Shown here one piece after another: positions 1-64,000 of a stretch of DNA of 64,000 bases. This stretch comes from a virus. Location: positions 34,831-98,830 of IMG/VR virus record IMGVR_UViG_3300021401_000003. One strand, 5' to 3'. Both the position numbers and the translations under genes were made by a program. The notes beneath the pieces are model-generated. The model had not been told where the DNA came from. It saw nothing but the letters and a program-made list of their open reading frames with translations, and made no database searches. Position 1 is the stretch's first letter, and every line of letters starts with the position of its first letter.

Positions 1-435
1 TGTCCGACGGAAACAGTAACGTTGAAGTTCGGAGACTACTCTTTTAGCAAGCCCGACCCGAGCGGGGCTGTCCACGTTGAACGAAAGTCCATAGGAGATT
101 TTATTGGAACTTTGTCGGGTGGCAGGGAAAGATTTGAACGAGAAATCGTTCGCGCCAAGGAAGCCGGGGCATACTTGGTGGTGTTGGTTGAGGAAAACTT
201 GGCCAACGCCATCAAGTTCAATACCTTGGAGTCGGTGTATCATAAGAATACCAAGGCAACGCCGGAATTTGTGTTCCATAACGTTCGTGAACTGATTCAG
301 CGATACGAACATATCCAGTTCTTGTTCGTAAAAGACAGGAAGCAGGCATCCAGCATGGTTAAGAGGCTTTTTTGCTGTGGCAACCAGATACGCAAGATTG
401 ATTTGCAGTATCATTATGATATAGGGCTACTCTAA
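1..435 (+). CDS. ERCC4-type nuclease, 5' end outside window
   Basis: The reading frame is open from base 1, so the gene begins upstream and only its last 144 codons are visible. A TTG at 22 could be read as a start, but it falls inside the conserved core and is unlikely. The ERCC4 (XPF/Mus81) nuclease signature is clear: GDYS at visible residues 11-14, followed by VERKSIGDF at 26-34, matching the family GDx(n)ERKxxxD metal site. After it come RF, an acidic/basic helix and the strand LVVLVEEN. These proteins cut branched or flapped DNA. Placed directly before the terminase (TAA at 433-435 overlaps the next ATG as TAATG), it may resolve branched replicating DNA before packaging. That role is inferred from position; the fold assignment is firm. 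Confidence 0.8.
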   Translation, partial: CPTETVTLKFGDYSFSKPDPSGAVHVERKSIGDFIGTLSGGRERFEREIVRAKEAGAYLVVLVEENLANAIKFNTLESVYHKNTKATPEFVFHNVRELIQRYEHIQFLFVKDRKQASSMVKRLFCCGNQIRKIDLQYHYDIGLL

Positions 436-2264
436 TGTGGTATTCGGCTGAGAAGTATATAAAAGGCGATTTAGTTGACGTAAACGCCGAACTGGAACAG
501 ATAGCTGGCGAGATGGAGGACAAGGAAGCTAAAATCGCCCTAGCTAGGTTCCTTCGCGCCAACATCGGATTCACAGTTGAACTGATTTCCGGCATAAAAC
601 TGGCCCCTTATCAGGAAATCATCCTCAAGGCCATGTTGCAAAGAAATTTCAGCATGAACGTCTGGGGCCGTGGTTGCGCCAAGACTTTCGTGGCGAGTGT
701 ATTTTGCTTTCTGCAATGTATCTTTGAACCTAATTCCAAAATCCTGATTGCTGGCCCTACTTTCAGAACGGCCCGATTCATATTCAGTAACTTGGAGAAG
801 ATGGTGTCGTCTCCCGGCGCACAGCTTTTGCAACAGGCTTTTTCCACGAAGCCGTCCAAGCGTGGTGACCAGTTTGAATGGTTGGTGAATGGAGGTTCCA
901 TTACGGCCATTCCGTTGAACGGAGAAAAGATTCGTGGTTTCCGTGCAAACATCCTTGTCTTGGACGAATACCTTCTTCTGCCGGAAGAAATCATCAAGAA
1001 CGTCCTGATGCCGTTCTTGGTGGCTCCACAGGACATGACCGAGCGTTTGAGGATTCGTGAAGCCGAAGACGCCGCGATTAAGGACGGGCTGATGGGAGAG
1101 GCTGATAGGCAAATTTTCGAGAACAACTCGAAGATGATAGCCCTGTCCTCTGCTTCGTTCACATTCGAGAACCTTTATAAGACTTATCTGGAATGGACGG
1201 AACAGATAATGAGAAAGGAAAATGGGGACGCCACCTATTTCATCAGCCAGTTTGGGTATGAAGCCTTACCGCCCGACATGATTGATAAAACAATCATCGA
1301 AGAAGCCCAAGCCGGTGGACAGTCCAATTCCTCGTTCCAGCGAGAATACTGCGCTCAGTTTACGGACGGTTCCGACTCTTATTTCAGCGCGAAAAAGATG
1401 CACGAATGCACGGTTCCCGATGGGCAGGAACCCACCCTAAGACTTACGGGCATTCCCGACGGAAAATACCTGATTTCCATTGACCCAAGTTTCAGCAACG
1501 CTCCAAACTCCGACGATTTCGCCATGTCGGTATTTGAAATGGGCGAGGAAGAAAAAGATGCCGTGCTGGTTCATAATTATGCCGTGGCCGGGGCCGACTT
1601 GAAAGAACATATCCAGTATTTCAAGTATCTGATGGATTCGTTCAAGCCTGAAATGATTATTATTGATAATGCCGGGTTCCAGTTTATTGATTCCTGTAAT
1701 GAGTCTGATTATTTCAGGAGCCAGCAGTATCCCATGACCTTCTTCGATTTCGACAGCGATTTGGAAGGCGTGGACTATGAGTTGATGGTCAAGCAGGCCA
1801 GAAACCAATACAATAAGGAGAAAAACTGCATTTGCTTCAAGCAGAATTTCAGCAGTGATTTCATCCGAAAGGGGAATGAGCATCTACAGGCTTGTATTGA
1901 CTATAAGAAGATTTGGTTTGGCTCCCGCATCTCTCCCAACGGAGCGGCTTTCGACAGGGCCACCAACTCTACCCTTCGCATCCCGTTAAAGCCGGAAGAA
2001 ACCATCATTGATGCCATTGACACGCAGGACGACCGAATTTATCAGGTTAAAAAGCAATGCGCCCTTATCGAAGTCAAGTCAACGGTCAAGGGCACCCAGT
2101 CTTTCGACCTACCTCAACATCTAAAAAGAAACACGTCTGCCAACCGAGCGCGTAAAGACAGTTACACGGCCCTGATGCTTGGAAACTGGCTGTTCCGTTG
2201 CTACAAAGACATCAAAACCGCCCCAATCGAACAGGTTGGGACTTTCACCCCGTTCTTTGTATAA
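435..2264 (+). CDS. terL: Terminase large subunit (packaging ATPase and nuclease)
   Basis: This 609-residue protein is the DNA packaging motor. The ATPase half has a Walker A-type loop GRGCAKT at residues 78-84 (C-A where many terminases have S-G), an adenine-side motif near AGPTFRTA (106-113), and a Walker B ILVLDE at 173-178 with the catalytic Glu at 178. The C-terminal RNase H-like nuclease half begins with the strand ISID (Asp350), followed by a second acidic strand MIIIDN (Asp411). Length is normal for TerL. The start ATG overlaps the stop of the nuclease gene, implying translational coupling. No small terminase subunit was recognised in the window; it may lie upstream of base 1. Identification is secure from the paired ATPase and nuclease motifs and from the portal gene nearby. 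Confidence 0.93.
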   Translation: MWYSAEKYIKGDLVDVNAELEQIAGEMEDKEAKIALARFLRANIGFTVELISGIKLAPYQEIILKAMLQRNFSMNVWGRGCAKTFVASVFCFLQCIFEPNSKILIAGPTFRTARFIFSNLEKMVSSPGAQLLQQAFSTKPSKRGDQFEWLVNGGSITAIPLNGEKIRGFRANILVLDEYLLLPEEIIKNVLMPFLVAPQDMTERLRIREAEDAAIKDGLMGEADRQIFENNSKMIALSSASFTFENLYKTYLEWTEQIMRKENGDATYFISQFGYEALPPDMIDKTIIEEAQAGGQSNSSFQREYCAQFTDGSDSYFSAKKMHECTVPDGQEPTLRLTGIPDGKYLISIDPSFSNAPNSDDFAMSVFEMGEEEKDAVLVHNYAVAGADLKEHIQYFKYLMDSFKPEMIIIDNAGFQFIDSCNESDYFRSQQYPMTFFDFDSDLEGVDYELMVKQARNQYNKEKNCICFKQNFSSDFIRKGNEHLQACIDYKKIWFGSRISPNGAAFDRATNSTLRIPLKPEETIIDAIDTQDDRIYQVKKQCALIEVKSTVKGTQSFDLPQHLKRNTSANRARKDSYTALMLGNWLFRCYKDIKTAPIEQVGTFTPFFV

Positions 2265-2280
2265 AAAGTGTAATATATGG
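2263..2280 (+). promoter_or_regulatory. Putative phage promoter, GTGTAATATA element
   Basis: AAAAAGTGTAATATATGG lies in the 34-base gap between the terminase and the collagen-like gene. It matches the recurrent element GTGTAATATA seen upstream of several other plus-strand genes. No convincing -35 box is visible. TAATAT could act as a -10 hexamer. The start codon follows 19 bases after the boxed element, leaving room for a short leader. Confidence 0.5.
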
Positions 2281-2298
2281 AGAATAGCGGGCTAAGGT

Positions 2299-4848
2299 AT
2301 GGCATCAAGTCTCATAAAATTAAGGCAGATTGACACTACGGAACTGGCAGCGTGGTTGCAGCAGTATTTGGCTGGAACTCCCACGCCTTCCGGCTATACC
2401 TTTGACGAAGACATCATCCCGTTGCAGTCGGGACTACAAAGTCTCGGCGACACCTCTGGATACTGGGCGAATCTCTACGCCAATAGCATTACCCTTCCTT
2501 CCGGCTCTGGAATCAATTTCGGAAATCAGTTTTTCACCACTAGCGGCAATTCTTTGATTATTAGGGATGGCCTTGGCGGGACTACCATCATTTCTTCAAC
2601 CACCCAGTATGTCACCTACATCGGGCCGTCGGGTGCCCCCGGCCCTACAGGGGCTACCGGCGCGGTTATCACGGGCGCGGTTCCGAGCGGAGACAATTCC
2701 GTAGTTTTCTATCTAAGTGATGGCTCAAATACAAACCCAGTTGCCCTTCCTTCCGGTTCCATTGGCCCATCTGGTAACATGGGGCCGTCGGGAGCCTCTG
2801 TAACAGGAGCGGTCACTGGAAGCGACATAACCGGGGAATATTTTCAATTCCTATTCTCCAATGGCAACACGGGTAAGGTCATTTATATTCCAAGCGGTCT
2901 TCCGGGCAGGGACGGTGAAATCGGAGGAGTGACAATTAGCTTCTATGGGATGACTGGTTTGTTCACGGGAGAACAAATGCCGTATGTCCACGTTAATGGA
3001 ATAGCTGATGCTGCTTTGGGTGGGCCTACCATCAACCTTCTGAAAGGTTTCAGTTACAGGTTCGGTTTTAGTGGCATCAATTCCCTTTACTACAACGCCG
3101 ACTCCGTTACCCAGCAAACCAACTTCATTGCGTATGGCTCGAACGACACTATTCGTTCCATGTTTGTCGGTTCGGAATTCCAAAACGGAAACGGGAACCC
3201 TCTCACTGACGTTTCCAATTCCGGGGTATTGCTGTTCACTTTATTTACGGCGGATACTCAGACCGGAAGATATTTGTGGAATGATGGTAACGCTCCCGCC
3301 TTATCAACCGTCCAAGGCAACGTAGTTGACATCAATACGGTATTCGAGGACTATGCCTACATCCCCGAAACGCTCCAAATCGCGGGCAGCGGGTATGACT
3401 TCTACTGGAAGACGAACGGAGCGGTCAGGTTCTCCGACTCCATAGCAACGGGATACAAATACGGATTTGCCCTCTATAACCCCGACCCATCCAACCCGCC
3501 CGTATTGGCTGATTCTCCTGCTTTCTACGTTCTTGGGGACATTGCCCTTTCTTACGCGCCCTTGGCTGGCCCACAGGGTTTGCAGGGCATCCAAGGTATT
3601 CCGGGGCCGGGAGGGGGTCTAGGGCCGTCAGGAGGGCAAGGGCCGACGGGAATCGGTGTTTCCGGGCTGGATACCATCGTTACAGATGGAATCCTCAATG
3701 GTTTTCGATTTGTATTGACCGATGGCAGCATTGTGGGGCCATATTTCATCCCTACTGGTGGAGCTATGGGGCCGTCGGGTGGAATTGGGCCTTCTGGAAA
3801 CACCGGGGCTACGGGAGTCAGTGTAACCGGGGTTATCCAAGACAACCCTTCTGGAATTCGATTCTCTTTGTCGAACGGCAATACTACCTCCGAAGTATCC
3901 CTACCAGTTGGGCCAATGGGCCTAGCGGATAGGTATTCAACCTCGTTCTACAATTCAATTTCAAAGGTTTCTGGACAGATAAGCTACCCAACTGGGTTCT
4001 ATACGGGAAGCGATGGTGTTAATTGGACAGTGGCTTCGGGTGCGGGCAGGGTTCTCAAGACCGGCATCTACATGAAAATCTATGACCAGCCGACTGACTT
4101 CTTCGCTGGCATGTCTTATACCCCGGCTCAGAAATTGGTTTTCGCCAAGGTCGGTGCATACGATTCTTACTTTCAAGGGGATGTGGTTTCCTTTGATGGA
4201 CATGCCTTGACGGTTTATATTGACACGCAACTTGGGGCTTATACAACTCCGGGGCTTTCCATACTGAACGATGATACTGTTGCTGGGCTGATTTCGGTCA
4301 ACCTCTCTAGTGCTGCGGCTGTTGGGCCTACCGGAATATCTGTGACCGGCATCGAAAGTTATACCAGCGGTGGTGCCGCTACTGGGATTCAATTTCAGTT
4401 CAGTAACTCTACCACTTCCCCGGTTTTCGCCCTTCCAGTTGGCCCGCGTGGGCCTGCGGGAACGAATCAGGTCTTCAACACCGTCCAGTCGGGGGTTGAT
4501 ACTTCGATGGTTCCGAACCAACTGCTCCGTTTCGACACCTATGACATGTATGACCTCAATGTCACGGGGGATGGAACAGCTTTACAGGTTTCCTTCCATT
4601 CGGGAACGGTTTCCGTGGGACAGGTATTCTCTGTCCTGCTTAGAAACAGCGGAATTGGGACAACGAACGTCTCTTTTTACCCAAACAACCAGATTTACTA
4701 CGTCAACGGGGTGCCTCCTGCATTCCCGGCCACCCCTATGATGTTCAACATTTATACATTTCAGAGGGGAAATGACTATAATAATGGTGTGGAAACACAT
4801 CCGGTGTATTATTGCACATACGCGGCGAATTACCCCGCGCTAAACTAA
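2299..4848 (+). CDS. Collagen-like fibre / virion surface protein
   Basis: An 849-residue protein with short collagen-type Gly-X-Y runs separated by beta-rich segments. Runs occur at residues 109-121 (GPSGAPGPTGATG), around 155-168, at 424-455 and again near residues 495-512 and 715-722. Each run is preceded by a similar block of about 40 residues: VTG..., then a strand ending in LSNGNT or a variant, then LP-G. At least five degenerate copies are visible. This architecture is typical of trimeric phage fibres. There is no enzyme motif or signal peptide. It sits between terminase and portal, which is an unusual place for a tail fibre, so a head-attached fibre or decoration is also possible. Start chosen at 2299, the first ATG after the promoter-like element; the ribosome binding site is weak. 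Confidence 0.7.
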   Translation: MASSLIKLRQIDTTELAAWLQQYLAGTPTPSGYTFDEDIIPLQSGLQSLGDTSGYWANLYANSITLPSGSGINFGNQFFTTSGNSLIIRDGLGGTTIISSTTQYVTYIGPSGAPGPTGATGAVITGAVPSGDNSVVFYLSDGSNTNPVALPSGSIGPSGNMGPSGASVTGAVTGSDITGEYFQFLFSNGNTGKVIYIPSGLPGRDGEIGGVTISFYGMTGLFTGEQMPYVHVNGIADAALGGPTINLLKGFSYRFGFSGINSLYYNADSVTQQTNFIAYGSNDTIRSMFVGSEFQNGNGNPLTDVSNSGVLLFTLFTADTQTGRYLWNDGNAPALSTVQGNVVDINTVFEDYAYIPETLQIAGSGYDFYWKTNGAVRFSDSIATGYKYGFALYNPDPSNPPVLADSPAFYVLGDIALSYAPLAGPQGLQGIQGIPGPGGGLGPSGGQGPTGIGVSGLDTIVTDGILNGFRFVLTDGSIVGPYFIPTGGAMGPSGGIGPSGNTGATGVSVTGVIQDNPSGIRFSLSNGNTTSEVSLPVGPMGLADRYSTSFYNSISKVSGQISYPTGFYTGSDGVNWTVASGAGRVLKTGIYMKIYDQPTDFFAGMSYTPAQKLVFAKVGAYDSYFQGDVVSFDGHALTVYIDTQLGAYTTPGLSILNDDTVAGLISVNLSSAAAVGPTGISVTGIESYTSGGAATGIQFQFSNSTTSPVFALPVGPRGPAGTNQVFNTVQSGVDTSMVPNQLLRFDTYDMYDLNVTGDGTALQVSFHSGTVSVGQVFSVLLRNSGIGTTNVSFYPNNQIYYVNGVPPAFPATPMMFNIYTFQRGNDYNNGVETHPVYYCTYAANYPALN
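2620..4464 (+). repeat. Five degenerate repeats with collagen-like linkers
   Basis: Within the fibre gene, units of roughly 40 residues recur: V-T/S-G, a variable strand, F-x-LSNGNT or a similar turn, a strand ending in LPxG, then GPSG-type triplets. Visible copies begin with ITGAV, VTGAV, VSGLD, VTGVI and VTGIE. The third copy is separated from the second by a long non-repetitive globular stretch. Confidence 0.6.
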
Positions 4849-4849
4849 C

Positions 4850-6847
4850 ATGAAGAAGAAGACAATACTCAAAACCGCCAAAGCCAGCGCAGCAAAGAAG
4901 CAAATCATCGTGGAATCCACGCCATTGATGGTTTCTGAGGCGTCCTCGGAATCTAGGACTAGCACCAGAGGCAACGCTGCCGGTCTTATCGAGCGCACGG
5001 CCAGATATAAGAACATTGATGATGGATTGGTGCCCTTCAAGATTAACACGGGATATGGCAGCGGAGAATCCACGGTTGACATTAAGGATGCAATCATTCT
5101 ATGTCAAAAAGCCTACTACAATTTTTCCCAGTTCCGTAACGTCATTGACATGATGACGGAATTCTCGGTTTCAAACATCTACCTTCGCGGTGGAACGGCG
5201 AAGGCGAGAACGTTTTTTGATGCGTTGCTCAAGAAGCTGAATATCCTCTCCTTCCAAGACAGGTATTTCAGGGAATATTACCGTTCTGGCAACGTGTTCA
5301 CTTACCGTTTCGACTCCCTTGTCGAGCCGGAAGATATAGCGAAAATCACCCAGTTGTTCGGGGCGGTTCCTCCGTTGCAGAAAACCCCCATCGCCCAGCC
5401 TCCTGCTAGACCGGCTGCTGCTCCAAAGGGCGGTAAGAGAACGATTGCTTTGCCGGGGCAAGAAGACAGTGGATTGAAATTGCCGGTTCGTTACGTTATT
5501 CTGAACCCTGCCGACGTTCGCCTATTGGGAACAGCTAACTTCGGTATCGCCATCTACCAGAAGATTCTTACTGAATACGAACTGATGCGCCTGCGTTATC
5601 CGCAGACCCCGGAAGACGAAGAACTTTACCAATCTCTGCCGGACGACACCAAGAAACTCATCGAAAACAAGAAGATGACTTTCGTTCCCCTGTTCCTGCA
5701 ACCGGGCAAGATGTATATTACGTTCTATAAGAAGCAGGACTACGAACCGTTTGCCGTGCCGATGGGCTTCCCTGTTCTTGAAGACCTCAACTACAAGTAT
5801 GAGTTGAAAAAGATGGACATGGCCATCAGCCGCACGATGCAGCAGATGATTCTGCTCGTTACAGCCGGTGCCAAGCCCGACGAAGGCGGAATCAACCAGA
5901 AGAACCTTGACGCTCTCAAGAAGCTGTTTGAAAATGCCTCGGTGGGACGTGTTTTGGTCGCGGACTATACAACCAAGGCTCAATTTGTCATCCCTGAAAT
6001 TGCGGACATTCTCGACCCGAAGAAATACGAGGTCGTTGACCGCGACATTAACAACGGGCTGAACAACATCTTGTTGGGCGGTGAGAAGTTTGCCAATCAG
6101 GTGCAAAAGACCGACGTGTTTTTGGCTCGTTTGAACCAAGCCCGTCAGACGTTCTTGAACGACTTCCTATTCCCTGAAATCAAGAGAATTTCTCAGGAGT
6201 TGGGCTTCAAAAATTACCCGACGCCGTATTTCGAGGACTTCGTTCTCAAGGATAATGACGTGCGCTCAAAGATTTACACCCGCTTGATTGAATTGGGTAT
6301 TTTGACCCCGGAAGACGGTATTCGTGCCATCGAAACCAACGTCTTGCCGTCCAAGGAAGAAAATGATGTTTCTCAGCAGGCTTATAGAGAAGCCCGCGAC
6401 AAGGGATATTATCTTCCTCTCGTTGGAGCGTCTGTCCAAGACCCAGCGGGGGCTGGTGCAGGAAGACCGACTGGAACGCCTGCTCCTAAGATGACCAATA
6501 CCATTGGGCCAATGGGAGGCAAGGCTTCCGTGGACGATTCCTATAGCCTACTCAGGTTGAAAGAGAATATGGTCTTGGCTCAAACCTTGGACGAGGGCGT
6601 CCAGAGTCATCTCAAGAAGAAATTCAAAATCAAGAAGCTAAACAAGCAGCAAGCCGAAGTAGCGGAATGTATTTCCAGCACCATCATGGTCAACGAGGAG
6701 CCAGCAAAATGGATTGAAGCCGTTGCGTCATATTGCGACAAACCGGATGGCTCGAACCCCGAAAGAGCCAAGAAGGTTGATGAAATCGCCGCGCAACACG
6801 GAGTCAATCTTTACATTGCCAGTCTGCTTATGGCCAGCAAGCAGTAA
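4850..6847 (+). CDS. Portal protein
   Basis: A 665-residue protein with the features of a phage portal: a Lys-rich N terminus, a conserved segment around residues 90-150 (RNVIDMMTEFSVSNIYLRGG followed by FREYYRSGNVFTYRFD), a wing-type strand region NPADVRLLG, and a long helical C-terminal half ending in a charged barrel. The portal forms the dodecameric vertex through which the terminase packages DNA and to which the neck attaches. It starts 2 bases after the fibre gene and its TAA overlaps the next ATG, so it is co-translated with both neighbours. The N-terminal 40 residues and the Pro/Ala-rich insert near residues 180-200 look disordered. Position two genes after terL supports the call. Confidence 0.85.
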   Translation: MKKKTILKTAKASAAKKQIIVESTPLMVSEASSESRTSTRGNAAGLIERTARYKNIDDGLVPFKINTGYGSGESTVDIKDAIILCQKAYYNFSQFRNVIDMMTEFSVSNIYLRGGTAKARTFFDALLKKLNILSFQDRYFREYYRSGNVFTYRFDSLVEPEDIAKITQLFGAVPPLQKTPIAQPPARPAAAPKGGKRTIALPGQEDSGLKLPVRYVILNPADVRLLGTANFGIAIYQKILTEYELMRLRYPQTPEDEELYQSLPDDTKKLIENKKMTFVPLFLQPGKMYITFYKKQDYEPFAVPMGFPVLEDLNYKYELKKMDMAISRTMQQMILLVTAGAKPDEGGINQKNLDALKKLFENASVGRVLVADYTTKAQFVIPEIADILDPKKYEVVDRDINNGLNNILLGGEKFANQVQKTDVFLARLNQARQTFLNDFLFPEIKRISQELGFKNYPTPYFEDFVLKDNDVRSKIYTRLIELGILTPEDGIRAIETNVLPSKEENDVSQQAYREARDKGYYLPLVGASVQDPAGAGAGRPTGTPAPKMTNTIGPMGGKASVDDSYSLLRLKENMVLAQTLDEGVQSHLKKKFKIKKLNKQQAEVAECISSTIMVNEEPAKWIEAVASYCDKPDGSNPERAKKVDEIAAQHGVNLYIASLLMASKQ

Positions 6848-7551
6848 TGCTCCAATTTCTGTTCTTGGGTCAGGATACGGGGAGCCTGTTCTCGTCCTAT
6901 TCTGGTATCCTGTTCAATGCTGCCATCAATTTCAGCAACGAACTGTTCTACCCAAATTACGTCATCCTCCGAGACGCTTTCGGGGACGTGATTTTGGATT
7001 TCCCGTCCACCGGCATTACGTTTCTGCCCGCGCCGGTAGTTGACGAAACCAATTACAGCATTGTATTTGCTGGGGATTTCTTTGGTTTTGGGGATTCTGG
7101 AAGATTTACGACTAGGTTTTCGGGTGACGCGTATGGGGGTTTGAAAGACTTTTACCAGATTTCATATTCGCTGGCTGGCTACCCATCAGGGATACTCTAT
7201 GACCGACCGAATTACTCGATACTGGTAAACGGGATTATCGAGTCGGGTCTGACAGACAGGCCCACTTATTCGACGTTTGTGAACTATGGACAGGTTTCCG
7301 GCATTCTGACCGACCGACCTGTTTTCTCCTTTTCTGTGGCCTATGGACAGGCAACAGGAATCCTTGTGGACGCCCCGAAATACGAGGTAGATTTGTTTGG
7401 GAAAACAGACTCGATTCGCTACGATAAGCAGACTGTCGGGATGTTGTTTTTCGACGGATTTATCAGCAGGGGTGCGCTGGTAGTGAACTTCGCAACGGGC
7501 GATAACATGAATCTCAGCCTTTCTTTCGTGCATGGAAGCATATCAAGATAA
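6847..7551 (+). CDS. Small virion-associated protein with four tandem repeats
   Basis: 234 residues; family not recognised. The C-terminal half is built of four tandem repeats of about 20 residues: SGILYDRPNYSI, SGLTDRPTYSTF, SGILTDRPVFSF and TGILVDAPKYEV, each followed by V-x-Y/NG. The pattern of alternating hydrophobics and turns predicts a repetitive beta structure such as a fibre shaft or blade. The N terminus (LFLGQDTGSLFSSYSG) is hydrophobic and aromatic. The gene overlaps the portal stop codon (TAATG) and is followed by a promoter-like element, so it is the last gene of the unit that starts at 2299. A head or neck appendage is a reasonable guess; no direct evidence of function. Confidence 0.6.
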   Translation: MLQFLFLGQDTGSLFSSYSGILFNAAINFSNELFYPNYVILRDAFGDVILDFPSTGITFLPAPVVDETNYSIVFAGDFFGFGDSGRFTTRFSGDAYGGLKDFYQISYSLAGYPSGILYDRPNYSILVNGIIESGLTDRPTYSTFVNYGQVSGILTDRPVFSFSVAYGQATGILVDAPKYEVDLFGKTDSIRYDKQTVGMLFFDGFISRGALVVNFATGDNMNLSLSFVHGSISR

Positions 7552-7555
7552 GGCT

Positions 7556-7575
7556 AAAAAGTGTAAGATAATAGT
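7556..7575 (+). promoter_or_regulatory. Putative promoter directly abutting a start codon
   Basis: AAAAAGTGTAAGATAATAGT runs into the ATG at 7576. If TAAGAT (7564-7569) is the -10 hexamer, transcription would begin at or within a base or two of the ATG, giving a leaderless message. No Shine-Dalgarno sequence is visible between element and start. Confidence 0.5.
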
Positions 7576-9252
7576 ATGGACATTAAACAGAACGTGAAAT
7601 ACGCTCTTGAAGGGAAGTTCAAGGTTGATATTTACAATAAGGAAGGGAAGTTGATTGAATCAACCGACTGGTTCAACAATTTCATCACTCCTACTGGGCT
7701 GTCCTACATCTACAAATACAATTTTGCCGACTGTTTCAGGTTTCTGTCCTTGGGTAATGGAACCGCGCAAAACTCGGGCAATAAAGACGGAACCGGGCCG
7801 GGAACTACTGGCCTTTCTTCTCCAATCCCTTTCGTCCTCACAAATCTTGGATACGACACGTCAATCACGGGATACCCCGGCGTCGTGAATCCGAATTCTT
7901 GGAGCGGGGCTTTGAGCCTGCAATATATCGGGCCTTGGGGCTACGCGGTTGGGGCCGGAATCACGGAAGAACTTACCGGCCCTCGTTTCTATCGAGCATG
8001 GAGAATTCCTTACTACCAGCAAGAGGGTTCGCCGACCTTGATTACTGGCGGGGACTTGCAAGTCCAAGAATTTTCTGTATTCCCTTCCAGCGGAGAAGAC
8101 CCTACTGGCCGTTACGCTTTCAGCCGTGTCAGAAAACCAGTTACCATCCCAAACGGCACCTATGCTTACGTCTCATACCAACTGGCCATCAATTTGACCA
8201 GCAATATCATCCAGCCGCTTACGGGTGGGACTTTCAATACGGGCAACGCCGATGTTTCCTTCGAGAGTTTGCAGGTAGGGGAATGGGCGAAACTAAGCGG
8301 AAACTACCGACAGGTGTATCATGGTTTGGCTTGGATTGATGCAAATGGTGCCTCTCTGGTTCCTCAATACGGGGCAATTATGGAGCCTTCCTGCACGGGT
8401 TTGCACGAAGCCAGATTCTACCTTTCCCCGGACAATGGGCAATTTGACGTTTCTACCACCGGGGGGGCGCAGTCTGACGAATCCTCGGCTTATGCCGCCG
8501 ATGGGCTTTATGGTTTCTCCCACCAAACTCCGGTTTGGAGAGGACAGGCCAATAACACCTACGAGATTGATTACACTTTCACCAATACGATTGTCCCTAC
8601 AGTATATAACAACACCATCCCGACTCTTACCGCCAAGACGTTAAAGGCCAACATCAGGATGGGACACGTAGGAAACATTCAGGACGTGATACCGTTTGCA
8701 ATATACGATTACGATGTTTCGCCAAGCTTGGCTAGAAACATGTCCCCTATCGTTGACCCTATTGACTACGAGTATCAGACATATTCCAATGCGACTCCGG
8801 GCGTGAATGCGGACGCTACAGGAATAAACCCGGCCTATCCAGCGCACGGAAACCAAGCCCTGATTTCGACCAGAGGTTTCAATTTACCAATCACGGGATA
8901 CCCGACTACCGGACGCAGCCGTCAGTTGATAAGAAGGCATTCATTCATGCCAGCCCAATCGCTAGGAAAAAACACTAGATTTGGCTCTCTGGTTTATGCT
9001 TTCGTAGCCAACGGGAATTTCACGAATGACTTTTTCCCGACTCTCGACTGTCTATTCTACGACTCTTCCGGTCAATATCTCATGTCTCACTATCGAGAGA
9101 TTACGGGCTTATACTTCACCAACAGGGGCAGCGGAATCGTGGACGCCGCCACATATACTGTTCCAGCGTTGAGTTTACCGTTCACACACAGGACATTTCA
9201 AGGGCCGGGAACCGGCGACCTGTATGGACACCCTGCGGAGCTAGGAGGCTAA
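7576..9252 (+). CDS. Virion surface protein, paralogue A
   Basis: 558 residues, family not recognised. It is clearly homologous to the product of 10972-12546: both open with a short basic strand pair, then FNNFITPTGL...FADCFRFLSLG here against IDNLITDSGI...FADTFRYLNLG there. They also share RAWRIP/RTWRVP, an F-S-R strand before a turn, Y-x-x-V-S/T-Y and GA(I/L)(M/L)EPS. The sequence is rich in Gly, Thr, Tyr and Asn with many beta-strand patterns, as expected for an exposed appendage or adhesin. It is followed 2 bases later by paralogue B, and the two form half of an A-B-B'-A' block. The start ATG abuts the promoter-like element, and no ribosome binding site is seen. A receptor-binding or decoration role is inferred only. 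Confidence 0.6.
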   Translation: MDIKQNVKYALEGKFKVDIYNKEGKLIESTDWFNNFITPTGLSYIYKYNFADCFRFLSLGNGTAQNSGNKDGTGPGTTGLSSPIPFVLTNLGYDTSITGYPGVVNPNSWSGALSLQYIGPWGYAVGAGITEELTGPRFYRAWRIPYYQQEGSPTLITGGDLQVQEFSVFPSSGEDPTGRYAFSRVRKPVTIPNGTYAYVSYQLAINLTSNIIQPLTGGTFNTGNADVSFESLQVGEWAKLSGNYRQVYHGLAWIDANGASLVPQYGAIMEPSCTGLHEARFYLSPDNGQFDVSTTGGAQSDESSAYAADGLYGFSHQTPVWRGQANNTYEIDYTFTNTIVPTVYNNTIPTLTAKTLKANIRMGHVGNIQDVIPFAIYDYDVSPSLARNMSPIVDPIDYEYQTYSNATPGVNADATGINPAYPAHGNQALISTRGFNLPITGYPTTGRSRQLIRRHSFMPAQSLGKNTRFGSLVYAFVANGNFTNDFFPTLDCLFYDSSGQYLMSHYREITGLYFTNRGSGIVDAATYTVPALSLPFTHRTFQGPGTGDLYGHPAELGG

Positions 9253-9253
9253 C

Positions 9254-9880
9254 ATGTATTATTACGCTTCTGAACTAACAGGATTTGCAATGCCGGGTGT
9301 ATCGTTGAACGCCAACGACGCGCTTGGGCAAACTGGAAGCTTGCCGTCGCTTACCAATTCCGGGGTGGGAGAAATCTATGGAATCTTCATCAGCACGGGG
9401 TTCCCGTCCATTGGATTGATTCCTCATATCCCAAGCGGGGTAAAGCCTTCCGTTTCGGCCAATGTTTACTACCCACAGGTTCCGCCATTTGAAACTGGGG
9501 CAGTTGCTCTCTACTTTTTTATCATGGGGATTACCGGGCTTCCTTCTTGGTTGGCTCCGGGCGGATATGCCGACCTGACTCATCCGTTACTTTCGGGAAC
9601 TGGAAACACCAGTTTGAACTGTGAAGTCCTAACGAACGGGCAAGTCAAATATGCCGGGACAAGCGGCTACTTGCGCCCAAGCGGATATTTGCTCCATAAG
9701 GAAGTTTACGCCCTCCTGCCGAATTATGCCCTGCCCGACATTGGGATTACTGGGGCTACCGGGGTCAATTATCCAACTAGCGTAGGTGGAGTATATCCTG
9801 CTATGTTGCAGGACAACATCCTGAGTATCAATGTCGAAATGACATGGTGGGCCGATTCGGGTGACGCCATCAACTGTTAA
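9254..9880 (+). CDS. Virion surface protein, paralogue B
   Basis: 208 residues, unrecognised family, homologous to both ends of the next gene product. Shared features are the N-terminal GxGxIYGIF-type strand, the ANVYYPQVPPF segment, and the C-terminal LPNYALP...VYPAM...NVEMTWWADSGDAINC block. It starts 2 bases after paralogue A with AGGAGG overlapping the end of that gene as ribosome binding site. Acidic-aromatic C terminus, no signal peptide and no enzyme motif. Most likely interacts with paralogue A in the particle because the two genes travel together in both copies. Confidence 0.6.
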   Translation: MYYYASELTGFAMPGVSLNANDALGQTGSLPSLTNSGVGEIYGIFISTGFPSIGLIPHIPSGVKPSVSANVYYPQVPPFETGAVALYFFIMGITGLPSWLAPGGYADLTHPLLSGTGNTSLNCEVLTNGQVKYAGTSGYLRPSGYLLHKEVYALLPNYALPDIGITGATGVNYPTSVGGVYPAMLQDNILSINVEMTWWADSGDAINC

Positions 9881-9889
9881 AATGCAAAA

Positions 9890-10972
9890 ATGCCTATTTA
9901 CAATGAGCCTGTCGGAATCCCGTTCTCAGGTGTCCCGTTAAATCCAGACATAACGGGTTCGTTGGATACTGGCGTTTACCCGCACGGCTTCGGACAAGTT
10001 TTTGGAATCTACTGGAATCAAATAGCCTATCCTTCCGTCGCCTTGGCGAAGCACTCCCTTGATAGTCTGTCCCCACCCGGAGAAAGCGGGGATGTTTATT
10101 GGCCAGCCCCGTGTCCATTTGGGCAAAAAGTCATTCTTGGATTCAATCAAATTGAATACTACGACCCTGTATTGGGTGTGTATCTCTACGATGAGTCGGG
10201 GGTGTTGAGGCAGAATAACCAACCAGTCGTTGACTTCAATTTCTCCTCAATCTTGCCCATGCCGTCTGTAACCGGGCAAACACTGGGTTCAAACAACGGG
10301 TATTTTCTAACTACAGCTAGAGTCGGGAGAACCGGGGACGGAAGCTGGTCTAACTTCGCCTCTTTATCCATAGCCTCACCCAACTTCACGGGATATATCG
10401 CTTACAAAAGTGGAACGGGGATGCAGGCATTTGATGGCGGCGGGAACTTTGGAGATTATACTGACAGCGGGGTGCTGAAAATCAAAATTGAGAACTCAAC
10501 CCTCTACTTCAAGCCATTTACCCCCATGCTTTACCATGACGAAGTTCCACATGGAACAGGACTTGTCCCTTGTTGGAGGGTGACCGGACTTTTCGAGACA
10601 TTGGCCGATATGACGGGAGATTTCAACAGAAGAATCTCTTTTACCCAACCGGGGAATCAATATTGTGTTTTCTTTTCCGGTTACGATGGCTCAACGCCTT
10701 TGTTTATAACCTACTTAAATGGAGGGTCTGGAATCGGGTATTTCAATGCCCAGCCCGTGATTCCGGCGTTCCAGCCACCCGAAGCCGTCCTTTTACACGT
10801 TGAAAACTCGGGGCTTTTGCCCAACTATGGACAGCCGACAAGCGATACTTTTCCTGAATACGCGATTGTCAGGGGCGGATATTATCCAGCCATGCCGGTG
10901 TCGGTTGGTGTAAATATTTACATGACGATGGCGTGGGAAGCGGATTGCAGCGATGCGGAGAATTGCAGATAA
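9890..10972 (+). CDS. Virion surface protein, paralogue B' with inserted domain
   Basis: 360 residues, a second copy of the preceding gene with about 150 extra residues in the middle. The N terminus (GFGQVFGIYW, SGDVYWPAPCPF) and the C terminus (LLPNYGQP, RGGYYPAM, AWEADCSDAENC) align with paralogue B. The inserted segment, from about residue 105 to 260, carries aromatic beta strands such as YFKPFTPMLYHDE and QYCVFFSGYDG and looks like an independent beta domain. The TAA stop overlaps the ATG of paralogue A'. Function unknown; the insert could be a binding domain added to a structural base. Confidence 0.6.
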   Translation: MPIYNEPVGIPFSGVPLNPDITGSLDTGVYPHGFGQVFGIYWNQIAYPSVALAKHSLDSLSPPGESGDVYWPAPCPFGQKVILGFNQIEYYDPVLGVYLYDESGVLRQNNQPVVDFNFSSILPMPSVTGQTLGSNNGYFLTTARVGRTGDGSWSNFASLSIASPNFTGYIAYKSGTGMQAFDGGGNFGDYTDSGVLKIKIENSTLYFKPFTPMLYHDEVPHGTGLVPCWRVTGLFETLADMTGDFNRRISFTQPGNQYCVFFSGYDGSTPLFITYLNGGSGIGYFNAQPVIPAFQPPEAVLLHVENSGLLPNYGQPTSDTFPEYAIVRGGYYPAMPVSVGVNIYMTMAWEADCSDAENCR

Positions 10973-12546
10973 TGATTACAAAGGCTAAACTTAACCTCAA
11001 GGGCCAATACAGGATAAAGGTCTTCGGTTCCGGGGACGTTCTGAAGTCGGATACAGATTTCATTGATAATCTGATTACCGATTCGGGAATCCTGTTCCCA
11101 TTCGACATGGCCTTCGCTGACACGTTTCGTTATCTCAATCTCGGAACAAGCACGACCCCGCCCTCCAATAGCGACACGGGGGTTTTCAGCCCTATTTCAG
11201 AATATTCGTATTTGGGAGCTTACGCAGCAGTTACAGCCGGAATATCCAATCCAGCAAGCCCAATGCAGATTCCCGATGACGCCTCTTATTCGCCCGAAGG
11301 CTGTGGAACTACATACCAGTTTGACTCAATTTCTCTATTCAGGACGTGGAGGGTTCCGTCCGGCGTTGGTTCGGCTACCGATGGAAATATCATTACCGAG
11401 TTTGCGGTTTCCCCCTCTGCTCCAATCGAGCTTGGAATCGCTACTTCTGGATATGCCGATACCATTCCTTTTACCGTAAAGCCAGAGCATTCTTTGGCGT
11501 TTTCGAGAACTACTGGCAGAGTCGTATTGGACGCGGGAGACTATGCTTTGGTGACTTACCGACTCAACGTGTATCCTTCCACCGGAGCGGCCCCTATCAG
11601 CGTCAACTTGAATACTGCTGGATTCGACCACGGGGCTTCCGATACATGCACGGGATGGTTGGGTCAGTTGACGGGGGTTCAGGGCATCGTTCATGCCGGA
11701 ATCAAGGTTATCTCTGGCCCAATTCCGGTGGACACATCAACAGAACTTTCCACTCATTTTGTTCCACAAAGCCCTCATTACGGAAACAATTACTTCGGGG
11801 TGAGTTATACTCCCAGAGTTGGGGCATTGCTTGAGCCTTCCCATTCGACTTTGAATGATGCTTTTGACTATGTTGCGTATTCGTCGAACGACCTTACTCA
11901 ATTTGTGGCCACTCCCAGCGGCGGGCATATTGACCCGGCTATTCAAAGCCGTTTCTTTCCGTTTAACCCTGCTGGAATTAAGACAAGTGGAATTTGCGGG
12001 TATATCTACAACGTCCTTGGTCAATCGTCGCCAGTTCTCCCGAATAATATCCGCATAGGGTCTTCGCCCTCGGTTGTAGGGTATTCGGTTGCCCCAAACC
12101 AGTCCACGGATTTCCCTTCTTCTACCGACATTACGGTTGCGGCGAGTCCGGTGCCTTCTACCACAAACATTTTCAATGCTTCTCTGAACTTCGGCGTTGT
12201 CAATCGAGTTTATGGCTCGGATACTCAGTCACGCGCCCTGAATTTCACTTGGCTGGCCGGGGTTACAATTCCGGGCAGTCCAGATTTCATATCCTCCGTG
12301 GTAATTGCCCATCCAGACATTTACCCGCCTTCTCCAAGTCCGTCAGTCAGGAATACCCCGGCTACATTGTTCCCAGTGTTTGAAATGATGCTGAACACTA
12401 TTGACGGAAGATGTATTCCTCCGTTGGTCGTAGATGGTTCCGCTACGGGATTCAATCAGTGGGCCGACGATACGGCGATAAAGCTGTTCTTCGATGGGAC
12501 GCACAACTTGGGTCTAAGCTTTAACATAAGCTGGTCGAGGGTTTAA
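10972..12546 (+). CDS. Virion surface protein, paralogue A'
   Basis: 524 residues from the ATG at 10972, which overlaps the upstream stop (TAATG). A start 39 bases earlier is possible but would overlap the previous gene and adds no conserved sequence. Homologous to the product of 7576-9252 along most of its length: DFIDNLITDSGI, FADTFRYLNLG, RTWRVP, ALVTYRLNVY and GALLEPS. Beta-rich, low in Lys and Cys, no catalytic motif. It closes the A-B-B'-A' block; the next gene begins after a further promoter-like element. Confidence 0.6.
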   Translation: MITKAKLNLKGQYRIKVFGSGDVLKSDTDFIDNLITDSGILFPFDMAFADTFRYLNLGTSTTPPSNSDTGVFSPISEYSYLGAYAAVTAGISNPASPMQIPDDASYSPEGCGTTYQFDSISLFRTWRVPSGVGSATDGNIITEFAVSPSAPIELGIATSGYADTIPFTVKPEHSLAFSRTTGRVVLDAGDYALVTYRLNVYPSTGAAPISVNLNTAGFDHGASDTCTGWLGQLTGVQGIVHAGIKVISGPIPVDTSTELSTHFVPQSPHYGNNYFGVSYTPRVGALLEPSHSTLNDAFDYVAYSSNDLTQFVATPSGGHIDPAIQSRFFPFNPAGIKTSGICGYIYNVLGQSSPVLPNNIRIGSSPSVVGYSVAPNQSTDFPSSTDITVAASPVPSTTNIFNASLNFGVVNRVYGSDTQSRALNFTWLAGVTIPGSPDFISSVVIAHPDIYPPSPSPSVRNTPATLFPVFEMMLNTIDGRCIPPLVVDGSATGFNQWADDTAIKLFFDGTHNLGLSFNISWSRV

Positions 12547-12560
12547 GTGTAATTCATAGT
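12543..12560 (+). promoter_or_regulatory. Putative promoter abutting the start at 12561
   Basis: GTGTAATTCATAGT immediately precedes the ATG at 12561. It matches the elements at 7561 and 18852 in both sequence (GTGTAA...ATAGT) and distance (14-15 bases from the first G to the ATG). It overlaps the stop of the upstream gene. Confidence 0.45.
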
Positions 12561-13112
12561 ATGCAGACCGTCGCTGATACCATCAAAAAAGCCCTAGAAA
12601 CGAAAGCCGATGAACAGGTTTACGTGGATGGCATTGGTGGCAAGACAACCAAGAAGCCTGATACCAAATGGCGTAGTTTGGATTGGGTTAAGGAATTTCC
12701 GGGCATGGCCCCAAAAACCACGGAATCCAAACCCAAGAATGTCGAGAAGAAATTCGCAGAAAAGCAGAAAGAGCAGAGCGTTCAGACCCCTCAAAAGCCG
12801 GGGGGCGGTATGCCGGTGGCTACAGCGGAACCGGAACATTACGTGGATTTAACCAAGTATGGCAACTCCGACTTCTACATTGATGAATACCCCGGTTTAG
12901 GCGGGTTTGCGAAAGCGGAAGAAATCACGCACTACGATGGACTCTACCAAGACGAGGCTACTAAACAGACCAAGCCAAAAAATGTCCCCAAAAAGTTCAA
13001 GTATAAGCTGGGAGAGCGTAAGAATTACACAAATCAATACCGTGTCCTGATTGAAGCTCCAATGAAGCTTTACAAGGATTTTATGGTCGCAAAAGCAGTA
13101 GTTACCGTGTAA
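12561..13112 (+). CDS. Small Lys/Pro-rich protein of the head operon, function unknown
   Basis: 183 residues, not recognised. Strongly charged: the middle (residues 50-85) is Lys/Glu/Gln/Pro-rich and probably disordered. The motif KPKNVxKKF occurs twice, at 57-65 and 138-146, each after a Thr/Lys stretch, suggesting an internal duplication or two binding sites for the same partner. A short folded segment (YVDLTKYGNSDFYIDEY) lies between them. Its place just before the protease-scaffold gene suggests a role in head assembly, for example a minor scaffold or core protein. No Shine-Dalgarno sequence; the start follows a promoter-like element directly. Confidence 0.55.
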   Translation: MQTVADTIKKALETKADEQVYVDGIGGKTTKKPDTKWRSLDWVKEFPGMAPKTTESKPKNVEKKFAEKQKEQSVQTPQKPGGGMPVATAEPEHYVDLTKYGNSDFYIDEYPGLGGFAKAEEITHYDGLYQDEATKQTKPKNVPKKFKYKLGERKNYTNQYRVLIEAPMKLYKDFMVAKAVVTV

Positions 13113-13118
13113 TAGATG
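13107..13118 (+). promoter_or_regulatory. Weak candidate GTGTAATAGA element
   Basis: GTGTAATAGATGG overlaps the Val-stop codons of the upstream gene, so part of the match may be coding. It resembles the 2268 element (GTGTAATATATGG). It is followed by GGGGAG, a good ribosome binding site for the ATG at 13126. Confidence 0.25.
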
Positions 13119-13125
13119 GGGAGAT

Positions 13126-14787
13126 ATGGAATTTAAGTTCAAAACGTGCTTTAGCTCGACAGTAAAACCACTTGTCACCGAAGAAAGGGATAAATACCTT
13201 TCGCTCGCAAGCATTTCCAATCTTAGCTCCTTCATCCCGAACATTGATACGGCCAGAAACATTGATTTATTGCCAGCCGCCTTCAATGCCTGCGTAATCA
13301 ACCGAGTCAATCTAAACGGGGACATCGTTGATACCGCTACAGCGATGGACATGGCCGACTATTTCATCAACAAGCCGATTGACGTAGAGCATAACAGGCA
13401 GCACCTTATCGGCGTTATTTTGACGGTTGGATTCAGCAAATTTGGAACGGACGAACCGCTTTCCCGCGCAGAAGCCAGCCAGATGACTACTCCGTTCAAC
13501 CTTACTTTGGGGTGCGTATTCTGGAAGGTCGTAAACCCTGAATTGACTGACAGGATTGAGGAATCCAATGACCCATCAAGCCCGTATTACTTGACTGTTT
13601 CTGCAAGTTGGGAACTTGGTTTTAGTGAATTTGATGTAGCCGTAGCTTCTGCGGGTGGTAAGAATTTGGAAGACTGCGCGATTGTTTCCGACGCTAAATC
13701 CATCTCCGTGATTGAGAAGTATCTCAAGTGTAATGGTGGGACAGGCAAGCTCCAAGACGGAAAACTTATATATCGTAAAGTGGTTGGGCAGGTTGTTCCT
13801 TTGGGTGTTGGTATTACTGGAAACCCAGCCGCAGATGTTGTAGGAATCGCTGTAAATACGGCCACTCCATCGAAGGATATTACCATTTGTGATTCTGCGG
13901 AATCGCACGGGCACAGCATAGATAAATGCAGTTGCGGTAAAATCATTCGTCAATGCAGATGTTCTTTCGCTGGCAAGCCAGTCAACGTTATTGAAAACGG
14001 TTGTAAAGATTGCCAAGAAAGTTCAAAAAAGATTTCACAATCATCGAATTTGGTTGTAAATACAGATAGCAAGAAACTTATGAAGCTCAATTCTCTGTCA
14101 GACATTAACGAAACGAACTGGAAGGAGCTTACTGCTTCTGTCGTTACCGAGTTCGTCGCTCAGGAAATGAAGAAGGCGAACGAGCAATTCATTGCTGACA
14201 AGAACAAGGATGCGGAAAACTTGAAGGCGTCCCAAGCGGCACAAAAGCAGCTTGAAGCCGACCACGCAACCATGAAGGCTTCTCTGGAACTCGTTCAGAC
14301 CGAACTCGGAACTCTCAAGACTGAGAAGACCGAAAGGGAAAAGGTTGACAAGTTCAATCACCGCATGAGCGACATCCACGCGTCTTACACTCTGTCGGAT
14401 GACGTTTCCAAGGTTATCGCCTCCCAAATCAAGGACTTGGGCACAGCCGACGAAGCTTTCGCAAAGTATAAGGAAAGCATGGCCGTTTTCTTGACCCCGT
14501 TCAAGAAGAAGACCGAGGCTGAAATCGCCGCCGAAGCTAAGGCTTCCGCCGATGCCAAAATCGCCTTGGAAGCTAAGGCCACAGCCGATGCCGCAACTGC
14601 CGAAGCGAAGAAACTTTCCGAAGCCCAAGCTCAAAAGGTCATTGATGACGCAATCGAGAAGGGCAAGAAGGACAAGGGCGGTCTGCCGAACACAGCAGCA
14701 GGGCAGAAGCCGACTCTGATTGAGAAATACGCCGTAGCGTTCTCTCTCGAAGAAGGATTTGAATTCCGCAACACCAGCAGGAGATAA
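13126..14787 (+). CDS. Prohead protease fused to a scaffold domain
   Basis: 553 residues in two parts. Residues 1-250 look like a phage head maturation protease: IDVEHN with putative catalytic His89, TVSASWELGF with candidate Ser159 or Ser161, and a later GNPAADVVGIAV strand. Residues 255-300 hold a Cys/His cluster (CSCGK, QCRC, CKDC at 268-296) that could bind zinc. Residues 320-553 are helical, charged and Ala/Lys/Glu-rich, as in scaffolding proteins. The protease would cleave and clear the scaffold during capsid maturation. Met319 (ATG at 14080) could be an internal start giving free scaffold, as known for lambda C/Nu3, but its ribosome binding site is weak. Upstream GGGGAG supports the start at 13126. 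The major capsid gene follows two genes later. Confidence 0.75.
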   Translation: MEFKFKTCFSSTVKPLVTEERDKYLSLASISNLSSFIPNIDTARNIDLLPAAFNACVINRVNLNGDIVDTATAMDMADYFINKPIDVEHNRQHLIGVILTVGFSKFGTDEPLSRAEASQMTTPFNLTLGCVFWKVVNPELTDRIEESNDPSSPYYLTVSASWELGFSEFDVAVASAGGKNLEDCAIVSDAKSISVIEKYLKCNGGTGKLQDGKLIYRKVVGQVVPLGVGITGNPAADVVGIAVNTATPSKDITICDSAESHGHSIDKCSCGKIIRQCRCSFAGKPVNVIENGCKDCQESSKKISQSSNLVVNTDSKKLMKLNSLSDINETNWKELTASVVTEFVAQEMKKANEQFIADKNKDAENLKASQAAQKQLEADHATMKASLELVQTELGTLKTEKTEREKVDKFNHRMSDIHASYTLSDDVSKVIASQIKDLGTADEAFAKYKESMAVFLTPFKKKTEAEIAAEAKASADAKIALEAKATADAATAEAKKLSEAQAQKVIDDAIEKGKKDKGGLPNTAAGQKPTLIEKYAVAFSLEEGFEFRNTSRR

Positions 14788-14795
14788 ATAAATTT

Positions 14796-15374
14796 ATGTC
14801 ACAGAAACTACTACAACTCAGAACTTACGACGAACGCGACGTTATCAACGTCTATGCTCTGTCCGGCTATGTAGCCGACACTACCACTGTCATCTACAGG
14901 GGGCTGGTAGTCAAGGTCGCCGGAAACGGCTGGATGGCCGACGCTCAGAACCCAATCGAATTCCTCGGTGGGCCAAGCGCGTTCCAGCCAAGCAACGTTG
15001 TCTCGCAGCGTTACGGTGTGGGGCCGAAGATGGTTCCGACCAACGCGGGCGATGTCGCCCTCGGTATGACGCTTTACGATATTCGTGAAACCGACGAAAA
15101 CGGCGAACTCTTGAAGTTCCGCCCGCGCAAGGCTGCTGAAATGGAAGCCTGCATCAGCGGTCAAGCTGTTCCGGTTGTTCGCAAGGGTATGTTCCATATC
15201 TCCGGTCTGACGACTGGAAATGGTATCACCGGCGCGATTACGGCTGGTTCCCAGCTTTATGTCGGAGCGAACGGAACTTTGAGTTCCCTCGCCTCTGGTG
15301 CTGCGGTTGGTATCGCTCTGGGAAGCACTGATTCCCACGGTGGAACCATCGTGTATTTCGATGTTGGTGTCTAA
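14796..15374 (+). CDS. Capsid decoration / stabilisation protein
   Basis: 192 residues, beta-rich, with no Cys-rich or charged linkers. The C-terminal half (GMFHISG, then ITAGSQLYVGANGTLSS, then VGIALGS and a final TIVYFDV) has the repeating turn-strand pattern of small capsid decoration proteins in which a region reading set-value, count, time-varying loops caps capsomers. It sits between the protease-scaffold and the major capsid gene, the usual place for a decoration protein. Codon use is strongly shifted to C-ending codons like the capsid gene, consistent with very high expression. GGAG 12 bases before the ATG is the likely ribosome binding site. The exact family was not confirmed. Confidence 0.6.
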   Translation: MSQKLLQLRTYDERDVINVYALSGYVADTTTVIYRGLVVKVAGNGWMADAQNPIEFLGGPSAFQPSNVVSQRYGVGPKMVPTNAGDVALGMTLYDIRETDENGELLKFRPRKAAEMEACISGQAVPVVRKGMFHISGLTTGNGITGAITAGSQLYVGANGTLSSLASGAAVGIALGSTDSHGGTIVYFDVGV

Positions 15375-15407
15375 TACGGTCACTAAATCACACAAGGACA
15401 AAAATTT

Positions 15408-16550
15408 ATGTCATTCATCAAACTAAAAGAAACGCCGGAACAAATCGAGCTTATCAAGGCTATGGGGTCTAAGAACCTCGGCATCTCCCGCGAGGCCACG
15501 GAAGCGGTTGCCGCGTTCCTTGGGCCTGTCATTAAGAAGGTCTTGATGACCCTCGGCACGTCTTCGGCCATTTACCGCGATGCGGAATTCGACGAAGATT
15601 CTGACCCGTCCCTGCCACTCGACTTGTTCTATGATGCTGCCGAAGGCTACATCACGACTTGGGCGCAGTCTCAGGCCGGTGGTCTTCCGACCAGCCAAGT
15701 CAACGGTGTCGCTGAACTGAAGTTCCAGACCTATCGCCTCGACAGCGCGGTCAGCTTCAACAAGCGTTACGCCCGCAAGAACCGCCTCGACGTTGTTTCC
15801 AAGGCTATCGAACGCTTGGTCAACGAAGTGCTTATCAAGCAGGAACGCAATGCGTGGTCTGTCATCTTGATGGCTCTCGCGCAAGCGTCCACGACTGTTC
15901 CGACTGGAAGCTCCAACACCCTGTCGCACACCATCGCGTCCGCGACTGGTGGGACATTCCTGTTGCAAGACTTGAACAAGCTGTTCACTCGCATCAAGAG
16001 AATCAACGAATCCTACGCGGCTATGACGCCGACGAGCGTGTTCTCCAACGGCCCGACGGACTTGTATGTCTCGCCGGAAATCAAGGAGCAAATCCGCGCC
16101 TTCGCCTTCAACCCTATCCGCACGGATGCGGCTGCGACGAACTCCAACTCCCAGTTCCTCACGGACAGTCAGCGTGAAGAAATCTGGCGCAACGGTGGTA
16201 TGCAGTCCATCTTCGGTGTCGTTATCAACGAACTCGTCGAATTGGGCTTGAGCCAGAAGTATAACACTCTGTTCGACCAGTTCACTGGTGGTCAGTCCGT
16301 CGCCGGTCACAGCACTGGCGCTTGGGCTGGAACCGCCTCCGACCAGATTGCGATTGCGATTGACAACTCCCGTGGGTCGTTCATTCGCCCAGTCTCTCGT
16401 CAGGCTGAATCCGGTGGAACGTTCTCCGTCCTCCCTGACGGTCAGTGGGATGGATACGGTGCCCGCGTCGAGAAGGTCGGCTTCTACGGCTTCGTCGAAG
16501 AAGGTCGCCTCTGTATTGATGCCCGTGCAATCACCGGTATCGTAGTCTAA
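15408..16550 (+). CDS. Major capsid protein
   Basis: 380 residues with the layout of an HK97-fold capsid subunit: helical N-terminal arm (residues 1-50), an E-loop-like region around 60-110 with FQTYRLDSAVSFNKRYARKN, a spine helix near 125-155 (RLVNEVLIKQERNAWSVIL), and a C-terminal A-domain with SPEIKEQIRAF and a terminal strand GYGARVEKVGFYGF. The coding sequence shows very strong C-ending codon preference. It has an AAGGA ribosome binding site and is followed directly by an intrinsic terminator. These are signs of the most abundant virion protein. It follows the protease and decoration genes. Confidence 0.88.
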   Translation: MSFIKLKETPEQIELIKAMGSKNLGISREATEAVAAFLGPVIKKVLMTLGTSSAIYRDAEFDEDSDPSLPLDLFYDAAEGYITTWAQSQAGGLPTSQVNGVAELKFQTYRLDSAVSFNKRYARKNRLDVVSKAIERLVNEVLIKQERNAWSVILMALAQASTTVPTGSSNTLSHTIASATGGTFLLQDLNKLFTRIKRINESYAAMTPTSVFSNGPTDLYVSPEIKEQIRAFAFNPIRTDAAATNSNSQFLTDSQREEIWRNGGMQSIFGVVINELVELGLSQKYNTLFDQFTGGQSVAGHSTGAWAGTASDQIAIAIDNSRGSFIRPVSRQAESGGTFSVLPDGQWDGYGARVEKVGFYGFVEEGRLCIDARAITGIVV

Positions 16551-16571
16551 CTCATAACCCCAAGTTTCAGA

Positions 16572-16607
16572 AAGAGGGGCGGGATTTCCCGCCTCTCTTT
16601 TTTTTTT
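16572..16607 (+). terminator. Intrinsic terminator after the major capsid gene
   Basis: AGAGGGGCGGGA, a short TT loop, then TCCCGCCTCTCT followed by at least nine T residues. The two arms form a GC-rich stem of about 12 base pairs with one mismatch. It ends 22 bases after the capsid stop codon. Confidence 0.9.
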
Positions 16608-16636
16608 GTTTTGGAGAGGGTTTTATTACAATAAAT

Positions 16637-16984
16637 ATGGCCGCTAAAAAGAAACTATCAGAATTGAAGCAGACGGACGGAAAAGTCGAAACCTTCCGCC
16701 CAACGACCCTCGAACAAGTTTGGGGAGAGTCGGGCAGAAGCAAATACGGAACCGACAGTCTGGAAGAATACGAATCCACCCTCAAGGGGATGAACAAGTC
16801 CGACTTACACGCCCATGCCCGCAAGCTGGGATTCCGCCCGGACGACAACTACGACCTTCTCCGACGCAAGTTGAAGCAGGAGTTTATTACCCACACGAAT
16901 GGCTTCAAGGCTCCTCTGGCCCCACCGAAGCCACCGACCAAGATTTCCCCTGCTGTTGCCAAAATCCTCGCCGAAGGGCGATAA
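16637..16984 (+). CDS. Small head protein with SAP-like helical motif
   Basis: 115 residues. Residues 55-85 (SDLHAHARKLGFRPDDNYD then LLRRKLKQEF) resemble a SAP or LEM-type helix-extended loop-helix, small folds that often bind DNA or act as docking modules in phage head proteins. The N terminus is Lys-rich; the C terminus is Pro/Lys-rich and probably extended. It follows the capsid terminator with a GGAGAGGG ribosome binding site 11-18 bases upstream. A role in capsid or DNA entry/exit is inferred only from its place between capsid and neck genes. Confidence 0.55.
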   Translation: MAAKKKLSELKQTDGKVETFRPTTLEQVWGESGRSKYGTDSLEEYESTLKGMNKSDLHAHARKLGFRPDDNYDLLRRKLKQEFITHTNGFKAPLAPPKPPTKISPAVAKILAEGR

Positions 16985-17004
16985 GCCCATCTCCTTTTAG
17001 GAGA

Positions 17005-17021
17005 ATAGTGTAATATCATGT
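17005..17021 (+). promoter_or_regulatory. Putative promoter GTGTAATAT before 17022
   Basis: ATAGTGTAATATCATGT precedes the ATG at 17022. The first G of GTGT is 14 bases before the start codon, the same distance as at 12547 and 18852. A small hairpin CTCCTTTTAGGAG lies just upstream at 16991-17003. A second ATG at 17018 is out of the main frame. Confidence 0.5.
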
Positions 17022-17357
17022 ATGGCTAACCGATATGATATTTGCATTGAACAAGGGTCGAACCTCAGTTTCCAAATCACCGTTGCTGACGCGACAGGTG
17101 CCCCTCTAAATCTTTCCGGTTACGCCGCATCCGGTCAAATTCGATATGGATATGGATGCACTGGAATGCTTGTTGCTTTAACCGTGGGAGTTGATAGCTC
17201 CTACGTCAGCGGACTTTTGAACGTCTCTCTGACCCCGGAACAGACTTCTGCGCTGCCGGTCACAAAAGCGGTTTACGATATTGAAGTGTCGCAAGGAGAC
17301 TCTACCTTCAAGGCGGTCAAAGGATACGCAGAAATCTATCCCGAGGTAACGCAATAA
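17022..17357 (+). CDS. Small beta-sandwich fibre-anchor type protein
   Basis: 111 residues in the pattern of a widespread small phage domain often found at the N terminus of baseplate or fibre proteins: YDICIEQGSNLSFQITV, a turn with PLNLSGYAASGQIRY, then LLNVSLTPEQTSALP and a final strand pair AVYDIEVSQG...GYAEIYPEV. It is an all-beta, Ig-like sandwich. Its stop overlaps the ATG of the following fibre gene (TAATG), so the two proteins probably work together as anchor and fibre. The specific attachment site on the virion is not known. Confidence 0.6.
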   Translation: MANRYDICIEQGSNLSFQITVADATGAPLNLSGYAASGQIRYGYGCTGMLVALTVGVDSSYVSGLLNVSLTPEQTSALPVTKAVYDIEVSQGDSTFKAVKGYAEIYPEVTQ

Positions 17358-18847
17358 TGAATGATTTCCAAGTCACGGTCAACACGAATCCGGTAAATGT
17401 CACGGTTATTAAACAACCGATAGACGTAACTGTTTCTGTTGTCGGTGTGCAAGGCCCGTCGGGGTCTAGTGACGGCGGGGGAGGAATTCAGAAAGTTTTC
17501 GAGGTCTATCTACACGCTGATTACATCGTTGACCCTGCGGTTGGCATTCAACCCGCTTTGACTTCGGGGTATAACGTCCTTCTTACACAGCCTACCAGTG
17601 GGGACAGGGGCATCTATTCTGTCAATGGAGATAACTCTTTATCGTTAAGGACGAGTCTTGAAACTACGAGTTACGATGGCTCTATTGTATGGGCCTATCT
17701 AAAGCAATCAGAGGATAATGGAACCCAAACTGGCCCGTTTACTTATGGAGTTTATTTCAGCGAATTTTGCTTTCTTGTTCCATTGATGACTCCAAATTTC
17801 CTTCCTATAAACGGTGGGAATATGGTTGGCCCCATTTTCTTTGGTAACTATGGGCAAAACATCAATGTAGGTTCTTTCGATAACGGGCTTGGGGGTGGGA
17901 GTGGTATTAGTTTAAACTGCGCTGTCAATTACGAACTGAACTGGCAAGCTGGGCATTTAAAAAGTTGGTATAACGGAGCTACTCAGCCACTCATGCTGGA
18001 CTCCTCGCTCATTATTGACATTGGCGGCGGGGCTTCTCTTGGCTCTGCCACGAAATATAGAAATAATGGATTCAGCCATTATACCGCAGGAGTCTCGGGT
18101 AATAGTTTCATAGTCGCAGATACCAGCGATTACGGAGGGTCGCCTTGGGGAAATAGTCCTCTAGTCAAATTTATAATTTCTACAGGAGAAGTCCAAGTTC
18201 CCGTTAATTTCAAGAACAACTCAATGAGTAGTCTTGACGTGAGTGGGAATAATTCCGTCGGGCCTTACATCCTAATCAACGCTTATAACTCAGCAGAGAA
18301 TTCTGGGGACATTTCGTTTCCTAACCATTTCTTACAGCAACCAAGTTTCAATCCTGACCTATTGGGCATAGCTGTTCTTGATGAACCGCAGCCTACTGGC
18401 GGGGCGTATCCTCTTTATATCAATATTCTTGATGCTTCTGGCGTTGATAATACGAGCGTGTTAAACGCATTAACGGGGGTAGTGACTTATTTTAGTCTTA
18501 CTCAGAATGGGAAGACGGCGATTTATCAAACGGCCACGGGTTCCTTTACATTGGCTCAGGGACAGGCGGCTTATGACCCCTACTATATCGGAAGCCAGCC
18601 AGTCACGTTGATTCAACCGGCTGGCGTGTCGTTTAATACGACCGACCCGATTTACTTTGGCGTTGGGCCAATGGAAGCATTCTGTATCGTAAGCGGCTCC
18701 GGTAACTTTTTTGGCCTGTCTGTTCAGGGAAATCCGGTGGCTGTTACGTCAGACTTGCTTAACCAAGTCTCAATTTTACAGGCTCAAATTGACCTTTTGA
18801 GCGGAATGCTCAACACATTGAGTGGTCTAGCAATTTTAGGACAGTAA
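17357..18847 (+). CDS. Putative fibre / appendage protein
   Basis: 496 residues. The N-terminal 45 residues are repetitive strands (VTVNTNPVNVTVIKQPIDVTVSV) followed by GVQGPSGSSDGGGG, a short collagen-like glycine linker, typical of an attachment domain leading to a fibre. The rest is beta-rich with Gly, Ser, Asn and Tyr, including ISLNCAVNYELNWQAG and a phase resembling a trimeric fibre tip. The last 35 residues (LLNQVSILQAQIDLLSGMLN) form a helical heptad pattern that could be a trimerising coiled coil. Coupled by TAATG to the upstream small anchor protein. Receptor binding is possible but unproven. Confidence 0.6.
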   Translation: MNDFQVTVNTNPVNVTVIKQPIDVTVSVVGVQGPSGSSDGGGGIQKVFEVYLHADYIVDPAVGIQPALTSGYNVLLTQPTSGDRGIYSVNGDNSLSLRTSLETTSYDGSIVWAYLKQSEDNGTQTGPFTYGVYFSEFCFLVPLMTPNFLPINGGNMVGPIFFGNYGQNINVGSFDNGLGGGSGISLNCAVNYELNWQAGHLKSWYNGATQPLMLDSSLIIDIGGGASLGSATKYRNNGFSHYTAGVSGNSFIVADTSDYGGSPWGNSPLVKFIISTGEVQVPVNFKNNSMSSLDVSGNNSVGPYILINAYNSAENSGDISFPNHFLQQPSFNPDLLGIAVLDEPQPTGGAYPLYINILDASGVDNTSVLNALTGVVTYFSLTQNGKTAIYQTATGSFTLAQGQAAYDPYYIGSQPVTLIQPAGVSFNTTDPIYFGVGPMEAFCIVSGSGNFFGLSVQGNPVAVTSDLLNQVSILQAQIDLLSGMLNTLSGLAILGQ

Positions 18848-18849
18848 TA

Positions 18850-18865
18850 AAGTGTAAACAATAGT
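18850..18865 (+). promoter_or_regulatory. Putative promoter abutting the start at 18866
   Basis: AAGTGTAAACAATAGT runs into the ATG at 18866. GTGTAA and the trailing ATAGT match the elements at 7561 and 12547 at nearly identical spacing. No ribosome binding site is visible, so a leaderless transcript is possible. Confidence 0.45.
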
Positions 18866-19381
18866 ATGAAAGTAGTAGATATTGCCAACGAAATTTATCT
18901 GGAAAACGCGTCTCCAAGCGATACGGGCCTTGCCGCCATTGCGTTTTGGGTTCGCTCGAACGTTGGCAGGTTGAACACCCTTTTGTATGAAGACTTCTAC
19001 GTGGACGAAAACACGTATGAAATATTCAAGGGAGACAGGAACAACCCATGTCGTATTCACCCGCTTGCGGTGGCGATTGTGAAAACGATGTATAAGCTTT
19101 ACAGGGCGGAACTAGATATTCGCGCCTTGCTTACGACTCTGCAAACAGATACAATTTTGGAAGCCTCGGATGAAGGCTTTACGGTCAAGAAAGTCAATCG
19201 CAGCGAAATCCTTAAAACGCTGACCGCGTTGAAAAAGGATGCCATGAAGGAATTGACCGACATGGTTCATTATTACCGCAGCTATCACGCTGAACCGTCT
19301 CAGGTTGCGGGTAACGACACCGTTCCGGGCAGGTTCCCTCCCTACGATAACGCGATTGCTTTTCAAAGGTGGTATTACTAA
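18866..19381 (+). CDS. Head-tail connector / neck protein 1
   Basis: 171 residues, mostly helical, opening with DIANEIYLENASPSDTGLAAIAFWVRSNVG, a pattern typical of phage neck adaptors that dock beneath the portal. A long C-terminal helix (LKTLTALKKDAMKELTDMVHYYR) precedes a flexible tail. It is the first of four tightly packed genes (18866, 19382, 19843, 20445) between the capsid and tail tube genes, the standard location of connector, stopper, completion and terminator proteins. The stop codon directly abuts the next ATG. Confidence 0.6.
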   Translation: MKVVDIANEIYLENASPSDTGLAAIAFWVRSNVGRLNTLLYEDFYVDENTYEIFKGDRNNPCRIHPLAVAIVKTMYKLYRAELDIRALLTTLQTDTILEASDEGFTVKKVNRSEILKTLTALKKDAMKELTDMVHYYRSYHAEPSQVAGNDTVPGRFPPYDNAIAFQRWYY

Positions 19382-19840
19382 ATGTCATTGGTATCAGATG
19401 CAGAAGCGGCAATTTTGTCCGGTAATTTTCTTGAGGTTTTTCAAGCCTTCTCGAAAAACAGGACGATTACTGTCCATAAGGAGCCGCTAAAGACCTTCGT
19501 TTCAACACCCGACCCGAACACAGCCCTGTTTGGATTCGGAGAAACGCAGCAACAGGCCGTCTATAACTATACCCCTCAAAATCAATCCTTCAATGCCATC
19601 GTTCGTTACGGGGCGAGTTACCGCACGAACATGTCCTCAGAACCAACCGAAGCGGACATCTTCTTCTCCAAGGGGATGGTTCAAATCATGGTTCAGAGAG
19701 ACTGTCACGATTACATCGTGCAGGACAAAACTTTGAAGATTGAACTGGACGGCAGGGCTTGGATGGTGGTCGGGGAACCAAGAGCCAAGAAATTTTTGCT
19801 GAATGATTACTATGTTTTCTACCTGCAAAACCTACAATAA
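19382..19840 (+). CDS. Head-tail connector / stopper-like neck protein 2
   Basis: 152 residues with a helix at the N terminus and a beta-rich body (TITVHKEP, FNAIVRYGASY, LKIELDGRAWMVVGEPR). The small strand-turn-strand pattern in the second half, where a DGRAWMVV strand follows a charged turn, is seen in phage stopper or completion proteins that close the DNA channel. Adjacent to the previous gene with no gap. The exact homologue was not determined; position is the main support. Confidence 0.5.
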   Translation: MSLVSDAEAAILSGNFLEVFQAFSKNRTITVHKEPLKTFVSTPDPNTALFGFGETQQQAVYNYTPQNQSFNAIVRYGASYRTNMSSEPTEADIFFSKGMVQIMVQRDCHDYIVQDKTLKIELDGRAWMVVGEPRAKKFLLNDYYVFYLQNLQ

Positions 19841-19842
19841 TC

Positions 19843-20448
19843 ATGCTGACGGTTACAGTAAAGGCAGACAGGAACGCCATACTTCAGAAGATTCTGAGCA
19901 GCAGAGCCTTCGTGGAGAAGGGATGGGTCGCGGCAGAGAAAGTAGCCCGCAAGAGGTTTAATCAGCAGAAGGAGTTGTTCTTTAGAGATTTTGACGAGCA
20001 TCCGGTCACTCAGGAAATCAAGGCGGGGCCGGAAATCGAAGGGAATCCAAGCGGGCTGTTGGGCGGGGAAGGGAACCTGTTCAGCTTCTTCGGATTCAAT
20101 GAAGGTGAAGACCCCATTGGGGACGTAAAGTTGTTTATGGAGTCCTTGTTCGACATAGAACGCGGCTCATACCGCTCAAAACAATGGACGTTCAGAGTCA
20201 AAATGCCGGACGAGGAACAGGTAGCGGCATACGTGGTCGGAAAATACGGCGCGGACTATACAAGCGAAAGCTGGATAGACGGGGTGGAAAAGGGATACTC
20301 CGGTTTGAACTATTATCTCAGGTTCAGGGACAAGGGACGCTCTGGCGGTGGTATTGAAGTGTCGTCGCCGGTAAGAGAACTGAATTTCTCGACTACGCCG
20401 TATCTGTCGGAAATGGTGAAGAATTTTAGACGTAACATACAAACATGA
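19843..20448 (+). CDS. Neck / tail completion protein
   Basis: 201 residues. The segment HPVTQEIKAGPEIEGNPSG followed by LLGGEGNLFSFFGF and GEDPIGDVK is a highly patterned block seen in a family of phage virion neck proteins. The N terminus has a basic helix (ARKRFNQQKELFFRDF). A second conserved-looking part, GIEVSSPVRELNFSTTPYLSEMV, closes the protein. The ATG of the next gene overlaps its stop (ATGA). Assigned to the head-tail junction from context and the GNLFSF-type signature. Confidence 0.55.
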   Translation: MLTVTVKADRNAILQKILSSRAFVEKGWVAAEKVARKRFNQQKELFFRDFDEHPVTQEIKAGPEIEGNPSGLLGGEGNLFSFFGFNEGEDPIGDVKLFMESLFDIERGSYRSKQWTFRVKMPDEEQVAAYVVGKYGADYTSESWIDGVEKGYSGLNYYLRFRDKGRSGGGIEVSSPVRELNFSTTPYLSEMVKNFRRNIQT

Positions 20449-21281
20449 ATGCCCAATTAGATGCAAGAATTTTAAGCAGCCTCGCTCTCTATCTTGATTA
20501 CAAGTTATTGAAGCAGGCACAGGCTTACACCAATACATCGGGGGCATTGTATTCCATCACTTCGGAGATTGTCGGGATGTATGCGTATTCCACTCCCCAC
20601 AAGCAGTTGGTCAATGACACATCCATAACTGGCGCAAACGTGATGACCGGGGTATGGCTGGACGGAAATTTCATTGTCCCCGGACAGAGCGGCCTGTATG
20701 GAATCAATCATTACGAGGGCACCGTTTATTTCAACCACAAGATTACCAGCCCGGAAACGAGGCTATCGGGAGTCTATGCCTTCAAGGACTTCTCTGTCAA
20801 AATCACCGACCAAACGGATTACAAGCTCATTTTCGGAAACAAATACATGAGCAACGACCTCTACGCCCAAACCCCAACCGGCTTGGAGGAAGATGTTGAA
20901 ATTTACCCGATTATCTACATCCGTCCAACGACCATTGAAAACAAGCCGTTCGGACTGGCCGGACTGGACGACAATACGATGCTTGCCCGCGCTGTTATCA
21001 TTTCTGATGATATGTATGACGCTATCGGGGCGGCAAATGTAATGAAAAACCTGAATTTGAAGGTTTTGCCGGTATATTCCAGCCTACCGTTCAACCAAAT
21101 GGGGCTATACACCGGGGGTGCGCCTTACAACTTTGAGCAACTGCCCCAGCACGGGGAAACCCCGATTATCTGGAAGGTTAAGACCAGTTCCCTGACTCCA
21201 AAGGGGGACGAACTCAATTTGCTGAACATTAAGACCATGTTTGCTGATTTTGAGGTCAGAACATTGGCCACCCATCCTTAA
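20445..21281 (+). CDS. Neck / tail terminator region protein
   Basis: 278 residues, alpha/beta. A helical N terminus (ARILSSLALYLDYKLLKQAQAY) precedes several aromatic strands and a segment EIYPIIYIRPTTIENKPFGLAGL. It is the last gene before the tail tube gene and translationally coupled to the upstream gene by ATGA. A tail terminator or tail-to-neck joining role is the natural inference. No known motif recognised with certainty. Confidence 0.5.
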   Translation: MNAQLDARILSSLALYLDYKLLKQAQAYTNTSGALYSITSEIVGMYAYSTPHKQLVNDTSITGANVMTGVWLDGNFIVPGQSGLYGINHYEGTVYFNHKITSPETRLSGVYAFKDFSVKITDQTDYKLIFGNKYMSNDLYAQTPTGLEEDVEIYPIIYIRPTTIENKPFGLAGLDDNTMLARAVIISDDMYDAIGAANVMKNLNLKVLPVYSSLPFNQMGLYTGGAPYNFEQLPQHGETPIIWKVKTSSLTPKGDELNLLNIKTMFADFEVRTLATHP

Positions 21282-21305
21282 TTTTGCTGTTCACATTTCC
21301 GTCTA

Positions 21306-21321
21306 ACAGTTGTAATATAGA
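21306..21321 (+). promoter_or_regulatory. Putative promoter TTGTAATATA before the tail tube gene
   Basis: ACAGTTGTAATATAGA lies in the 63-base gap before 21345. It differs from the consensus by TT for GT at the first positions. The gene has an AAGGA ribosome binding site downstream, so this unit would have a normal leader of about 25-30 bases. Confidence 0.5.
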
Positions 21322-21344
21322 ATGAATAAGGAACACATCATTTT

Positions 21345-22292
21345 ATGTCAAAACCGACAAGAACACTTTACGCAACGCAGAACGCGGTCATTTTCCCTTC
21401 TGGAAGCAATGTTGACCCGGCGTTCTATTGTCTGCCCATCAACAGCGTTAGCTTGGATGTCACGAATCCAATCGAAAACGTTCTGGTATTCGGCACATTG
21501 GGCGCTGCCGCCCGTGTTCAGAAGGAGCCTTCCAAGACGAGAATGTCAATCAAGTCTTACCTCGTCGCCGGAAGCGTTTCTGGCGGTTTGGGAGCATCTT
21601 TGCCGTTCGACGCTACCGCTGTCGGAGTCCTTACCGGAAATTCCATTACGGCGCAGGCTGCGGAAGTTCGCCTCGAACCTTACGGTTTCACGGGTTACGG
21701 CATCTTGACGAAGCTCGACCTTGACGCTTCCACGAACAATTTCGTTACCCTCGACCTGACGTTTGAAGGACTTGGAACCCCGAACTACGGCGGAATCAAT
21801 ACCGCTGGCGTTGGCAACACAAGCTATGCCGGTCAGATTCCTGTTATTACGGGTGTCCAGCCGGTCACTTCCGACCTCGTTGCTGCCGGTGTTATCTCCA
21901 CGGATTCCTTGTTCACGGGAGCCATCGGAACCAACATTACTGGTTTGGGCAATGCTGCCTGCGTCAATTCCGCCAAGTTCTCCTTGGACATTCCTACGGA
22001 CACAATCATGTGTCTCGGTTCTCAGATTACCGGCAACCAGCTTGCGGTTCAGTCTGGAAACGTTATGATTGCCAAGCCTCCGTTCAAGGCAACCCTTGTC
22101 GTCGAAGGAACTGCGGCCACGGCCTGTGACGCGGTTGACTTCGGAACCATCGTTGTTTCGCTCCCGACCCCTCGCCTTATCTCGAACACTGTCAACCAGT
22201 CTGTCGGTGCGGCTGGCGTTACTTACAACTACACTGTCGAAGACATCACGGCTACCTTCAGTCCTTCGACCATCACCGGAGTCGCAATCTAA
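21345..22292 (+). CDS. Tail tube (major tail) protein
   Basis: 315 residues, beta-rich and Gly/Ala/Thr-rich, with strong C-ending codon preference, its own promoter-like element, an AAGGA ribosome binding site and an intrinsic terminator directly after it. This expression unit mirrors that of the capsid gene and indicates a protein made in many copies. Location after the neck genes and before the tail assembly and tape measure genes is that of the tail tube. Strands such as VEVRLEPYGFTGYGILTKLDL-like (residues 104-128) and FVTLDLTFEGLG fit a tube fold. No sheath gene adjoins it, which argues for a non-contractile tail. Confidence 0.75.
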   Translation: MSKPTRTLYATQNAVIFPSGSNVDPAFYCLPINSVSLDVTNPIENVLVFGTLGAAARVQKEPSKTRMSIKSYLVAGSVSGGLGASLPFDATAVGVLTGNSITAQAAEVRLEPYGFTGYGILTKLDLDASTNNFVTLDLTFEGLGTPNYGGINTAGVGNTSYAGQIPVITGVQPVTSDLVAAGVISTDSLFTGAIGTNITGLGNAACVNSAKFSLDIPTDTIMCLGSQITGNQLAVQSGNVMIAKPPFKATLVVEGTAATACDAVDFGTIVVSLPTPRLISNTVNQSVGAAGVTYNYTVEDITATFSPSTITGVAI

Positions 22293-22312
22293 CCCTCCTA
22301 ATCGTGTTTCAA

Positions 22313-22353
22313 GGGGAAGCTCCCAATCCGGGGGCTTCCCTTTTTTGTTTTTC
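22313..22353 (+). terminator. Intrinsic terminator after the tail tube gene
   Basis: GGGGAAGCTCCC, loop AATCC, GGGGGCTTCCC and a T-rich run TTTTTTGTTTTT. The arms pair over about 11 positions with one irregular position. It begins 20 bases after the tail tube stop codon. Confidence 0.88.
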
Positions 22354-22382
22354 AGGTGTATTTCCTTTTAGGAATAAGGCGT

Positions 22383-22739
22383 ATGGTTTCACCTGAGAAC
22401 AACATTATCTATCTGCAAACATCCAAGGAGATAACCTCCTTGTTCAAAAGCTTCTTGGAAGACCTCGAAAACCAGAAGAAAGACCACGACTTGATGATGG
22501 CCAAGGTCGCTGAGAAATGCGGCCAAGACTACGCCAACTCCATCAACTTCTTCTCGGACGAGAAATACAACCACATACGCAAGAGAGTCCTAGACCACGG
22601 AAACGAAACCTCCCGCCAACTATCCGCGTTCCTAGACTACTTCGATTTCCAGATTAACACCCAAAAGCTTGATGAAGCCGTCAAGAACAAGGTGACCCAC
22701 AAAAAAATCATCATTGCCGGACAGATTGGCGTAGAATAA
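22383..22739 (+). CDS. Tail assembly protein (chaperone-like), first of three
   Basis: 118 residues from the ATG at 22383, chosen because AGGAATAAGG lies just upstream. An ATG 27 bases earlier would sit in the tail of the terminator. The protein is highly helical and charged (YLQTSKEITSLFKSFLEDLE, then a long Lys/Asp-rich helix). It lies between tail tube and tape measure, where tailed phages encode tail assembly chaperones that coat the tape measure. The frames do not allow a simple frameshift fusion with the next gene. Function is inferred from position. Confidence 0.5.
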   Translation: MVSPENNIIYLQTSKEITSLFKSFLEDLENQKKDHDLMMAKVAEKCGQDYANSINFFSDEKYNHIRKRVLDHGNETSRQLSAFLDYFDFQINTQKLDEAVKNKVTHKKIIIAGQIGVE

Positions 22740-22755
22740 TCAGGCGTAAGGCACT

Positions 22756-23523
22756 ATGAGCAAGAAATTTATCTACGAATTTACCGTTGACAAGATTGTC
22801 GAAAAAGACGTTCCCGTCGAACGCAAGCCGGAAGACGACCCTAGCGTTACCGCAACGCGCAAGGAGAAAGTCGCGGAGCCTGTCAAATTCCGCATCCTCA
22901 AGCCGACCCGCAAACTTTACGACTTGGCCGAAATCTTCTTGGCCAAAACAATTTCCGATTACGTCCGTGAAGGCATTATGCCCATCACTTTGGTCGCCAA
23001 ACGATTCGGTGATGACGGCGGCGTCCTTACTACCAAGGAGCAGGAATACATCGTTGAACTGCAAAAACGCATTGACGAAAATCAGAAGAAACTGATTGCC
23101 CTTTCCGCACCGAAGAAGGAAGGAGAACCGGAACCCGAAACCATTTCCCCGCAGCAACGCGCCGACCTGTTCGTGGATATGATGAAGACTCAGGTGGAGA
23201 TTGACAACATCCGAAATTCCTACCTGTCTCTTTACGAAAATACAGCCGAAATGAAGGCTCGTAAGAAGACGATTGAATGGTGGATTACGCAATTAAGCTA
23301 CCACGGCGAGGGTGAGAAGGAATATTTCCCGCAGACCTCCTTCTTCGAGCGTTACAAGGCATACGTTGATACCTTGGACGGAGACAGTGATTTCGATAAG
23401 AAAGTCGTGTCGAAGTTTTCCTACCTGATAAGCACTTGGTTCTCCAACATCAACACCGCGCTTACCGAAGAAGACTTCAAAGCCGCCGACAAGCACTTTG
23501 AAGAAAATGTAGCCGATGAGTGA
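22756..23523 (+). CDS. Tail assembly protein (chaperone-like), second of three
   Basis: 255 residues, mainly helical. The N-terminal 55 residues are beta/charged (KFIYEFTVDKIVEKDVPVER). The middle holds a long helix pair (EQEYIVELQKRIDENQKKL, then RADLFVDMMKTQVEIDNIR) and a C-terminal helical part. Ribosome binding site TAAGG upstream. The stop at 23521-23523 overlaps the GTG start of the next gene by 4 bases. A TGA lies directly before that GTG in its frame, so the two are not joined by frameshifting. Probably a tape measure chaperone. Confidence 0.5.
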   Translation: MSKKFIYEFTVDKIVEKDVPVERKPEDDPSVTATRKEKVAEPVKFRILKPTRKLYDLAEIFLAKTISDYVREGIMPITLVAKRFGDDGGVLTTKEQEYIVELQKRIDENQKKLIALSAPKKEGEPEPETISPQQRADLFVDMMKTQVEIDNIRNSYLSLYENTAEMKARKKTIEWWITQLSYHGEGEKEYFPQTSFFERYKAYVDTLDGDSDFDKKVVSKFSYLISTWFSNINTALTEEDFKAADKHFEENVADE

Positions 23524-24407
23524 AACCATTTTCCCCATTAACCGAGATAGAGAATCTCAAGCTGATATATCACGATATTCTCAATGGTTATTCGCTTGAC
23601 GACAGCGGTGTTTATGTCAAGCACTTCTCCGAACAGTCCTACGCCCGAGTCCTAGAAAGAAAGAGGACGCTCGCCCTGTCCTTTAGGGTCGAAGGGCTTC
23701 CGACCAATGACGAGCGCGAGAAGGAAATGCTCGAACAGGGTCTATGGACTCAGGATAAGGAGGACAGGATTGAGCAGTTGAAGGTGAACATCGCCGACAA
23801 CGAGAAATATTCCCAAGGCATCATCCCCTCCCAAAAGGGCGCGATTACAGCCATACTGGACAACCTCAAAACAGAACTCGCTTCCTTGGTAAATGACAAG
23901 CATGATATTGTCGGCCCCACATGCGAGAAATTCGCAGACCGTGAAGTTGAGAACTTTTTCCTGTTAGAACTGTTTTACAGGGACAGCGGACTGGCTCATA
24001 AATATTTCTCCGAGGACGAGTTTGCGGACTTGGACTATCAAGAGCTTGCCAAGTATAAGAAAATCCTCAATGCCGCCCTGACTAAGATAGGCGAGGAACA
24101 TATCAGGCAGCTAAGTTGCCTGCCATTCTTTCTTAACTCCCTTCAAGTTGTAAAAGAACGCCCGGAAAAATTCTTCGGCAAGCCGATTTCCGAGTTGACA
24201 TTCCACCAGCATAACTTGCTCATGGGAGGACTCAGAAGCCACAACATCCACTCCCAAGCCGAAGGCTCGCCGCCTAGTTTGGCCGATTCCACGATTCAAG
24301 GGCTGGTGGAGTGGTATGACAAGCAGCACTCCATTATCCTCGGCAAGAACAGCAAGGGAGTCGCCACCAGCGGCCTTAGCATCACCAATACTGACGTGGT
24401 GCGATAA
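23520..24407 (+). CDS. Tail assembly protein (chaperone-like), third of three, GTG start
   Basis: 295 residues starting with GTG at 23520, overlapping the upstream gene by 4 bases. The ATG at 23516 is in another frame and is closed within about 30 codons, so GTG is the only sensible start. Largely helical and charged, with LIYHDILNGYSL, a coiled segment around residues 65-125 (GLWTQDKEDRIEQLKVNIA) and a C-terminal part with HNLLMGGLRSHNI. The last gene before the tape measure. Three separate genes here, rather than the usual frameshifted pair, is noteworthy. Confidence 0.5.
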   Translation: MKPFSPLTEIENLKLIYHDILNGYSLDDSGVYVKHFSEQSYARVLERKRTLALSFRVEGLPTNDEREKEMLEQGLWTQDKEDRIEQLKVNIADNEKYSQGIIPSQKGAITAILDNLKTELASLVNDKHDIVGPTCEKFADREVENFFLLELFYRDSGLAHKYFSEDEFADLDYQELAKYKKILNAALTKIGEEHIRQLSCLPFFLNSLQVVKERPEKFFGKPISELTFHQHNLLMGGLRSHNIHSQAEGSPPSLADSTIQGLVEWYDKQHSIILGKNSKGVATSGLSITNTDVVR

Positions 24408-24415
24408 CCGACCAC

Positions 24416-24439
24416 AAAAAAGTGTAATATACCATAGTA
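24416..24439 (+). promoter_or_regulatory. Putative promoter of the tape measure gene
   Basis: AAAAAAGTGTAATATACCATAGTA precedes AAAAGG, a ribosome binding site 6 bases before the ATG at 24450. This copy combines the GTGTAATATA core with the downstream ATAGTA seen at 7561 and 12547. It is one of the best matches in the window. Confidence 0.55.
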
Positions 24440-24449
24440 AAAGGTTACT

Positions 24450-27400
24450 ATGGCAGCACCCGAGATTCTATTGGCGGTAGGTGGGGATTTAACAGCGTTG
24501 AACAACGCTATTGATTCCGCATTGAGTCGTCCAAGGAACTTCAGGGGCATCAACGCCAATTCCTTTACCGAACCTCTCGGTAGAATCACTGGAAAAGCCT
24601 CCGAATTCTCCAAGTCTATGGAGGCGTCCAACGCCCGTGTTTTGGCGTTCGGTGCTTCTGCCGGTGCGATTTACGCCGTTCACAAGTCCTTCGAGACTCT
24701 CCTGTCCTCGACGATTGAAGTCCAGAAGTCAATGAACCTTTTGGGCACGTTGTTCAACGCGAGCAACGCCACGCTCAAGAACTTCTCCAATAGCCTGTTC
24801 GACGTGGCCAATCTGACCGGGCAGAGTTTCAGGTCTGCCACGGAAGCCGCCAACACGTTCGCCCGTCAGGGCTTGAGCGCGGCGGAAACGCTTCGCAGAA
24901 CCAGAGACGCCCTGATTCTTGCTCGTATCGCCGGTATGGACTTCGGAGATTCGGCGAGGGTCATTACCACGGCCATTAACTCGTTCAACAAGGAAGCCCT
25001 AACAAGCACCGAAATCATCAACGCCTTGAGCGCGGCGGAAACTCACTTCTCCGTCAACTCGTCCGACTTGGCTCAAGCCATTTCCCGTGTAGGAACGTCT
25101 GCTGAAAACGCGAACGTCACCCTGAACGAAACCATTTCCTTAATTACTAGCGCGGCCCAAATCACTGGCCGTTCCGGTTCGGTAATCGGTAACTCGTTCA
25201 AATCCATCTTCACCCGTCTCGAACGCCCGAAGGTTTTGGAAGACTTACAGCAAATCGGTGTTACAACCAGAGACGCATCTGGTAATGTTCTTCCGTTGGT
25301 TCAGGTTCTCAAGAACTTGGCATCTACCTACGACTTGCTGACCCCAAGCCAGAAGTCATTCATCACGGAAGCTGTTGGTGGTGTCTATCAAATTAACACG
25401 TTGAAAGCCGTCCTTGGTGACTTGGGAAGCGGCTTTAGTGTCTATGACCGCGTTCTCAAGACGGTTGAAGGTTCGACTTCATCCGTCATTGACCGTAACA
25501 ACCAACTCAACGAAACAATTTCCGCGAAGCTCAATGCCACCCTCAACAACCTAATCCAAGCCGGTTCCAAGGTTGGAAACTTGGTTATTGCACCTTCGCT
25601 CGGCAAGGGAGCCGATTTGGGCGCGAACTGGATGAAGGGTATTTCGGAAGCCATTGATTCAAAGTCCTTGGGCGGAGATTTGGCGCGTGGGCTGCTCAAG
25701 GGTCGAGACGTTATCAGCGGGCCGGGAGTCCAGTTTATTACGTTTGCCATGCTCAAGTTGTTCCAGAACCTTGCGACGTTCGCGGCCAAGTCTGTTGGAG
25801 AATTCACCGGGGTTTCCACAAAGGCGAAGGAACTTGAACTTACTCAGGTTCAGGTCTTGCAGCAGTTGCTCCAACAGCCAAAGGTCTTGGAGTCCATCAA
25901 GACTGGGACGATGACGGTTGACCAAGCCGCCAAGCAAGTTTTCAGAGATATTCAGGCGCAGAATTCCGCCTTGGAAGCCCAGTTGGGACTTGCGCGTTTG
26001 ATTGCCAAAACGGGCATGACTGGCGGCGTGTCTGTTCAGGGAACCAAGTATAGGGCCGCTTCGGGTTATGTTCCGAGTTTCTTTGACGAGTTCGCTATGG
26101 AAGAAGCCCACGCCAAGTCCTTGGGTGCGGCGGCTCCTAGAGCGCACTTCGGCAAGGGAACCATTGGTGGCCGCAAATTTATTATGAACTCTCAGGAGAC
26201 TGAGATTCCTAATTTTGGCTCCAACGGAGACTCGGCGGTTATACCGAACTACTCGAAGGGCTTTGTTCCTAATCTCGCTGTTGGCCGCGAAGACATCTTG
26301 ACATCCAGAGATAAGCTTAGAAAGCACACCGGCAGAGTCGCCAGCTTGTTTGTCGCTGAAAAGGGTGCGAGGGAATACGGCGAATTCTACAACGTATTCC
26401 GCTACTCCGATAAGGAAAAGGTCAACTTCCTGCCGGAAATCGAAAAGTTCGTATCAGAAAGAACGGACAAGGCACCAATTCCTACCGGGGGAAGGGGAGC
26501 TATGTCTGCTTTGGCGGGCGTCATCTTTGAAGCTCTAATCAGAAAAAAGGCCCAAATCGGAAACGTCGAAGACGCTAACTTCGACATTCCAAGTGTTAGG
26601 GCTGTCAAGAAAAACCTGACTCCATTTTTCGGAGATTCCGTTGATGGCGGGTTGCTGGATGCCGGTGACTTCAAAATTTCCGACTCGGTTCGCGCCAGAA
26701 AGAGCCTAGAAAAGAAAATCATCAACAGACTCGATTCCATGCCTAACATGAAGGCGGAAGGTCACTACCCTGATTCCGCTTACGGGCCATACGGAAAGAC
26801 AATCACCAACGCTTCTTCCCAAGGTCTTCCGGGTATGCTCGAAGGCGCGGAATTCATCGGCAGCGGAGTCCAAGGGGTTGTATATAAATACACTCTGCCA
26901 AGCGGCAAACAGAAGATTGTCAAAATTCCTAGAAAGCAGGAAGATGTTGGCCGTCTGCATGACGATGTAAGAAAGCAGAGGGCGTTCTATGGCTCCTCCC
27001 CTGACCTTGGAGGATATGTTAATCCGAACAAGCCATCCCTTTACCTAAACTACGGAGACTACAAAGAAGGCAGAGGAGCCGGTATTTCCGAATTGGAAAT
27101 GCTGACAGGTGAAAAAAGGGTCAACGGCCTGCACAATCAGCAGGAGAGCAGCCTACATCAGTCGTTCATGGGACGCCTAAAGGGTAATCCTAACGCGGAA
27201 GCCATCGCAAGTAGGGCTACCCGCATGACTCTATCAGATGTGAAGCGTAACTTCTCCAAGTATAACAAGGTTTACAGCAAACAGGGCAGGGGATTTTACT
27301 ATGGCCGTAATGGGGCGGTAGGAAACTATACCCTCAATAATCTTCATCCAGCCATCACTCCAAGCGGATTGATTTTCAAGGACTATGTTGAATCCAACGG

Positions 27401-30400
27401 CCAGAATTTAATTAAGGGACACTTGCTTGATGGGGTCGCCAAGGCGTATTCAAACGTAGGTGGATACCCGGACATGATTCGCGGTATCAGGGAGAGTTAC
27501 GTCAACCCGAACAATGGTCAAGTTTCCGTTTACGACTTTGCTGACGGATATATTCCAAGGTCTGACCTTTACAGTCTGCCTTGGAGACAGCGTGTGCGCG
27601 GCCATGACCGCCCGGTTCCTCCTACTGAAACCGCCGACAGATTCAGGGAGTATGAAACATATCTCTTGCAGGCCGGTTTGCCGAAACTGGGCTTTGAAGG
27701 AGTCCACGACCTAAACTCGGTTTTGGGAACAAATTCCAGAGCGGACTTCTTTGCCCGCCGAAGCGGAGTCCCTCACATCGTTGACGCCAAGGGTGGCTAC
27801 AATGACGCCCAGCCTAGCGACATTGCTGCCAAGGAAGAAAGCTTCGCCATGCTCAAGCAGAATCCGAAGTTCTTGTCATTTCTCCGCAGCCAAGGCATCG
27901 TAAACCCGGACGAAGTTCGTGAAGCCATCGTGTTCGGAAACATGGGACACGGGCAGCGCAAGAAGCTGGCGGAAACTGGCAAGTTGATGATGGCCAATGG
28001 CTTCATGCCGAATCTTGCGGGTCTTTCATTCCAGCAATCCTTCGATAAGGAGTTCGGCATCACTAAACTCACCGGGACAATGGGTGGGAAAACAGTCGGT
28101 GACATTGAATACAGCGGCAACGATGAAAAGGAAATCGAAGGCTTTGAAATCAACAAGGCATTTCGTGGAAAGGGACTGGCCAAGAAGTTCTACAAGGCTT
28201 TGGGCAGAGGTCGCGTATCGGGAACCCTTCTTCCTCAATTCGGCAATAATGGAAATGCGTTCTTCCCTCAGTTGTCCCGCGCTAGAATGGCAAAGTCTGC
28301 AACGGTGCAGGGGTTTGACGGCTCGGAAATGACTGTTGCCCAATTCGAGAAGCTTGTCCAGATGAACTCTGGTAATCAGGGCTTCTGGAATGATAACTCT
28401 TTTAACTTAATCTCTCACCACGCTCAGGGGTTCGTCCCGAACTTGGTTGACCCCGGATATATTTCCTCCACCTTGGAAAGAATCAAGAATGGAACCAGTG
28501 GTTTCTCTGACGCGGAGAAGGCGATGTTCCTAAAGAAGTTCGCTGGAAAAACCGGAGCCTTGGGTTCTCCGTTTGGTGTGGATATTTTGGGAATTGATGA
28601 TTTGCCGCCGATGGTTCCTTTCTGGATTCAGAACGCAGCACGTAAGAAGTATGGGAAGGATGCCTATGTCAGTGTCCAGCCGCATTTGGCTGAAAAACTT
28701 CGTGCCGCCATAAAGCAAGACCCAAGCATTGTTCATAATTTCAGTGCATTGGAGGGGTTGTTCAGCGGCGGCATCGCGGCGACCTCGTTCGCGCAAGGAT
28801 TCGTTCCGAACTTCTCCAACCCGCTCACTTCCGCCATCAATAGGGAAAGAGCGGCTGGATACAGTTCTTCCCAAATCCGCGTTGGGCATGATTCCGCATT
28901 GGTTAGCGCGATGAACCCGGATGGAGTTGGTGTTTATAACTCTACAGAAGGCTCTCTCTCGAACGGTATTGGCCTTGCTCGTCGCGCCGGTATTGACCCT
29001 AAGACAAAGGGCATGGCCAAGGGTAACATCCCTAACTTCGCCGATGTTGGAACTTCGATGGCTTTGGGAGGAATGCAGTTCTTGTTGGCTATTCCTCTTA
29101 TCAGCGGTGCATTGCAGAAAATGACTTCTCCGTCGAAGCAGGCTGCGGAAGCTATGGAGAAGCTTGAGGGAAGAATCACGAAGCTTACAAAGGTAAGTGC
29201 CCAATACGACAGTCGCTTGGAAAAGACCAATCAGTCTTACGAAATCACGATGAAGGCTATTGATGGTCTTTATCAGAAAGCGGCTAAGACGGGATACCTG
29301 AGTGGGGCCGAAGTATCCGCGCTAACAATGCTCGAAGGTAAGGCGGCGAAGGAAGAAGGGGCCATGAAGTTGTATGCCTCTGGAAAATCCAGAGCGGAAT
29401 TGCAAAAGACCACTTCCCTAAGCGAGTTAATCTCAGAGCAGAAGAAAACTACGTTCGGACAAAAACTCTTTGGTGGAGAAAATTACGAAAAGACCTTCGC
29501 TGGCAAAGCCCAAGGATTCGGCTTGGTAGCGGGCATGGGTGCGGGAATAGGGATGAATGTCGCTGGTGAAATGATTGGCGGCGACAAGGGTAAGGCTCTT
29601 GGCGAATTTGGTTCAACCATTCAGACGGCAGGGCAAGTTATGGCTACAATCCCCGGCCCAGCAGGGCTTGTAGCGGGTGCCCTTGTGGTGATGAAAGGAG
29701 CGATTGATTTCGCTGATAAGGCCGCATGGGGATTCGCAGAGAAGATTAAGGACGCCGCGCAGGAGAAATTGACCGGCATTGATAACATGGATGCTGCGTC
29801 AAACGGACTTGCCCAAGCGATGTCGAATTACCAAACTTTACTTGACGACTCCCACGCCACGAATACCGCATTATTGAAGGCTCAAGAGAAATACAAGACA
29901 GCCTTGAATAATTTCGTCGCAAGCGGATTTTCCAAAGACGACATTACGAAGGTCACCGGTGCTGGAACAATGTCCGAACGACAAGCCGCGCTCCAAGAGC
30001 TTAACGAAAAAAATGCCAGAGAGAAGGAGAAGCAGACGACGATTTCCCAATCTGCGGATTTGGCAGAATCCATTGCAATCAATACTAAGAAGGATAACGT
30101 ATTCAATCAATCTCTTTTTTCTTGGGGAGGAATGGGGAATTTTATATCGGGAAGGAAGGATATAGACGGCATTGAATCTTTGTGGAGCGGCAAAGCCGGG
30201 AAAAGTATCTTTGATGAGAAGTTCTCCAAAGAAGGTGGTGGCAATAACCTCCTCACGAAGATGACTCAAGAGGCTATGGATAGCGGGGATTCCAAAGGAT
30301 ATATCGCGGATATGAAGGAGAAGGGCGTCCTTGATGACCAATCCGCTGGAATTCTATCCAGAAACATACAAGCAACCAAAAAATATGTCACCGCTGCCGA

Positions 30401-31922
30401 AGAAATGGGCAAAATTATAGACCAGAACGTCGGGCAGCAGAGGGCGCAGCAACAGTCAATGGAACGCTACGCCCAAGGTCTAAAGCAACTCCAAAACGAA
30501 TTGAGGACATTCGCGGGTGACGCGTTCTTCAAGCAGATGGACAATATTTCCGAGAGAATGAAAAGCGGAGCGAACGCTCGTCACGGTGATGCGGAAATTG
30601 CCGGGGCTTTGGCTTTAAGCTTGACAAAGGGCGGTGGGGTAAACAGAAACGGCATCATTATGAACTCGGACGAGAAGGCTCTGACCGAGATTGATAACAC
30701 GATGGCTAAAATTGGGGCCGACATGGATGTCGCGCTATCTGGCGTCAACGCCAATTTCACCAAGGGTTTGACGGACTTGGTTAAGGGGGAATTCGCGGGG
30801 GCCAAGGGTGGGGCTAATGGAAACAATCAAGCTACATTCACAAACGAGCAATACAACACTTCCGCTCAAATCATCAATCAGATTACCCAAGACCTTTTCA
30901 AGAATGGAAAGCTTAACGGCAGCGCGGAACAGACTCGCGGAACAATCGCCAACGCCATAGATGCAAGAGGCAGGGTGCTTCAAGGTGCTGACCCCGGCAT
31001 CAGCGCGTTGTTGAGACAGTCCGCGAACTCATTGGTTGGTTCCAAGGGGCAAGAGCTAATCCAACAGCAGTTGCTCGAAACACAGAAGGTATCCACCGAA
31101 TATTTGGAGCAGACTGCCAAGGCTACAATCGAGTCCAAGGACAAGTTGCAGCAGATGATTAACCAGAGAATCCTTGCTGCGGGCGGGGGTGTAAGCTCGT
31201 TCACTCAGGATTTCGGAGCTTCCTATAGGAGAAGCCTCAGACAAGACATCAGCGAGTCTCGCTCTGGTGTCCCAGAAATGGCCGGTGTCGGCGCAATCAA
31301 CTTCCTCAAGAAAGCCAAAAACGACTTGGGTATTGGCGAAGGGGACGCTTTGTTCACGGACATGAAGGCCAAGGCTATTACCGGAGTCGAATCCGAACTC
31401 AAGAAAACCTATGGGGTTTACGCAAGACAGGGCTATAATACTCCGTCGGATGCAGGCATCCATGATATTGCCAGCAGACAAGTAGAGAACGAAGTCGGCG
31501 GGGCGTCGGTGAACGAACTGATGCAAAAGGGCAACGACTTGCAGGATAAGGCGAATGGCTACTTGGTTCAGATTTTGGAAAGAAACGGCATGGCTAGTGA
31601 CCAAACCAGTCGCATAAAGCTTCAAAATGACTTGTTCACCGGCAAGGGTATCACGTCGTTCCAGAACCAGTCGAACGTGGCGATAGACTCTCAGGTTACG
31701 AGGTCTATTGATTACGCATCCATGCAAATGATGATGGTGGCTGGCAAGATTGAAAAGGCGTCGGAAAATCTCAAGTCTCTCAAGGGAGAAATTGACATTA
31801 CGATTACGCAAATTAAAGAAAACGACCCAGCGGGCAAGCGCACGACAAGACAGAGCGCGATTCTCGAATCGGTAAAATCCGCTCAGACTAAGGCACCGTC
31901 TGACGTATATCAGAACATGTAA
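24450..31922 (+). CDS. Tape measure protein with embedded enzyme-like domains
   Basis: 2490 residues. The first 400 residues match the TP901-type tape measure region, including FGASAGAIYAVHKSFE, LTGQSFRSATEAANTFAR and GNSFKSIFTRLERP. The rod continues with helices to about 530. Residues 537-1531 differ: motifs of the form GFVPNLA, IPNF and GFMPNLA occur at 540-544, 586-589, 598-610, 1183-1190, 1325-1332, 1448-1455 and 1522-1531. They bound a PD-(D/E)XK-like part (681-760), a kinase-like part (GSGVQG 804-809, Lys825), a second nuclease-like part (Asp1099, Asp1112, Lys1114) and a GNAT-like part (RGKGLA 1239-1244). From about 1535 it is again a helical rod with hydrophobic glycine-rich stretches near 1690-1755, suited to membrane insertion. 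It sets tail length and enters the host envelope; the central region may be delivered cargo. Confidence 0.9.
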   Translation: MAAPEILLAVGGDLTALNNAIDSALSRPRNFRGINANSFTEPLGRITGKASEFSKSMEASNARVLAFGASAGAIYAVHKSFETLLSSTIEVQKSMNLLGTLFNASNATLKNFSNSLFDVANLTGQSFRSATEAANTFARQGLSAAETLRRTRDALILARIAGMDFGDSARVITTAINSFNKEALTSTEIINALSAAETHFSVNSSDLAQAISRVGTSAENANVTLNETISLITSAAQITGRSGSVIGNSFKSIFTRLERPKVLEDLQQIGVTTRDASGNVLPLVQVLKNLASTYDLLTPSQKSFITEAVGGVYQINTLKAVLGDLGSGFSVYDRVLKTVEGSTSSVIDRNNQLNETISAKLNATLNNLIQAGSKVGNLVIAPSLGKGADLGANWMKGISEAIDSKSLGGDLARGLLKGRDVISGPGVQFITFAMLKLFQNLATFAAKSVGEFTGVSTKAKELELTQVQVLQQLLQQPKVLESIKTGTMTVDQAAKQVFRDIQAQNSALEAQLGLARLIAKTGMTGGVSVQGTKYRAASGYVPSFFDEFAMEEAHAKSLGAAAPRAHFGKGTIGGRKFIMNSQETEIPNFGSNGDSAVIPNYSKGFVPNLAVGREDILTSRDKLRKHTGRVASLFVAEKGAREYGEFYNVFRYSDKEKVNFLPEIEKFVSERTDKAPIPTGGRGAMSALAGVIFEALIRKKAQIGNVEDANFDIPSVRAVKKNLTPFFGDSVDGGLLDAGDFKISDSVRARKSLEKKIINRLDSMPNMKAEGHYPDSAYGPYGKTITNASSQGLPGMLEGAEFIGSGVQGVVYKYTLPSGKQKIVKIPRKQEDVGRLHDDVRKQRAFYGSSPDLGGYVNPNKPSLYLNYGDYKEGRGAGISELEMLTGEKRVNGLHNQQESSLHQSFMGRLKGNPNAEAIASRATRMTLSDVKRNFSKYNKVYSKQGRGFYYGRNGAVGNYTLNNLHPAITPSGLIFKDYVESNGQNLIKGHLLDGVAKAYSNVGGYPDMIRGIRESYVNPNNGQVSVYDFADGYIPRSDLYSLPWRQRVRGHDRPVPPTETADRFREYETYLLQAGLPKLGFEGVHDLNSVLGTNSRADFFARRSGVPHIVDAKGGYNDAQPSDIAAKEESFAMLKQNPKFLSFLRSQGIVNPDEVREAIVFGNMGHGQRKKLAETGKLMMANGFMPNLAGLSFQQSFDKEFGITKLTGTMGGKTVGDIEYSGNDEKEIEGFEINKAFRGKGLAKKFYKALGRGRVSGTLLPQFGNNGNAFFPQLSRARMAKSATVQGFDGSEMTVAQFEKLVQMNSGNQGFWNDNSFNLISHHAQGFVPNLVDPGYISSTLERIKNGTSGFSDAEKAMFLKKFAGKTGALGSPFGVDILGIDDLPPMVPFWIQNAARKKYGKDAYVSVQPHLAEKLRAAIKQDPSIVHNFSALEGLFSGGIAATSFAQGFVPNFSNPLTSAINRERAAGYSSSQIRVGHDSALVSAMNPDGVGVYNSTEGSLSNGIGLARRAGIDPKTKGMAKGNIPNFADVGTSMALGGMQFLLAIPLISGALQKMTSPSKQAAEAMEKLEGRITKLTKVSAQYDSRLEKTNQSYEITMKAIDGLYQKAAKTGYLSGAEVSALTMLEGKAAKEEGAMKLYASGKSRAELQKTTSLSELISEQKKTTFGQKLFGGENYEKTFAGKAQGFGLVAGMGAGIGMNVAGEMIGGDKGKALGEFGSTIQTAGQVMATIPGPAGLVAGALVVMKGAIDFADKAAWGFAEKIKDAAQEKLTGIDNMDAASNGLAQAMSNYQTLLDDSHATNTALLKAQEKYKTALNNFVASGFSKDDITKVTGAGTMSERQAALQELNEKNAREKEKQTTISQSADLAESIAINTKKDNVFNQSLFSWGGMGNFISGRKDIDGIESLWSGKAGKSIFDEKFSKEGGGNNLLTKMTQEAMDSGDSKGYIADMKEKGVLDDQSAGILSRNIQATKKYVTAAEEMGKIIDQNVGQQRAQQQSMERYAQGLKQLQNELRTFAGDAFFKQMDNISERMKSGANARHGDAEIAGALALSLTKGGGVNRNGIIMNSDEKALTEIDNTMAKIGADMDVALSGVNANFTKGLTDLVKGEFAGAKGGANGNNQATFTNEQYNTSAQIINQITQDLFKNGKLNGSAEQTRGTIANAIDARGRVLQGADPGISALLRQSANSLVGSKGQELIQQQLLETQKVSTEYLEQTAKATIESKDKLQQMINQRILAAGGGVSSFTQDFGASYRRSLRQDISESRSGVPEMAGVGAINFLKKAKNDLGIGEGDALFTDMKAKAITGVESELKKTYGVYARQGYNTPSDAGIHDIASRQVENEVGGASVNELMQKGNDLQDKANGYLVQILERNGMASDQTSRIKLQNDLFTGKGITSFQNQSNVAIDSQVTRSIDYASMQMMMVAGKIEKASENLKSLKGEIDITITQIKENDPAGKRTTRQSAILESVKSAQTKAPSDVYQNM
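26490..26760 (+). other. PD-(D/E)XK-like segment 1 inside the tape measure
   Basis: Residues 681-770. The helix GRGAMSALAGVIFEALIRKK is followed by DIPSVRAV, an Asp-rich turn and DAGDFKIS with Asp740-Phe-Lys742. The order helix-then-acid-x-K matches restriction-endonuclease folds. Weak but suggestive; no statistics available. Confidence 0.4.
26835..27540 (+). other. Kinase-like segment inside the tape measure
   Basis: Residues 796-1030. FIGSGVQGVVYKY (802-814) has the glycine-rich loop spacing G-x-G-x-x-G-x-V of protein kinases, followed 12 residues later by KIVKIP with Lys825 in the position of the ATP-binding lysine. Later signatures are less clear: an HLLDG strand and VYDFADG could be the catalytic and metal-binding loops. 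Confidence 0.45.
27620..27960 (+). other. PD-(D/E)XK-like segment 2 inside the tape measure
   Basis: Residues 1058-1170. NSRADFFARRSGVPHIVDAK places Asp1099, Asp1112 and Lys1114 as D-x(12)-D-x-K, followed by a GG turn and the helix DIAAKEESFAML. This is the core pattern of PD-(D/E)XK nucleases, clearer than in segment 1. Confidence 0.5.
28020..28400 (+). other. GNAT acetyltransferase-like segment inside the tape measure
   Basis: Residues 1191-1317. Strands GITKLTGTMGGKTVGDIEYS lead to EGFEINKAFRGKGLAKKFYK, where RGKGLA (1239-1244) matches the acetyl-CoA-binding motif A (R/Q-x-x-G-x-G/A) at the start of a helix. Flanked on both sides by PNLA-type motifs. Confidence 0.5.
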
Positions 31923-31924
31923 TT

Positions 31925-33586
31925 ATGTCGAACGTAGTAAATAGGGAAGGTTTAAACCTAGAACTACTCGGATACACTTCAAAAAGGGAGTATTTCGGGG
32001 GCGAATCCGTCGTGTTCAGAAGGGTCGAAGCCTACGTATATGATTACGTCACCACTGACCTTGCCAATTACGCCAGCGGACTAAGCCCGTTGATAGCTTC
32101 CGGTATCAGCGGACAGATAGCCAATTTCTCGGGTGATGTAACTATTCGCGGACTGGATATTCCAAATTCCTATGACTCATTGGAAGAACAAATCCGCACA
32201 GCCCGATATAAGATTACTGTTGAAGTCAGAACGTCCATCGGCTCGGGGGACTCGAATTATTACACTGGGCTGAATTACATCACTCAATCCGGGTTTGCGG
32301 CTCTTGATGGGTTTAGCGAAAGTTTCGATTTCGAGAATGCGGAAGACGCCCAAAAGCTCAACCACTCCATCAGCTTCTCCCTAAGAACCGGGGACATGGG
32401 ATTCGCGCAAGCCTTGGCTTCTGGACTCATGCAGGAATCTGAGCCGCAGAATCTCGGAATCGGAGTTTTGTCTGGATACCTTGGGCAATACAATGATGCT
32501 AGTTCAGAGAACTACTACACGGAAGCTTATGATACTTTCAAGAACACGTATTCCTTCAAGAAGACCAAAAACCTTTACAAGATTACCGGGGTTGGTTTTA
32601 CCTTCGATACCAACACCCGATACGAGTTCAATGATGGCATCAGCACCGTCATAGACGAAATCAAAGTCAGGGGGAAACAGAATTTTACTCAGGCTTCTGA
32701 CGGACTTAATGCCCTCATTGGTTCTTCCGAGTCAAGATGCGCTGATGTCTATGGGGCGTATCAGGGATTCTCCAATCTGGATGGAGCCGGGACTCTATTC
32801 TCTACGCCTTTGAAAAAGGTTCTCAAGTATAACCAGCAGGCTCTCGCTGCCGAAGCCTCGTTGACCTTTACGGACAATCCTCTCTACGCCAACGACTACA
32901 AACTAGACGAGGTTATGAATTTGACGGTTGACCAAAACGGTATTGTCAAGGTCACTGATGACTATACCATGACCCTGCTGGATTTCGTGGACTCGGACAT
33001 GGCTTCCACACATAAGGACGAGTTTAATAACGCCACGAGGTCTGACTTCAGCCAAACCCAGTCTAATAAATTTTACGCAAGCTTTCTATATGGGCGTTCC
33101 CTGTATCCTGTCGGGCTGACCAAGAAACTGCCTTTGAGAAAAAGGGTTTTCACAGCGAATTACGAATATTCTGATGACCCGAGATATGGAGTAACTTTGA
33201 CTTCCATTAGCGGGGCCACGAAAACGTTCCCGAACGTGGATATGAAGTTGACGGAAACTGCACCGAAGGATTCTCTGACTGAATACAAGGTCATCAACAA
33301 GCCTGAAACTTTGGTGAACTATGCCTATCAGCAGGTTCCCGGTTCCAAAACAATGTCAATCACCGCCATACGCACAAGGCCGGATGGCAACCAGTTAGTG
33401 TCACTGGATGTCCCGGTCACGGAAGTCCAGTGCTTGTATGCCACGGCGTTAAACAAAATCAGTCAGACTTTTGAGAACTTTAATGGCCTGAACTATTTTT
33501 TATCGAACGTGGTCGTCAACCTGAATTCGGAAAATAAGTTGGAACTGAACGCGACGGTGAGCTACACTAAGAAGAAGTATGTCTAA
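31925..33586 (+). CDS. Distal tail protein 1
   Basis: 553 residues, beta-rich, starting 2 bases after the tape measure stop. Contains long strands such as YKITVEVRTSIGSG, LNHSISFSLRTGDMGF and YKITGVGFTFDTNTRYEF and ends in a Lys-rich tail (YTKKKYV). In siphoviruses the gene after the tape measure encodes the distal tail protein, the hub ring at the tube tip, so this is the natural candidate. It is similar in size and in strand pattern to the next gene product, suggesting an old duplication. Its stop codon lies within the start of the next gene (8-base overlap). Confidence 0.55.
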   Translation: MSNVVNREGLNLELLGYTSKREYFGGESVVFRRVEAYVYDYVTTDLANYASGLSPLIASGISGQIANFSGDVTIRGLDIPNSYDSLEEQIRTARYKITVEVRTSIGSGDSNYYTGLNYITQSGFAALDGFSESFDFENAEDAQKLNHSISFSLRTGDMGFAQALASGLMQESEPQNLGIGVLSGYLGQYNDASSENYYTEAYDTFKNTYSFKKTKNLYKITGVGFTFDTNTRYEFNDGISTVIDEIKVRGKQNFTQASDGLNALIGSSESRCADVYGAYQGFSNLDGAGTLFSTPLKKVLKYNQQALAAEASLTFTDNPLYANDYKLDEVMNLTVDQNGIVKVTDDYTMTLLDFVDSDMASTHKDEFNNATRSDFSQTQSNKFYASFLYGRSLYPVGLTKKLPLRKRVFTANYEYSDDPRYGVTLTSISGATKTFPNVDMKLTETAPKDSLTEYKVINKPETLVNYAYQQVPGSKTMSITAIRTRPDGNQLVSLDVPVTEVQCLYATALNKISQTFENFNGLNYFLSNVVVNLNSENKLELNATVSYTKKKYV

Positions 33587-35207
33587 GGGAAACGTCCAAG
33601 TCATCTATAATGGCAACGTGATTTCGCCCACTCCGTTCGTGAGCAGGGTGGAAAACGCGATTGACTATGGGCATCGCTGGGGCGTGTCGGACGCCATTAC
33701 GCTCAAAGGTCTGTATCCGACCAGCGGCTTAATTAGCGGTGTGATTCCCCAATTCCTAAACCTGTTCTCAGGAGACTTCGCCAGATTCTCAGTTATAGAC
33801 ACGGGAGAGCATGTCACGGTCTTGGACTACCCGCACGTCATTCTTGAGGAAATTTCTTTTGACTCGAACCATTTCTTTCCAAACACCTATGTCCCATACA
33901 CGGTGAAGCTGAAGAATATCAATGTCCCAAGCGGTGTTACCGAACCCGTAAACGAATATTCGTTCGTTCAAAACGAAGACGGAACCGTTACTGTAAACCA
34001 CAGGGTTTCCGCCAAAGGTGTTGTAACGAGCGACTCTTTTGATTCGGCGTTACAGAATGCGGTAACATTTGTTTCGGCTTTTACGGGATTTCTACCATTC
34101 AATCCGGTGTTTGTAAGTTTTGGTTCTGGTGTTCTGCTTTCCCAGTCCGAATCTTTGGATAGACTTACATCTGTTTACTCCGTGGCGGAAGTCTTCAAGT
34201 ATAATTCGGGAGAAAGCCTTCCTTATGTTTACACTCACAGTTTGGATATAGACGAATCGCCGGATTCGGACTATGTGACTATGAGCCTGAAATACAATCG
34301 CCAAGGTTCGTCAATCACGTCAAATTTGGAAGCCTTGAGGGTCGGGCTTGAGGGGTTTGATGTTGTTGGATTTCTTTCGTCACAATACGGAATCGGGAAC
34401 GCCGACTGCTATATCAACAACCTGAATGTTGTTGAATCTTCCGGCAAAAACAACATCCAGATTAACGCGAGCATCGTATCCGGGGTCGGCGATGAATTCA
34501 ACGGGTTTTTCGATTTCGACTTGGATATGAGATGGGATAGGGTGATGGATGTAAAGCAGTTTTCTTTAAATGGAAAATTCATCAGCAAGGCTCCAATCTC
34601 TTTGAGGAAGACTTTCCTTAACACGTTCAAGACAAACGTTACCACCGCCTATGGTGATTATCGTAACTACGTCTATTCCTTGATTACGGGCGAGAGTCCT
34701 AACATGGGCGTTTCTCTGAGAAGTTTAAACCCGATTCCTACATCCCTCAGTATCAACGAGAACACGGGACTTGCAGAATTGTCCATCACGGCCACGTTCA
34801 ATGACAAGGACTTCTTGGATGGGATTGGCGAGTCGTCCTTCAACGCGAGCTTTGATGTCCCGAAAAACATCTACGAATTTAAGCCGTCCGCGAACATCGA
34901 AGGAAACTACATCATTCAGGACTTGCAGACCAACACCCGAGAAACCTTGAAACTCACGTCGAGCTTCAAGACCACGGGAAACATGGATTACGCGCTTTCA
35001 AATGGGCCGCAAGTTCTCACCCAAATCGGAAATCAAGTATTGAGCAATTTCTTCCTGACCGAAAGCGGGTTCAGCACGGGGGTCTTTGACTTGGACATCA
35101 ATGCCTCTTACCTAAACAGCGGCAGCGTATTCGGACTTGACACCAGATACTATCTTTCCTCGAACCCTAGCTCGATTAGGCCACCGGGATACAAGTATGG
35201 TCTGTAA
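33579..35207 (+). CDS. Distal tail protein 2, possible paralogue of the preceding protein
   Basis: 542 residues, beta-rich. Opens with VQVIYNGNVISPTPFVSRV, typical of a tail-tip protein with an N-terminal ring domain, followed by strands around HVILEEISFDSNHFFPNTYV and a VTVNHRVSAKG strand comparable to the SISFSLRTG strand of the upstream protein. The second half contains INASIVSGVGDEF, MRWDRVMDVKQFSL and repeated ITATF-type strands. Overlaps the upstream gene by 8 bases and is followed by a promoter-like element. Probably part of the tail tip complex. Confidence 0.5.
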   Translation: MSKGNVQVIYNGNVISPTPFVSRVENAIDYGHRWGVSDAITLKGLYPTSGLISGVIPQFLNLFSGDFARFSVIDTGEHVTVLDYPHVILEEISFDSNHFFPNTYVPYTVKLKNINVPSGVTEPVNEYSFVQNEDGTVTVNHRVSAKGVVTSDSFDSALQNAVTFVSAFTGFLPFNPVFVSFGSGVLLSQSESLDRLTSVYSVAEVFKYNSGESLPYVYTHSLDIDESPDSDYVTMSLKYNRQGSSITSNLEALRVGLEGFDVVGFLSSQYGIGNADCYINNLNVVESSGKNNIQINASIVSGVGDEFNGFFDFDLDMRWDRVMDVKQFSLNGKFISKAPISLRKTFLNTFKTNVTTAYGDYRNYVYSLITGESPNMGVSLRSLNPIPTSLSINENTGLAELSITATFNDKDFLDGIGESSFNASFDVPKNIYEFKPSANIEGNYIIQDLQTNTRETLKLTSSFKTTGNMDYALSNGPQVLTQIGNQVLSNFFLTESGFSTGVFDLDINASYLNSGSVFGLDTRYYLSSNPSSIRPPGYKYGL

Positions 35208-35216
35208 AGGGCCGAA

Positions 35217-35232
35217 TGCGTGTAATATACTG
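35217..35232 (+). promoter_or_regulatory. Putative promoter GTGTAATATA before 35246
   Basis: TGCGTGTAATATACTG lies in the 38-base gap before 35246. The core GTGTAATATAC matches the copy at 24422 exactly over eleven bases. GAGAGG and TTTGAGG downstream provide a ribosome binding site. Confidence 0.55.
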
Positions 35233-35245
35233 AGAGGTTTGAGGC

Positions 35246-37063
35246 ATGAATTGTAGCGGTTTTCTACTTGGGATGAGCGGCAACGGTTTCCGAACAGGAA
35301 GCCTGCTGGCATATTATGATTTGACCGTGCCCGAAAGCCTGCTATATCCGAACCTCAAATTCGACCCGTCTTTCTCCTTCGTTGAGGCCGGTGAAGATGC
35401 TTTGGAAGATAATTCTGATGACGTAATCACAGATATTTCAGGGGATGCTATTGAGGTCGCGGCGGCGTTTTACATCAACCTAGATGCGGTTCCGGGCGTT
35501 ATTCTCGGAACGATTCCAAATATCAGCGGCCAAATGTCCGTTCAAATCGGACGAGACTTGGAACTCCAGAATCTTCATTGCCTTTTCGACTTTGACTTTA
35601 ATGCCTGTAGCAATACCGGAGCTACCGAAGCCACCATTCTCTTGACTTCCAGACGAGAGCATAATGACACTTCCGGCTTCGTGTTCGGAATCAATTCAAG
35701 CAATCGCTTGTTCTTCGAGAATAATGGGAAAATCAGGACTCTCAACCAAGAACTCAGGGATAAAAACATTATTGGCTTGAGTATCGCCCAAAATCAATAC
35801 GTCAATTTCGGGGTTTTTGACTTCACGACCAATTCGTTCGTAAGCGAAAGCCTGACGAACCCATTATCCAAGAGTTTGGACGACCTTTTCCTGATTAGCT
35901 ACCCAAGCGGCGACCATTCCGTATATTCCGGGGCAATGGGCAATCTTAACCATTTCGCCATCCTTGATGACGTGATTTTGGACAGGTATGACCTAGCCCT
36001 CTCTCTTTTCTGCACAAACGCCTCCACAATCGCCTATACGACCACGGGAAGGCTCATCTCGGTAAATGGGGTAACGGGCGTCAACATCTATGAAAGCGGC
36101 GTGACGGGCTTCCAGACGTTTACTGGGGCCATCCTAAAAGAAGATAGCACGACGGTCACGGGTATCTACACTTTGGGGGTCAGCGGGTTGATTTTGACGG
36201 ACACTCGTATTTTACCCATCGTCATTACTGGTGGAGCGGTAACTTTCACTTCATACTCATCTGTTTTGGGGTATAATCAAAGCGAAATCAAGGGATATTC
36301 CCGCTTTGACGGTATTTTTGGTAATGATTTGAACGGTAGTCAAGTCGAAGTTTACTACTACGACAAATTCCAGCCATATAAAAATATCAATTTATCGAAT
36401 TTTATATTGCCAAACGTGGGAAATTCACTTCATCCAAATCTCTATGTAAATGGCCTTTTAGCCAGTTCCGGGGTTGATTATGACGTAGAAGACGGGGAAA
36501 TCCTTGTCTTTAACGATAACTCTCTAGTAGAAACGTTGACCGTGAGCTACTCCGTGAACCCTGCGATTTCCATGTATTACACCGGACAATTTCCTGTAGA
36601 TGGTGGTGGGGGTATTTGGGTATCGGCCTCGGGTGTATTGGTCGAAAATCAAGACGTTTACCTGAATGGCCAGAAGCTTGTCAGAGGCATTGATTTCGAG
36701 CATGGGGTGTCTGGGACTTTGTTTAATTCGGGCGTTTTGGAAACTGGATGTGAGATTGTTTTCATAGCTATGGATGACATACCAATTCAACAAGTGGCGC
36801 AATACAACTCCACGTCTTATTTGGTGACTGGCATTTGGGGATTTTCAGAACAGATATGGCTTAATGGAGTTTTGCAGACACGCGGGGAGGACTATTATTT
36901 GGTTCAACCCTGCACCCCTCCTGAATACTTTTTCTCAGCGAATAACACTCAGCTAGTCTATAATAATGACGGCTACTATCTGAATTTTGTTGACTTTCCG
37001 TTTTTGACGGATATTAACGGGGACATCATTTATGATGGCGACGGTTTCCCGATTACGGTTTAA
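35246..37063 (+). CDS. Tail structural protein with LamG-like centre and NG-repeat C terminus
   Basis: 605 residues. The part from about 70 to 260 has the long strand-and-turn order of a concanavalin/LamG sandwich (CLFDFDFNACSNTG, FVFGINSSNRLFFEN, NLNHFAILDDVILDRYDL). The C-terminal part has at least three repeats of the form LYVNGLLASSGVDYDV (about 398), VYLNGQKLVRGIDFE (471) and IWLNGVLQTRGEDYYL (538), a small beta repeat frequent in phage fibres. It starts a new transcription unit and stops 3 bases before the hub gene. LamG-type folds often bind carbohydrate, so receptor contact is possible; that is inference. Confidence 0.55.
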   Translation: MNCSGFLLGMSGNGFRTGSLLAYYDLTVPESLLYPNLKFDPSFSFVEAGEDALEDNSDDVITDISGDAIEVAAAFYINLDAVPGVILGTIPNISGQMSVQIGRDLELQNLHCLFDFDFNACSNTGATEATILLTSRREHNDTSGFVFGINSSNRLFFENNGKIRTLNQELRDKNIIGLSIAQNQYVNFGVFDFTTNSFVSESLTNPLSKSLDDLFLISYPSGDHSVYSGAMGNLNHFAILDDVILDRYDLALSLFCTNASTIAYTTTGRLISVNGVTGVNIYESGVTGFQTFTGAILKEDSTTVTGIYTLGVSGLILTDTRILPIVITGGAVTFTSYSSVLGYNQSEIKGYSRFDGIFGNDLNGSQVEVYYYDKFQPYKNINLSNFILPNVGNSLHPNLYVNGLLASSGVDYDVEDGEILVFNDNSLVETLTVSYSVNPAISMYYTGQFPVDGGGGIWVSASGVLVENQDVYLNGQKLVRGIDFEHGVSGTLFNSGVLETGCEIVFIAMDDIPIQQVAQYNSTSYLVTGIWGFSEQIWLNGVLQTRGEDYYLVQPCTPPEYFFSANNTQLVYNNDGYYLNFVDFPFLTDINGDIIYDGDGFPITV

Positions 37064-37066
37064 TTT

Positions 37067-40000
37067 ATGGCGTTCCAAGCACTCAAAGGCGTAAGCATAA
37101 TCCCCAAAGGGGCGAACAACAGGTATGTCAGTCAGAACTGGCAGACCTCGCAGGCTTTTGGCGGCTGGATTTTCAAGGCTGATTGCAAAATAGGATTCAG
37201 CGATAAGCCTACAGAAATCTCCATGCAGATAGTATTGGAGACGAATTCGGACTTGAGCAACCTTGTTCCGCAGGTTTTCGATATTTCCCCGAACGATTTG
37301 CAATGCGGGGCCGGGGCCGGTGGAACCGAACAGGAAAGTCTTTACGATATTGACTTCAATGGAGTGCTTCTGAGCGACTTTGTTTTGTTCAGTTACGACA
37401 TGGATATTCAACCAAACCAGAAGACCCTTTCCGTAGTCTTCAAGGACTACTCCATCGTTCTGGACAAAATCTATGTCGGGCTTATCAAGCGTCAAGGAAC
37501 TGAATTCATAAAGTCGGCGCAGGCGTCCGGCATTATCCCGGTCGTATGTCCTGACTGTGAATTCGGCTCATGGACAGGCGATGGGGCGGTGGTCAGGGAT
37601 ATTGATTACGGCTCTTACGTGGGCATTGGAGGAAAGACCTACGACAACTTGGCCGGAACCCCAATCACCAATGCTCTCTCGGCTTGGCAATATCTTTACG
37701 AACTTCCGACGCAGCAACCGACTTTCGACCTGAACGGTGGTTATATCATCTTGGGAATGGAGCAGATGTATTCGGATGTTTGTTCCACTGTGCCCGAAAT
37801 GAAATACACGTTCCACCAACTCCTTGCTTCCTTGAGAGTTAGGGGTCTGAATTTTGACGGAGCCTTTACAGGATTCCTGCTGACGGGAACGCCATACATG
37901 CAGAATTATGTTGGCACTTTGAGGGAAGTGCTTAATAACTGGTGTTCGGATTTCGGATTACAGTTCTATACCACGGGCAGAACTTTCATCGGACTCAACA
38001 TGGTCAACCAGATTGACATTGAGAGAATCATGTCAATCGCAGACCCGAAGACGACCTTGGGTGCGGAGTTTGACGGGTCTTCTCAAGTGGCCTTGAGCAA
38101 CTACCGCGAATCCCACACGCTCGAAAATACTTTCAAGCAGTCCGTTATCACGGCTGACGTTCGCCCGCGTCAAATCAACAATGAATCTAGGGATGTAAAG
38201 AACTTCGTCTCGTTCCAGCCTTTGCATCCTTTGGACTTCTACAGCCCTGACTTCTCCCCTTTGTTTGCGGAAGTATTGCAGAATCATCTGTCAACAGTCA
38301 GGCACAGGACAACCGGCGTCCAGTTTGCAAACGATTTCATGGCGACGAAAAAGAGATTCTCGTCGTTCACAAACAGATACTTCAAGGATATTGACATCTC
38401 GATTGCCTTGACGAAATATGACCCTGATATGAGGGACATCTACTGCGCGAACAGGGCCATCCAAGCCAACATTGATGAAGGCGGTGTTTTCGACCCGAAC
38501 ACGACCAGTAACGACAATGTTTCGGATTTCTACGCGAACTTTGCAGCCCTTGGTTTCATTCCTCAGATTCAGATTACCAACGTTACAGCCAAGGAAGCGG
38601 CTATCAGAAAGTTACTGGGAGGAAATCTCAGCCAGAATATTTCCCTCAACCCGGACTTCTACGAGGTCTTCGTGGGATATTATCAGCCTTACTTGAAGCA
38701 GGAAGTCACGTCCTTTGAAGGAACATGGGCCGGGGCGATGTATAAATACGGGGTATTGAACATTGGAACTACTGACGTTCCCCCGTTCGTCCACAAAGAC
38801 TTTAACCAATGGGACACTCCGACAGGGGGGCTATACGGTGTTTCTGGCGATTATCTAACTAAATTGGTAAACACGTTCACGCCAGCAGCGAATTTCTACC
38901 CGATTTATCAAGACGCTCCATATTACGATTTGATGCCGTATCACATCCTCGGTTTCAATCCTAACGCTTACACGGGCGCGTCACTTGGAAATATCGGGTT
39001 CGACTCCAACCAATACTATGTTGGTTCTCTAAGTAACGAATGGGGAACGCTGGACTTCCAATACAAACAGGAGCTATACGATGCCCTTTCCCCTGTCTGC
39101 GAACAGATGTTCAGCGTGTCTGATAACCTTCAGAAAATCCAGAGGGAACTTCCGCAAAGCATCCAGCACTTCAATATCAAAGACTTCATGCCAACGTTCC
39201 ATCCGAACATCGGTGAAGTTTACAACGACTTGAAGGCGGAATTGGACAACCTTTCCACAACGGCGACAGATGCCATTGGTATCTTGGCTGTCGGAACTGA
39301 CAGTCGAATCCATCAGGAGTGTGCCAAGTTGCACGTTTGCATCGTTCCTAACATCGAGACACACCCGAATGCCAGAATCTCGTTCAATATGAACGACTAC
39401 TATGATTCGTATAATGCAATCATGGCCCGTAATTTGTTCCTGCAATACGAAACCCAGCGTCTTGAATTGTTAAAGCAGGTTCCACCGAACATCTGTAAAT
39501 ATTCCCCTGTGTCCGTGGTCTGCAATACCGGGCTTCTGCTTAGTGGCGAGGCTCATTCAGGGGACTCGAAATTCTCCTGCACGAACATTGATGACCCTAT
39601 TTCTATTCTGTGGGCGGGATGGCCGTCGGGATTCGCGTCGGGAAACAACGCTCGTTCCCTGTCCATTACCGTGGAGAGAAACCCGGTAACGAGCATGGAG
39701 CAGAAGGGACTGGACGGAGAATATTACTATGACGAGGCTTTGCAGGCAGTCCCATCGTTGATTCACAGAATCGCCTCCACCAAAATCATCTACCCAATCT
39801 CAAACAAGCCGAACGACCTGTTCGAGTATATCGGGCTAATGAGTTCTACCATCAGCAGAGAATTGAGAACTCCACCGTTCATGGAAATCTACGGTTCTCC
39901 GGTAAGTGAGACGGGGAACAACACTTCAATGGTAAAGACCATCAATAACACCATTGACCCGGACGTAAAGCCAATCCTAGACCCGAATACCATGCGTTTC

Positions 40001-40324
40001 AAAAACTACGCCACGGTTTACTCTGGGAATGCCAATGGAACTGTTTTGCAGACGATACAGGACTATCACAATTTCATTTCCGAATTGAACTCCTATCAAT
40101 CTAATTTCCCAATGAAGTCTGCGACATTCAATGTCGTTGGCTCGCCGAACCTGTTCGGAGACTTTATCAATTCGGTCACACCGTCCAGTGGGCTTACGAG
40201 CTTCACTGTGTCAATCGGGGACAATGGAGTAGAGACAAGTCTTTCGTTCTCCAATAAGCCGCCGACGCTACCTAAGCAGGAGGCCATCCTCAACAGTATC
40301 GGCCCAAGACTCAAGCCTTTGTAA
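37067..40324 (+). CDS. Tail hub / tail-associated protein
   Basis: 1085 residues. The N-terminal 400 residues have the pattern of hub proteins: strands GGWIFKADCKIGFS and SLYDIDFNGVLLSDF, then VPEMKYTFHQLLASL and the helix LREVLNNWCSDFGLQFYTTG (about 284-303) with ligand-like strand RTFIGLNM. This helix-then-aromatic-strand unit is common in gp27-type baseplate hubs. The rest contains aromatic repeats (YVGSLSNEWGTLDFQYKQEL) and a long C-terminal part. Size suits a tail-associated lysin-like hub, but no lytic domain was recognised. The next gene begins 2 bases after its stop codon. Confidence 0.55.
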   Translation: MAFQALKGVSIIPKGANNRYVSQNWQTSQAFGGWIFKADCKIGFSDKPTEISMQIVLETNSDLSNLVPQVFDISPNDLQCGAGAGGTEQESLYDIDFNGVLLSDFVLFSYDMDIQPNQKTLSVVFKDYSIVLDKIYVGLIKRQGTEFIKSAQASGIIPVVCPDCEFGSWTGDGAVVRDIDYGSYVGIGGKTYDNLAGTPITNALSAWQYLYELPTQQPTFDLNGGYIILGMEQMYSDVCSTVPEMKYTFHQLLASLRVRGLNFDGAFTGFLLTGTPYMQNYVGTLREVLNNWCSDFGLQFYTTGRTFIGLNMVNQIDIERIMSIADPKTTLGAEFDGSSQVALSNYRESHTLENTFKQSVITADVRPRQINNESRDVKNFVSFQPLHPLDFYSPDFSPLFAEVLQNHLSTVRHRTTGVQFANDFMATKKRFSSFTNRYFKDIDISIALTKYDPDMRDIYCANRAIQANIDEGGVFDPNTTSNDNVSDFYANFAALGFIPQIQITNVTAKEAAIRKLLGGNLSQNISLNPDFYEVFVGYYQPYLKQEVTSFEGTWAGAMYKYGVLNIGTTDVPPFVHKDFNQWDTPTGGLYGVSGDYLTKLVNTFTPAANFYPIYQDAPYYDLMPYHILGFNPNAYTGASLGNIGFDSNQYYVGSLSNEWGTLDFQYKQELYDALSPVCEQMFSVSDNLQKIQRELPQSIQHFNIKDFMPTFHPNIGEVYNDLKAELDNLSTTATDAIGILAVGTDSRIHQECAKLHVCIVPNIETHPNARISFNMNDYYDSYNAIMARNLFLQYETQRLELLKQVPPNICKYSPVSVVCNTGLLLSGEAHSGDSKFSCTNIDDPISILWAGWPSGFASGNNARSLSITVERNPVTSMEQKGLDGEYYYDEALQAVPSLIHRIASTKIIYPISNKPNDLFEYIGLMSSTISRELRTPPFMEIYGSPVSETGNNTSMVKTINNTIDPDVKPILDPNTMRFKNYATVYSGNANGTVLQTIQDYHNFISELNSYQSNFPMKSATFNVVGSPNLFGDFINSVTPSSGLTSFTVSIGDNGVETSLSFSNKPPTLPKQEAILNSIGPRLKPL

Positions 40325-40325
40325 C

Positions 40326-42164
40326 ATGTATCTAACAGGCAACATCAAAAAGGTTTTTCCACTGACCAAGAGCTTCGCTTTTGAGTTGGATAATCTTTTT
40401 CTGTTCGGAACAGGCACGGCCCAGATAGGGTTCTCTGGATACGGAAGCCCAAGCGGGCAGGACGGAACGTTCTACCTTACGCTGACCAATGACAAGCTTT
40501 ACGATAACAGCGGCATGTTCGTTTGGGGATACGACAAGCCATTCAATCTGCGCGGAGAGGTCGTCAGCGGACAATCCCAGCTTTTCATCAATGGCGAACC
40601 TTTGAGAATAGAGTCCTGCTCGCCAAACTGGTTCAACATACTAAGTGTCACGTTGGACGGGGCATCCGGGGTCAACGCAGACGTTTACTTATACACGCCC
40701 GCAATCCCAATTTCGATTTCAGTTAGCCCGACATATCTGCCGGGTGGAGAACTGACCGTAGATGTAACCAACAACTCGGACATGGATGTTCTTGTTTTTG
40801 GATATGACATCCAATTTACCGACAATACATTCTTCCTTCCGCCTCCGCTATCTGGTATAATTTCAGGTATGGTGTTCGCAAGTGGAACGTCTCACTTTAA
40901 TCTGTTCGATACGTCAAATACCCAAGACGACAAGACTTACCAGTTCGATTTGTTCTTGAACACAAGCTTAGGTCAGGTGGCTCAGACGTTTTTCACTTCT
41001 TCTGTATCTGGATTCAATTACATAGTTCCATCGCTATCCAAATTAAGTCCAGACCCTAGCATCCCTACGCTGTTTTACGATGTAACTGGATTAAACACTT
41101 TGACGTTCGAGAGTAATCCGGCGCAGGGATTCTTAGCAGCTAGAGTATCGAAGTTCAATGTTTTTACTCAAACTGACGGAACGGGCGTAGTTCATGTTGA
41201 CTTTTCTCCGGGTTTGCCAGCTACCAACATTTTCTACACACATGAGTATGTGACGGGGTTTGAAGTTACTGTGACTGGATTCTATGATTCGTGCCCAAAC
41301 GCTGAATTCACCCAATACTATTCGGTTAGAAATTTTGATTTCGGGCTTAACATTTTCACGACTGGGTGCCCGGTGGCCATTCCTCTGCTCTTTTCTGGAA
41401 TCAATGGCATCGGAAGCGGAGCATCGGGTTGGTTGTATTTGAATCCACAACCCGTGGTTGACCAAGTTGTCTATGGCTCCATCATCAGTCCGGCGTATTT
41501 TTACATTGCAACTGGATTTGAAATCTTGGATAAGGGTTCTGGATATGTGGAACCACCTTTTGCTTATTTAGGAACAGGAGGGGGCTGCTCAGACTACACG
41601 CTGGACAGCGGGGTCAGATTCCCGTTTAGTGCATTTGCCGGTTTACCGGTCATGGGATTGGACGCGGGATACCTTACTGGATTCCCAATTTGCGGAGCAA
41701 CGGGAAGTGGTTATTATTTGCAGGGGTTGATTTTCACGAATCCGGGTTCCGGTTATTCGTCGGCCTTTTACCCAAAGGTTTCATTCGTAAGACAATCAGG
41801 AGACATGCAGGTTGGTGATGCTTCTGGGGTCATAGTATTAAATTCTACTCACAATCATTACGTGTTCAATGACGTGTGGCAACTGTCTAGTGGGCTGAAT
41901 GCAGAATCATTAAGCCCAGTTACGGGTAGTGTAATACCTTATAGTGGCGAGACTCCTTTGTATTTCGGACTGACTGTGAATCCGATACCTTATACTGGAA
42001 TAATGACGGCGATTGTGACTTTGACGGCAGATGGCTCATCAATTTCATTCACCGCCAGTGGATACAAGGCATACTCCACAAACCCGAAAATCTTGATGAC
42101 AGACCTGAATTATTTCTCAGACTCTTCATCAGTATTAAATTTCCTGAACCAAGGATTGACATAA
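40326..42164 (+). CDS. Large beta-rich tail protein, function unknown
   Basis: 612 residues, beta-rich. Includes an Ig/CARDB-like stretch around residues 130-180 (TYLPGGELTVDVTNNSDMDV), several Cys-containing loops (CPNAEFTQYYSV, GCPVAIPL, GGGCSDYTLDSG) and two similar strands GFEILDKGSGYVEPPF and GLIFTNPGSGYSSAFYPKV that look like an internal repeat. No enzyme motif. It follows the hub gene with a 1-base gap and precedes a smaller structural gene by 1 base, so all three are co-translated. Probably a tail-tip or fibre-support protein. Confidence 0.5.
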   Translation: MYLTGNIKKVFPLTKSFAFELDNLFLFGTGTAQIGFSGYGSPSGQDGTFYLTLTNDKLYDNSGMFVWGYDKPFNLRGEVVSGQSQLFINGEPLRIESCSPNWFNILSVTLDGASGVNADVYLYTPAIPISISVSPTYLPGGELTVDVTNNSDMDVLVFGYDIQFTDNTFFLPPPLSGIISGMVFASGTSHFNLFDTSNTQDDKTYQFDLFLNTSLGQVAQTFFTSSVSGFNYIVPSLSKLSPDPSIPTLFYDVTGLNTLTFESNPAQGFLAARVSKFNVFTQTDGTGVVHVDFSPGLPATNIFYTHEYVTGFEVTVTGFYDSCPNAEFTQYYSVRNFDFGLNIFTTGCPVAIPLLFSGINGIGSGASGWLYLNPQPVVDQVVYGSIISPAYFYIATGFEILDKGSGYVEPPFAYLGTGGGCSDYTLDSGVRFPFSAFAGLPVMGLDAGYLTGFPICGATGSGYYLQGLIFTNPGSGYSSAFYPKVSFVRQSGDMQVGDASGVIVLNSTHNHYVFNDVWQLSSGLNAESLSPVTGSVIPYSGETPLYFGLTVNPIPYTGIMTAIVTLTADGSSISFTASGYKAYSTNPKILMTDLNYFSDSSSVLNFLNQGLT

Positions 42165-42165
42165 G

Positions 42166-43077
42166 ATGGACATAAAAGTTGAAAAGGCATATTCCGCATC
42201 GCCGCTATTGAACGGGGTCAATAGCAATACTCCCCCATGTAAAGCCTATGTCATCGGAAATGTCGGTGACCCCGGACTGACGAGCGACTACTATGTGGAC
42301 ATTCTTAGCAGATTTGTTCTGGCCATTAAGGAACCTAGAAAACGCCCGATGGTTACTGCCGGTTCGGATGGGGCGGGCATATTCCTGCAAGACAACCTGA
42401 TTCTGGTGGCTAGACCTCAACAACTATGGATTAGCTGCCCCTCTGGAATGAACGTCGGCGTAACGCAACCGAGTCAATTAACAAGGGTTGACGCACAAGG
42501 GAATGTAAACGTGGGAAGTTACGTGGCTTTTTCAACGAACGAAATCACTCCAATCAACGCCCCTTACAAAGTGGGGGAGGTAATCACTGTCCAGAAAATG
42601 AGGGATTATCTGACTGCTGATACGCAGTTTTTCCAGTCTTGGTTCTCCACCAATGGAATCAATACCCCGTATCTTGGCAGCAACGCGGCAATGCTTGGGC
42701 AAACCCTACCGGCGTCACTTGATGATTCAGGAAAGATTGTGGGCGGGGGCAAGGCCAATGGAACCGTGGGACAGTTCGACCCTGCAAAAAATTACTTTTA
42801 TATCAACCTGCCAAAAGCAGACTACGAGAATTTCATCAACTCGTATTTCTTGGGCAGGGGGTATCAGCCGGGAGCGAATATCCCGCCGAACACGGAATAC
42901 GTTTTCGGTTCAAGGGACTCCATCACGTTCAAGTGTTCCTCTTACGTGGACTTGAATGTGGGTGGTAAGGAAAGAGTCGCCGGTGGGTCTTGCTTGCCGA
43001 CGATAGTAGCCACGCCCGACTCGTTTCTGACTCCAATGGAGAGGCAGACAACCTACTTCTACTACACGCAGATTTAA
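42166..43077 (+). CDS. Tail structural protein, last of the plus-strand tail operon
   Basis: 303 residues, not recognised. Opens with MDIKVEKAYSASPLLNGVN and contains LVARPQQLWISCPSGMN and YLNLP-type strands, with a Gly/Pro-rich linker (GGGKANGTVGQFDPAKNYF) and a C-terminal RDSITFKCSSYVDLNVGG. Mixed beta content. It ends the plus-strand operon; its stop overlaps the stop of the convergent annealing-type gene by 4 bases. A tail-tip role is inferred from position only. Confidence 0.5.
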   Translation: MDIKVEKAYSASPLLNGVNSNTPPCKAYVIGNVGDPGLTSDYYVDILSRFVLAIKEPRKRPMVTAGSDGAGIFLQDNLILVARPQQLWISCPSGMNVGVTQPSQLTRVDAQGNVNVGSYVAFSTNEITPINAPYKVGEVITVQKMRDYLTADTQFFQSWFSTNGINTPYLGSNAAMLGQTLPASLDDSGKIVGGGKANGTVGQFDPAKNYFYINLPKADYENFINSYFLGRGYQPGANIPPNTEYVFGSRDSITFKCSSYVDLNVGGKERVAGGSCLPTIVATPDSFLTPMERQTTYFYYTQI

Positions 43078-43817
43078 GCCGGTTCGGGCTTCTCTTTGTT
43101 GGAGACGGCCTTTTTGATGCGCTCGATAAGCTCGAATTTCTTGAAGTTCGGAATATCCTCGACACGCGTGAATAGCTCGGCTCCGGGGAATTGCTCTTTG
43201 ACGAGAGTGCTTTTGACCTTCTCGAAGGATACGTTGTGTGCGGCCATGACCGCCAAAAGGGTAGCAGATGTTTGGTCGGTTTCAGGAGCGTCCTGCGTAG
43301 GGCCAGCAGTCCCGCCCAATTCGTCTTGACCAACGATGTTGACCTTGAGGAAGTTGCGGACGGCACGAACGAAGGCACGATTTTCCGCACAGGCTCCAAG
43401 GAAGTTCTTGCCGAAATTAGTAGTGTTGAATGGAGTGGCATCACCAATCGCGCTAAAAGTGACTGGTCGGTTTTCCGTTTCGTAGTTTGGAAGCCAGCTA
43501 ATAGCGCAGGAAGAAATAATGCAATCTGCGGCGGGGGATTGAACTGTATGTCTAACCTCACTGTAGCCGCGAAGCGCAGCCAAATCCTTGATTCCCCCAA
43601 GGAGAATAATCAAGTCCCTGTCTTCCAATCCTTCAATGGATTCTGGAATCTGCTTGCCGCGACGTTCAAAAGCCTGTTTGTTTGGGACGAGGAATTCGGG
43701 TTTGACCATCTTGCGCCAGTTGACCGAACCGTCTTCGTTAAAGACGTATGATATGGATTCGTCATCAATCAGACCAAACTCGTTTCGCTTGAACAGTTTC
43801 GGAGGCGTATTGCTCAT
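43074..43817 (-). CDS. Putative single-strand annealing / recombination protein
   Basis: 247 residues. The central part holds RDLIILLGGIKDLAALRGY, CAISWLPNYETENRPVTFSA, IGDATPFNT and ENRAFVRAVRNFL followed by INIV-type strand. Strand-rich core, a GDAT-like turn and an arginine-bearing helix (NRAFVRAVRNF) are reminiscent of Rad52-type annealing proteins that pair complementary single strands. The C terminus (residues 165-247) is a separate helical tail with DQTSATLLAVMAAHNVSFEKV and a charged end. Situated in the minus-strand island with a possible ssDNA-binding gene. Family assignment is tentative. Confidence 0.4.
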   Translation of the reverse strand: MSNTPPKLFKRNEFGLIDDESISYVFNEDGSVNWRKMVKPEFLVPNKQAFERRGKQIPESIEGLEDRDLIILLGGIKDLAALRGYSEVRHTVQSPAADCIISSCAISWLPNYETENRPVTFSAIGDATPFNTTNFGKNFLGACAENRAFVRAVRNFLKVNIVGQDELGGTAGPTQDAPETDQTSATLLAVMAAHNVSFEKVKSTLVKEQFPGAELFTRVEDIPNFKKFELIERIKKAVSNKEKPEPA

Positions 43818-43826
43818 GGTATAAGA

Positions 43827-45017
43827 TTACGGTATGTTTCGGGTTTTGTCAAGCATTTCCACAAACATGCAGTTTTCGGCTTCATCGTTCCAGAAGTCCG
43901 GGGAGTCAATGACGGGCTGGAAACCCTCAGTTTTGACGACTCCTGCGATTTGGGAGGCTCGGGAGGCATAAACCTTGCCCTCGCTGTGGACGTTGCGGCA
44001 GGATTTAAAATGCAAATTATTGATTTTTTTTAGCTTTTCCAGCAACTCGGGCTTGATTTTAGGAATCACGTTGATGTTGGCGTGTTCGTAATAGTCAATC
44101 TTTTTGCGCTCGATTTGCTCGGATGGCAAATTACACAGAAGGGCACAGCGAATCCCAAGTTCGGCCACTTCCCTGACGAAAGCGGGTTCGTCGTTTTCGC
44201 GGATAAAGTAGAACATGCCCTCAATCGCGGCCTTGTTTGCGGCGAGGATTTGGAGATTGATTCTCCTGTCTGTGAAGATGCGGCAGCGATTCACGCGTAG
44301 CTGACGGGCAAGGATTTCTTCGTCGAACAGATAATCCATGCGGACATCCAAAACCGCCTTCTTGTCATGGACATTGACCACTTGATTAGGCATGAAGTCG
44401 TTGATTTGAATACGGCCATAACCATCCCCAATGTGGATTGTGCGGAACGCAGGCGCGTAAGCGATGCCGAGAAGCTTCAAAATGGCTTCGACTATTTCTT
44501 CTGGAAAAATAGTGTTGATGGTCTTTGGGTTTTCGTCGGAGGCATACGAAGGCTTTTGACCAAGACGTTCATAGCATTTGAATACGATGTGCTGGCTCTT
44601 GTCGCCGAAATAAGGGCCAGCGTTCTCTGGCTGGATGATGTTGTAGAGGGCAACGATGGGGATGTTGAACGCGGAGGCAAGGTGAATGGCGAAACTATCG
44701 CATCCAAAATGGAGCGCGGAACGTTTCACGATATAAGCCAACTGGTTGACTGTGGTTCTTCCGCGATAGTCAATCGCCCCCGCGATTGCTGGGTCGTTAG
44801 GGCCACCCGTTTGGACAATCTTGATGTTCTCCTTCGCAAGAATGGGCAGGAGAAGGCCGATTACGTCCTGCCAGTAATCGTAGTTCTTGGAGTTGAACTT
44901 GGTGTTCGTGTGGAAAGAAATGTATTTTCCTTCCGGCAACGGAGTGAAAGACTCGTAGATAAACGGCTCGTCAATCTTGGCTCCGCAAGCTAGGGCGTAT
45001 GTTTCAATCAGGTGCAT
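43827..45017 (-). CDS. GT9-type glycosyltransferase, C-terminal half plus extra domain
   Basis: 396 residues. It starts abruptly in the middle of a GT9 (heptosyltransferase-like) fold: MHLIETYALACGA is the interdomain helix, followed by the C-terminal nucleotide-sugar-binding Rossmann half with YISFHTNTKFNSKNY, IVQTGGPNDP and the acceptor-side loop CDSFAIHLASAFNIPIVALY. The matching N-terminal half of this fold is found at the C terminus of the upstream gene. The ATG overlaps that gene's stop as TAATG, in the -1 frame. Residues 210-396 are a further unrecognised alpha/beta domain (FTDRRINLQILAANKAAIEG). It probably transfers a sugar, acceptor unknown. The split is discussed in the findings. 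Confidence 0.65.
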   Translation of the reverse strand: MHLIETYALACGAKIDEPFIYESFTPLPEGKYISFHTNTKFNSKNYDYWQDVIGLLLPILAKENIKIVQTGGPNDPAIAGAIDYRGRTTVNQLAYIVKRSALHFGCDSFAIHLASAFNIPIVALYNIIQPENAGPYFGDKSQHIVFKCYERLGQKPSYASDENPKTINTIFPEEIVEAILKLLGIAYAPAFRTIHIGDGYGRIQINDFMPNQVVNVHDKKAVLDVRMDYLFDEEILARQLRVNRCRIFTDRRINLQILAANKAAIEGMFYFIRENDEPAFVREVAELGIRCALLCNLPSEQIERKKIDYYEHANINVIPKIKPELLEKLKKINNLHFKSCRNVHSEGKVYASRASQIAGVVKTEGFQPVIDSPDFWNDEAENCMFVEMLDKTRNIP

Positions 45018-46933
45018 TAGTGGTAGCTTTCTAAATCAAAATCAAGCTTATCTTCCCCGTTGTGCTGATAAGTGAAAATTCTCTGCGTGGGGACGTGCGG
45101 AAGATAGGCGATATTGAAATATCCCTTGTTAGTTCCATTGCCTTCCAGCCATAAGAGATTGTCCATGATTGGATTGTATTCAAGCCAGTGGTCAACGTGC
45201 GGGTTTCCATCCAGCACCGACCTGTATTCCGGCTTCGTGGCAACGTAAAGGGCATAATCCGGGTAACGGCGTTTGATGGACGGGAAGACGCTCGACAGTA
45301 GGAACAAGTCCCCCGCGCTTTCGGGCATGACCACAAGGATTCTGCCCTTGTCGTTTTTATTCAAGAGTTCATTGAAGTCCGTCTTATTTTTCTCCTGTAG
45401 TTCCTTGGCGGCGGTTTGACGGAAGAATTGCTCGATGACTTCGCGCTTCTGGCCCTTGCTCAATTCCCCAATCCAATACTTGACGCCATCGTCCTCCTTG
45501 TCAATGTCTTGACGATTCAGGATTTCCTTATACAGACTGATGACCCATTCCGTGTTGTCTTCGATTGGCTGGATGGAAACGAATGGATTTGGCAGCGACT
45601 CCTTTTCAAGATTGGAGAAGTCCGCTGGCGGGCAGTTGTCAATAAATTCCTCGAAAATGCCGCCTACGGTCTGCGTGGAGAAATTTTTGATAGTCCATTC
45701 CCTCGCCTGCTTGCCCATCGCGGTTTTCTTGGAGGCGTCCATCTTCAATACCTTGCCCAGTTGTTTGGCGATGGAGGCGGGATAAGTAGAAGCCTTGATG
45801 AATTCAGTTTGATGCTCGCGGTATTCCGCCCAGTCTAGGGGGATGGAACCTGCGTCCGGTTCGCACATTTCTTCACCACACGAATAGTTCGTGACGAGAG
45901 TAATCAGTTCGGTAAGCTTTGCTTCCTGAATGGGGATTTCCTGACCGCCCGAAGTGAACGGGTGACAGTAAACATCCATCAGGTTGTAAATCTCGTTCAG
46001 GTATTTTTCGGAAACCCCAAGACCCGGCCCGGTTGTGATTTGGGACTTTTCCGTTTTACAATGCTTGCAGTTCTGGTCGTGACCCGTGAAAGGCTTGACT
46101 TCGTATTTCAGGCACGACTTGCAGACGTAGGTGGTAAGAATCTCGTTCTTGTTGACCCCGTATTCGGCGGCAAGCTTATGAATGTCCCAACCCTCAGACC
46201 AGTTGGTATGCAGGAGCAAGCGCGGATTCTTGACTTCGGGATGCTCCTTCGTGAACATCTTATATCCTTCAAGAAGGTTAGGGACGCTCTTTCTTAGCTG
46301 ATTACGGAACACGAAACCAACGATGAAGGCATCAAGGGGGATGCCGTTTTTCTTTCGCAGTTCCGTTCTTTGCAGATTCGGAAGCTTGCAGAAATGCGAC
46401 GTATCAACCGCACCGTGAACTGTCCTGACGTGAGTATGACCCAGCTTGTGCAGGGCGTTGGTGGCGAAGCTGCTCCAAATCCAGAAATTCTTGATTTTTG
46501 GGGCAATTTTAATGTCGCTTGGTCGCAGAGGAAGTGAGTCAAGAGTAGTCCAAATGACCGAATTGGTCTTCTTGAACCATTTCTTTTCGACAGCGAAATC
46601 AACGCCCCAAATATCTTGCGAGGCAACGTAAACGTCCGGCTTTTCTTCAAGGATTACCTTGTCGAGATTCCATGCCCCGTATCCGGCCTGACGAGCGATG
46701 TGAGGGTCTTTATTTAACTCCTGAATCTGTCTTGGGTCGTTGGGGAGACAGCCCACGCTTTTCCAAGGGGTGCGGGCGAGTTCTGGATGCCCCACTGGGA
46801 CTCCGATACAATAATGAACCAAGTCATACTTGCCCGTGCGGAACAGGTATTCAAGTATGGCTCGGATATTGCGTCCGAACCCGGTTTTAGCTAGGCTAAA
46901 ATCGGTTTGGAAAACGATTTTCTTTTTCTTCAT
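45017..46933 (-). CDS. GT4-type glycosyltransferase, zinc-ribbon insert, DUF4214 and GT9 N-half
   Basis: 638 residues with several domains in order. Residues 1-450 are a GT4/GT1-like transferase: FQTDFSLAKTGFGRNIRAIL at the start, the second Rossmann half opening at FIVGFVFRNQLRKSVPNLLE, and the E-x7-E-like loop SGGQEIPIQEAKLTELITLV. Between them is a zinc-ribbon-type insert with CKSC and CKHC. Residues 460-515 match DUF4214 (WVISLYKEILNRQ, GVKYWIGELSKGQ). Residues 531-638 are the N-terminal Rossmann half of a GT9 transferase (RILVVMPESAGDLFLLSSVF, PSIKRRYPDYALYVAT). Its start overlaps the stop of the upstream gene, TAATG. It likely modifies phage or host glycans. Confidence 0.75.
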   Translation of the reverse strand: MKKKKIVFQTDFSLAKTGFGRNIRAILEYLFRTGKYDLVHYCIGVPVGHPELARTPWKSVGCLPNDPRQIQELNKDPHIARQAGYGAWNLDKVILEEKPDVYVASQDIWGVDFAVEKKWFKKTNSVIWTTLDSLPLRPSDIKIAPKIKNFWIWSSFATNALHKLGHTHVRTVHGAVDTSHFCKLPNLQRTELRKKNGIPLDAFIVGFVFRNQLRKSVPNLLEGYKMFTKEHPEVKNPRLLLHTNWSEGWDIHKLAAEYGVNKNEILTTYVCKSCLKYEVKPFTGHDQNCKHCKTEKSQITTGPGLGVSEKYLNEIYNLMDVYCHPFTSGGQEIPIQEAKLTELITLVTNYSCGEEMCEPDAGSIPLDWAEYREHQTEFIKASTYPASIAKQLGKVLKMDASKKTAMGKQAREWTIKNFSTQTVGGIFEEFIDNCPPADFSNLEKESLPNPFVSIQPIEDNTEWVISLYKEILNRQDIDKEDDGVKYWIGELSKGQKREVIEQFFRQTAAKELQEKNKTDFNELLNKNDKGRILVVMPESAGDLFLLSSVFPSIKRRYPDYALYVATKPEYRSVLDGNPHVDHWLEYNPIMDNLLWLEGNGTNKGYFNIAYLPHVPTQRIFTYQHNGEDKLDFDLESYH

Positions 46934-47481
46934 TACACGTCGAGACTGGTGGCCTCGATTGTTTGACCGTCGGAAGCGGCGGGCGATTCACTTTTTGGAG
47001 ATTTTGCAGCGTAATTGGCAACGTCAATTTCGATGGCCTTGCGGATAAACAAGGTGAGGGCTTCCTTCAAAAGCCTGCCTTCGCCGAAGTTCAGACCGAT
47101 GACGAAATTGGTTTTCTTCGAGGAGTCCTCCTTCGAGGATTTGACGACTGAGAAAGAGTGACCAATCTGCACCCCATCCTTCATATACGGCTCGAATTTG
47201 ATGGACGTGGAAAACTGGGTGACTGCGCCGTCATGGTAGGCCGAGAATGCACGGCCCGTGTCAATAGAGTCAAGGATTCCCCCGATTTCAGTGTGGGAGA
47301 ACTTGACCACAGCCTTCTTCGCCGGGTCTTTTGCGTTTTGGGAGAAGGAGCCGGTGCGGGTCGCAGGGTTCCATGAGTCTTGTTTGAGGATTTCCGCGTA
47401 AAAGCGGTTATCTTGGTTGGATAGTTTGAATGAGCAGGCGTGGCCGGTATTTCTTGGGTTTGGTTTATAGAAGTTTATCAT
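46933..47481 (-). CDS. Conserved phage protein, possible ssDNA-binding
   Basis: 182 residues. Opens INFYKPNPRNTGHACSFKLS, with a strand-rich body (AVVKFSHTEIGGILDSIDTG, FSTSIKFEPYMKDG, HSFSVVKS and FVIGLNFGEG) and an acidic, Ser-rich C-terminal tail (PKSESPAASDGQTIEATSLD). A compact beta core with an acidic C-terminal tail is the general layout of phage ssDNA-binding proteins, and the island also carries an annealing-like gene. The family was not identified, so this is a weak inference. First gene of the minus-strand island, with TATAAT 11 bases before the ATG. Confidence 0.4.
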   Translation of the reverse strand: MINFYKPNPRNTGHACSFKLSNQDNRFYAEILKQDSWNPATRTGSFSQNAKDPAKKAVVKFSHTEIGGILDSIDTGRAFSAYHDGAVTQFSTSIKFEPYMKDGVQIGHSFSVVKSSKEDSSKKTNFVIGLNFGEGRLLKEALTLFIRKAIEIDVANYAAKSPKSESPAASDGQTIEATSLDV

Positions 47482-47510
47482 AGCTTATGTGTATTATAGT
47501 ATAGAAGGTC
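47482..47510 (-). promoter_or_regulatory. Promoter-like TATAAT for the minus-strand island
   Basis: Read on the minus strand the gap contains CTATACTATAATACAC, with a perfect TATAAT hexamer 11 bases before the ATG at 47481. No clear -35 box. The leader would be only about 5 bases. Confidence 0.5.
47487..47502 (+). promoter_or_regulatory. Putative divergent promoter GTGTATTATAGTA for the giant tail gene
   Basis: ATGTGTATTATAGTAT matches the recurrent GTGTAA-n-ATAGTA element on the plus strand. It overlaps the minus-strand TATAAT, so one stretch would serve both directions. GAAGGAA before the ATG at 47527 is the ribosome binding site. Confidence 0.5.
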
Positions 47511-47526
47511 GAAGGAATCTAAAAAA

Positions 47527-50500
47527 ATGCAGTTTGTGTTCACAGGTTTCAGGAGCGGGGACGTGCTGGATTATGCCCCGGCAAGCGGAGGCGAAAACTC
47601 CGGGGTTTTCCGTGGCCTGACCCGAGCAAAGACCGCCCCGACTGGCATAAGCTACGGCCTCGTTTTCACGACTTCCCCTCCCGACAGTTCGATTGACATT
47701 TTCGATTCCAACTTCACAGGCCCGTATTATCTCTATGGATGGGCGGGCGCGGGAAGGACTTTTTCGGGCGAATACGTTACCCCGTCCTGTTCCATTTACG
47801 AAACCTGCCACGGTATCAGGCAACCCGACAAGCCGTTCAAGAACTTCTACAACGCCTACTATCGTCATGGATTCTTTGAATCTCCGTGGGGAGCAAATCC
47901 GACCCGAACATCGGTATTGTCGAACTTTGGAACGTCCAGAACGCTTACCCAATCCGATGCCGGGGATGCGATAAATTTCGCAGACGCATTCCAAATCACC
48001 GTAGAAGAATACCATCAGTTGAACGGAATCGTTCCTATTAACTGTGGTGGTGGAAAGTCCCCCGAAAACTGCAATCCACTTATCTCCCCCTTGCAGCACT
48101 TTCGCTACTTCTATTACGAATGCCCGAGTGACATTGACGCGAATTGTCCGACCTATCAGGAAGCGGAAATCAAATGGGTTCCGGGCAACGGAATTGAATA
48201 TGCGGGGCCGAGTGGTTATCCTTCCTATATCTTCGGGGGAAGCCTATACAACAATTCTCCCATCCCTACCGTATTGGACTTGGATGGAAACTTCTTCATG
48301 CAGGATGTGTGCGCCGTGGGAGGCAACATCAACATCTACAATAACAATCTCTGCCCTGCTCTGGTATTGGAAACGGACACGTCCATACTTAGAGGCAGCA
48401 ACGACCTAATGGCTACCTTCGTGGCCAACGCCATCGCTGGTTTTGGATTCGCCGGACTGGGTGGGAATGGCAAGGGCGGAAACGTTGATGGATATGGAGC
48501 GGGAGCGCAAGACCTTGGCAATGAAGACTGGTGGTTCTGGAACTTCGTGTATCAAGAAAACGCGGACACATTTCCGTTTGATAACAGCCCCGACGAAGGA
48601 AGGGTAATCGGCAAGCCTGTCACCAGTAACATAGTCAATTCAGACGGCTCTGTTACCGTGGTGACTACTCAGAGAACGGACGGAAATAACCCAACCCCTC
48701 AGACCTTTGACTCGTCTATCGCTTGGGAAAGCTGGTATTGGCAGCACCGTCTTTGCGCGGACTATCCGAAATACCTGCCTTGGACTTTCGGGGCCAACAT
48801 CTTTGCCTCGCCTGAAACCTACTTTGAAGTTCCGTATTACTCTGCCATTGGTAAATATGGATTCTATGGAGTGAGGTTCCTTGAGTCTGCCGGGACGTTA
48901 ATCAACCCGGATGGAACAGTGAACAGTGGATGCACGACGGGAGACAACGCGAATCCCTTTGATAACGCGACTGTGGGACTCGGCGGGCCTGAAATTTATA
49001 ACAGGCTGCTGAAGACTTCCGCCCTACAGAGGAAATACAGCGATTACTACGCCGGAAATCAAGGATTGTTCTTGGCCCTGAACTACGACTTCCTTACCGG
49101 GGACGCGGGATACAACAGGCTACAGAACTTCACAAAGAGCGGAATCAAAGTCCTGCATGACAAGTTTTGGATTGAATGCAAATACTCCCAGATGGGTGAG
49201 CCTTACTTGTTGACGGCTTGGATTAACGACATCCCAACGCTCTACAATGACAACGGCTATCTTGAAATCAACCCTAATGGCTCTGTCACAGACCCAATCA
49301 ATAACGTCACCCATACTGGGTATTACAGGTCTGGTGTTCCTGACAGTTATCTATATACCAACAATCTGTTCGAGAGTGTGTTCTTTAATCAGGGGGACTT
49401 GCCTGCCTTCGACGCCGGTTTCATTGGTAAGTATGGCAACTACATCGTTCGTGACACGCAGGGGAGTCTCAACACCGGAAGCTACAACTTCATGGCGAAT
49501 GTCCAGAGGAATCTTTCCCATAAGAGAAACTTGGGTAACGAATCCTACGGAACGCCGGTTGACCTGTATCCAATGGGCAGGATTTATTACGGAATGGACG
49601 ACCCTTCGGGATATTACAATGCGTTCTGGCTGGTCGCCCCGAACAGCAAGAGTAAGCCCCCGCAAATCCCAAGAAGATATTTCGAGGGGTATTACGCGTC
49701 GAACTCGGGAGTATTCCCTAATCTATCCGCACTCCAAACCTACACTCCGGTTGGGGAGCCATTGGGATTCAACGCCGGGTTCTACAACAAAATTGGCAAT
49801 GGGAAAATGCACCCGAAACGCGGTTATGTTCCAGTGGCCTCTGGCAACGGACTTACGAATAACAATACACATGTGCATTTGGATTATACAGGCGTTCTGC
49901 AAGTTTTGGGCTACCACCAAATCGGGGTTTTAGACCCGAGCTTCTCATGCTTTAACCCAATCTTTGTTCAACAGCCAAACGACATTATCTGCAAGGTTGG
50001 GCAAACGCCTACGTTCAGGTCGCTCGCGGTTGATTACCACACCTTGCCGGAAGACAAAGTTCAGGATGGGCGATGGCCGGAAATCAATTATTGGGCTGAC
50101 AGACTCAAGCTGACCGATGATAATGGAAAGATTATATCCAAGCTTTCCTATAAGTGGGGAAGGTTCCCTACTGGGCTATACGCTAATTACAACTTGGGGA
50201 ATCTGAGCGGAGTGGAATGGTCTAATCCCACGGGCGAATGGTGTAACCTAGAAGGCGACGGAAGCAATAACTGCACAGTCATCCACCCAAATGAATGCGT
50301 CCCGAAACTAACGGGATACAGAACTTCAATCACTCCGGGGCTTCCTAACCAATTCGCTGAGTTTGTAAAGGGTGCCAAGGTGGGTATTGACGACCAATAT
50401 TACTACTTCTGCGTAGTCTCGGGCATCTTCGGGGAAAGAAGAAGCGAGCCTGCCCGATTGATTATTGATGATACTTTGATTTTGGACGTAGCAGTAAAGA

Positions 50501-52386
50501 ACGGAAGTTCCCAAGGATGGCCGTCAAAGCTTGTGTTCACTTCAATGGATGGAAGTGGGAACCAGAAGAATATCGCCCTGTCCAGTTACACCGGCCCGTA
50601 TTATGGATACACGCCGAACACAGATGCCATTCCAGAAACGGCGTTTGCGGAACGCAGGACTCCAAGTGCCGTGGGATGTCTGCCTAGCTGGTCGCCTTGC
50701 TGTGACGACAATAAGAAACGAACGATGGGGATGATTGGATACGATACGTGGAACTTCACTTGGCAACCACCAGCCATTCAGGATTTGCCGCTTCTGAACA
50801 CTAACTGGGGTCAGGTCGTCCCTTACGGTGCGTTGGTGACGTTCTCGAAAATTCTGACTCAGGAAGAAGGAGACGCCATGTATGGTAGAACGGCCCTGCC
50901 TAAAGTTTCGGAGGGTCAGTTCTTGGGAGATTATTTCGGTATTCCGTTTGACTTGTATCTGAATGGCGGCACGAAAGTCAAGCATTGGTCTGTTGAGGAG
51001 CCAGCTTGGGCTACAGATAATACCAAGCAAGGCATTCCGTTCAACGCCGGGGACATAGTTTCCGCCCTGTATCCCGCGTCAGAAGGAGCGAAGAAGTGGT
51101 CGGCGTTCCCAACCAAATCGGCCAGTCAAAATTACGGCAAGGGACAATGGCAGTTTAGCAATAACCTCGGACTTATCAAGAGGCTTGGATATACAGACCT
51201 TGTTGGCAAGGATGATACTTGGGACGGAAAAGACAGCCGTGGCGAGACGCTGATTACGTTCTCAAATATCCTAACGGATAAGAATAAACTTCTGGATAAC
51301 ATCAGAACCAGCTTGAAGTCCTATCCGGGCGGAAATGCCGGATGGAGGAAAAGTTCTTTGGGTAGGCACATGGCATACTTCGTGGAAGGATTTAGCTCGT
51401 TCTACATATTCTGCGGAAATAAGAAGAAGGAGTTCGTTACCAACTGGTCTTACATCGCGCCGGGGCTGCGAGTCGGCAATGCTGGTTTCCAGTATTCTTG
51501 GGTCGGGCAACCGAATAGCTCTTACCTTACGCGCCAAACCATGCCGGGGCCATACTCGTTCTTCTGGAAGATGAACAGGCACAACCGCGACAAGAATGGC
51601 AACGGAATGCCATTGGGTATGTATGCCTATTCTACAGACGGCCCATACACAATGATGTATGACCTTCCTGCGGTCTATGGATTGTATATCCGTAACTTCG
51701 ACAGGGTGAGTAAGAACGACGCGCTGTTTGAAGAAATTAGAAGCATTAGAACCGATGCGGCGGGGGGGCAGCCAAACTACATCAACGCTGGCGCGGCGGT
51801 GTGGACACAGAAATTTGAGTTCAATCAGACGACCAATGATGACGGGACTATTAGCTGGTGCGGCGTTCCGTTCGGGACTTGGAGAAACAGGTGCAGCGGT
51901 TTGGCCCCGGCAGACGGAACCGACGCCAGATATTGCCAGTATCCGAATGATGCCATAGCTGTGGCGGGTTCTCAGGACTTGGACATTTATGAATGTCCTA
52001 CTTTGGGGGTAAAGGCTAACGTATGTTTCCCGCCATGCCTAAGCCTTAGATACGACCAAGGAATTCTACCGGGTGGAAAGAGTCTCGATTTGTTTGGAAA
52101 TTTGTCATCGAAATACGGGCCTGATAAGATTGTCTCCGACGCGAGATATAACGGCTTGGACGCAACGAGGGTTCTTGGGCCAGCACAAACGCCTTGGGCG
52201 CAGGCTGTTGAGGGGTTCTTGGCCCCGGACTTGCTGCCGAAGCTGGCTGAATACCAGTCCATAGACCCGTGCCACGGTGGGGGTTCCGACCATTGCAACT
52301 ACGTGACTCCTACGGCTTGGATTGGTTCGACGCAAAAGGCTTACTCAAACATGAACTATATGTCCGATTTGATTAACGGTTTCTAA
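47527..52386 (+). CDS. Giant Cys-rich tail / receptor-contact protein with Ig-like segment
   Basis: 1619 residues. Beta- and aromatic-rich throughout, with roughly 35 cysteines, many in close pairs (CSIYETC, CGGGKSPENC, CLPSWSPCC, CFPPC, PCHGGGSDHC). Such paired Cys outside the cytoplasm would form disulfides or bind metal. Around residues 811-980 the strand pattern VQQPNDIICKVGQTPTF ... YYFCVVSGIFGERRSEPA, with Cys822 and Cys962, resembles an Ig-like domain. No enzyme motif recognised. It begins a plus-strand unit after the minus-strand island, apart from the main tail operon. Probably a large tail-tip or side-fibre protein. Confidence 0.55.
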   Translation: MQFVFTGFRSGDVLDYAPASGGENSGVFRGLTRAKTAPTGISYGLVFTTSPPDSSIDIFDSNFTGPYYLYGWAGAGRTFSGEYVTPSCSIYETCHGIRQPDKPFKNFYNAYYRHGFFESPWGANPTRTSVLSNFGTSRTLTQSDAGDAINFADAFQITVEEYHQLNGIVPINCGGGKSPENCNPLISPLQHFRYFYYECPSDIDANCPTYQEAEIKWVPGNGIEYAGPSGYPSYIFGGSLYNNSPIPTVLDLDGNFFMQDVCAVGGNINIYNNNLCPALVLETDTSILRGSNDLMATFVANAIAGFGFAGLGGNGKGGNVDGYGAGAQDLGNEDWWFWNFVYQENADTFPFDNSPDEGRVIGKPVTSNIVNSDGSVTVVTTQRTDGNNPTPQTFDSSIAWESWYWQHRLCADYPKYLPWTFGANIFASPETYFEVPYYSAIGKYGFYGVRFLESAGTLINPDGTVNSGCTTGDNANPFDNATVGLGGPEIYNRLLKTSALQRKYSDYYAGNQGLFLALNYDFLTGDAGYNRLQNFTKSGIKVLHDKFWIECKYSQMGEPYLLTAWINDIPTLYNDNGYLEINPNGSVTDPINNVTHTGYYRSGVPDSYLYTNNLFESVFFNQGDLPAFDAGFIGKYGNYIVRDTQGSLNTGSYNFMANVQRNLSHKRNLGNESYGTPVDLYPMGRIYYGMDDPSGYYNAFWLVAPNSKSKPPQIPRRYFEGYYASNSGVFPNLSALQTYTPVGEPLGFNAGFYNKIGNGKMHPKRGYVPVASGNGLTNNNTHVHLDYTGVLQVLGYHQIGVLDPSFSCFNPIFVQQPNDIICKVGQTPTFRSLAVDYHTLPEDKVQDGRWPEINYWADRLKLTDDNGKIISKLSYKWGRFPTGLYANYNLGNLSGVEWSNPTGEWCNLEGDGSNNCTVIHPNECVPKLTGYRTSITPGLPNQFAEFVKGAKVGIDDQYYYFCVVSGIFGERRSEPARLIIDDTLILDVAVKNGSSQGWPSKLVFTSMDGSGNQKNIALSSYTGPYYGYTPNTDAIPETAFAERRTPSAVGCLPSWSPCCDDNKKRTMGMIGYDTWNFTWQPPAIQDLPLLNTNWGQVVPYGALVTFSKILTQEEGDAMYGRTALPKVSEGQFLGDYFGIPFDLYLNGGTKVKHWSVEEPAWATDNTKQGIPFNAGDIVSALYPASEGAKKWSAFPTKSASQNYGKGQWQFSNNLGLIKRLGYTDLVGKDDTWDGKDSRGETLITFSNILTDKNKLLDNIRTSLKSYPGGNAGWRKSSLGRHMAYFVEGFSSFYIFCGNKKKEFVTNWSYIAPGLRVGNAGFQYSWVGQPNSSYLTRQTMPGPYSFFWKMNRHNRDKNGNGMPLGMYAYSTDGPYTMMYDLPAVYGLYIRNFDRVSKNDALFEEIRSIRTDAAGGQPNYINAGAAVWTQKFEFNQTTNDDGTISWCGVPFGTWRNRCSGLAPADGTDARYCQYPNDAIAVAGSQDLDIYECPTLGVKANVCFPPCLSLRYDQGILPGGKSLDLFGNLSSKYGPDKIVSDARYNGLDATRVLGPAQTPWAQAVEGFLAPDLLPKLAEYQSIDPCHGGGSDHCNYVTPTAWIGSTQKAYSNMNYMSDLINGF

Positions 52387-52396
52387 ACGAAAAATC

Positions 52397-52402
52397 TATA
52401 AT
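52397..52402 (+). promoter_or_regulatory. Possible -10 TATAAT before 52412
   Basis: TATAAT lies in the 25-base gap between the two giant genes, followed by AGAGGGA as ribosome binding site 3 bases before the ATG. No -35 box. The gene may simply be cotranscribed with its upstream neighbour. Confidence 0.3.
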
Positions 52403-52411
52403 AGAGGGAAA

Positions 52412-55400
52412 ATGTCACAGGAATTCTTAACGATGGTAAACGGCAGCAACGAACCTTTGGATTCGGCGCTGGCGCAAAGCGTTCGCAAGCTGGCTATGGC
52501 TATGGCCAGTCTGGACGCCAAGGGCGACCTGAGAAAGTCCTCCATCATTTCCACGACATACAACGGAATCGCCAGCGGATTCAGCGTCACATATTCTGAC
52601 GAAAGCGCGGTCAGTCTGTTCAACACAAACGTTCTTAGCAAGGCCGATTCTCTAGTATTCGGCGGATACTTGGGATACGATGGTCTTGTCCATGACACCC
52701 TCACTGGCTTTGTAACCGAACTTGGGGGAGACACGAATCCGAATTTTGAATCATTGTTGAGTGCTGTCAACGCCCTTTTCTGTTCCGCAAGCGTAAACAG
52801 GTTGAGCCAGTGGCAAACCAAACAGTTACTCACCGCGACTTTCTCCTATTATGCTTCCGTATATCCAGAGCAGGCTTCGCAGCTTAATGCCACGGGATTC
52901 AGGGACGGCGTAATTTCCCGAATCCTTTCGCAGCCGTATAATCTGGTCTTGAGCGGCATAGCCTTGAACAGCCCGAAGGACGACGAGGTTGATGTTTACC
53001 ATTATCCATTCTATGATACGACGGGATTGTTTTCGCAGACCGTTGACTATCAAATTATGGGGGATTCCGAAACCCAATACTACTATGTATCCGGGGGAAT
53101 CATCTATGACAACATGCCGTCCTTGGATAACCCCTGCATAAAACAGGCGGTAACTGGAGAGGATAATACCGTATTCTATGTCTATACCAATCTGCCTTGC
53201 ACCGACGATGGAAATTCCGTATATCCGGTCAACAACATTTCTTTCTACAGAAAATTCCCAGATGCGCCAAATGTTATTGGCTCAGAGGATTTGTCAGAAG
53301 TCTTTGCTGGCTTTAACGTTTCGGCGGCACCAGAACTCTACGACCAAAGAACCGGCTTATGGTCTGACCCTGCTAGACAATACCTGCTAGGCAGAATCAA
53401 TGTGGACTTGCCGGTTTACGAATCAATCAATACTATTGAGACGGGTCAAGTCCCTCAAGCTCCTAACCCTACGGGATATAGTCTCTCTCATATCGGGGGA
53501 AATAGCCCGCGATGGAGAATCACCGGATACACGAACGACATGCCGCCACAGCCGCTTTATGATTTCGTGCCGATGACCGGATTCAAAATCATACCTTTGT
53601 CTCTGGACAAGAATGTATGGGGCGCGGATTACGCGAAGCTAAGAACCAATCCTGATGTCATTCTCGACAAGCTTCTGATTCGTTCCCTAAGTCTGGTGGA
53701 CTATTTGGATACTGGGACGGTTGGAGGGCCAGCGGTCAACTCTACCTCTTTCGAGTTGCCGTGTTTGTATGTTAGCGAGCAGCTATACAACAAGACCATG
53801 AGCGGCTTTCAAAGCGGGGACTTCTTCTTTGGGACTTTCCAAAATGGTGGAAGCTTTGATTCTGCTTTGCGTCCGGTTATTAACGGCATGAAATATACCG
53901 GCGTTGGCAATTCCGGGGCTTCCTACGATATTGGGGCTACGGGCAACAAACCTAAGATTTCATTCATGTGGACTGTCCCGAATACGGGATTAACCGGGGC
54001 TAACGCGGCATACGCAAAAAAGTGCCTTGGCATGGGAGACGGCGGGGGTGGTATTCTTTCGACGGAAAGCGGAGCAACCGGATACAATGCCAGTCATCCA
54101 TACCAAAGCTTTATAGCCAAGAGTGGGGAATCGGTAATCTCAATGGGAGACTTCTTTAGGGAATTACTGCCGAATGTCATCGGGGCGAATCAGGGGCCAA
54201 CGCTAAGATTTATTGATGGTTACACTTCCGTTCTCCCGGCGTCCACGACAAATCTTTGGGGGTATAGCGAAAGTGGCGACCTAATCTCTTTCCACTATTT
54301 TCCGGCTTGGGACGGAGGGGTATTGAGTGGTTGGGAAACGCCATTCCCGCAGTCCGGGCTATTGACTCCAATTATAGTCGAGCAGGATAGAGAAAATTAT
54401 CTTCCAAGATATTCCACCGGGCCATTCAGTTCGGAAGCCGTGACATTCCTCTACCCAAGCGCAAGCGGTGTGAATGAGGATTACCCAACCGGATTTCCTT
54501 TGGAGGTTATGGTCAATCTTACTGTATCAGAACAGATTGCCAGAGTATTCCATAAGTCATCCGTAATTTCGAGGGTCTATGTGGGAGGGGTTCCTGTTCT
54601 ATCTGATAAATTTGACTTGGTGGATAATGACGTATTTGACAGTTACGGCAATTTCTCAGAGGCTATGCTATGGGCCACGGAGAACAATCCTAACACGGGA
54701 TTCCTAGAAGCTCTGCCGCCTCCGAATTCGGCCTACGTTGATAACTACTGGTCTGACGCTTCTGCTGTATGGGAACACTTTTACGCGGGTGGCGGTGTAT
54801 CCGCAATGTATTCGGGGCAATGCAGTCAGCCGGGAAAGACTGGGATACTTGTTACAAAGGCTCTCGGACTGAATGGTGTGGTTTCCTTGGGCACATACCC
54901 TTCTGGTTTCTACGTTTTTGAATACGTGACCGGATGCTATCAGGCCACCGATAATCCTTCAACGCCATTTCAGATACAATCAGCAGACCCGCAATCCGGT
55001 TATTTCCTGACATATTCTGATGGGGCGGAAATGCAAAAGTTGCCGCTTGATTCGACTTTTCATTCGACTGTTCCGGTTTACTCGAACCAGCACCTATCTA
55101 TTTTCCATACCGGGGGCGCAATGTTTATCTCGGGCAATTTCCCAAGCACTTATTCAAATCCTTCTAGGGTCGCCCCTGTGACGATAAGGCTTGAAAAGGA
55201 TTGCGACTCATGCCTGCAAGTATTCCAAGTCATTTCTCCGAATCAGGTTAGCGGAGGTGGCTGTAAATACCTTGGTGAATCCCAGAATTTCGCATGTTGC
55301 CCAATCGTGAAGACTTATCCGAGCGGAATGCTACAGGCTTATTCTGCTAGGGGAAATTCTGTCCCTTCATTTGTCAAGGGGCTTAGGGAAATCTCTTTGG

Positions 55401-57061
55401 AAAGAGTCGCGGCGTGTGGTGGTCAATGTTTCGCATTTCACTTCGCTAGGCACCGTTATTCTGCTGATGGCCCGGACTACTACTCAATCATGCCGGACTT
55501 GGACAGGGATTTGCCATTCCACGGGCAGCAGAGCCAGAACGTCAACGTTACGCTGAAATATACATTACCAGCCACAAGTCTGCGAGACATGAACCTGCAC
55601 CCTGAATACGCCGACAATGCGTTACAGACATTCTTCTGTGGCAGTTCGGGTTCTCCGATTTCAGCACTTGCAGGATGCTCTAACCCGATTTACAATAGGT
55701 CTGGTGAGTTGATTCAAGATGGGTATGACTTGATTTGGTTGGAGAGGGTCGCTGGTAATTTGGGGGTGGATGGGCAATATCACTCGCAGGGGCTTTACGG
55801 GGACGCTTGGTTCGGCATGACCGGGGGTTATGGACTGGATACTTCCGATTGTGATTGCGTCAAGAGAAATCCTTCCGCCGACCAATCGCTCATCGAATTA
55901 AATCTGCGCCCCGGTTTTGAGGTTGCCCTGCATACTAGAGCCATGAATTTGACACCGGGCTTCTATGCCGTTGAGCCGCAGGACGGGCAGAATTGGTTCT
56001 ACAACTTCGACCTCACTGGAATCGAACGCGCCCATCGTATCGGAGGAGCTTCATCCTCAATCTCGGAGGCGATAAAAGCTTTCGTGACTACCGGATTTAG
56101 CGAGTATGCCTACGAATCCCCGGATTACATCTGGCCTGCTCCGGGCGATGACTACGCAACGATTTGCAGCGGGATGGACTCAAGGGGTAATGCCACCACC
56201 AAGGGCGTGAAATACTACTGGCAACAGAAGGTTTTGGAGAATGGGGTGCCTATTACGGGCTTCCGTTTCCGCGATAAGGCGAGGCTCAACTTCAAAATAA
56301 ATTCAATAAAATTCAATAAATATGGAAGTCAGCCCATAGACTATGAGCAAAACATCCAACTGACCGGCCAATGCAGGATTTCCGGGGAGTTCGGATACGA
56401 CAGTCAGGCCGAGTCTGCTGTATTCTCGGAGGGCATTTTCCTCAAAGACGTATCCAAGAACGCTCCATTAGCCTCATTCTATGCCCCTAGCTTCGCTTCT
56501 GACGTGCTTTTGAGGCTTCCGCTAGTGGAATCAGGCTCCCCTACCTCTCCGATTCAACCTGCGCCATCCAAGTGCGTTACGAGGGTGAACGTGCCCCACA
56601 TCAGCAACAGGGGCAATATCTACGCCCCTCACTTGACACAAGGCCCATTTTACTACAACCGTTACGTGGTTCCGGCCATGAGCGACCTATCGGTGTTGAA
56701 CGAGGGCAACGATTTCGCCGGGTTTGAGCAAGTTCTTGCCAACGACGGCACCATATTCCCCAACTCCGTGTTCCTGTTGAGCGCATCCATTTCTCAACAT
56801 ACCGGAACTCCTTATGAGCCATTTATGAGGATTCCGAATGCTCCGAAGATTTACTACTTGGAAGACATGAGGCAGTTCTATGATTCATCCGTAACCGACG
56901 CCATTCTGAACAGTGGGTGGTTCGTAACGACTGGTAGGGGGCCGAAAGTCACGCTGAATCAATCCGACGCATCGGGATTCATGGGGCCGTTAAACGCATC
57001 CTACAATCTCTGGCAGTTGGGCATATACGACGTGGCCGAATACACGGGTTATTCCTCCTGA
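52412..57061 (+). CDS. Giant tail / fibre protein, function unknown
   Basis: 1549 residues, beta-rich, with a helical N-terminal 50 residues (LAQSVRKLAMAMASLDAKGD) that may be an assembly or trimerisation region. Cys clusters appear in the second half (CDSCLQVF, CKYLGE, CCPIVKTY, CGGQCF, DCDCVKRN). Several strands with PSG/TG turns recur. No catalytic motif. The gene is convergent with the polymerase gene, and the two reading frames overlap by 13 bases at their stops. Likely a second large tail-tip or fibre component working with the upstream giant protein. Clear homology between the two was not seen. Confidence 0.5.
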   Translation: MSQEFLTMVNGSNEPLDSALAQSVRKLAMAMASLDAKGDLRKSSIISTTYNGIASGFSVTYSDESAVSLFNTNVLSKADSLVFGGYLGYDGLVHDTLTGFVTELGGDTNPNFESLLSAVNALFCSASVNRLSQWQTKQLLTATFSYYASVYPEQASQLNATGFRDGVISRILSQPYNLVLSGIALNSPKDDEVDVYHYPFYDTTGLFSQTVDYQIMGDSETQYYYVSGGIIYDNMPSLDNPCIKQAVTGEDNTVFYVYTNLPCTDDGNSVYPVNNISFYRKFPDAPNVIGSEDLSEVFAGFNVSAAPELYDQRTGLWSDPARQYLLGRINVDLPVYESINTIETGQVPQAPNPTGYSLSHIGGNSPRWRITGYTNDMPPQPLYDFVPMTGFKIIPLSLDKNVWGADYAKLRTNPDVILDKLLIRSLSLVDYLDTGTVGGPAVNSTSFELPCLYVSEQLYNKTMSGFQSGDFFFGTFQNGGSFDSALRPVINGMKYTGVGNSGASYDIGATGNKPKISFMWTVPNTGLTGANAAYAKKCLGMGDGGGGILSTESGATGYNASHPYQSFIAKSGESVISMGDFFRELLPNVIGANQGPTLRFIDGYTSVLPASTTNLWGYSESGDLISFHYFPAWDGGVLSGWETPFPQSGLLTPIIVEQDRENYLPRYSTGPFSSEAVTFLYPSASGVNEDYPTGFPLEVMVNLTVSEQIARVFHKSSVISRVYVGGVPVLSDKFDLVDNDVFDSYGNFSEAMLWATENNPNTGFLEALPPPNSAYVDNYWSDASAVWEHFYAGGGVSAMYSGQCSQPGKTGILVTKALGLNGVVSLGTYPSGFYVFEYVTGCYQATDNPSTPFQIQSADPQSGYFLTYSDGAEMQKLPLDSTFHSTVPVYSNQHLSIFHTGGAMFISGNFPSTYSNPSRVAPVTIRLEKDCDSCLQVFQVISPNQVSGGGCKYLGESQNFACCPIVKTYPSGMLQAYSARGNSVPSFVKGLREISLERVAACGGQCFAFHFARHRYSADGPDYYSIMPDLDRDLPFHGQQSQNVNVTLKYTLPATSLRDMNLHPEYADNALQTFFCGSSGSPISALAGCSNPIYNRSGELIQDGYDLIWLERVAGNLGVDGQYHSQGLYGDAWFGMTGGYGLDTSDCDCVKRNPSADQSLIELNLRPGFEVALHTRAMNLTPGFYAVEPQDGQNWFYNFDLTGIERAHRIGGASSSISEAIKAFVTTGFSEYAYESPDYIWPAPGDDYATICSGMDSRGNATTKGVKYYWQQKVLENGVPITGFRFRDKARLNFKINSIKFNKYGSQPIDYEQNIQLTGQCRISGEFGYDSQAESAVFSEGIFLKDVSKNAPLASFYAPSFASDVLLRLPLVESGSPTSPIQPAPSKCVTRVNVPHISNRGNIYAPHLTQGPFYYNRYVVPAMSDLSVLNEGNDFAGFEQVLANDGTIFPNSVFLLSASISQHTGTPYEPFMRIPNAPKIYYLEDMRQFYDSSVTDAILNSGWFVTTGRGPKVTLNQSDASGFMGPLNASYNLWQLGIYDVAEYTGYSS

Positions 57062-59613
57062 GATTTACAGTCGGATAGCTTGGTGTAAATTTTGTTCTGC
57101 TGGACTGCGATAAGGTCGGCGAAAATCGTGCCTTCCTTTTTCGTGCCCTTGACGATAACAATGTCGCCCTCTTTGGGTAAGCGGATATTCAAACTTTCGC
57201 ATTCTTCAAGTTTCTTATTGAAAATCATTACCTTGGTCGAGCCGGTTTCGTCGGCTACGAACATGGATGCGTATTTGCTGCCCTTGCCTCTGGATACGCC
57301 GCGCTTGACTTCCTCGGAGATTTTACCGATGAACACGACACGCGAATCCATGTCGCTGTCGTTGACCTTGCCGACTTCGGTAAGACCTTCAATCTTCTCC
57401 TGAAAAATATCAATCAGTCGGCAGCTAGAAGCATAGCCCAACAAGGAGTTCTCATACCACCAATTAGCGAATCTTTCGCAAAGTATGTTCTGTTCGTAAA
57501 TGACCTTGTAGTTCTTGGCCTTTTCACGGATGGTGGCGACTCGCGTTTCCTTGATTATCAGTTTGCCCTTTTCATTTCTCAACGTGGTCAGATGCTTGAG
57601 TGTCTTGACCAAATCGTAGTTGAATGTCGGGGCATACTGCAAGACAAGCGGCTTCTCCCTGTCCGTGAGGACGTTCCAAAGTTGGGCTTCGTAAACGGTC
57701 TTGACGCGGGAATTTTTATAGTCTTCGAGCGCACCGGCTTGGACAAGCGCGGAGAGAATACCAATGGACAGCCCACACTGTTTAGCCGCCTCAAACATTT
57801 CCAACTTGGAGAGCGACTTGGATTTGAATTTGAGAAGCTTGTCAATCGTCTTTTCGGAAACCCCCTTGATGGATGAAAGACCGAAGCGAATGTTGTTGCC
57901 TTCAATGGAAAAGTCCACTTCCGACTTCTGCAAGTGCGGCGGTAAAAGCTTGAGGTCGAAATGAGCCATTTCTTTCTGGATGATGGAGATTTCCCCAATC
58001 GGGTCAGGTTCGTGTCTGCTCATTTGGAGCAACGCCAAGAAAAATTCCTTCGGGTGGTTGAATTTCAGATAGACCGTCGAGGCGGCGAGGGCGGCATAGG
58101 AACAGGAGTGCGACTTGTTGAATGAGTAGTTCGCCGAGTCTTCCAGAACCTTCCACAGCACGTCACCGACTTCGACGGGAAGATTACTCTCTTTGACCTT
58201 ATCGGAAATGCGCTGCTTCCAAGCCTTGACTTCCTCAACCTTTTTCTTACCGACGATTCGGCGTAGAATTTCAGCTTCGTCGAGTGTGAAGCCAATCTTG
58301 TGAGCCATCTGCATCATCTGCTCCTGATAAAGACAGACGCCGCCCGTAACTTTCAGGATACTGTCGAAGAACGGATGAATGGCTTCATATTCCCCGTTGT
58401 TCGTGTAAGCAGCGAATTTGTCCACGAACGCCATAGCACCGGGGCGGGCCAGAGCGAGAATCGCGCTCAATTCTTCCATGTTCTTAGGCTTGACCTTCTG
58501 CGTAACCTTGAACGCTAGGTCGGCTTCGATTTGGAATAACCCGTGAGGACACTTCAAGTCGTAGAGATTTTGATAGATGGTAGGATGCTCCAAGTCAAGG
58601 TCGGCAACTTTCTTGCCTAGAAGCTTGCATACTCTGTCAATGACGGAAACGCTGCGAAGACCGAGGGCGTCAAGTTTGACGTTCGACAACGCCACCCAAT
58701 TCATGTCGTATGACGATACAATGTCTCCATCCGAGGATAGCTCTGTCGGGGAATTCCCGTCCAAATCGTCGTAGGAAAGCAGGATGCCGGAAGCATGGAC
58801 GCCTTTGTTCTTAATAAGGTCGCGCAGTTTTAGGGCCGTCTGATAGACTCGCGGATTTGCGTCTGCCCATTTTTTGAATTCCTCGGAGTGGGAGTAGGCT
58901 ACTTCCAAGTCTTCGACGTTGCCGAAAATCTTGGGAATCATGGCCGAGACTTCCTTCATTTCTTCCTCGGACTTGCTGCCGATGATTTTACCGCACTCCT
59001 TGATTAGCAGTTTGCCGCTCAAGGTGGTCAGCGTAAGAATTTTCCCGGTCTTGCCTTTGAATTTTTGGTCGAGGTATTCGAGAACCTTGTGACGGCTGTA
59101 AAAGCAAATGTCCAAGTCAATATCACACATGAGCGAACCATCGAGATACGTCACGCCGTCAACCACCTGTTTCTTGGCACGGGTCTTGGATATGAAACGC
59201 TCGAAATACAAACCATACTTGATAGGGTCAATCTTGGTGACGCCAATCAGGTAGAGAACCAAACTGCCCGCCGCGCTACCACGACCCACCCCTGTCGGAA
59301 TGTCATTTTCCACGCAGAAGTTGATTACGTCCCAAACCAGCAGCATGTAATCCACGAAGCCAAGCTCGTTGATGATGTTGAGTTCAAGTTTAACCCTGTC
59401 CGCATATTGGGCATAGGCAGGGGACTTTTTATCCAATTTTAATGCCTTGAAGCCCTTGAGACAAAGGCCGTGGAGGAATTCGTAATTGGTGCAGTCATTG
59501 TCCAGACCGATTTGTTTCTTGTAGCGAGGCTCAATTTTGAACTGAGGAAGTCTGACGCCGTGCATAGGAATATCCACAGTCTCGAAAGACGATATGAAGT
59601 TTGATGGTGTCAT
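57049..59613 (-). CDS. dnaE: DNA polymerase III alpha subunit, catalytic part without PHP domain
   Basis: 854 residues covering the palm, thumb, fingers and OB parts of a C-family replicative polymerase. The active site is intact: CDIDLDI with Asp164 and Asp166 (family PDxDxDF) and Asp315 in VKLDALGLR. The glycine-rich GVGRGSAAGSL (108-118) and the fingers motif FNKSHSCSYAALAA are present. The C terminus has an OB-fold (FIGKISEEVKRG, MFVADETGSTKVMIFNKK). Standard DnaE begins with a PHP domain of about 270 residues; it is missing here and instead encoded separately at 60255-61043, with the exonuclease gene between. Starts 2 bases after the exonuclease stop. It replicates the phage genome. Confidence 0.93.
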   Translation of the reverse strand: MTPSNFISSFETVDIPMHGVRLPQFKIEPRYKKQIGLDNDCTNYEFLHGLCLKGFKALKLDKKSPAYAQYADRVKLELNIINELGFVDYMLLVWDVINFCVENDIPTGVGRGSAAGSLVLYLIGVTKIDPIKYGLYFERFISKTRAKKQVVDGVTYLDGSLMCDIDLDICFYSRHKVLEYLDQKFKGKTGKILTLTTLSGKLLIKECGKIIGSKSEEEMKEVSAMIPKIFGNVEDLEVAYSHSEEFKKWADANPRVYQTALKLRDLIKNKGVHASGILLSYDDLDGNSPTELSSDGDIVSSYDMNWVALSNVKLDALGLRSVSVIDRVCKLLGKKVADLDLEHPTIYQNLYDLKCPHGLFQIEADLAFKVTQKVKPKNMEELSAILALARPGAMAFVDKFAAYTNNGEYEAIHPFFDSILKVTGGVCLYQEQMMQMAHKIGFTLDEAEILRRIVGKKKVEEVKAWKQRISDKVKESNLPVEVGDVLWKVLEDSANYSFNKSHSCSYAALAASTVYLKFNHPKEFFLALLQMSRHEPDPIGEISIIQKEMAHFDLKLLPPHLQKSEVDFSIEGNNIRFGLSSIKGVSEKTIDKLLKFKSKSLSKLEMFEAAKQCGLSIGILSALVQAGALEDYKNSRVKTVYEAQLWNVLTDREKPLVLQYAPTFNYDLVKTLKHLTTLRNEKGKLIIKETRVATIREKAKNYKVIYEQNILCERFANWWYENSLLGYASSCRLIDIFQEKIEGLTEVGKVNDSDMDSRVVFIGKISEEVKRGVSRGKGSKYASMFVADETGSTKVMIFNKKLEECESLNIRLPKEGDIVIVKGTKKEGTIFADLIAVQQNKIYTKLSDCKSQEE

Positions 59614-59614
59614 G

Positions 59615-60262
59615 TTAGATTTCGATTTGAAACTTCTGCTTGTTCCAGACTTTCACGTTCAACTGTAAGTCAACGATGGCGTTGTGCAGGTTTGCGTAGT
59701 CATGGTCAATATTATACTCTTTACCAAGGGCGGTCAAGGATGTTTTTGTTCCTCTGACTGACCTGTTGAGCATTCGATATTGATACTCGATAAGCGACCC
59801 CATGTTTCTGTCGTATGGAATGCTGAGTTTCATTCCGAGAGCCAAGCATCGGGTGTCAATCATCTTGGGGGTGAAATGCTTCCAAGGTCTGTTCAGATAT
59901 TCCGCCCAGCCTTTTAGGATATAGGCGTCGAAGTTGAGGATGTTGTGTCCGGCGATAAAGTCGCATTCCTCAAAATATTTTTCGGCGGTCATCCAAACTT
60001 CCTTGGGGTCTTTGCCTAGCGCAAGAAGCTTGCTGTGGTCGTATCGCGTAATGCGGGCGGCTTCGGCACCGACTCTCAAGTCAGTCTGCTTCGTCCAGTT
60101 GACTAGCATGTCCTCCGACCCAATGATGTTGTCGCCTTGGACTTTGACGATACCCAACTGCCACGCCCTATTCTGCCTGAAATTCAGGCAGAGATTAAAA
60201 GTTTCCGCGTCGAAGAAGCAATACGTCTTTTTCTTGTCAAACCTAAGCAGTTCTTCAAACAT
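59615..60262 (-). CDS. dnaQ: DEDDh 3'-5' exonuclease (proofreading, DnaQ-like)
   Basis: 215 residues from the ATG at 60262, chosen because GGAAGGAGG lies 6 bases upstream. An earlier start at 60286 would overlap the PHP gene by 32 bases. The exonuclease motifs are complete: FFDAE with Asp18 and Glu20, AGHNILNFDAYIL with Asp112, and HNAIVD with His193 and Asp198. This is the epsilon-type proofreader of a C-family polymerase. Gene order PHP, exonuclease, polymerase core indicates one operon and probably one complex. It overlaps the PHP gene by 8 bases. Confidence 0.85.
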   Translation of the reverse strand: MFEELLRFDKKKTYCFFDAETFNLCLNFRQNRAWQLGIVKVQGDNIIGSEDMLVNWTKQTDLRVGAEAARITRYDHSKLLALGKDPKEVWMTAEKYFEECDFIAGHNILNFDAYILKGWAEYLNRPWKHFTPKMIDTRCLALGMKLSIPYDRNMGSLIEYQYRMLNRSVRGTKTSLTALGKEYNIDHDYANLHNAIVDLQLNVKVWNKQKFQIEI

Positions 60263-61043
60263 TCGCGGCCTCCTTCCATGCTTCAAAGCAAAAATCGTCG
60301 CTGCACAAATGGTCTAGGTCTGGATTTTCCAGAGTGGAGCGGTTATTGATACATCTGGCCGTGAGATAGGCAATGAAGTCATCGCGGTTCTCGTAGAAGA
60401 TGCTCTTGGCCGCAATTTCCTGATACTTGTTCGTCGCCAAATACTCGGTAAGGCGCGTTTGCAGGAATTGGTCGAACGGCATGTTATTGTCCTCACGAAA
60501 GAACACGGGTTCGATTGAAGAAAAGTCAGGGACGCATGAACCGCAGCTAAGAGTGTTCATGTAGAGGAACGAATCGTAGAACGGAACCGCCAGTTGCAGA
60601 TTTTTCGTCCACAGTTTCTTGAGGGTGGGATAATCAATATGTGGAACCTTTGCCTGCTGGCTGACACCGGAGAAAAGACCTTGTGAAGCGGCAAGGCTCC
60701 AAATCCTGCATAGGTCGCCGTAGCCTTCGGTGTTGCGAATGAAGATTATGATTTTTGACCTTTTGCAGACCGAGGCGGGCGTCATGTCGGCGAGGGATTC
60801 GGTTACAAACATCCTGATACCGTAAATCAGCTTCATCTTGGCGGCTTTGGCGTTCTTAAAAGCTTCCAAAAAGCTTGAAAAATTGTCCTCTACCAAGACA
60901 AGCTCCCCAAGACCGGCTTCCTTAGCCAAGGAGATAATCGAAACCGGCGAGTGCGGCTTCTTCTCGGAGTTTTCCAAGGTTAGGATGGATTTGCCAATGG
61001 AGTAGTGAGACTTCCACAACGGCAAGACTTTAAAATCGGTCAT
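60255..61043 (-). CDS. Stand-alone PHP domain of DNA polymerase III alpha
   Basis: 262 residues corresponding to the N-terminal PHP domain of DnaE. Matching features are KSHYSIGKSI (residues 11-20, aligning with the HSDYS-type opening strand), AKEAGLGELVLVED (40-53, where other members have L-T-D-H) and KAAKMKLIYGIRMFV (66-80, the I-x-G-x-E/R strand). The second metal-binding His is replaced by acidic or polar residues (VEDNFS), so the phosphoesterase site is probably dead and the domain structural. It lies before the exonuclease gene in the replication operon, with a promoter-like gap upstream. The coding ATG at 61043 is preceded directly by the putative promoter. Confidence 0.7.
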   Translation of the reverse strand: MTDFKVLPLWKSHYSIGKSILTLENSEKKPHSPVSIISLAKEAGLGELVLVEDNFSSFLEAFKNAKAAKMKLIYGIRMFVTESLADMTPASVCKRSKIIIFIRNTEGYGDLCRIWSLAASQGLFSGVSQQAKVPHIDYPTLKKLWTKNLQLAVPFYDSFLYMNTLSCGSCVPDFSSIEPVFFREDNNMPFDQFLQTRLTEYLATNKYQEIAAKSIFYENRDDFIAYLTARCINNRSTLENPDLDHLCSDDFCFEAWKEAANV

Positions 61044-61075
61044 TGTAATATACTGGCACGTTTTTCACAAAAAGT
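61044..61075 (-). promoter_or_regulatory. Promoter-like region before the PHP gene
   Basis: On the minus strand, TTGACT is followed after about 20 bases by TATATT, then ACA and the ATG at 61043. The spacing is longer than optimal for a sigma70-type promoter. The same stretch read on the plus strand contains TTGTAATATACTG, the phage element in reverse. It could separate the helicase-primase-nuclease unit from the polymerase unit. Confidence 0.4.
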
Positions 61076-61083
61076 CAAGGGAT

Positions 61084-62103
61084 TTAAAACGTGTCAATCG
61101 GAGGGCGGTATTTAGGGCATCCGGCGTAGTGGAGCTTGATGATTGATTGACCCTCTTTGGCGGTTAAATCATCCTTTAGACTGGTTTGGACGACCTTTCC
61201 GTCCTTGTCCTTGAGGGCGTAGTAAAAAAATGGAAATTTATATGGGCAATGCCACATAGGGGTTCCATCCTTCTTTAACTGGTCGGGTCTGGTGGCAAAT
61301 CCGCAGGCCAGCCTGCCGTGGAACGAGCCGTCCTTGGGGATTGGGTGGTCGGCGGCGAAATTTGCGTAAGCATCATTGATGTGGAAATTGTCAACCCTTT
61401 TCTGCACATCAGCAAGGTAATACTCAAATCCTTTGAGTGTCTGGTCGGAGAATGCGACTTCCTGATGCGGCTCCTTCGGATACTGCAAAAAGATGAACCT
61501 GACTTTGGGAGTCAAATCTGGCCAGAGCTTCTTGCAGGCCAGTGAATACATGAGAGCCTGAACGCTAGAATTGATGTCCTCGCCGGAATATTTCAGCTTC
61601 GAGGATTTGAAGTCGTCAATGACTATGTGCGTTTTGGTTAGGGCGATTTTGTCAATCGTTCCGTAAATGAAGTATCTCGGAGTCTCGCTTTGGATTTTAA
61701 AACGATGCTCCTTACCCACGACTTTTCCGCCCTTAACGAAGAAGTCCGTCTTTAGCCCGACGAGAATCATGCCGTCAATCTTCTCGAAGGTTTCCTTATC
61801 GTCGAGAAGATGATTGTTCCTAATCAGCTTTCTGACCAGCCTTTCAGTGGAGGGCTTGGCGCAAATGGTTCCCGCTTTGACTATGGCGGTGAATGTTTTC
61901 TTGCGTCTTGGATTAAGCAGGCACTCAAAGAATGAGTGGCAGACGTTCCCCATTAACGCCCCTCGGTTGTCCTTCTGCGGGAGCTTGAGAATGTAGTTGC
62001 AGTAATAGAGCCAGCTACACGTCTCAAGAGATTTGAGCGCGGAACTTCTGAGGAAATTCTCTCCGTCTGACTGATAGAACGAAGCATCTGTTTCGCGCTT
62101 CAT
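61084..62103 (-). CDS. RecB/Cas4-like PD-(D/E)XK nuclease with Cys residues
   Basis: 339 residues from the ATG at 62103, which overlaps the upstream stop as ATGA. A TTG at 62124 with GGAG 8 bases before it is an alternative start. The RecB-type nuclease core is clear: SSALKSLETC (opening helix), MGNVCHSFFE with His56, GTIDKI with Asp151, and VIDDFKSS with Asp164 and Lys166, then QALMYSLAC. Cysteines at 29, 267, 286 and 329 resemble the four ligands of an iron-sulfur cluster in Cas4 or AddB, although not in the usual CxxC spacing. Typical roles are DNA end resection or recombination. In the phage replication operon, between primase and PHP genes. Confidence 0.8.
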   Translation of the reverse strand: MKRETDASFYQSDGENFLRSSALKSLETCSWLYYCNYILKLPQKDNRGALMGNVCHSFFECLLNPRRKKTFTAIVKAGTICAKPSTERLVRKLIRNNHLLDDKETFEKIDGMILVGLKTDFFVKGGKVVGKEHRFKIQSETPRYFIYGTIDKIALTKTHIVIDDFKSSKLKYSGEDINSSVQALMYSLACKKLWPDLTPKVRFIFLQYPKEPHQEVAFSDQTLKGFEYYLADVQKRVDNFHINDAYANFAADHPIPKDGSFHGRLACGFATRPDQLKKDGTPMWHCPYKFPFFYYALKDKDGKVVQTSLKDDLTAKEGQSIIKLHYAGCPKYRPPIDTF

Positions 62104-62999
62104 CCCAACTGGTGCTTTTTCCAAAGTGCTATCTCCTCATAATTCATCGCTCCGAAATCCTTCTTAGTAGGAAGGCCAATTTTTATCTGTCTTTCATCAA
62201 AGTGTTGCAAGAGTTGCTCGCGGGCATCCTCGGCGGCGTTATTGCCTATCCTATTATTGTCTGGTTCGTTGTTAAACGCTAGAATGATTTCATCCATGTC
62301 GAATTTGATGAACGTGGAGATAATCGCGGAACTTAGCTCCGTTCCAAAAGAGACAATGACATTTTTGATGCTGGAATCCCACAGCGCGAGCAAATCGCCA
62401 ATACTTTCAACGATGACTACCTTTCTCTCTCGCAGGATGATTTCCTTGTTGAAAATCAATGGATAGCACCAACGAGATTTTGAGCCGATGTGTTTCCATT
62501 TCGGCCTATAGTCGGAATTCGGCAGAAGGTCGCGCCCGCTGAATCCCACAATATCCTGCTTGTCGTCGAAGATTGGGAATACGAATCTGTTGGCCATCTT
62601 CCCCGTGGACACGACGCCCCCTTGAAATAGTTCGAGCGTCTGTCTTGAAACCCCTCGGCCTTCCCAATAGGAGTAATCCTTCTGCAACTTGACGAGAAGT
62701 TCCTTGGAGAAAATCTTCGGTTGCTCCAATCTGACACACTCGCTGGCGGGAACCGGGGTGAACCCATCCATGTATTTCCCCATTTCCGTTCCATCGGGCA
62801 GTCTCAGGGTAAGCTTGATTAACGATGAAAGGTCGCCGTGCTGGTTTGTGCTAAAGTCATGCCACTCACCTGTTTCCTTGTTGATGACAAGGCTGGTGTT
62901 GTTGCCGGACTCTCGGTAAAGGGGTTTGGCGCGATAAGAGCGTCCAAGGTCGCGCAAATCGTATCCGATACCAGATAGAATGTCCCTTACGGAACTCAT
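62100..62999 (-). CDS. DNA primase with TOPRIM domain
   Basis: 299 residues. The N-terminal part (SSVRDILSGI, LYRESGNNTSLVINKETGEW) resembles the zinc-binding domain of DnaG-type primases but lacks the zinc cysteines. The middle has KLQKDYSYWEGRGVSRQTL and VFPIFDDKQDIVGFSGRD, as in the RNA-polymerase basic domain. The TOPRIM domain follows: VIVESIGDLL with catalytic Glu198, then AFNNEPDNNRIGNNAAED where Asn243-Asn244 occupy the usual acidic DxD position before an N-R-I-G-N loop. Overlaps the helicase gene by ATGA. Makes RNA primers for the polymerase. Confidence 0.8.
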   Translation of the reverse strand: MSSVRDILSGIGYDLRDLGRSYRAKPLYRESGNNTSLVINKETGEWHDFSTNQHGDLSSLIKLTLRLPDGTEMGKYMDGFTPVPASECVRLEQPKIFSKELLVKLQKDYSYWEGRGVSRQTLELFQGGVVSTGKMANRFVFPIFDDKQDIVGFSGRDLLPNSDYRPKWKHIGSKSRWCYPLIFNKEIILRERKVVIVESIGDLLALWDSSIKNVIVSFGTELSSAIISTFIKFDMDEIILAFNNEPDNNRIGNNAAEDAREQLLQHFDERQIKIGLPTKKDFGAMNYEEIALWKKHQLG

Positions 63000-64000
63000 A
63001 TAGTTTCCGACTCGCCTCTTTCTTTGGCACCTTCGTCAATAACTTCAAACTGGGCGTTCTGTCGGGCAATGGAATCCCTCAAGGAACCGCGTTCTTCAAC
63101 GTGGAAGTCTTGAATGTTGATGTTGATGAAGTTCTTGACCCACTTCACTTTTCCGTTCGGGAATTTCCTTCTGATAAGGTCTTGGTGACCCGCCGCTTCT
63201 CGGCCTTGGTGACGAACCACCAACTCGATTAGCTTGTGCGTTCCGCTTTCGGGGGTGTCCAATACGATTTCCTCCTCGACGCGTCTGCGGAGAATATGAA
63301 CGGAAGACGCATACCAAGTGATACGGTCAGAGATACCAACCGAGCTTTCGTCGTCAATAATATCCTCGACTGCTCTGGACGTGGTAATGCCGCTACGGTT
63401 GTTCTGAACTGCGGTGACGATTGGAAGGTCAAGTTCTTCCGCCAGTTTTTTCATGGCGTCAATCTTGTCACCCATCATCTGATATTCTTGCTTATTGCCG
63501 GTAAGGGCGTCAACTGCCTTGACATAATCAAGGACAACCATGCACTTCTTGTCGCGGCCCTGTTTGAGCCTCCAACGGCGGCAGATGGATTTGATTTGCT
63601 CGACGTTCTTGTTGCCGACAAAGCGGTGCGTCACCTTATAGCAGGTAACGTCCTTGAGAAGACCCCTGATTTTCGCCACCATCTGCGGGTGCTTGCGCCA
63701 GTTTCCGGTTTCCACAAACCACATTGGGACTCCGGTTTTGGCAGAAATAGCGCGGAACCTTTGTTCCTCGGTGGACATTTCGGTGTCCAGATACAAGACA
63801 GCCATGTCGTGCATCTTGCTCATTTCAGCAGCGACGGCGTTTAGGTATGTGGACTTACCGGCTTTGGCGCGGGCGGCGATGATGTAGAGGTTTTTCTTGC
63901 GGTAGCCACCGTAAAGGCGGTTGTATTCGGGGAATGGCGTGGCATACCCGACTTCCTCCTGTGGATTGTTTCCGCGTTCCTCGGCCAAGTTCAGAAGACC
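62996..64000 (-). CDS. dnaB: Replicative DNA helicase, DnaB-like, 5' end outside window
   Basis: The reading frame is open to the window edge, so the N-terminal primase-binding domain lies outside; about 334 codons are visible. The RecA-like ATPase core is clear: ARAKAGKST (Walker A), YLDTEMS, MVVLDYVK (Walker B) and VQNNRSG (sensor-like) followed by ISDRITWYASSV. The C-terminal tail (VIDEGAKERGESETI) is acidic. A TTG codon at 63988 can be read as a start, but it is likely internal. Overlaps the primase gene by ATGA. It unwinds DNA ahead of the polymerase as first visible gene of the minus-strand replication operon. Confidence 0.88.
   Translation of the reverse strand, partial: GLLNLAEERGNNPQEEVGYATPFPEYNRLYGGYRKKNLYIIAARAKAGKSTYLNAVAAEMSKMHDMAVLYLDTEMSTEEQRFRAISAKTGVPMWFVETGNWRKHPQMVAKIRGLLKDVTCYKVTHRFVGNKNVEQIKSICRRWRLKQGRDKKCMVVLDYVKAVDALTGNKQEYQMMGDKIDAMKKLAEELDLPIVTAVQNNRSGITTSRAVEDIIDDESSVGISDRITWYASSVHILRRRVEEEIVLDTPESGTHKLIELVVRHQGREAAGHQDLIRRKFPNGKVKWVKNFININIQDFHVEERGSLRDSIARQNAQFEVIDEGAKERGESETI

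Follow-up and report, generated by a model that had tools for sequence, protein, structure and literature searches.

The measuring rod of phage tails has long been viewed as a ruler and as a membrane pore, and in polymorphic toxins a conserved carrier is combined with recombining functional cassettes, the toxin domain standing at the C-terminus. Phages and conjugative elements encode polyvalent proteins with many unlike enzyme domains per chain, among them kinases, GNATs, ARTs, and nucleotidyltransferases; these proteins are predicted to be injected with the DNA and possibly to be diversified by recombination (Iyer et al., 2017, PMC5512222). In contractile injection systems, Sle1 is a carrier that resembles a tape measure and whose functional module can be exchanged (PMC13277306). 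DarA, DarB, DdrB, and Hdf of P1 and Alt of T4 are virion proteins that are injected with the DNA and protect it or modify the host, and in YomI of SPβ and its relatives an enzyme domain is annotated in the tape measure itself. Tape measures are ejected ahead of the DNA, the lumen measuring 40 Å (PMC8718954), and mosaic signals have been seen in them, although no genuine recent exchange was confirmed (PMC10684548). Here we describe a phage tape measure that is interrupted by a modular block of unlike domains and that may double as a carrier of enzymes.

Organization of the Tape Measure

In the window, i.e., the whole stretch of 64,000 nt analysed (positions 34,831 to 98,830 of IMG/VR record IMGVR_UViG_3300021401_000003), an ORF of 2490 aa (24450-31922, plus strand, as are all features below) matches PHROG tape-measure families and possesses a PhageMin_Tail domain at residues 123-307 (Pfam, E 4.6e-31). 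This domain is part of an N-terminal core (24450-26063, residues 1-538) which can be aligned in 94 of 94 left-complete relatives at 33-54% identity and for which one public virus collection has at least 587 loci. The C-terminal rod (29040-31922, residues 1531-2490) contains few aromatic residues and no cysteine, and no homologue of it was found among 241 relative loci; the window is excluded from this and later counts, and four loci of the same phage (L001, L132, L244, and L263) are excluded from family counts. A tape measure of identical sequence is also encoded on a 202,882-base IMG/VR contig.

Between core and rod lies a block of about residues 539-1530. Aromatic residues amount to 5.4% in both rod parts vs 9.6-11.9% in four of five block sub-regions, the fifth (residues 1460-1540) having 3.7%, and proline plus glycine reach 16-19% in the block vs 10-12% in the rod. 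FWY and proline plus glycine are both higher in the block than in its flanks in all 29 complete relatives. The original prediction that residues 537-1531 are unlike the flanking rod is therefore borne out by composition as well as by the linkers.

A Recurrent Linker Delimits the Cassettes

The linker has the consensus A[AS]xG[FY][VI]PNF[AS] and is found in the window block as GYVPSF (26064-26081, residues 539-544), GFVPNL (26259-26276, residues 604-609), GFMPNL (27999-28016, residues 1184-1189), GFVPNL (28428-28445, residues 1327-1332), GFVPNF (28797-28814, residues 1450-1455), and, as last copy, GNIPNF (29022-29039, residues 1525-1530). Two decayed copies are GHYPDS (26760-26777, residues 771-776), which alignment A5 places in its linker columns, and GYIPRS (27546-27563, residues 1033-1038). 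PN[F/L] had been proposed to bound the segments, and this motif does recur at segment bounds, although the full motif is longer; extra PN[F/Y] occurrences at residues 587 and 599 lie within the head cassette and lack the full motif. Scanning the DNA with the pattern A..GFVPN[F/L]A (up to 2 mismatches) yields four matches in the 64,000-nt window, all in the block (at residues 604, 1184, 1327, and 1450), whereas shuffles expect 0.02.

A linker profile was built from 410 copies, window included, in which the core letters are imposed by the search pattern, but A-[AS] before the core and A/S after it are free of this constraint. The first linker is located at residues 531-650 in 92 of the 94 left-complete relatives. 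Linker copies of one gene share codons in 48.8% of cases vs 44.7% expected, and because the codons are barely more alike than expected, an origin as DNA repeats was rejected: it is the amino acid sequence of the linker that is kept. Most likely it is a hinge or docking peptide, and cleavage at the linker is possible. When conserved upstream genes were considered as linker processors, no protease motif was recognised in them, and two had no meaningful Pfam match.

Cassettes of the Window Block

A head cassette (26082-26258, residues 545-603; homologues in 21/241 loci) and an end cassette (28815-29021, residues 1456-1524; homologues in 138/241) are conserved and not enzyme-like. The original prediction of a train of enzyme-like domains holds for the unlike enzyme-type domains between them, one of which is a predicted GNAT, but not for these small cassettes at the ends. 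One enzyme fold is predicted in the window block, and the remaining enzyme-type labels come from residues.

Conserved E, D, and (D/E)xK residues are the pattern of PD-(D/E)XK nucleases. In cassette 1 (26277-26759, residues 610-770), E694, D712, D740 (a D/E column), and K742 are each kept in 50 of 50 aligned rows, which were collected by a profile favouring such conserved columns. This E-D-(D/E)xK domain occurs in 125 of 190 relatives, mostly after the first or second linker. The model of cassette 1 (pLDDT 71.5, core blocks 83-91) found no fold match in PDB or BFVD (best Foldseek E 0.42 and 0.15, respectively), and VIA gave a best Z of only 3.2. The PD-(D/E)XK fold, with which the residues agree, was therefore not assigned, and the cassette is labelled nuclease-like by residues only, because its model lacks a fold match; absence from the fold lists is compatible with membership in the PD-(D/E)XK family. 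Profile matches of the domain in PDB (eight sequences, mostly lectin-type) look like chance. Judged from its residues, the domain is probably nuclease-like, and it could have a role in tail assembly or DNA entry.

In cassette 2 (26778-27545, residues 777-1032), a glycine-rich loop EFIGSGVQGVVYK and IVKIPR, with a VAIK-type lysine, were seen by eye, and a possible DFG-like VYDFADG overlaps the decayed linker GYIPRS. By these motifs the cassette appears kinase-like; it has no Pfam match. Cassettes with similar motifs are present in L005 and L053, and the matches of the L053 stretch to many loci, which probably stem from an included end cassette, are excluded from the counts of kinase relatives. 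Cassette 3 (27564-27998, residues 1039-1183) is a possible second nuclease-like domain, judged from the motif RADFFARRSGVPHIVDAKGG seen by eye. Homologues of cassettes 2 and 3 were found only in viral contigs of the same phage and in none of the 241 loci, and the 723-residue query had no match in phage records at E 1. Cassette 5 (28446-28796, residues 1333-1449) is a domain of no assigned kind with homologues in 4/241 loci.

Fold prediction, which had been proposed as a check of the block, gave a GNAT-type fold for cassette 4 (28017-28427, residues 1190-1326); the model of cassette 1 resembled no known fold. The best of five AlphaFold2 models of cassette 4 has a pLDDT of 82.2, the other four reaching 60-71. 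Among the Foldseek matches listed, 50 of 50 are GNAT-type, 43 by title, the others being PA3270, Naa60, NatC, and Ard1, which we take to be GNAT-type; probabilities reach 1.00, the best E is 1.4e-3 (none <0.001), and TM values are 0.30-0.45. VIA Z scores reach 8.5, with the best rows covering mainly the first 67-70 residues. The acetyl-CoA-binding loop of GNATs has the motif R/QxxGxG/A, which is fitted by RGKGLA of cassette 4. The GNAT profile A6 matches four PDB sequences, three of them named acetyltransferases (best 7.5e-4). Window cassette 4 alone stays below the Pfam cut-off, and the GNAT cassette of L016 exceeds it (22.3 vs 20.7 bits). When the GNAT alignment was used as a query without regard to linkers, five loci were obtained, all of them in tape measures with 6-10 linkers, at least two of which (L248 and L249) are contigs already collected (L016 and L134). 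By predicted fold and profile, the assignment of cassette 4 as a GNAT acetyltransferase is good but not strong.

Cassette Exchange Among Relatives

Relatives carry other cassette types. L016 combines a GNAT and a P-loop cassette in one tape measure, P-loop cassettes match P-loop NTPases, and other cassettes match PolyA_pol (9.4e-15), PcfJ (3e-7), and ART-PolyVal (1.3e-5) in Pfam. Pfam matched few of the relatives' cassettes at E ≤ 0.01 in scans covering 153 non-redundant of 199 first-set cassettes and 82 of 87 new representatives, and a defence library gave two weak matches among 76 cassettes. A HAD label for one cluster (consensus 'mydwdgtI') is kept as a lead only, because a PDB profile search gave no match.

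To describe the lineage by its N-terminus, the best 80 of at least 587 loci were chosen by similarity to the N-terminal alignment; minus one locus of the same phage, 79 remain, of which 65 are 3'-complete. This set was not selected by linkers, and several of its contigs also occur in the first, linker-selected set. Two or more linkers are present in 59 of the 65 3'-complete tape measures and fewer than two in six, and the E-D-(D/E)xK domain occurs in 57. In the linker-selected loci, one of the copies at each locus is owed to the selection, and the second scan comprises the matches listed. Of 24 matches in a genome collection, 20 contain a single linker copy and were dropped; the remaining four (L110, L116, L126, and L131) are long ORFs that have 2-4 linkers.

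Within the block, 51 of 58 homology breaks between close relatives lie at most 15 residues from a linker (19% at random), and since breaks cluster at linkers, cassettes are acquired, removed, or replaced as entire units. Two clean insertions, each of one cassette, distinguish L035 from L040, and several pairs with 91-100% identical N-termini differ in their cassette sets. Altogether, 557 cassettes form 101 clusters, 56 of them singletons, and catalytic-type residues are retained in divergent copies. An alignment of fragments to whole blocks (A4) was not used, as most fragments show low identity to their counterparts. In 29 complete relatives, block length ranges from 230 to about 2300 residues, the longest blocks including linker-like copies late in the protein, and correlates with C-terminal length at 0.3. 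Gain and loss of cassettes among close relatives is compatible with a block that would not count toward tail length, as in the original prediction, by which the tail would match about 1500 and not 2490 residues.

Block-only searches of 50,697 phage records gave no match, and hence no cultured representative is available. In whole-protein searches of phage records, the best 30 of 107, 25 of 113, and 25 of 91 matches align in the N-terminal core only. Three large ORFs were inspected in Microcystis phage MaeS, whose terminase match (24.8%) was the top one among the matches listed, and none of them contains a linker. The common downstream families of relatives differ from those of the window; the largest, in 30 loci, has a weak Phage_min_tail match, and four others have no match.

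Near-Absence of Cysteine

Blocks of relatives contain 5 cysteines in 112,777 residues and rods 17 in 247,196, whereas other ORFs contain 805 in 117,865 (0.683%). Ten tape measures of isolates have none in 19,802 residues, and this likeness of the block suggests that the cargo remains part of the tape measure. Cysteine is also absent from N4 virion RNA polymerase (part of the sequence), the N4 major head protein, gp51, and, as counted, five smaller window proteins and two phi36 neighbours, so a lack of this residue does not single out tail lumens.

Discussion

With a probability of about 0.6, we consider that this tape measure doubles as a carrier which delivers internal enzyme cassettes into the host with the phage DNA. 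Between N-terminal core and C-terminal rod, a cargo bay, opened by the head cassette and closed by the end cassette, would hold at least one independent domain, mostly the E-D-(D/E)xK domain, to which many phages add GNAT, P-loop NTPase, kinase-like, or other domains. The chain would ride in the tail tube in a thin or unfolded state and exit with the tape measure before the DNA, and the domains would then fold inside the host and become active there at an early stage of infection. Location of the cassettes in the virion, their delivery, folding, release, and targets are what we infer here, with the tape-measure context as the evidence for injection with the DNA; host defence or host metabolism, originally suggested as what the cargo acts on, may be among the targets. 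Phages trade cassettes at linkers, and exchange at these sites would allow the cargo to change without disturbing the rod. The broader proposition, that uncultured tailed phages of a large lineage employ the tape measure as a general protein-delivery vehicle whose cysteine-purged cassettes are swapped as a fast-evolving arsenal, stands at even odds in our judgement; purging of cysteine would let the chain wait and then thread unfolded through the tail.

GNATs use acetyl-CoA, and P-loop NTPases and kinases use ATP, all of them cytoplasmic cofactors. This dependence speaks against the idea, which we hold unlikely, that the E-D-(D/E)xK domain and some cassettes are not effectors but virion machinery aiding tail assembly, envelope passage, or DNA entry, as does the variation of cassette sets between phages with nearly identical N-termini; the prevalence of the E-D-(D/E)xK domain in the lineage, its usual position after the first or second linker, and the transglycosylase or lysostaphin names annotated on tape measures of some isolated phages are in its favour. 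Tape measures can be proteolytically processed, e.g., lambda gpH, and the short regular linkers would suit a polyprotein from which the producing cell excises cassettes, either ahead of tail assembly or in its course, that act there late in infection, leaving a mature tape measure of about 1500 residues. A processing protease might be among the flanking genes, the downstream families common to some relatives being unnamed, but the block is as cysteine-poor as the rod, which is unexpected for domains freed early in a reducing cytoplasm and makes such excision rather improbable.

Fast turnover of block content might also reflect escape from host proteins that bind tape measures, the cassettes being a variable surface with no enzyme role. 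The SNIPE nuclease system associates with tape measures, and a tape-measure mutation let a phage escape strengthened SNIPE variants (PMC13190303). However, whole domains are swapped here with catalytic-type residues retained, which differs from point divergence, and we regard this origin of the block as very improbable. A passive spacer that merely alters tail length would fit the wide range of block lengths, but it accounts poorly for the excess of aromatics, proline, and glycine over the rod in 29 of 29 relatives, the conserved signatures, and the predicted GNAT fold, and seems the least credible of these explanations. Delivery of the cassettes by the tape measure is therefore the reading we prefer.

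If this is true, the measuring rod of phage tails is also a programmable enzyme carrier into bacteria; under the broader proposition, a cysteine-free rule would mark tail-borne cargo generally. Scarcity of cysteine is easy to score and can be tried as a signature on further proteins carried in tails, the swaps at linker sites show cleanly that tape measures have recently exchanged domains, and a standard linker tolerating many domains is of interest for protein delivery. Among the papers listed by full-text searches of open-licence PubMed Central, none describes enzyme cassettes set between linkers in a tape measure, nor, as a weak absence among 10 of 111 papers, a cysteine rule for tape measures.

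Compared with known systems, the chain resembles polyvalent proteins in its many unlike enzyme domains. However, the word 'tape' is absent from the main text describing these (PMC5512222), whereas in the window a tape measure takes the carrier role and the domains are internal, delimited by one linker and fixed end cassettes. The module of Sle1 is C-terminal and belongs to a bacterial nanomachine (PMC13277306), in contrast to several internal cassettes in a phage; the window also contains genes for a terminase large subunit and for DNA replication, which argues against a headless tail-like cluster with a contractile injection effector. The antirestriction proteins of P1 and Alt of T4 are separate, head-packaged proteins, those of P1 retaining cysteine. 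YomI contains no cysteine, but domains of its type are annotated as cell-wall-acting, and linker-delimited intracellular-type enzymes were absent from such tape measures in the block-only search of the 50,697 phage records. With polymorphic toxins, the window tape measure shares a conserved carrier and recombining cassettes, which here are internal and serial, and it might be the phage counterpart of these systems.

A Linker-Delimited Block in the Tape Measure Protein

The window covers bases 34831-98830 of a 98,830-base IMG/VR virus record. Its tape measure ORF (24450-31922, + strand, 2490 residues) is recognized by a PhageMin_Tail domain and by PHROG tape-measure matches, and an identical ORF is present on a 202,882-base contig. 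The original prediction of a non-rod stretch in the middle of this protein is borne out for residues ~539-1530, a block in which aromatic residues are more frequent than in the rod in four of five sub-regions and proline plus glycine are elevated throughout. Linker-like copies of a short peptide begin at residues 539, 604, 1184, 1327, 1450, and 1525, with decayed copies at 771 and 1033, and the linker pattern occurs four times in the window versus 0.02 expected. The domains between linkers are here called cassettes.

A linker scan of viral contigs yielded 106 stretches, and a second pattern variant at least 120. Among 241 loci, with the same phage left out, 190 possess an ORF of at least 300 residues with two or more linker-like copies; all 94 left-complete N-termini align with that of the window (33-54% identity). 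The consensus A[AS]xG[FY][VI]PNF[AS] derives from 410 copies of the first set; its six core positions are partly fixed by the search pattern, while the flanks, which are free of it, show alanine in 40% at -3 and alanine or serine in 90% at -2 and 80% after the core. The strict core G[FY][VI]PN[FY] is found 684 times in 359,973 residues of linker-bearing ORFs (one copy per locus being owed to selection); in the remaining ORFs of those loci the count is 38 in 383,896 residues, and for shuffled ORFs it is 0.1. As linker codons within one gene are barely more alike than expected (48.8% versus 44.7%), selection acts on the peptide. The linker may be a hinge, a docking peptide, or a cleavage site, and no evidence favoring any of these was found. 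Six loci (L025, L037, L044, L064, L081, and L095) encode related large proteins, of 1829-1832 residues where complete, with one linker-like motif each (near residue 1627 in complete copies); these are absent among ORFs matching the tape-measure N-terminus. Four contigs with this type of tape measure (L110, L116, L126, and L131) are binned into bacterial or uncultured-bacterium genomes and are probably phage contigs.

An alignment of the N-terminal core, employed independently of the linker, retrieves at least 587 related loci. Among the best 80 of these, 79 remain after removal of the same phage and 65 are 3'-complete, of which 59 carry at least two linkers, 40 exactly four, and 57 a domain with an E-D-(D/E)xK signature. 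From these counts, the commonest layout looks like a head cassette, one E-D-(D/E)xK cassette, and an end cassette, and longer trains, as in the window, would be elaborations of it.

Exchange of Cassettes

The 557 cassettes of at least 50 residues form 101 similarity clusters (56 singletons), and several tape measures whose N-termini are 91-100% identical differ in their cassette sets. Across 61 pairs whose N-termini share at least 80% identity, 58 ends of homology fall within the block, 51 of them no more than 15 residues from a linker (19% for random positions). Loci L035 and L040 share three segments (96, 97, and 80% match), between which L035 has two additional cassettes that L040 lacks. 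A 2023 survey, in the part consulted, describes mosaic signals in tape measures with no genuine recent case confirmed (PMC10684548); close-relative pairs such as L035/L040 are such cases.

Functions of the Cassettes

That the block would carry enzyme-like domains is supported by cassette 4 (residues 1190-1326), a GNAT by predicted fold and profile, but not by the model of cassette 1 (610-770), for which fold searches gave no match to a known fold. The best model of cassette 4 has a pLDDT of 82.2; GNAT-type proteins occupy 50 of 50 rows among the Foldseek matches listed, 43 of them recognizable from the title; E is 1.4e-3 and the probability 1.00 at best, yet TM-scores span just 0.30-0.45. VIA gives Z up to 8.5. 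A GNAT profile search of the PDB found four sequences, three named acetyltransferases (best 7.5e-4); one relative passes the Pfam cut-off, while the window copy alone stays below it. Used as a query irrespective of linkers, the GNAT alignment found five loci, at least two of them already in the linker-selected set; the matching ORFs are all tape measures, cysteine-free and with 6-10 linkers each.

Cassette 1 bears E694, D712, D740, and K742. In 50 of 50 aligned rows E, D, and K are kept, with either D or E at position 740, which is the residue signature of PD-(D/E)XK nucleases. This domain is present in 125 of 190 relatives. Judging from motifs read by eye, cassette 2 (777-1032) appears kinase-like and cassette 3 (1039-1183) possibly nuclease-like; no homologs of either outside the same phage were detected in viral contigs or the 241 loci. 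Cassette 5 (1333-1449) has homologs in four loci and was matched to no function. Pfam scans of relatives' cassettes (batches of 76, 77, and 82) gave no match at E 0.01 for most, and single matches to PolyA_pol (9.4e-15), DUF7178 (1.4e-17), HIGH_NTase1_ass (3.4e-8), PcfJ (3e-7), ART-PolyVal (1.3e-5), and several GNATs; one cassette family with a P-loop matches P-loop NTPases. In L007, L028, L035, L036, L093, and L145, a single tape measure combines P-loop with HAD-like cassettes. This pairing, plus the PolyA_pol cassette elsewhere, hints at an RNA-repair cargo. The block by itself, taken from the window and from two relatives, had no match at E 0.01 in 50,697 phage records.

Genomic Context

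Immediately upstream of the tape measure lie three small genes (22356-22739, 22756-23523, and 23520-24407), whose homologs also precede the tape measure in 33, 65, and 80 loci; none of the three has a clear PHROG match. Just one of six downstream genes has a homolog, in one locus; relatives share other downstream families, the largest in 30 loci with a weak Phage_min_tail match. The window also encodes a glycosyltransferase-like protein with a DUF4214 match (45017-46933, -; both slightly under Pfam cut-offs), two giant adjoining ORFs of 1619 and 1549 residues (47527-57061; no Pfam match at E 0.01), and a bacterial-type DNA polymerase III alpha subunit (57049-59613, -; NTPase domain E 2.2e-54).

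Lack of Cysteine and Fate of the Block

The window tape measure contains no cysteine in 2490 residues. In the 190 relatives, five cysteines occur in 112,777 block residues and 17 in 247,196 rod residues, versus 805 in 117,865 (0.683%) for other same-strand ORFs of at least 250 residues from those loci; no cysteine at all is present in 186 of 190 blocks, nor in 359 of 363 cassettes that reach 95 residues. The N-terminus-picked set (best 80 of at least 587 loci) has three in 34,541 block residues. Thus, as to cysteine, the enzyme-like cassettes have the composition of the tape measure itself. Being cysteine-free may be a general trait of tape measures, as ten from named phages (L250-L257, L259, and L260, including lambda, T5, HK97, and SPbeta; MaeS is presumed and AM5 annotated as minor tail protein) have none in 19,802 residues. 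Cysteine does occur in P1 proteins that are packaged in the head and injected: DarB has 9, DarA 1, DdrB 2, and Hdf 1. A strict rule is contradicted by N4 virion RNA polymerase (none in the 1675-residue part counted), the N4 major head protein and gp51, five smaller window proteins, and the two phi36 neighbors counted, all likewise cysteine-free. Selection might disfavor cysteine in a chain that is kept waiting unfolded inside the tail or that passes through an oxidizing compartment, and the cassettes would then undergo the same fate as the rest of the chain; their shared lack of cysteine argues against the block being removed early.

The part of PMC8718954 consulted terms three copies possible, gives a tail lumen of ~40 Å, and describes tape measures as leaving the tail ahead of the DNA. 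With such a lumen, three folded 15-25 kDa domains abreast would hardly fit, and the chain would probably be thin or unfolded inside the tail. The conserved signatures and the cofactors needed suggest that the cassettes may act in the cytoplasm.

Closest in spirit are the polyvalent proteins (PMC5512222; the word "tape" is absent from the main text) and, from the portion consulted, contractile-injection-system effectors related to tape measures (PMC13277306). Among injected multidomain effectors, the block would stand apart by a new carrier, together with a standard linker and a compositional signature.
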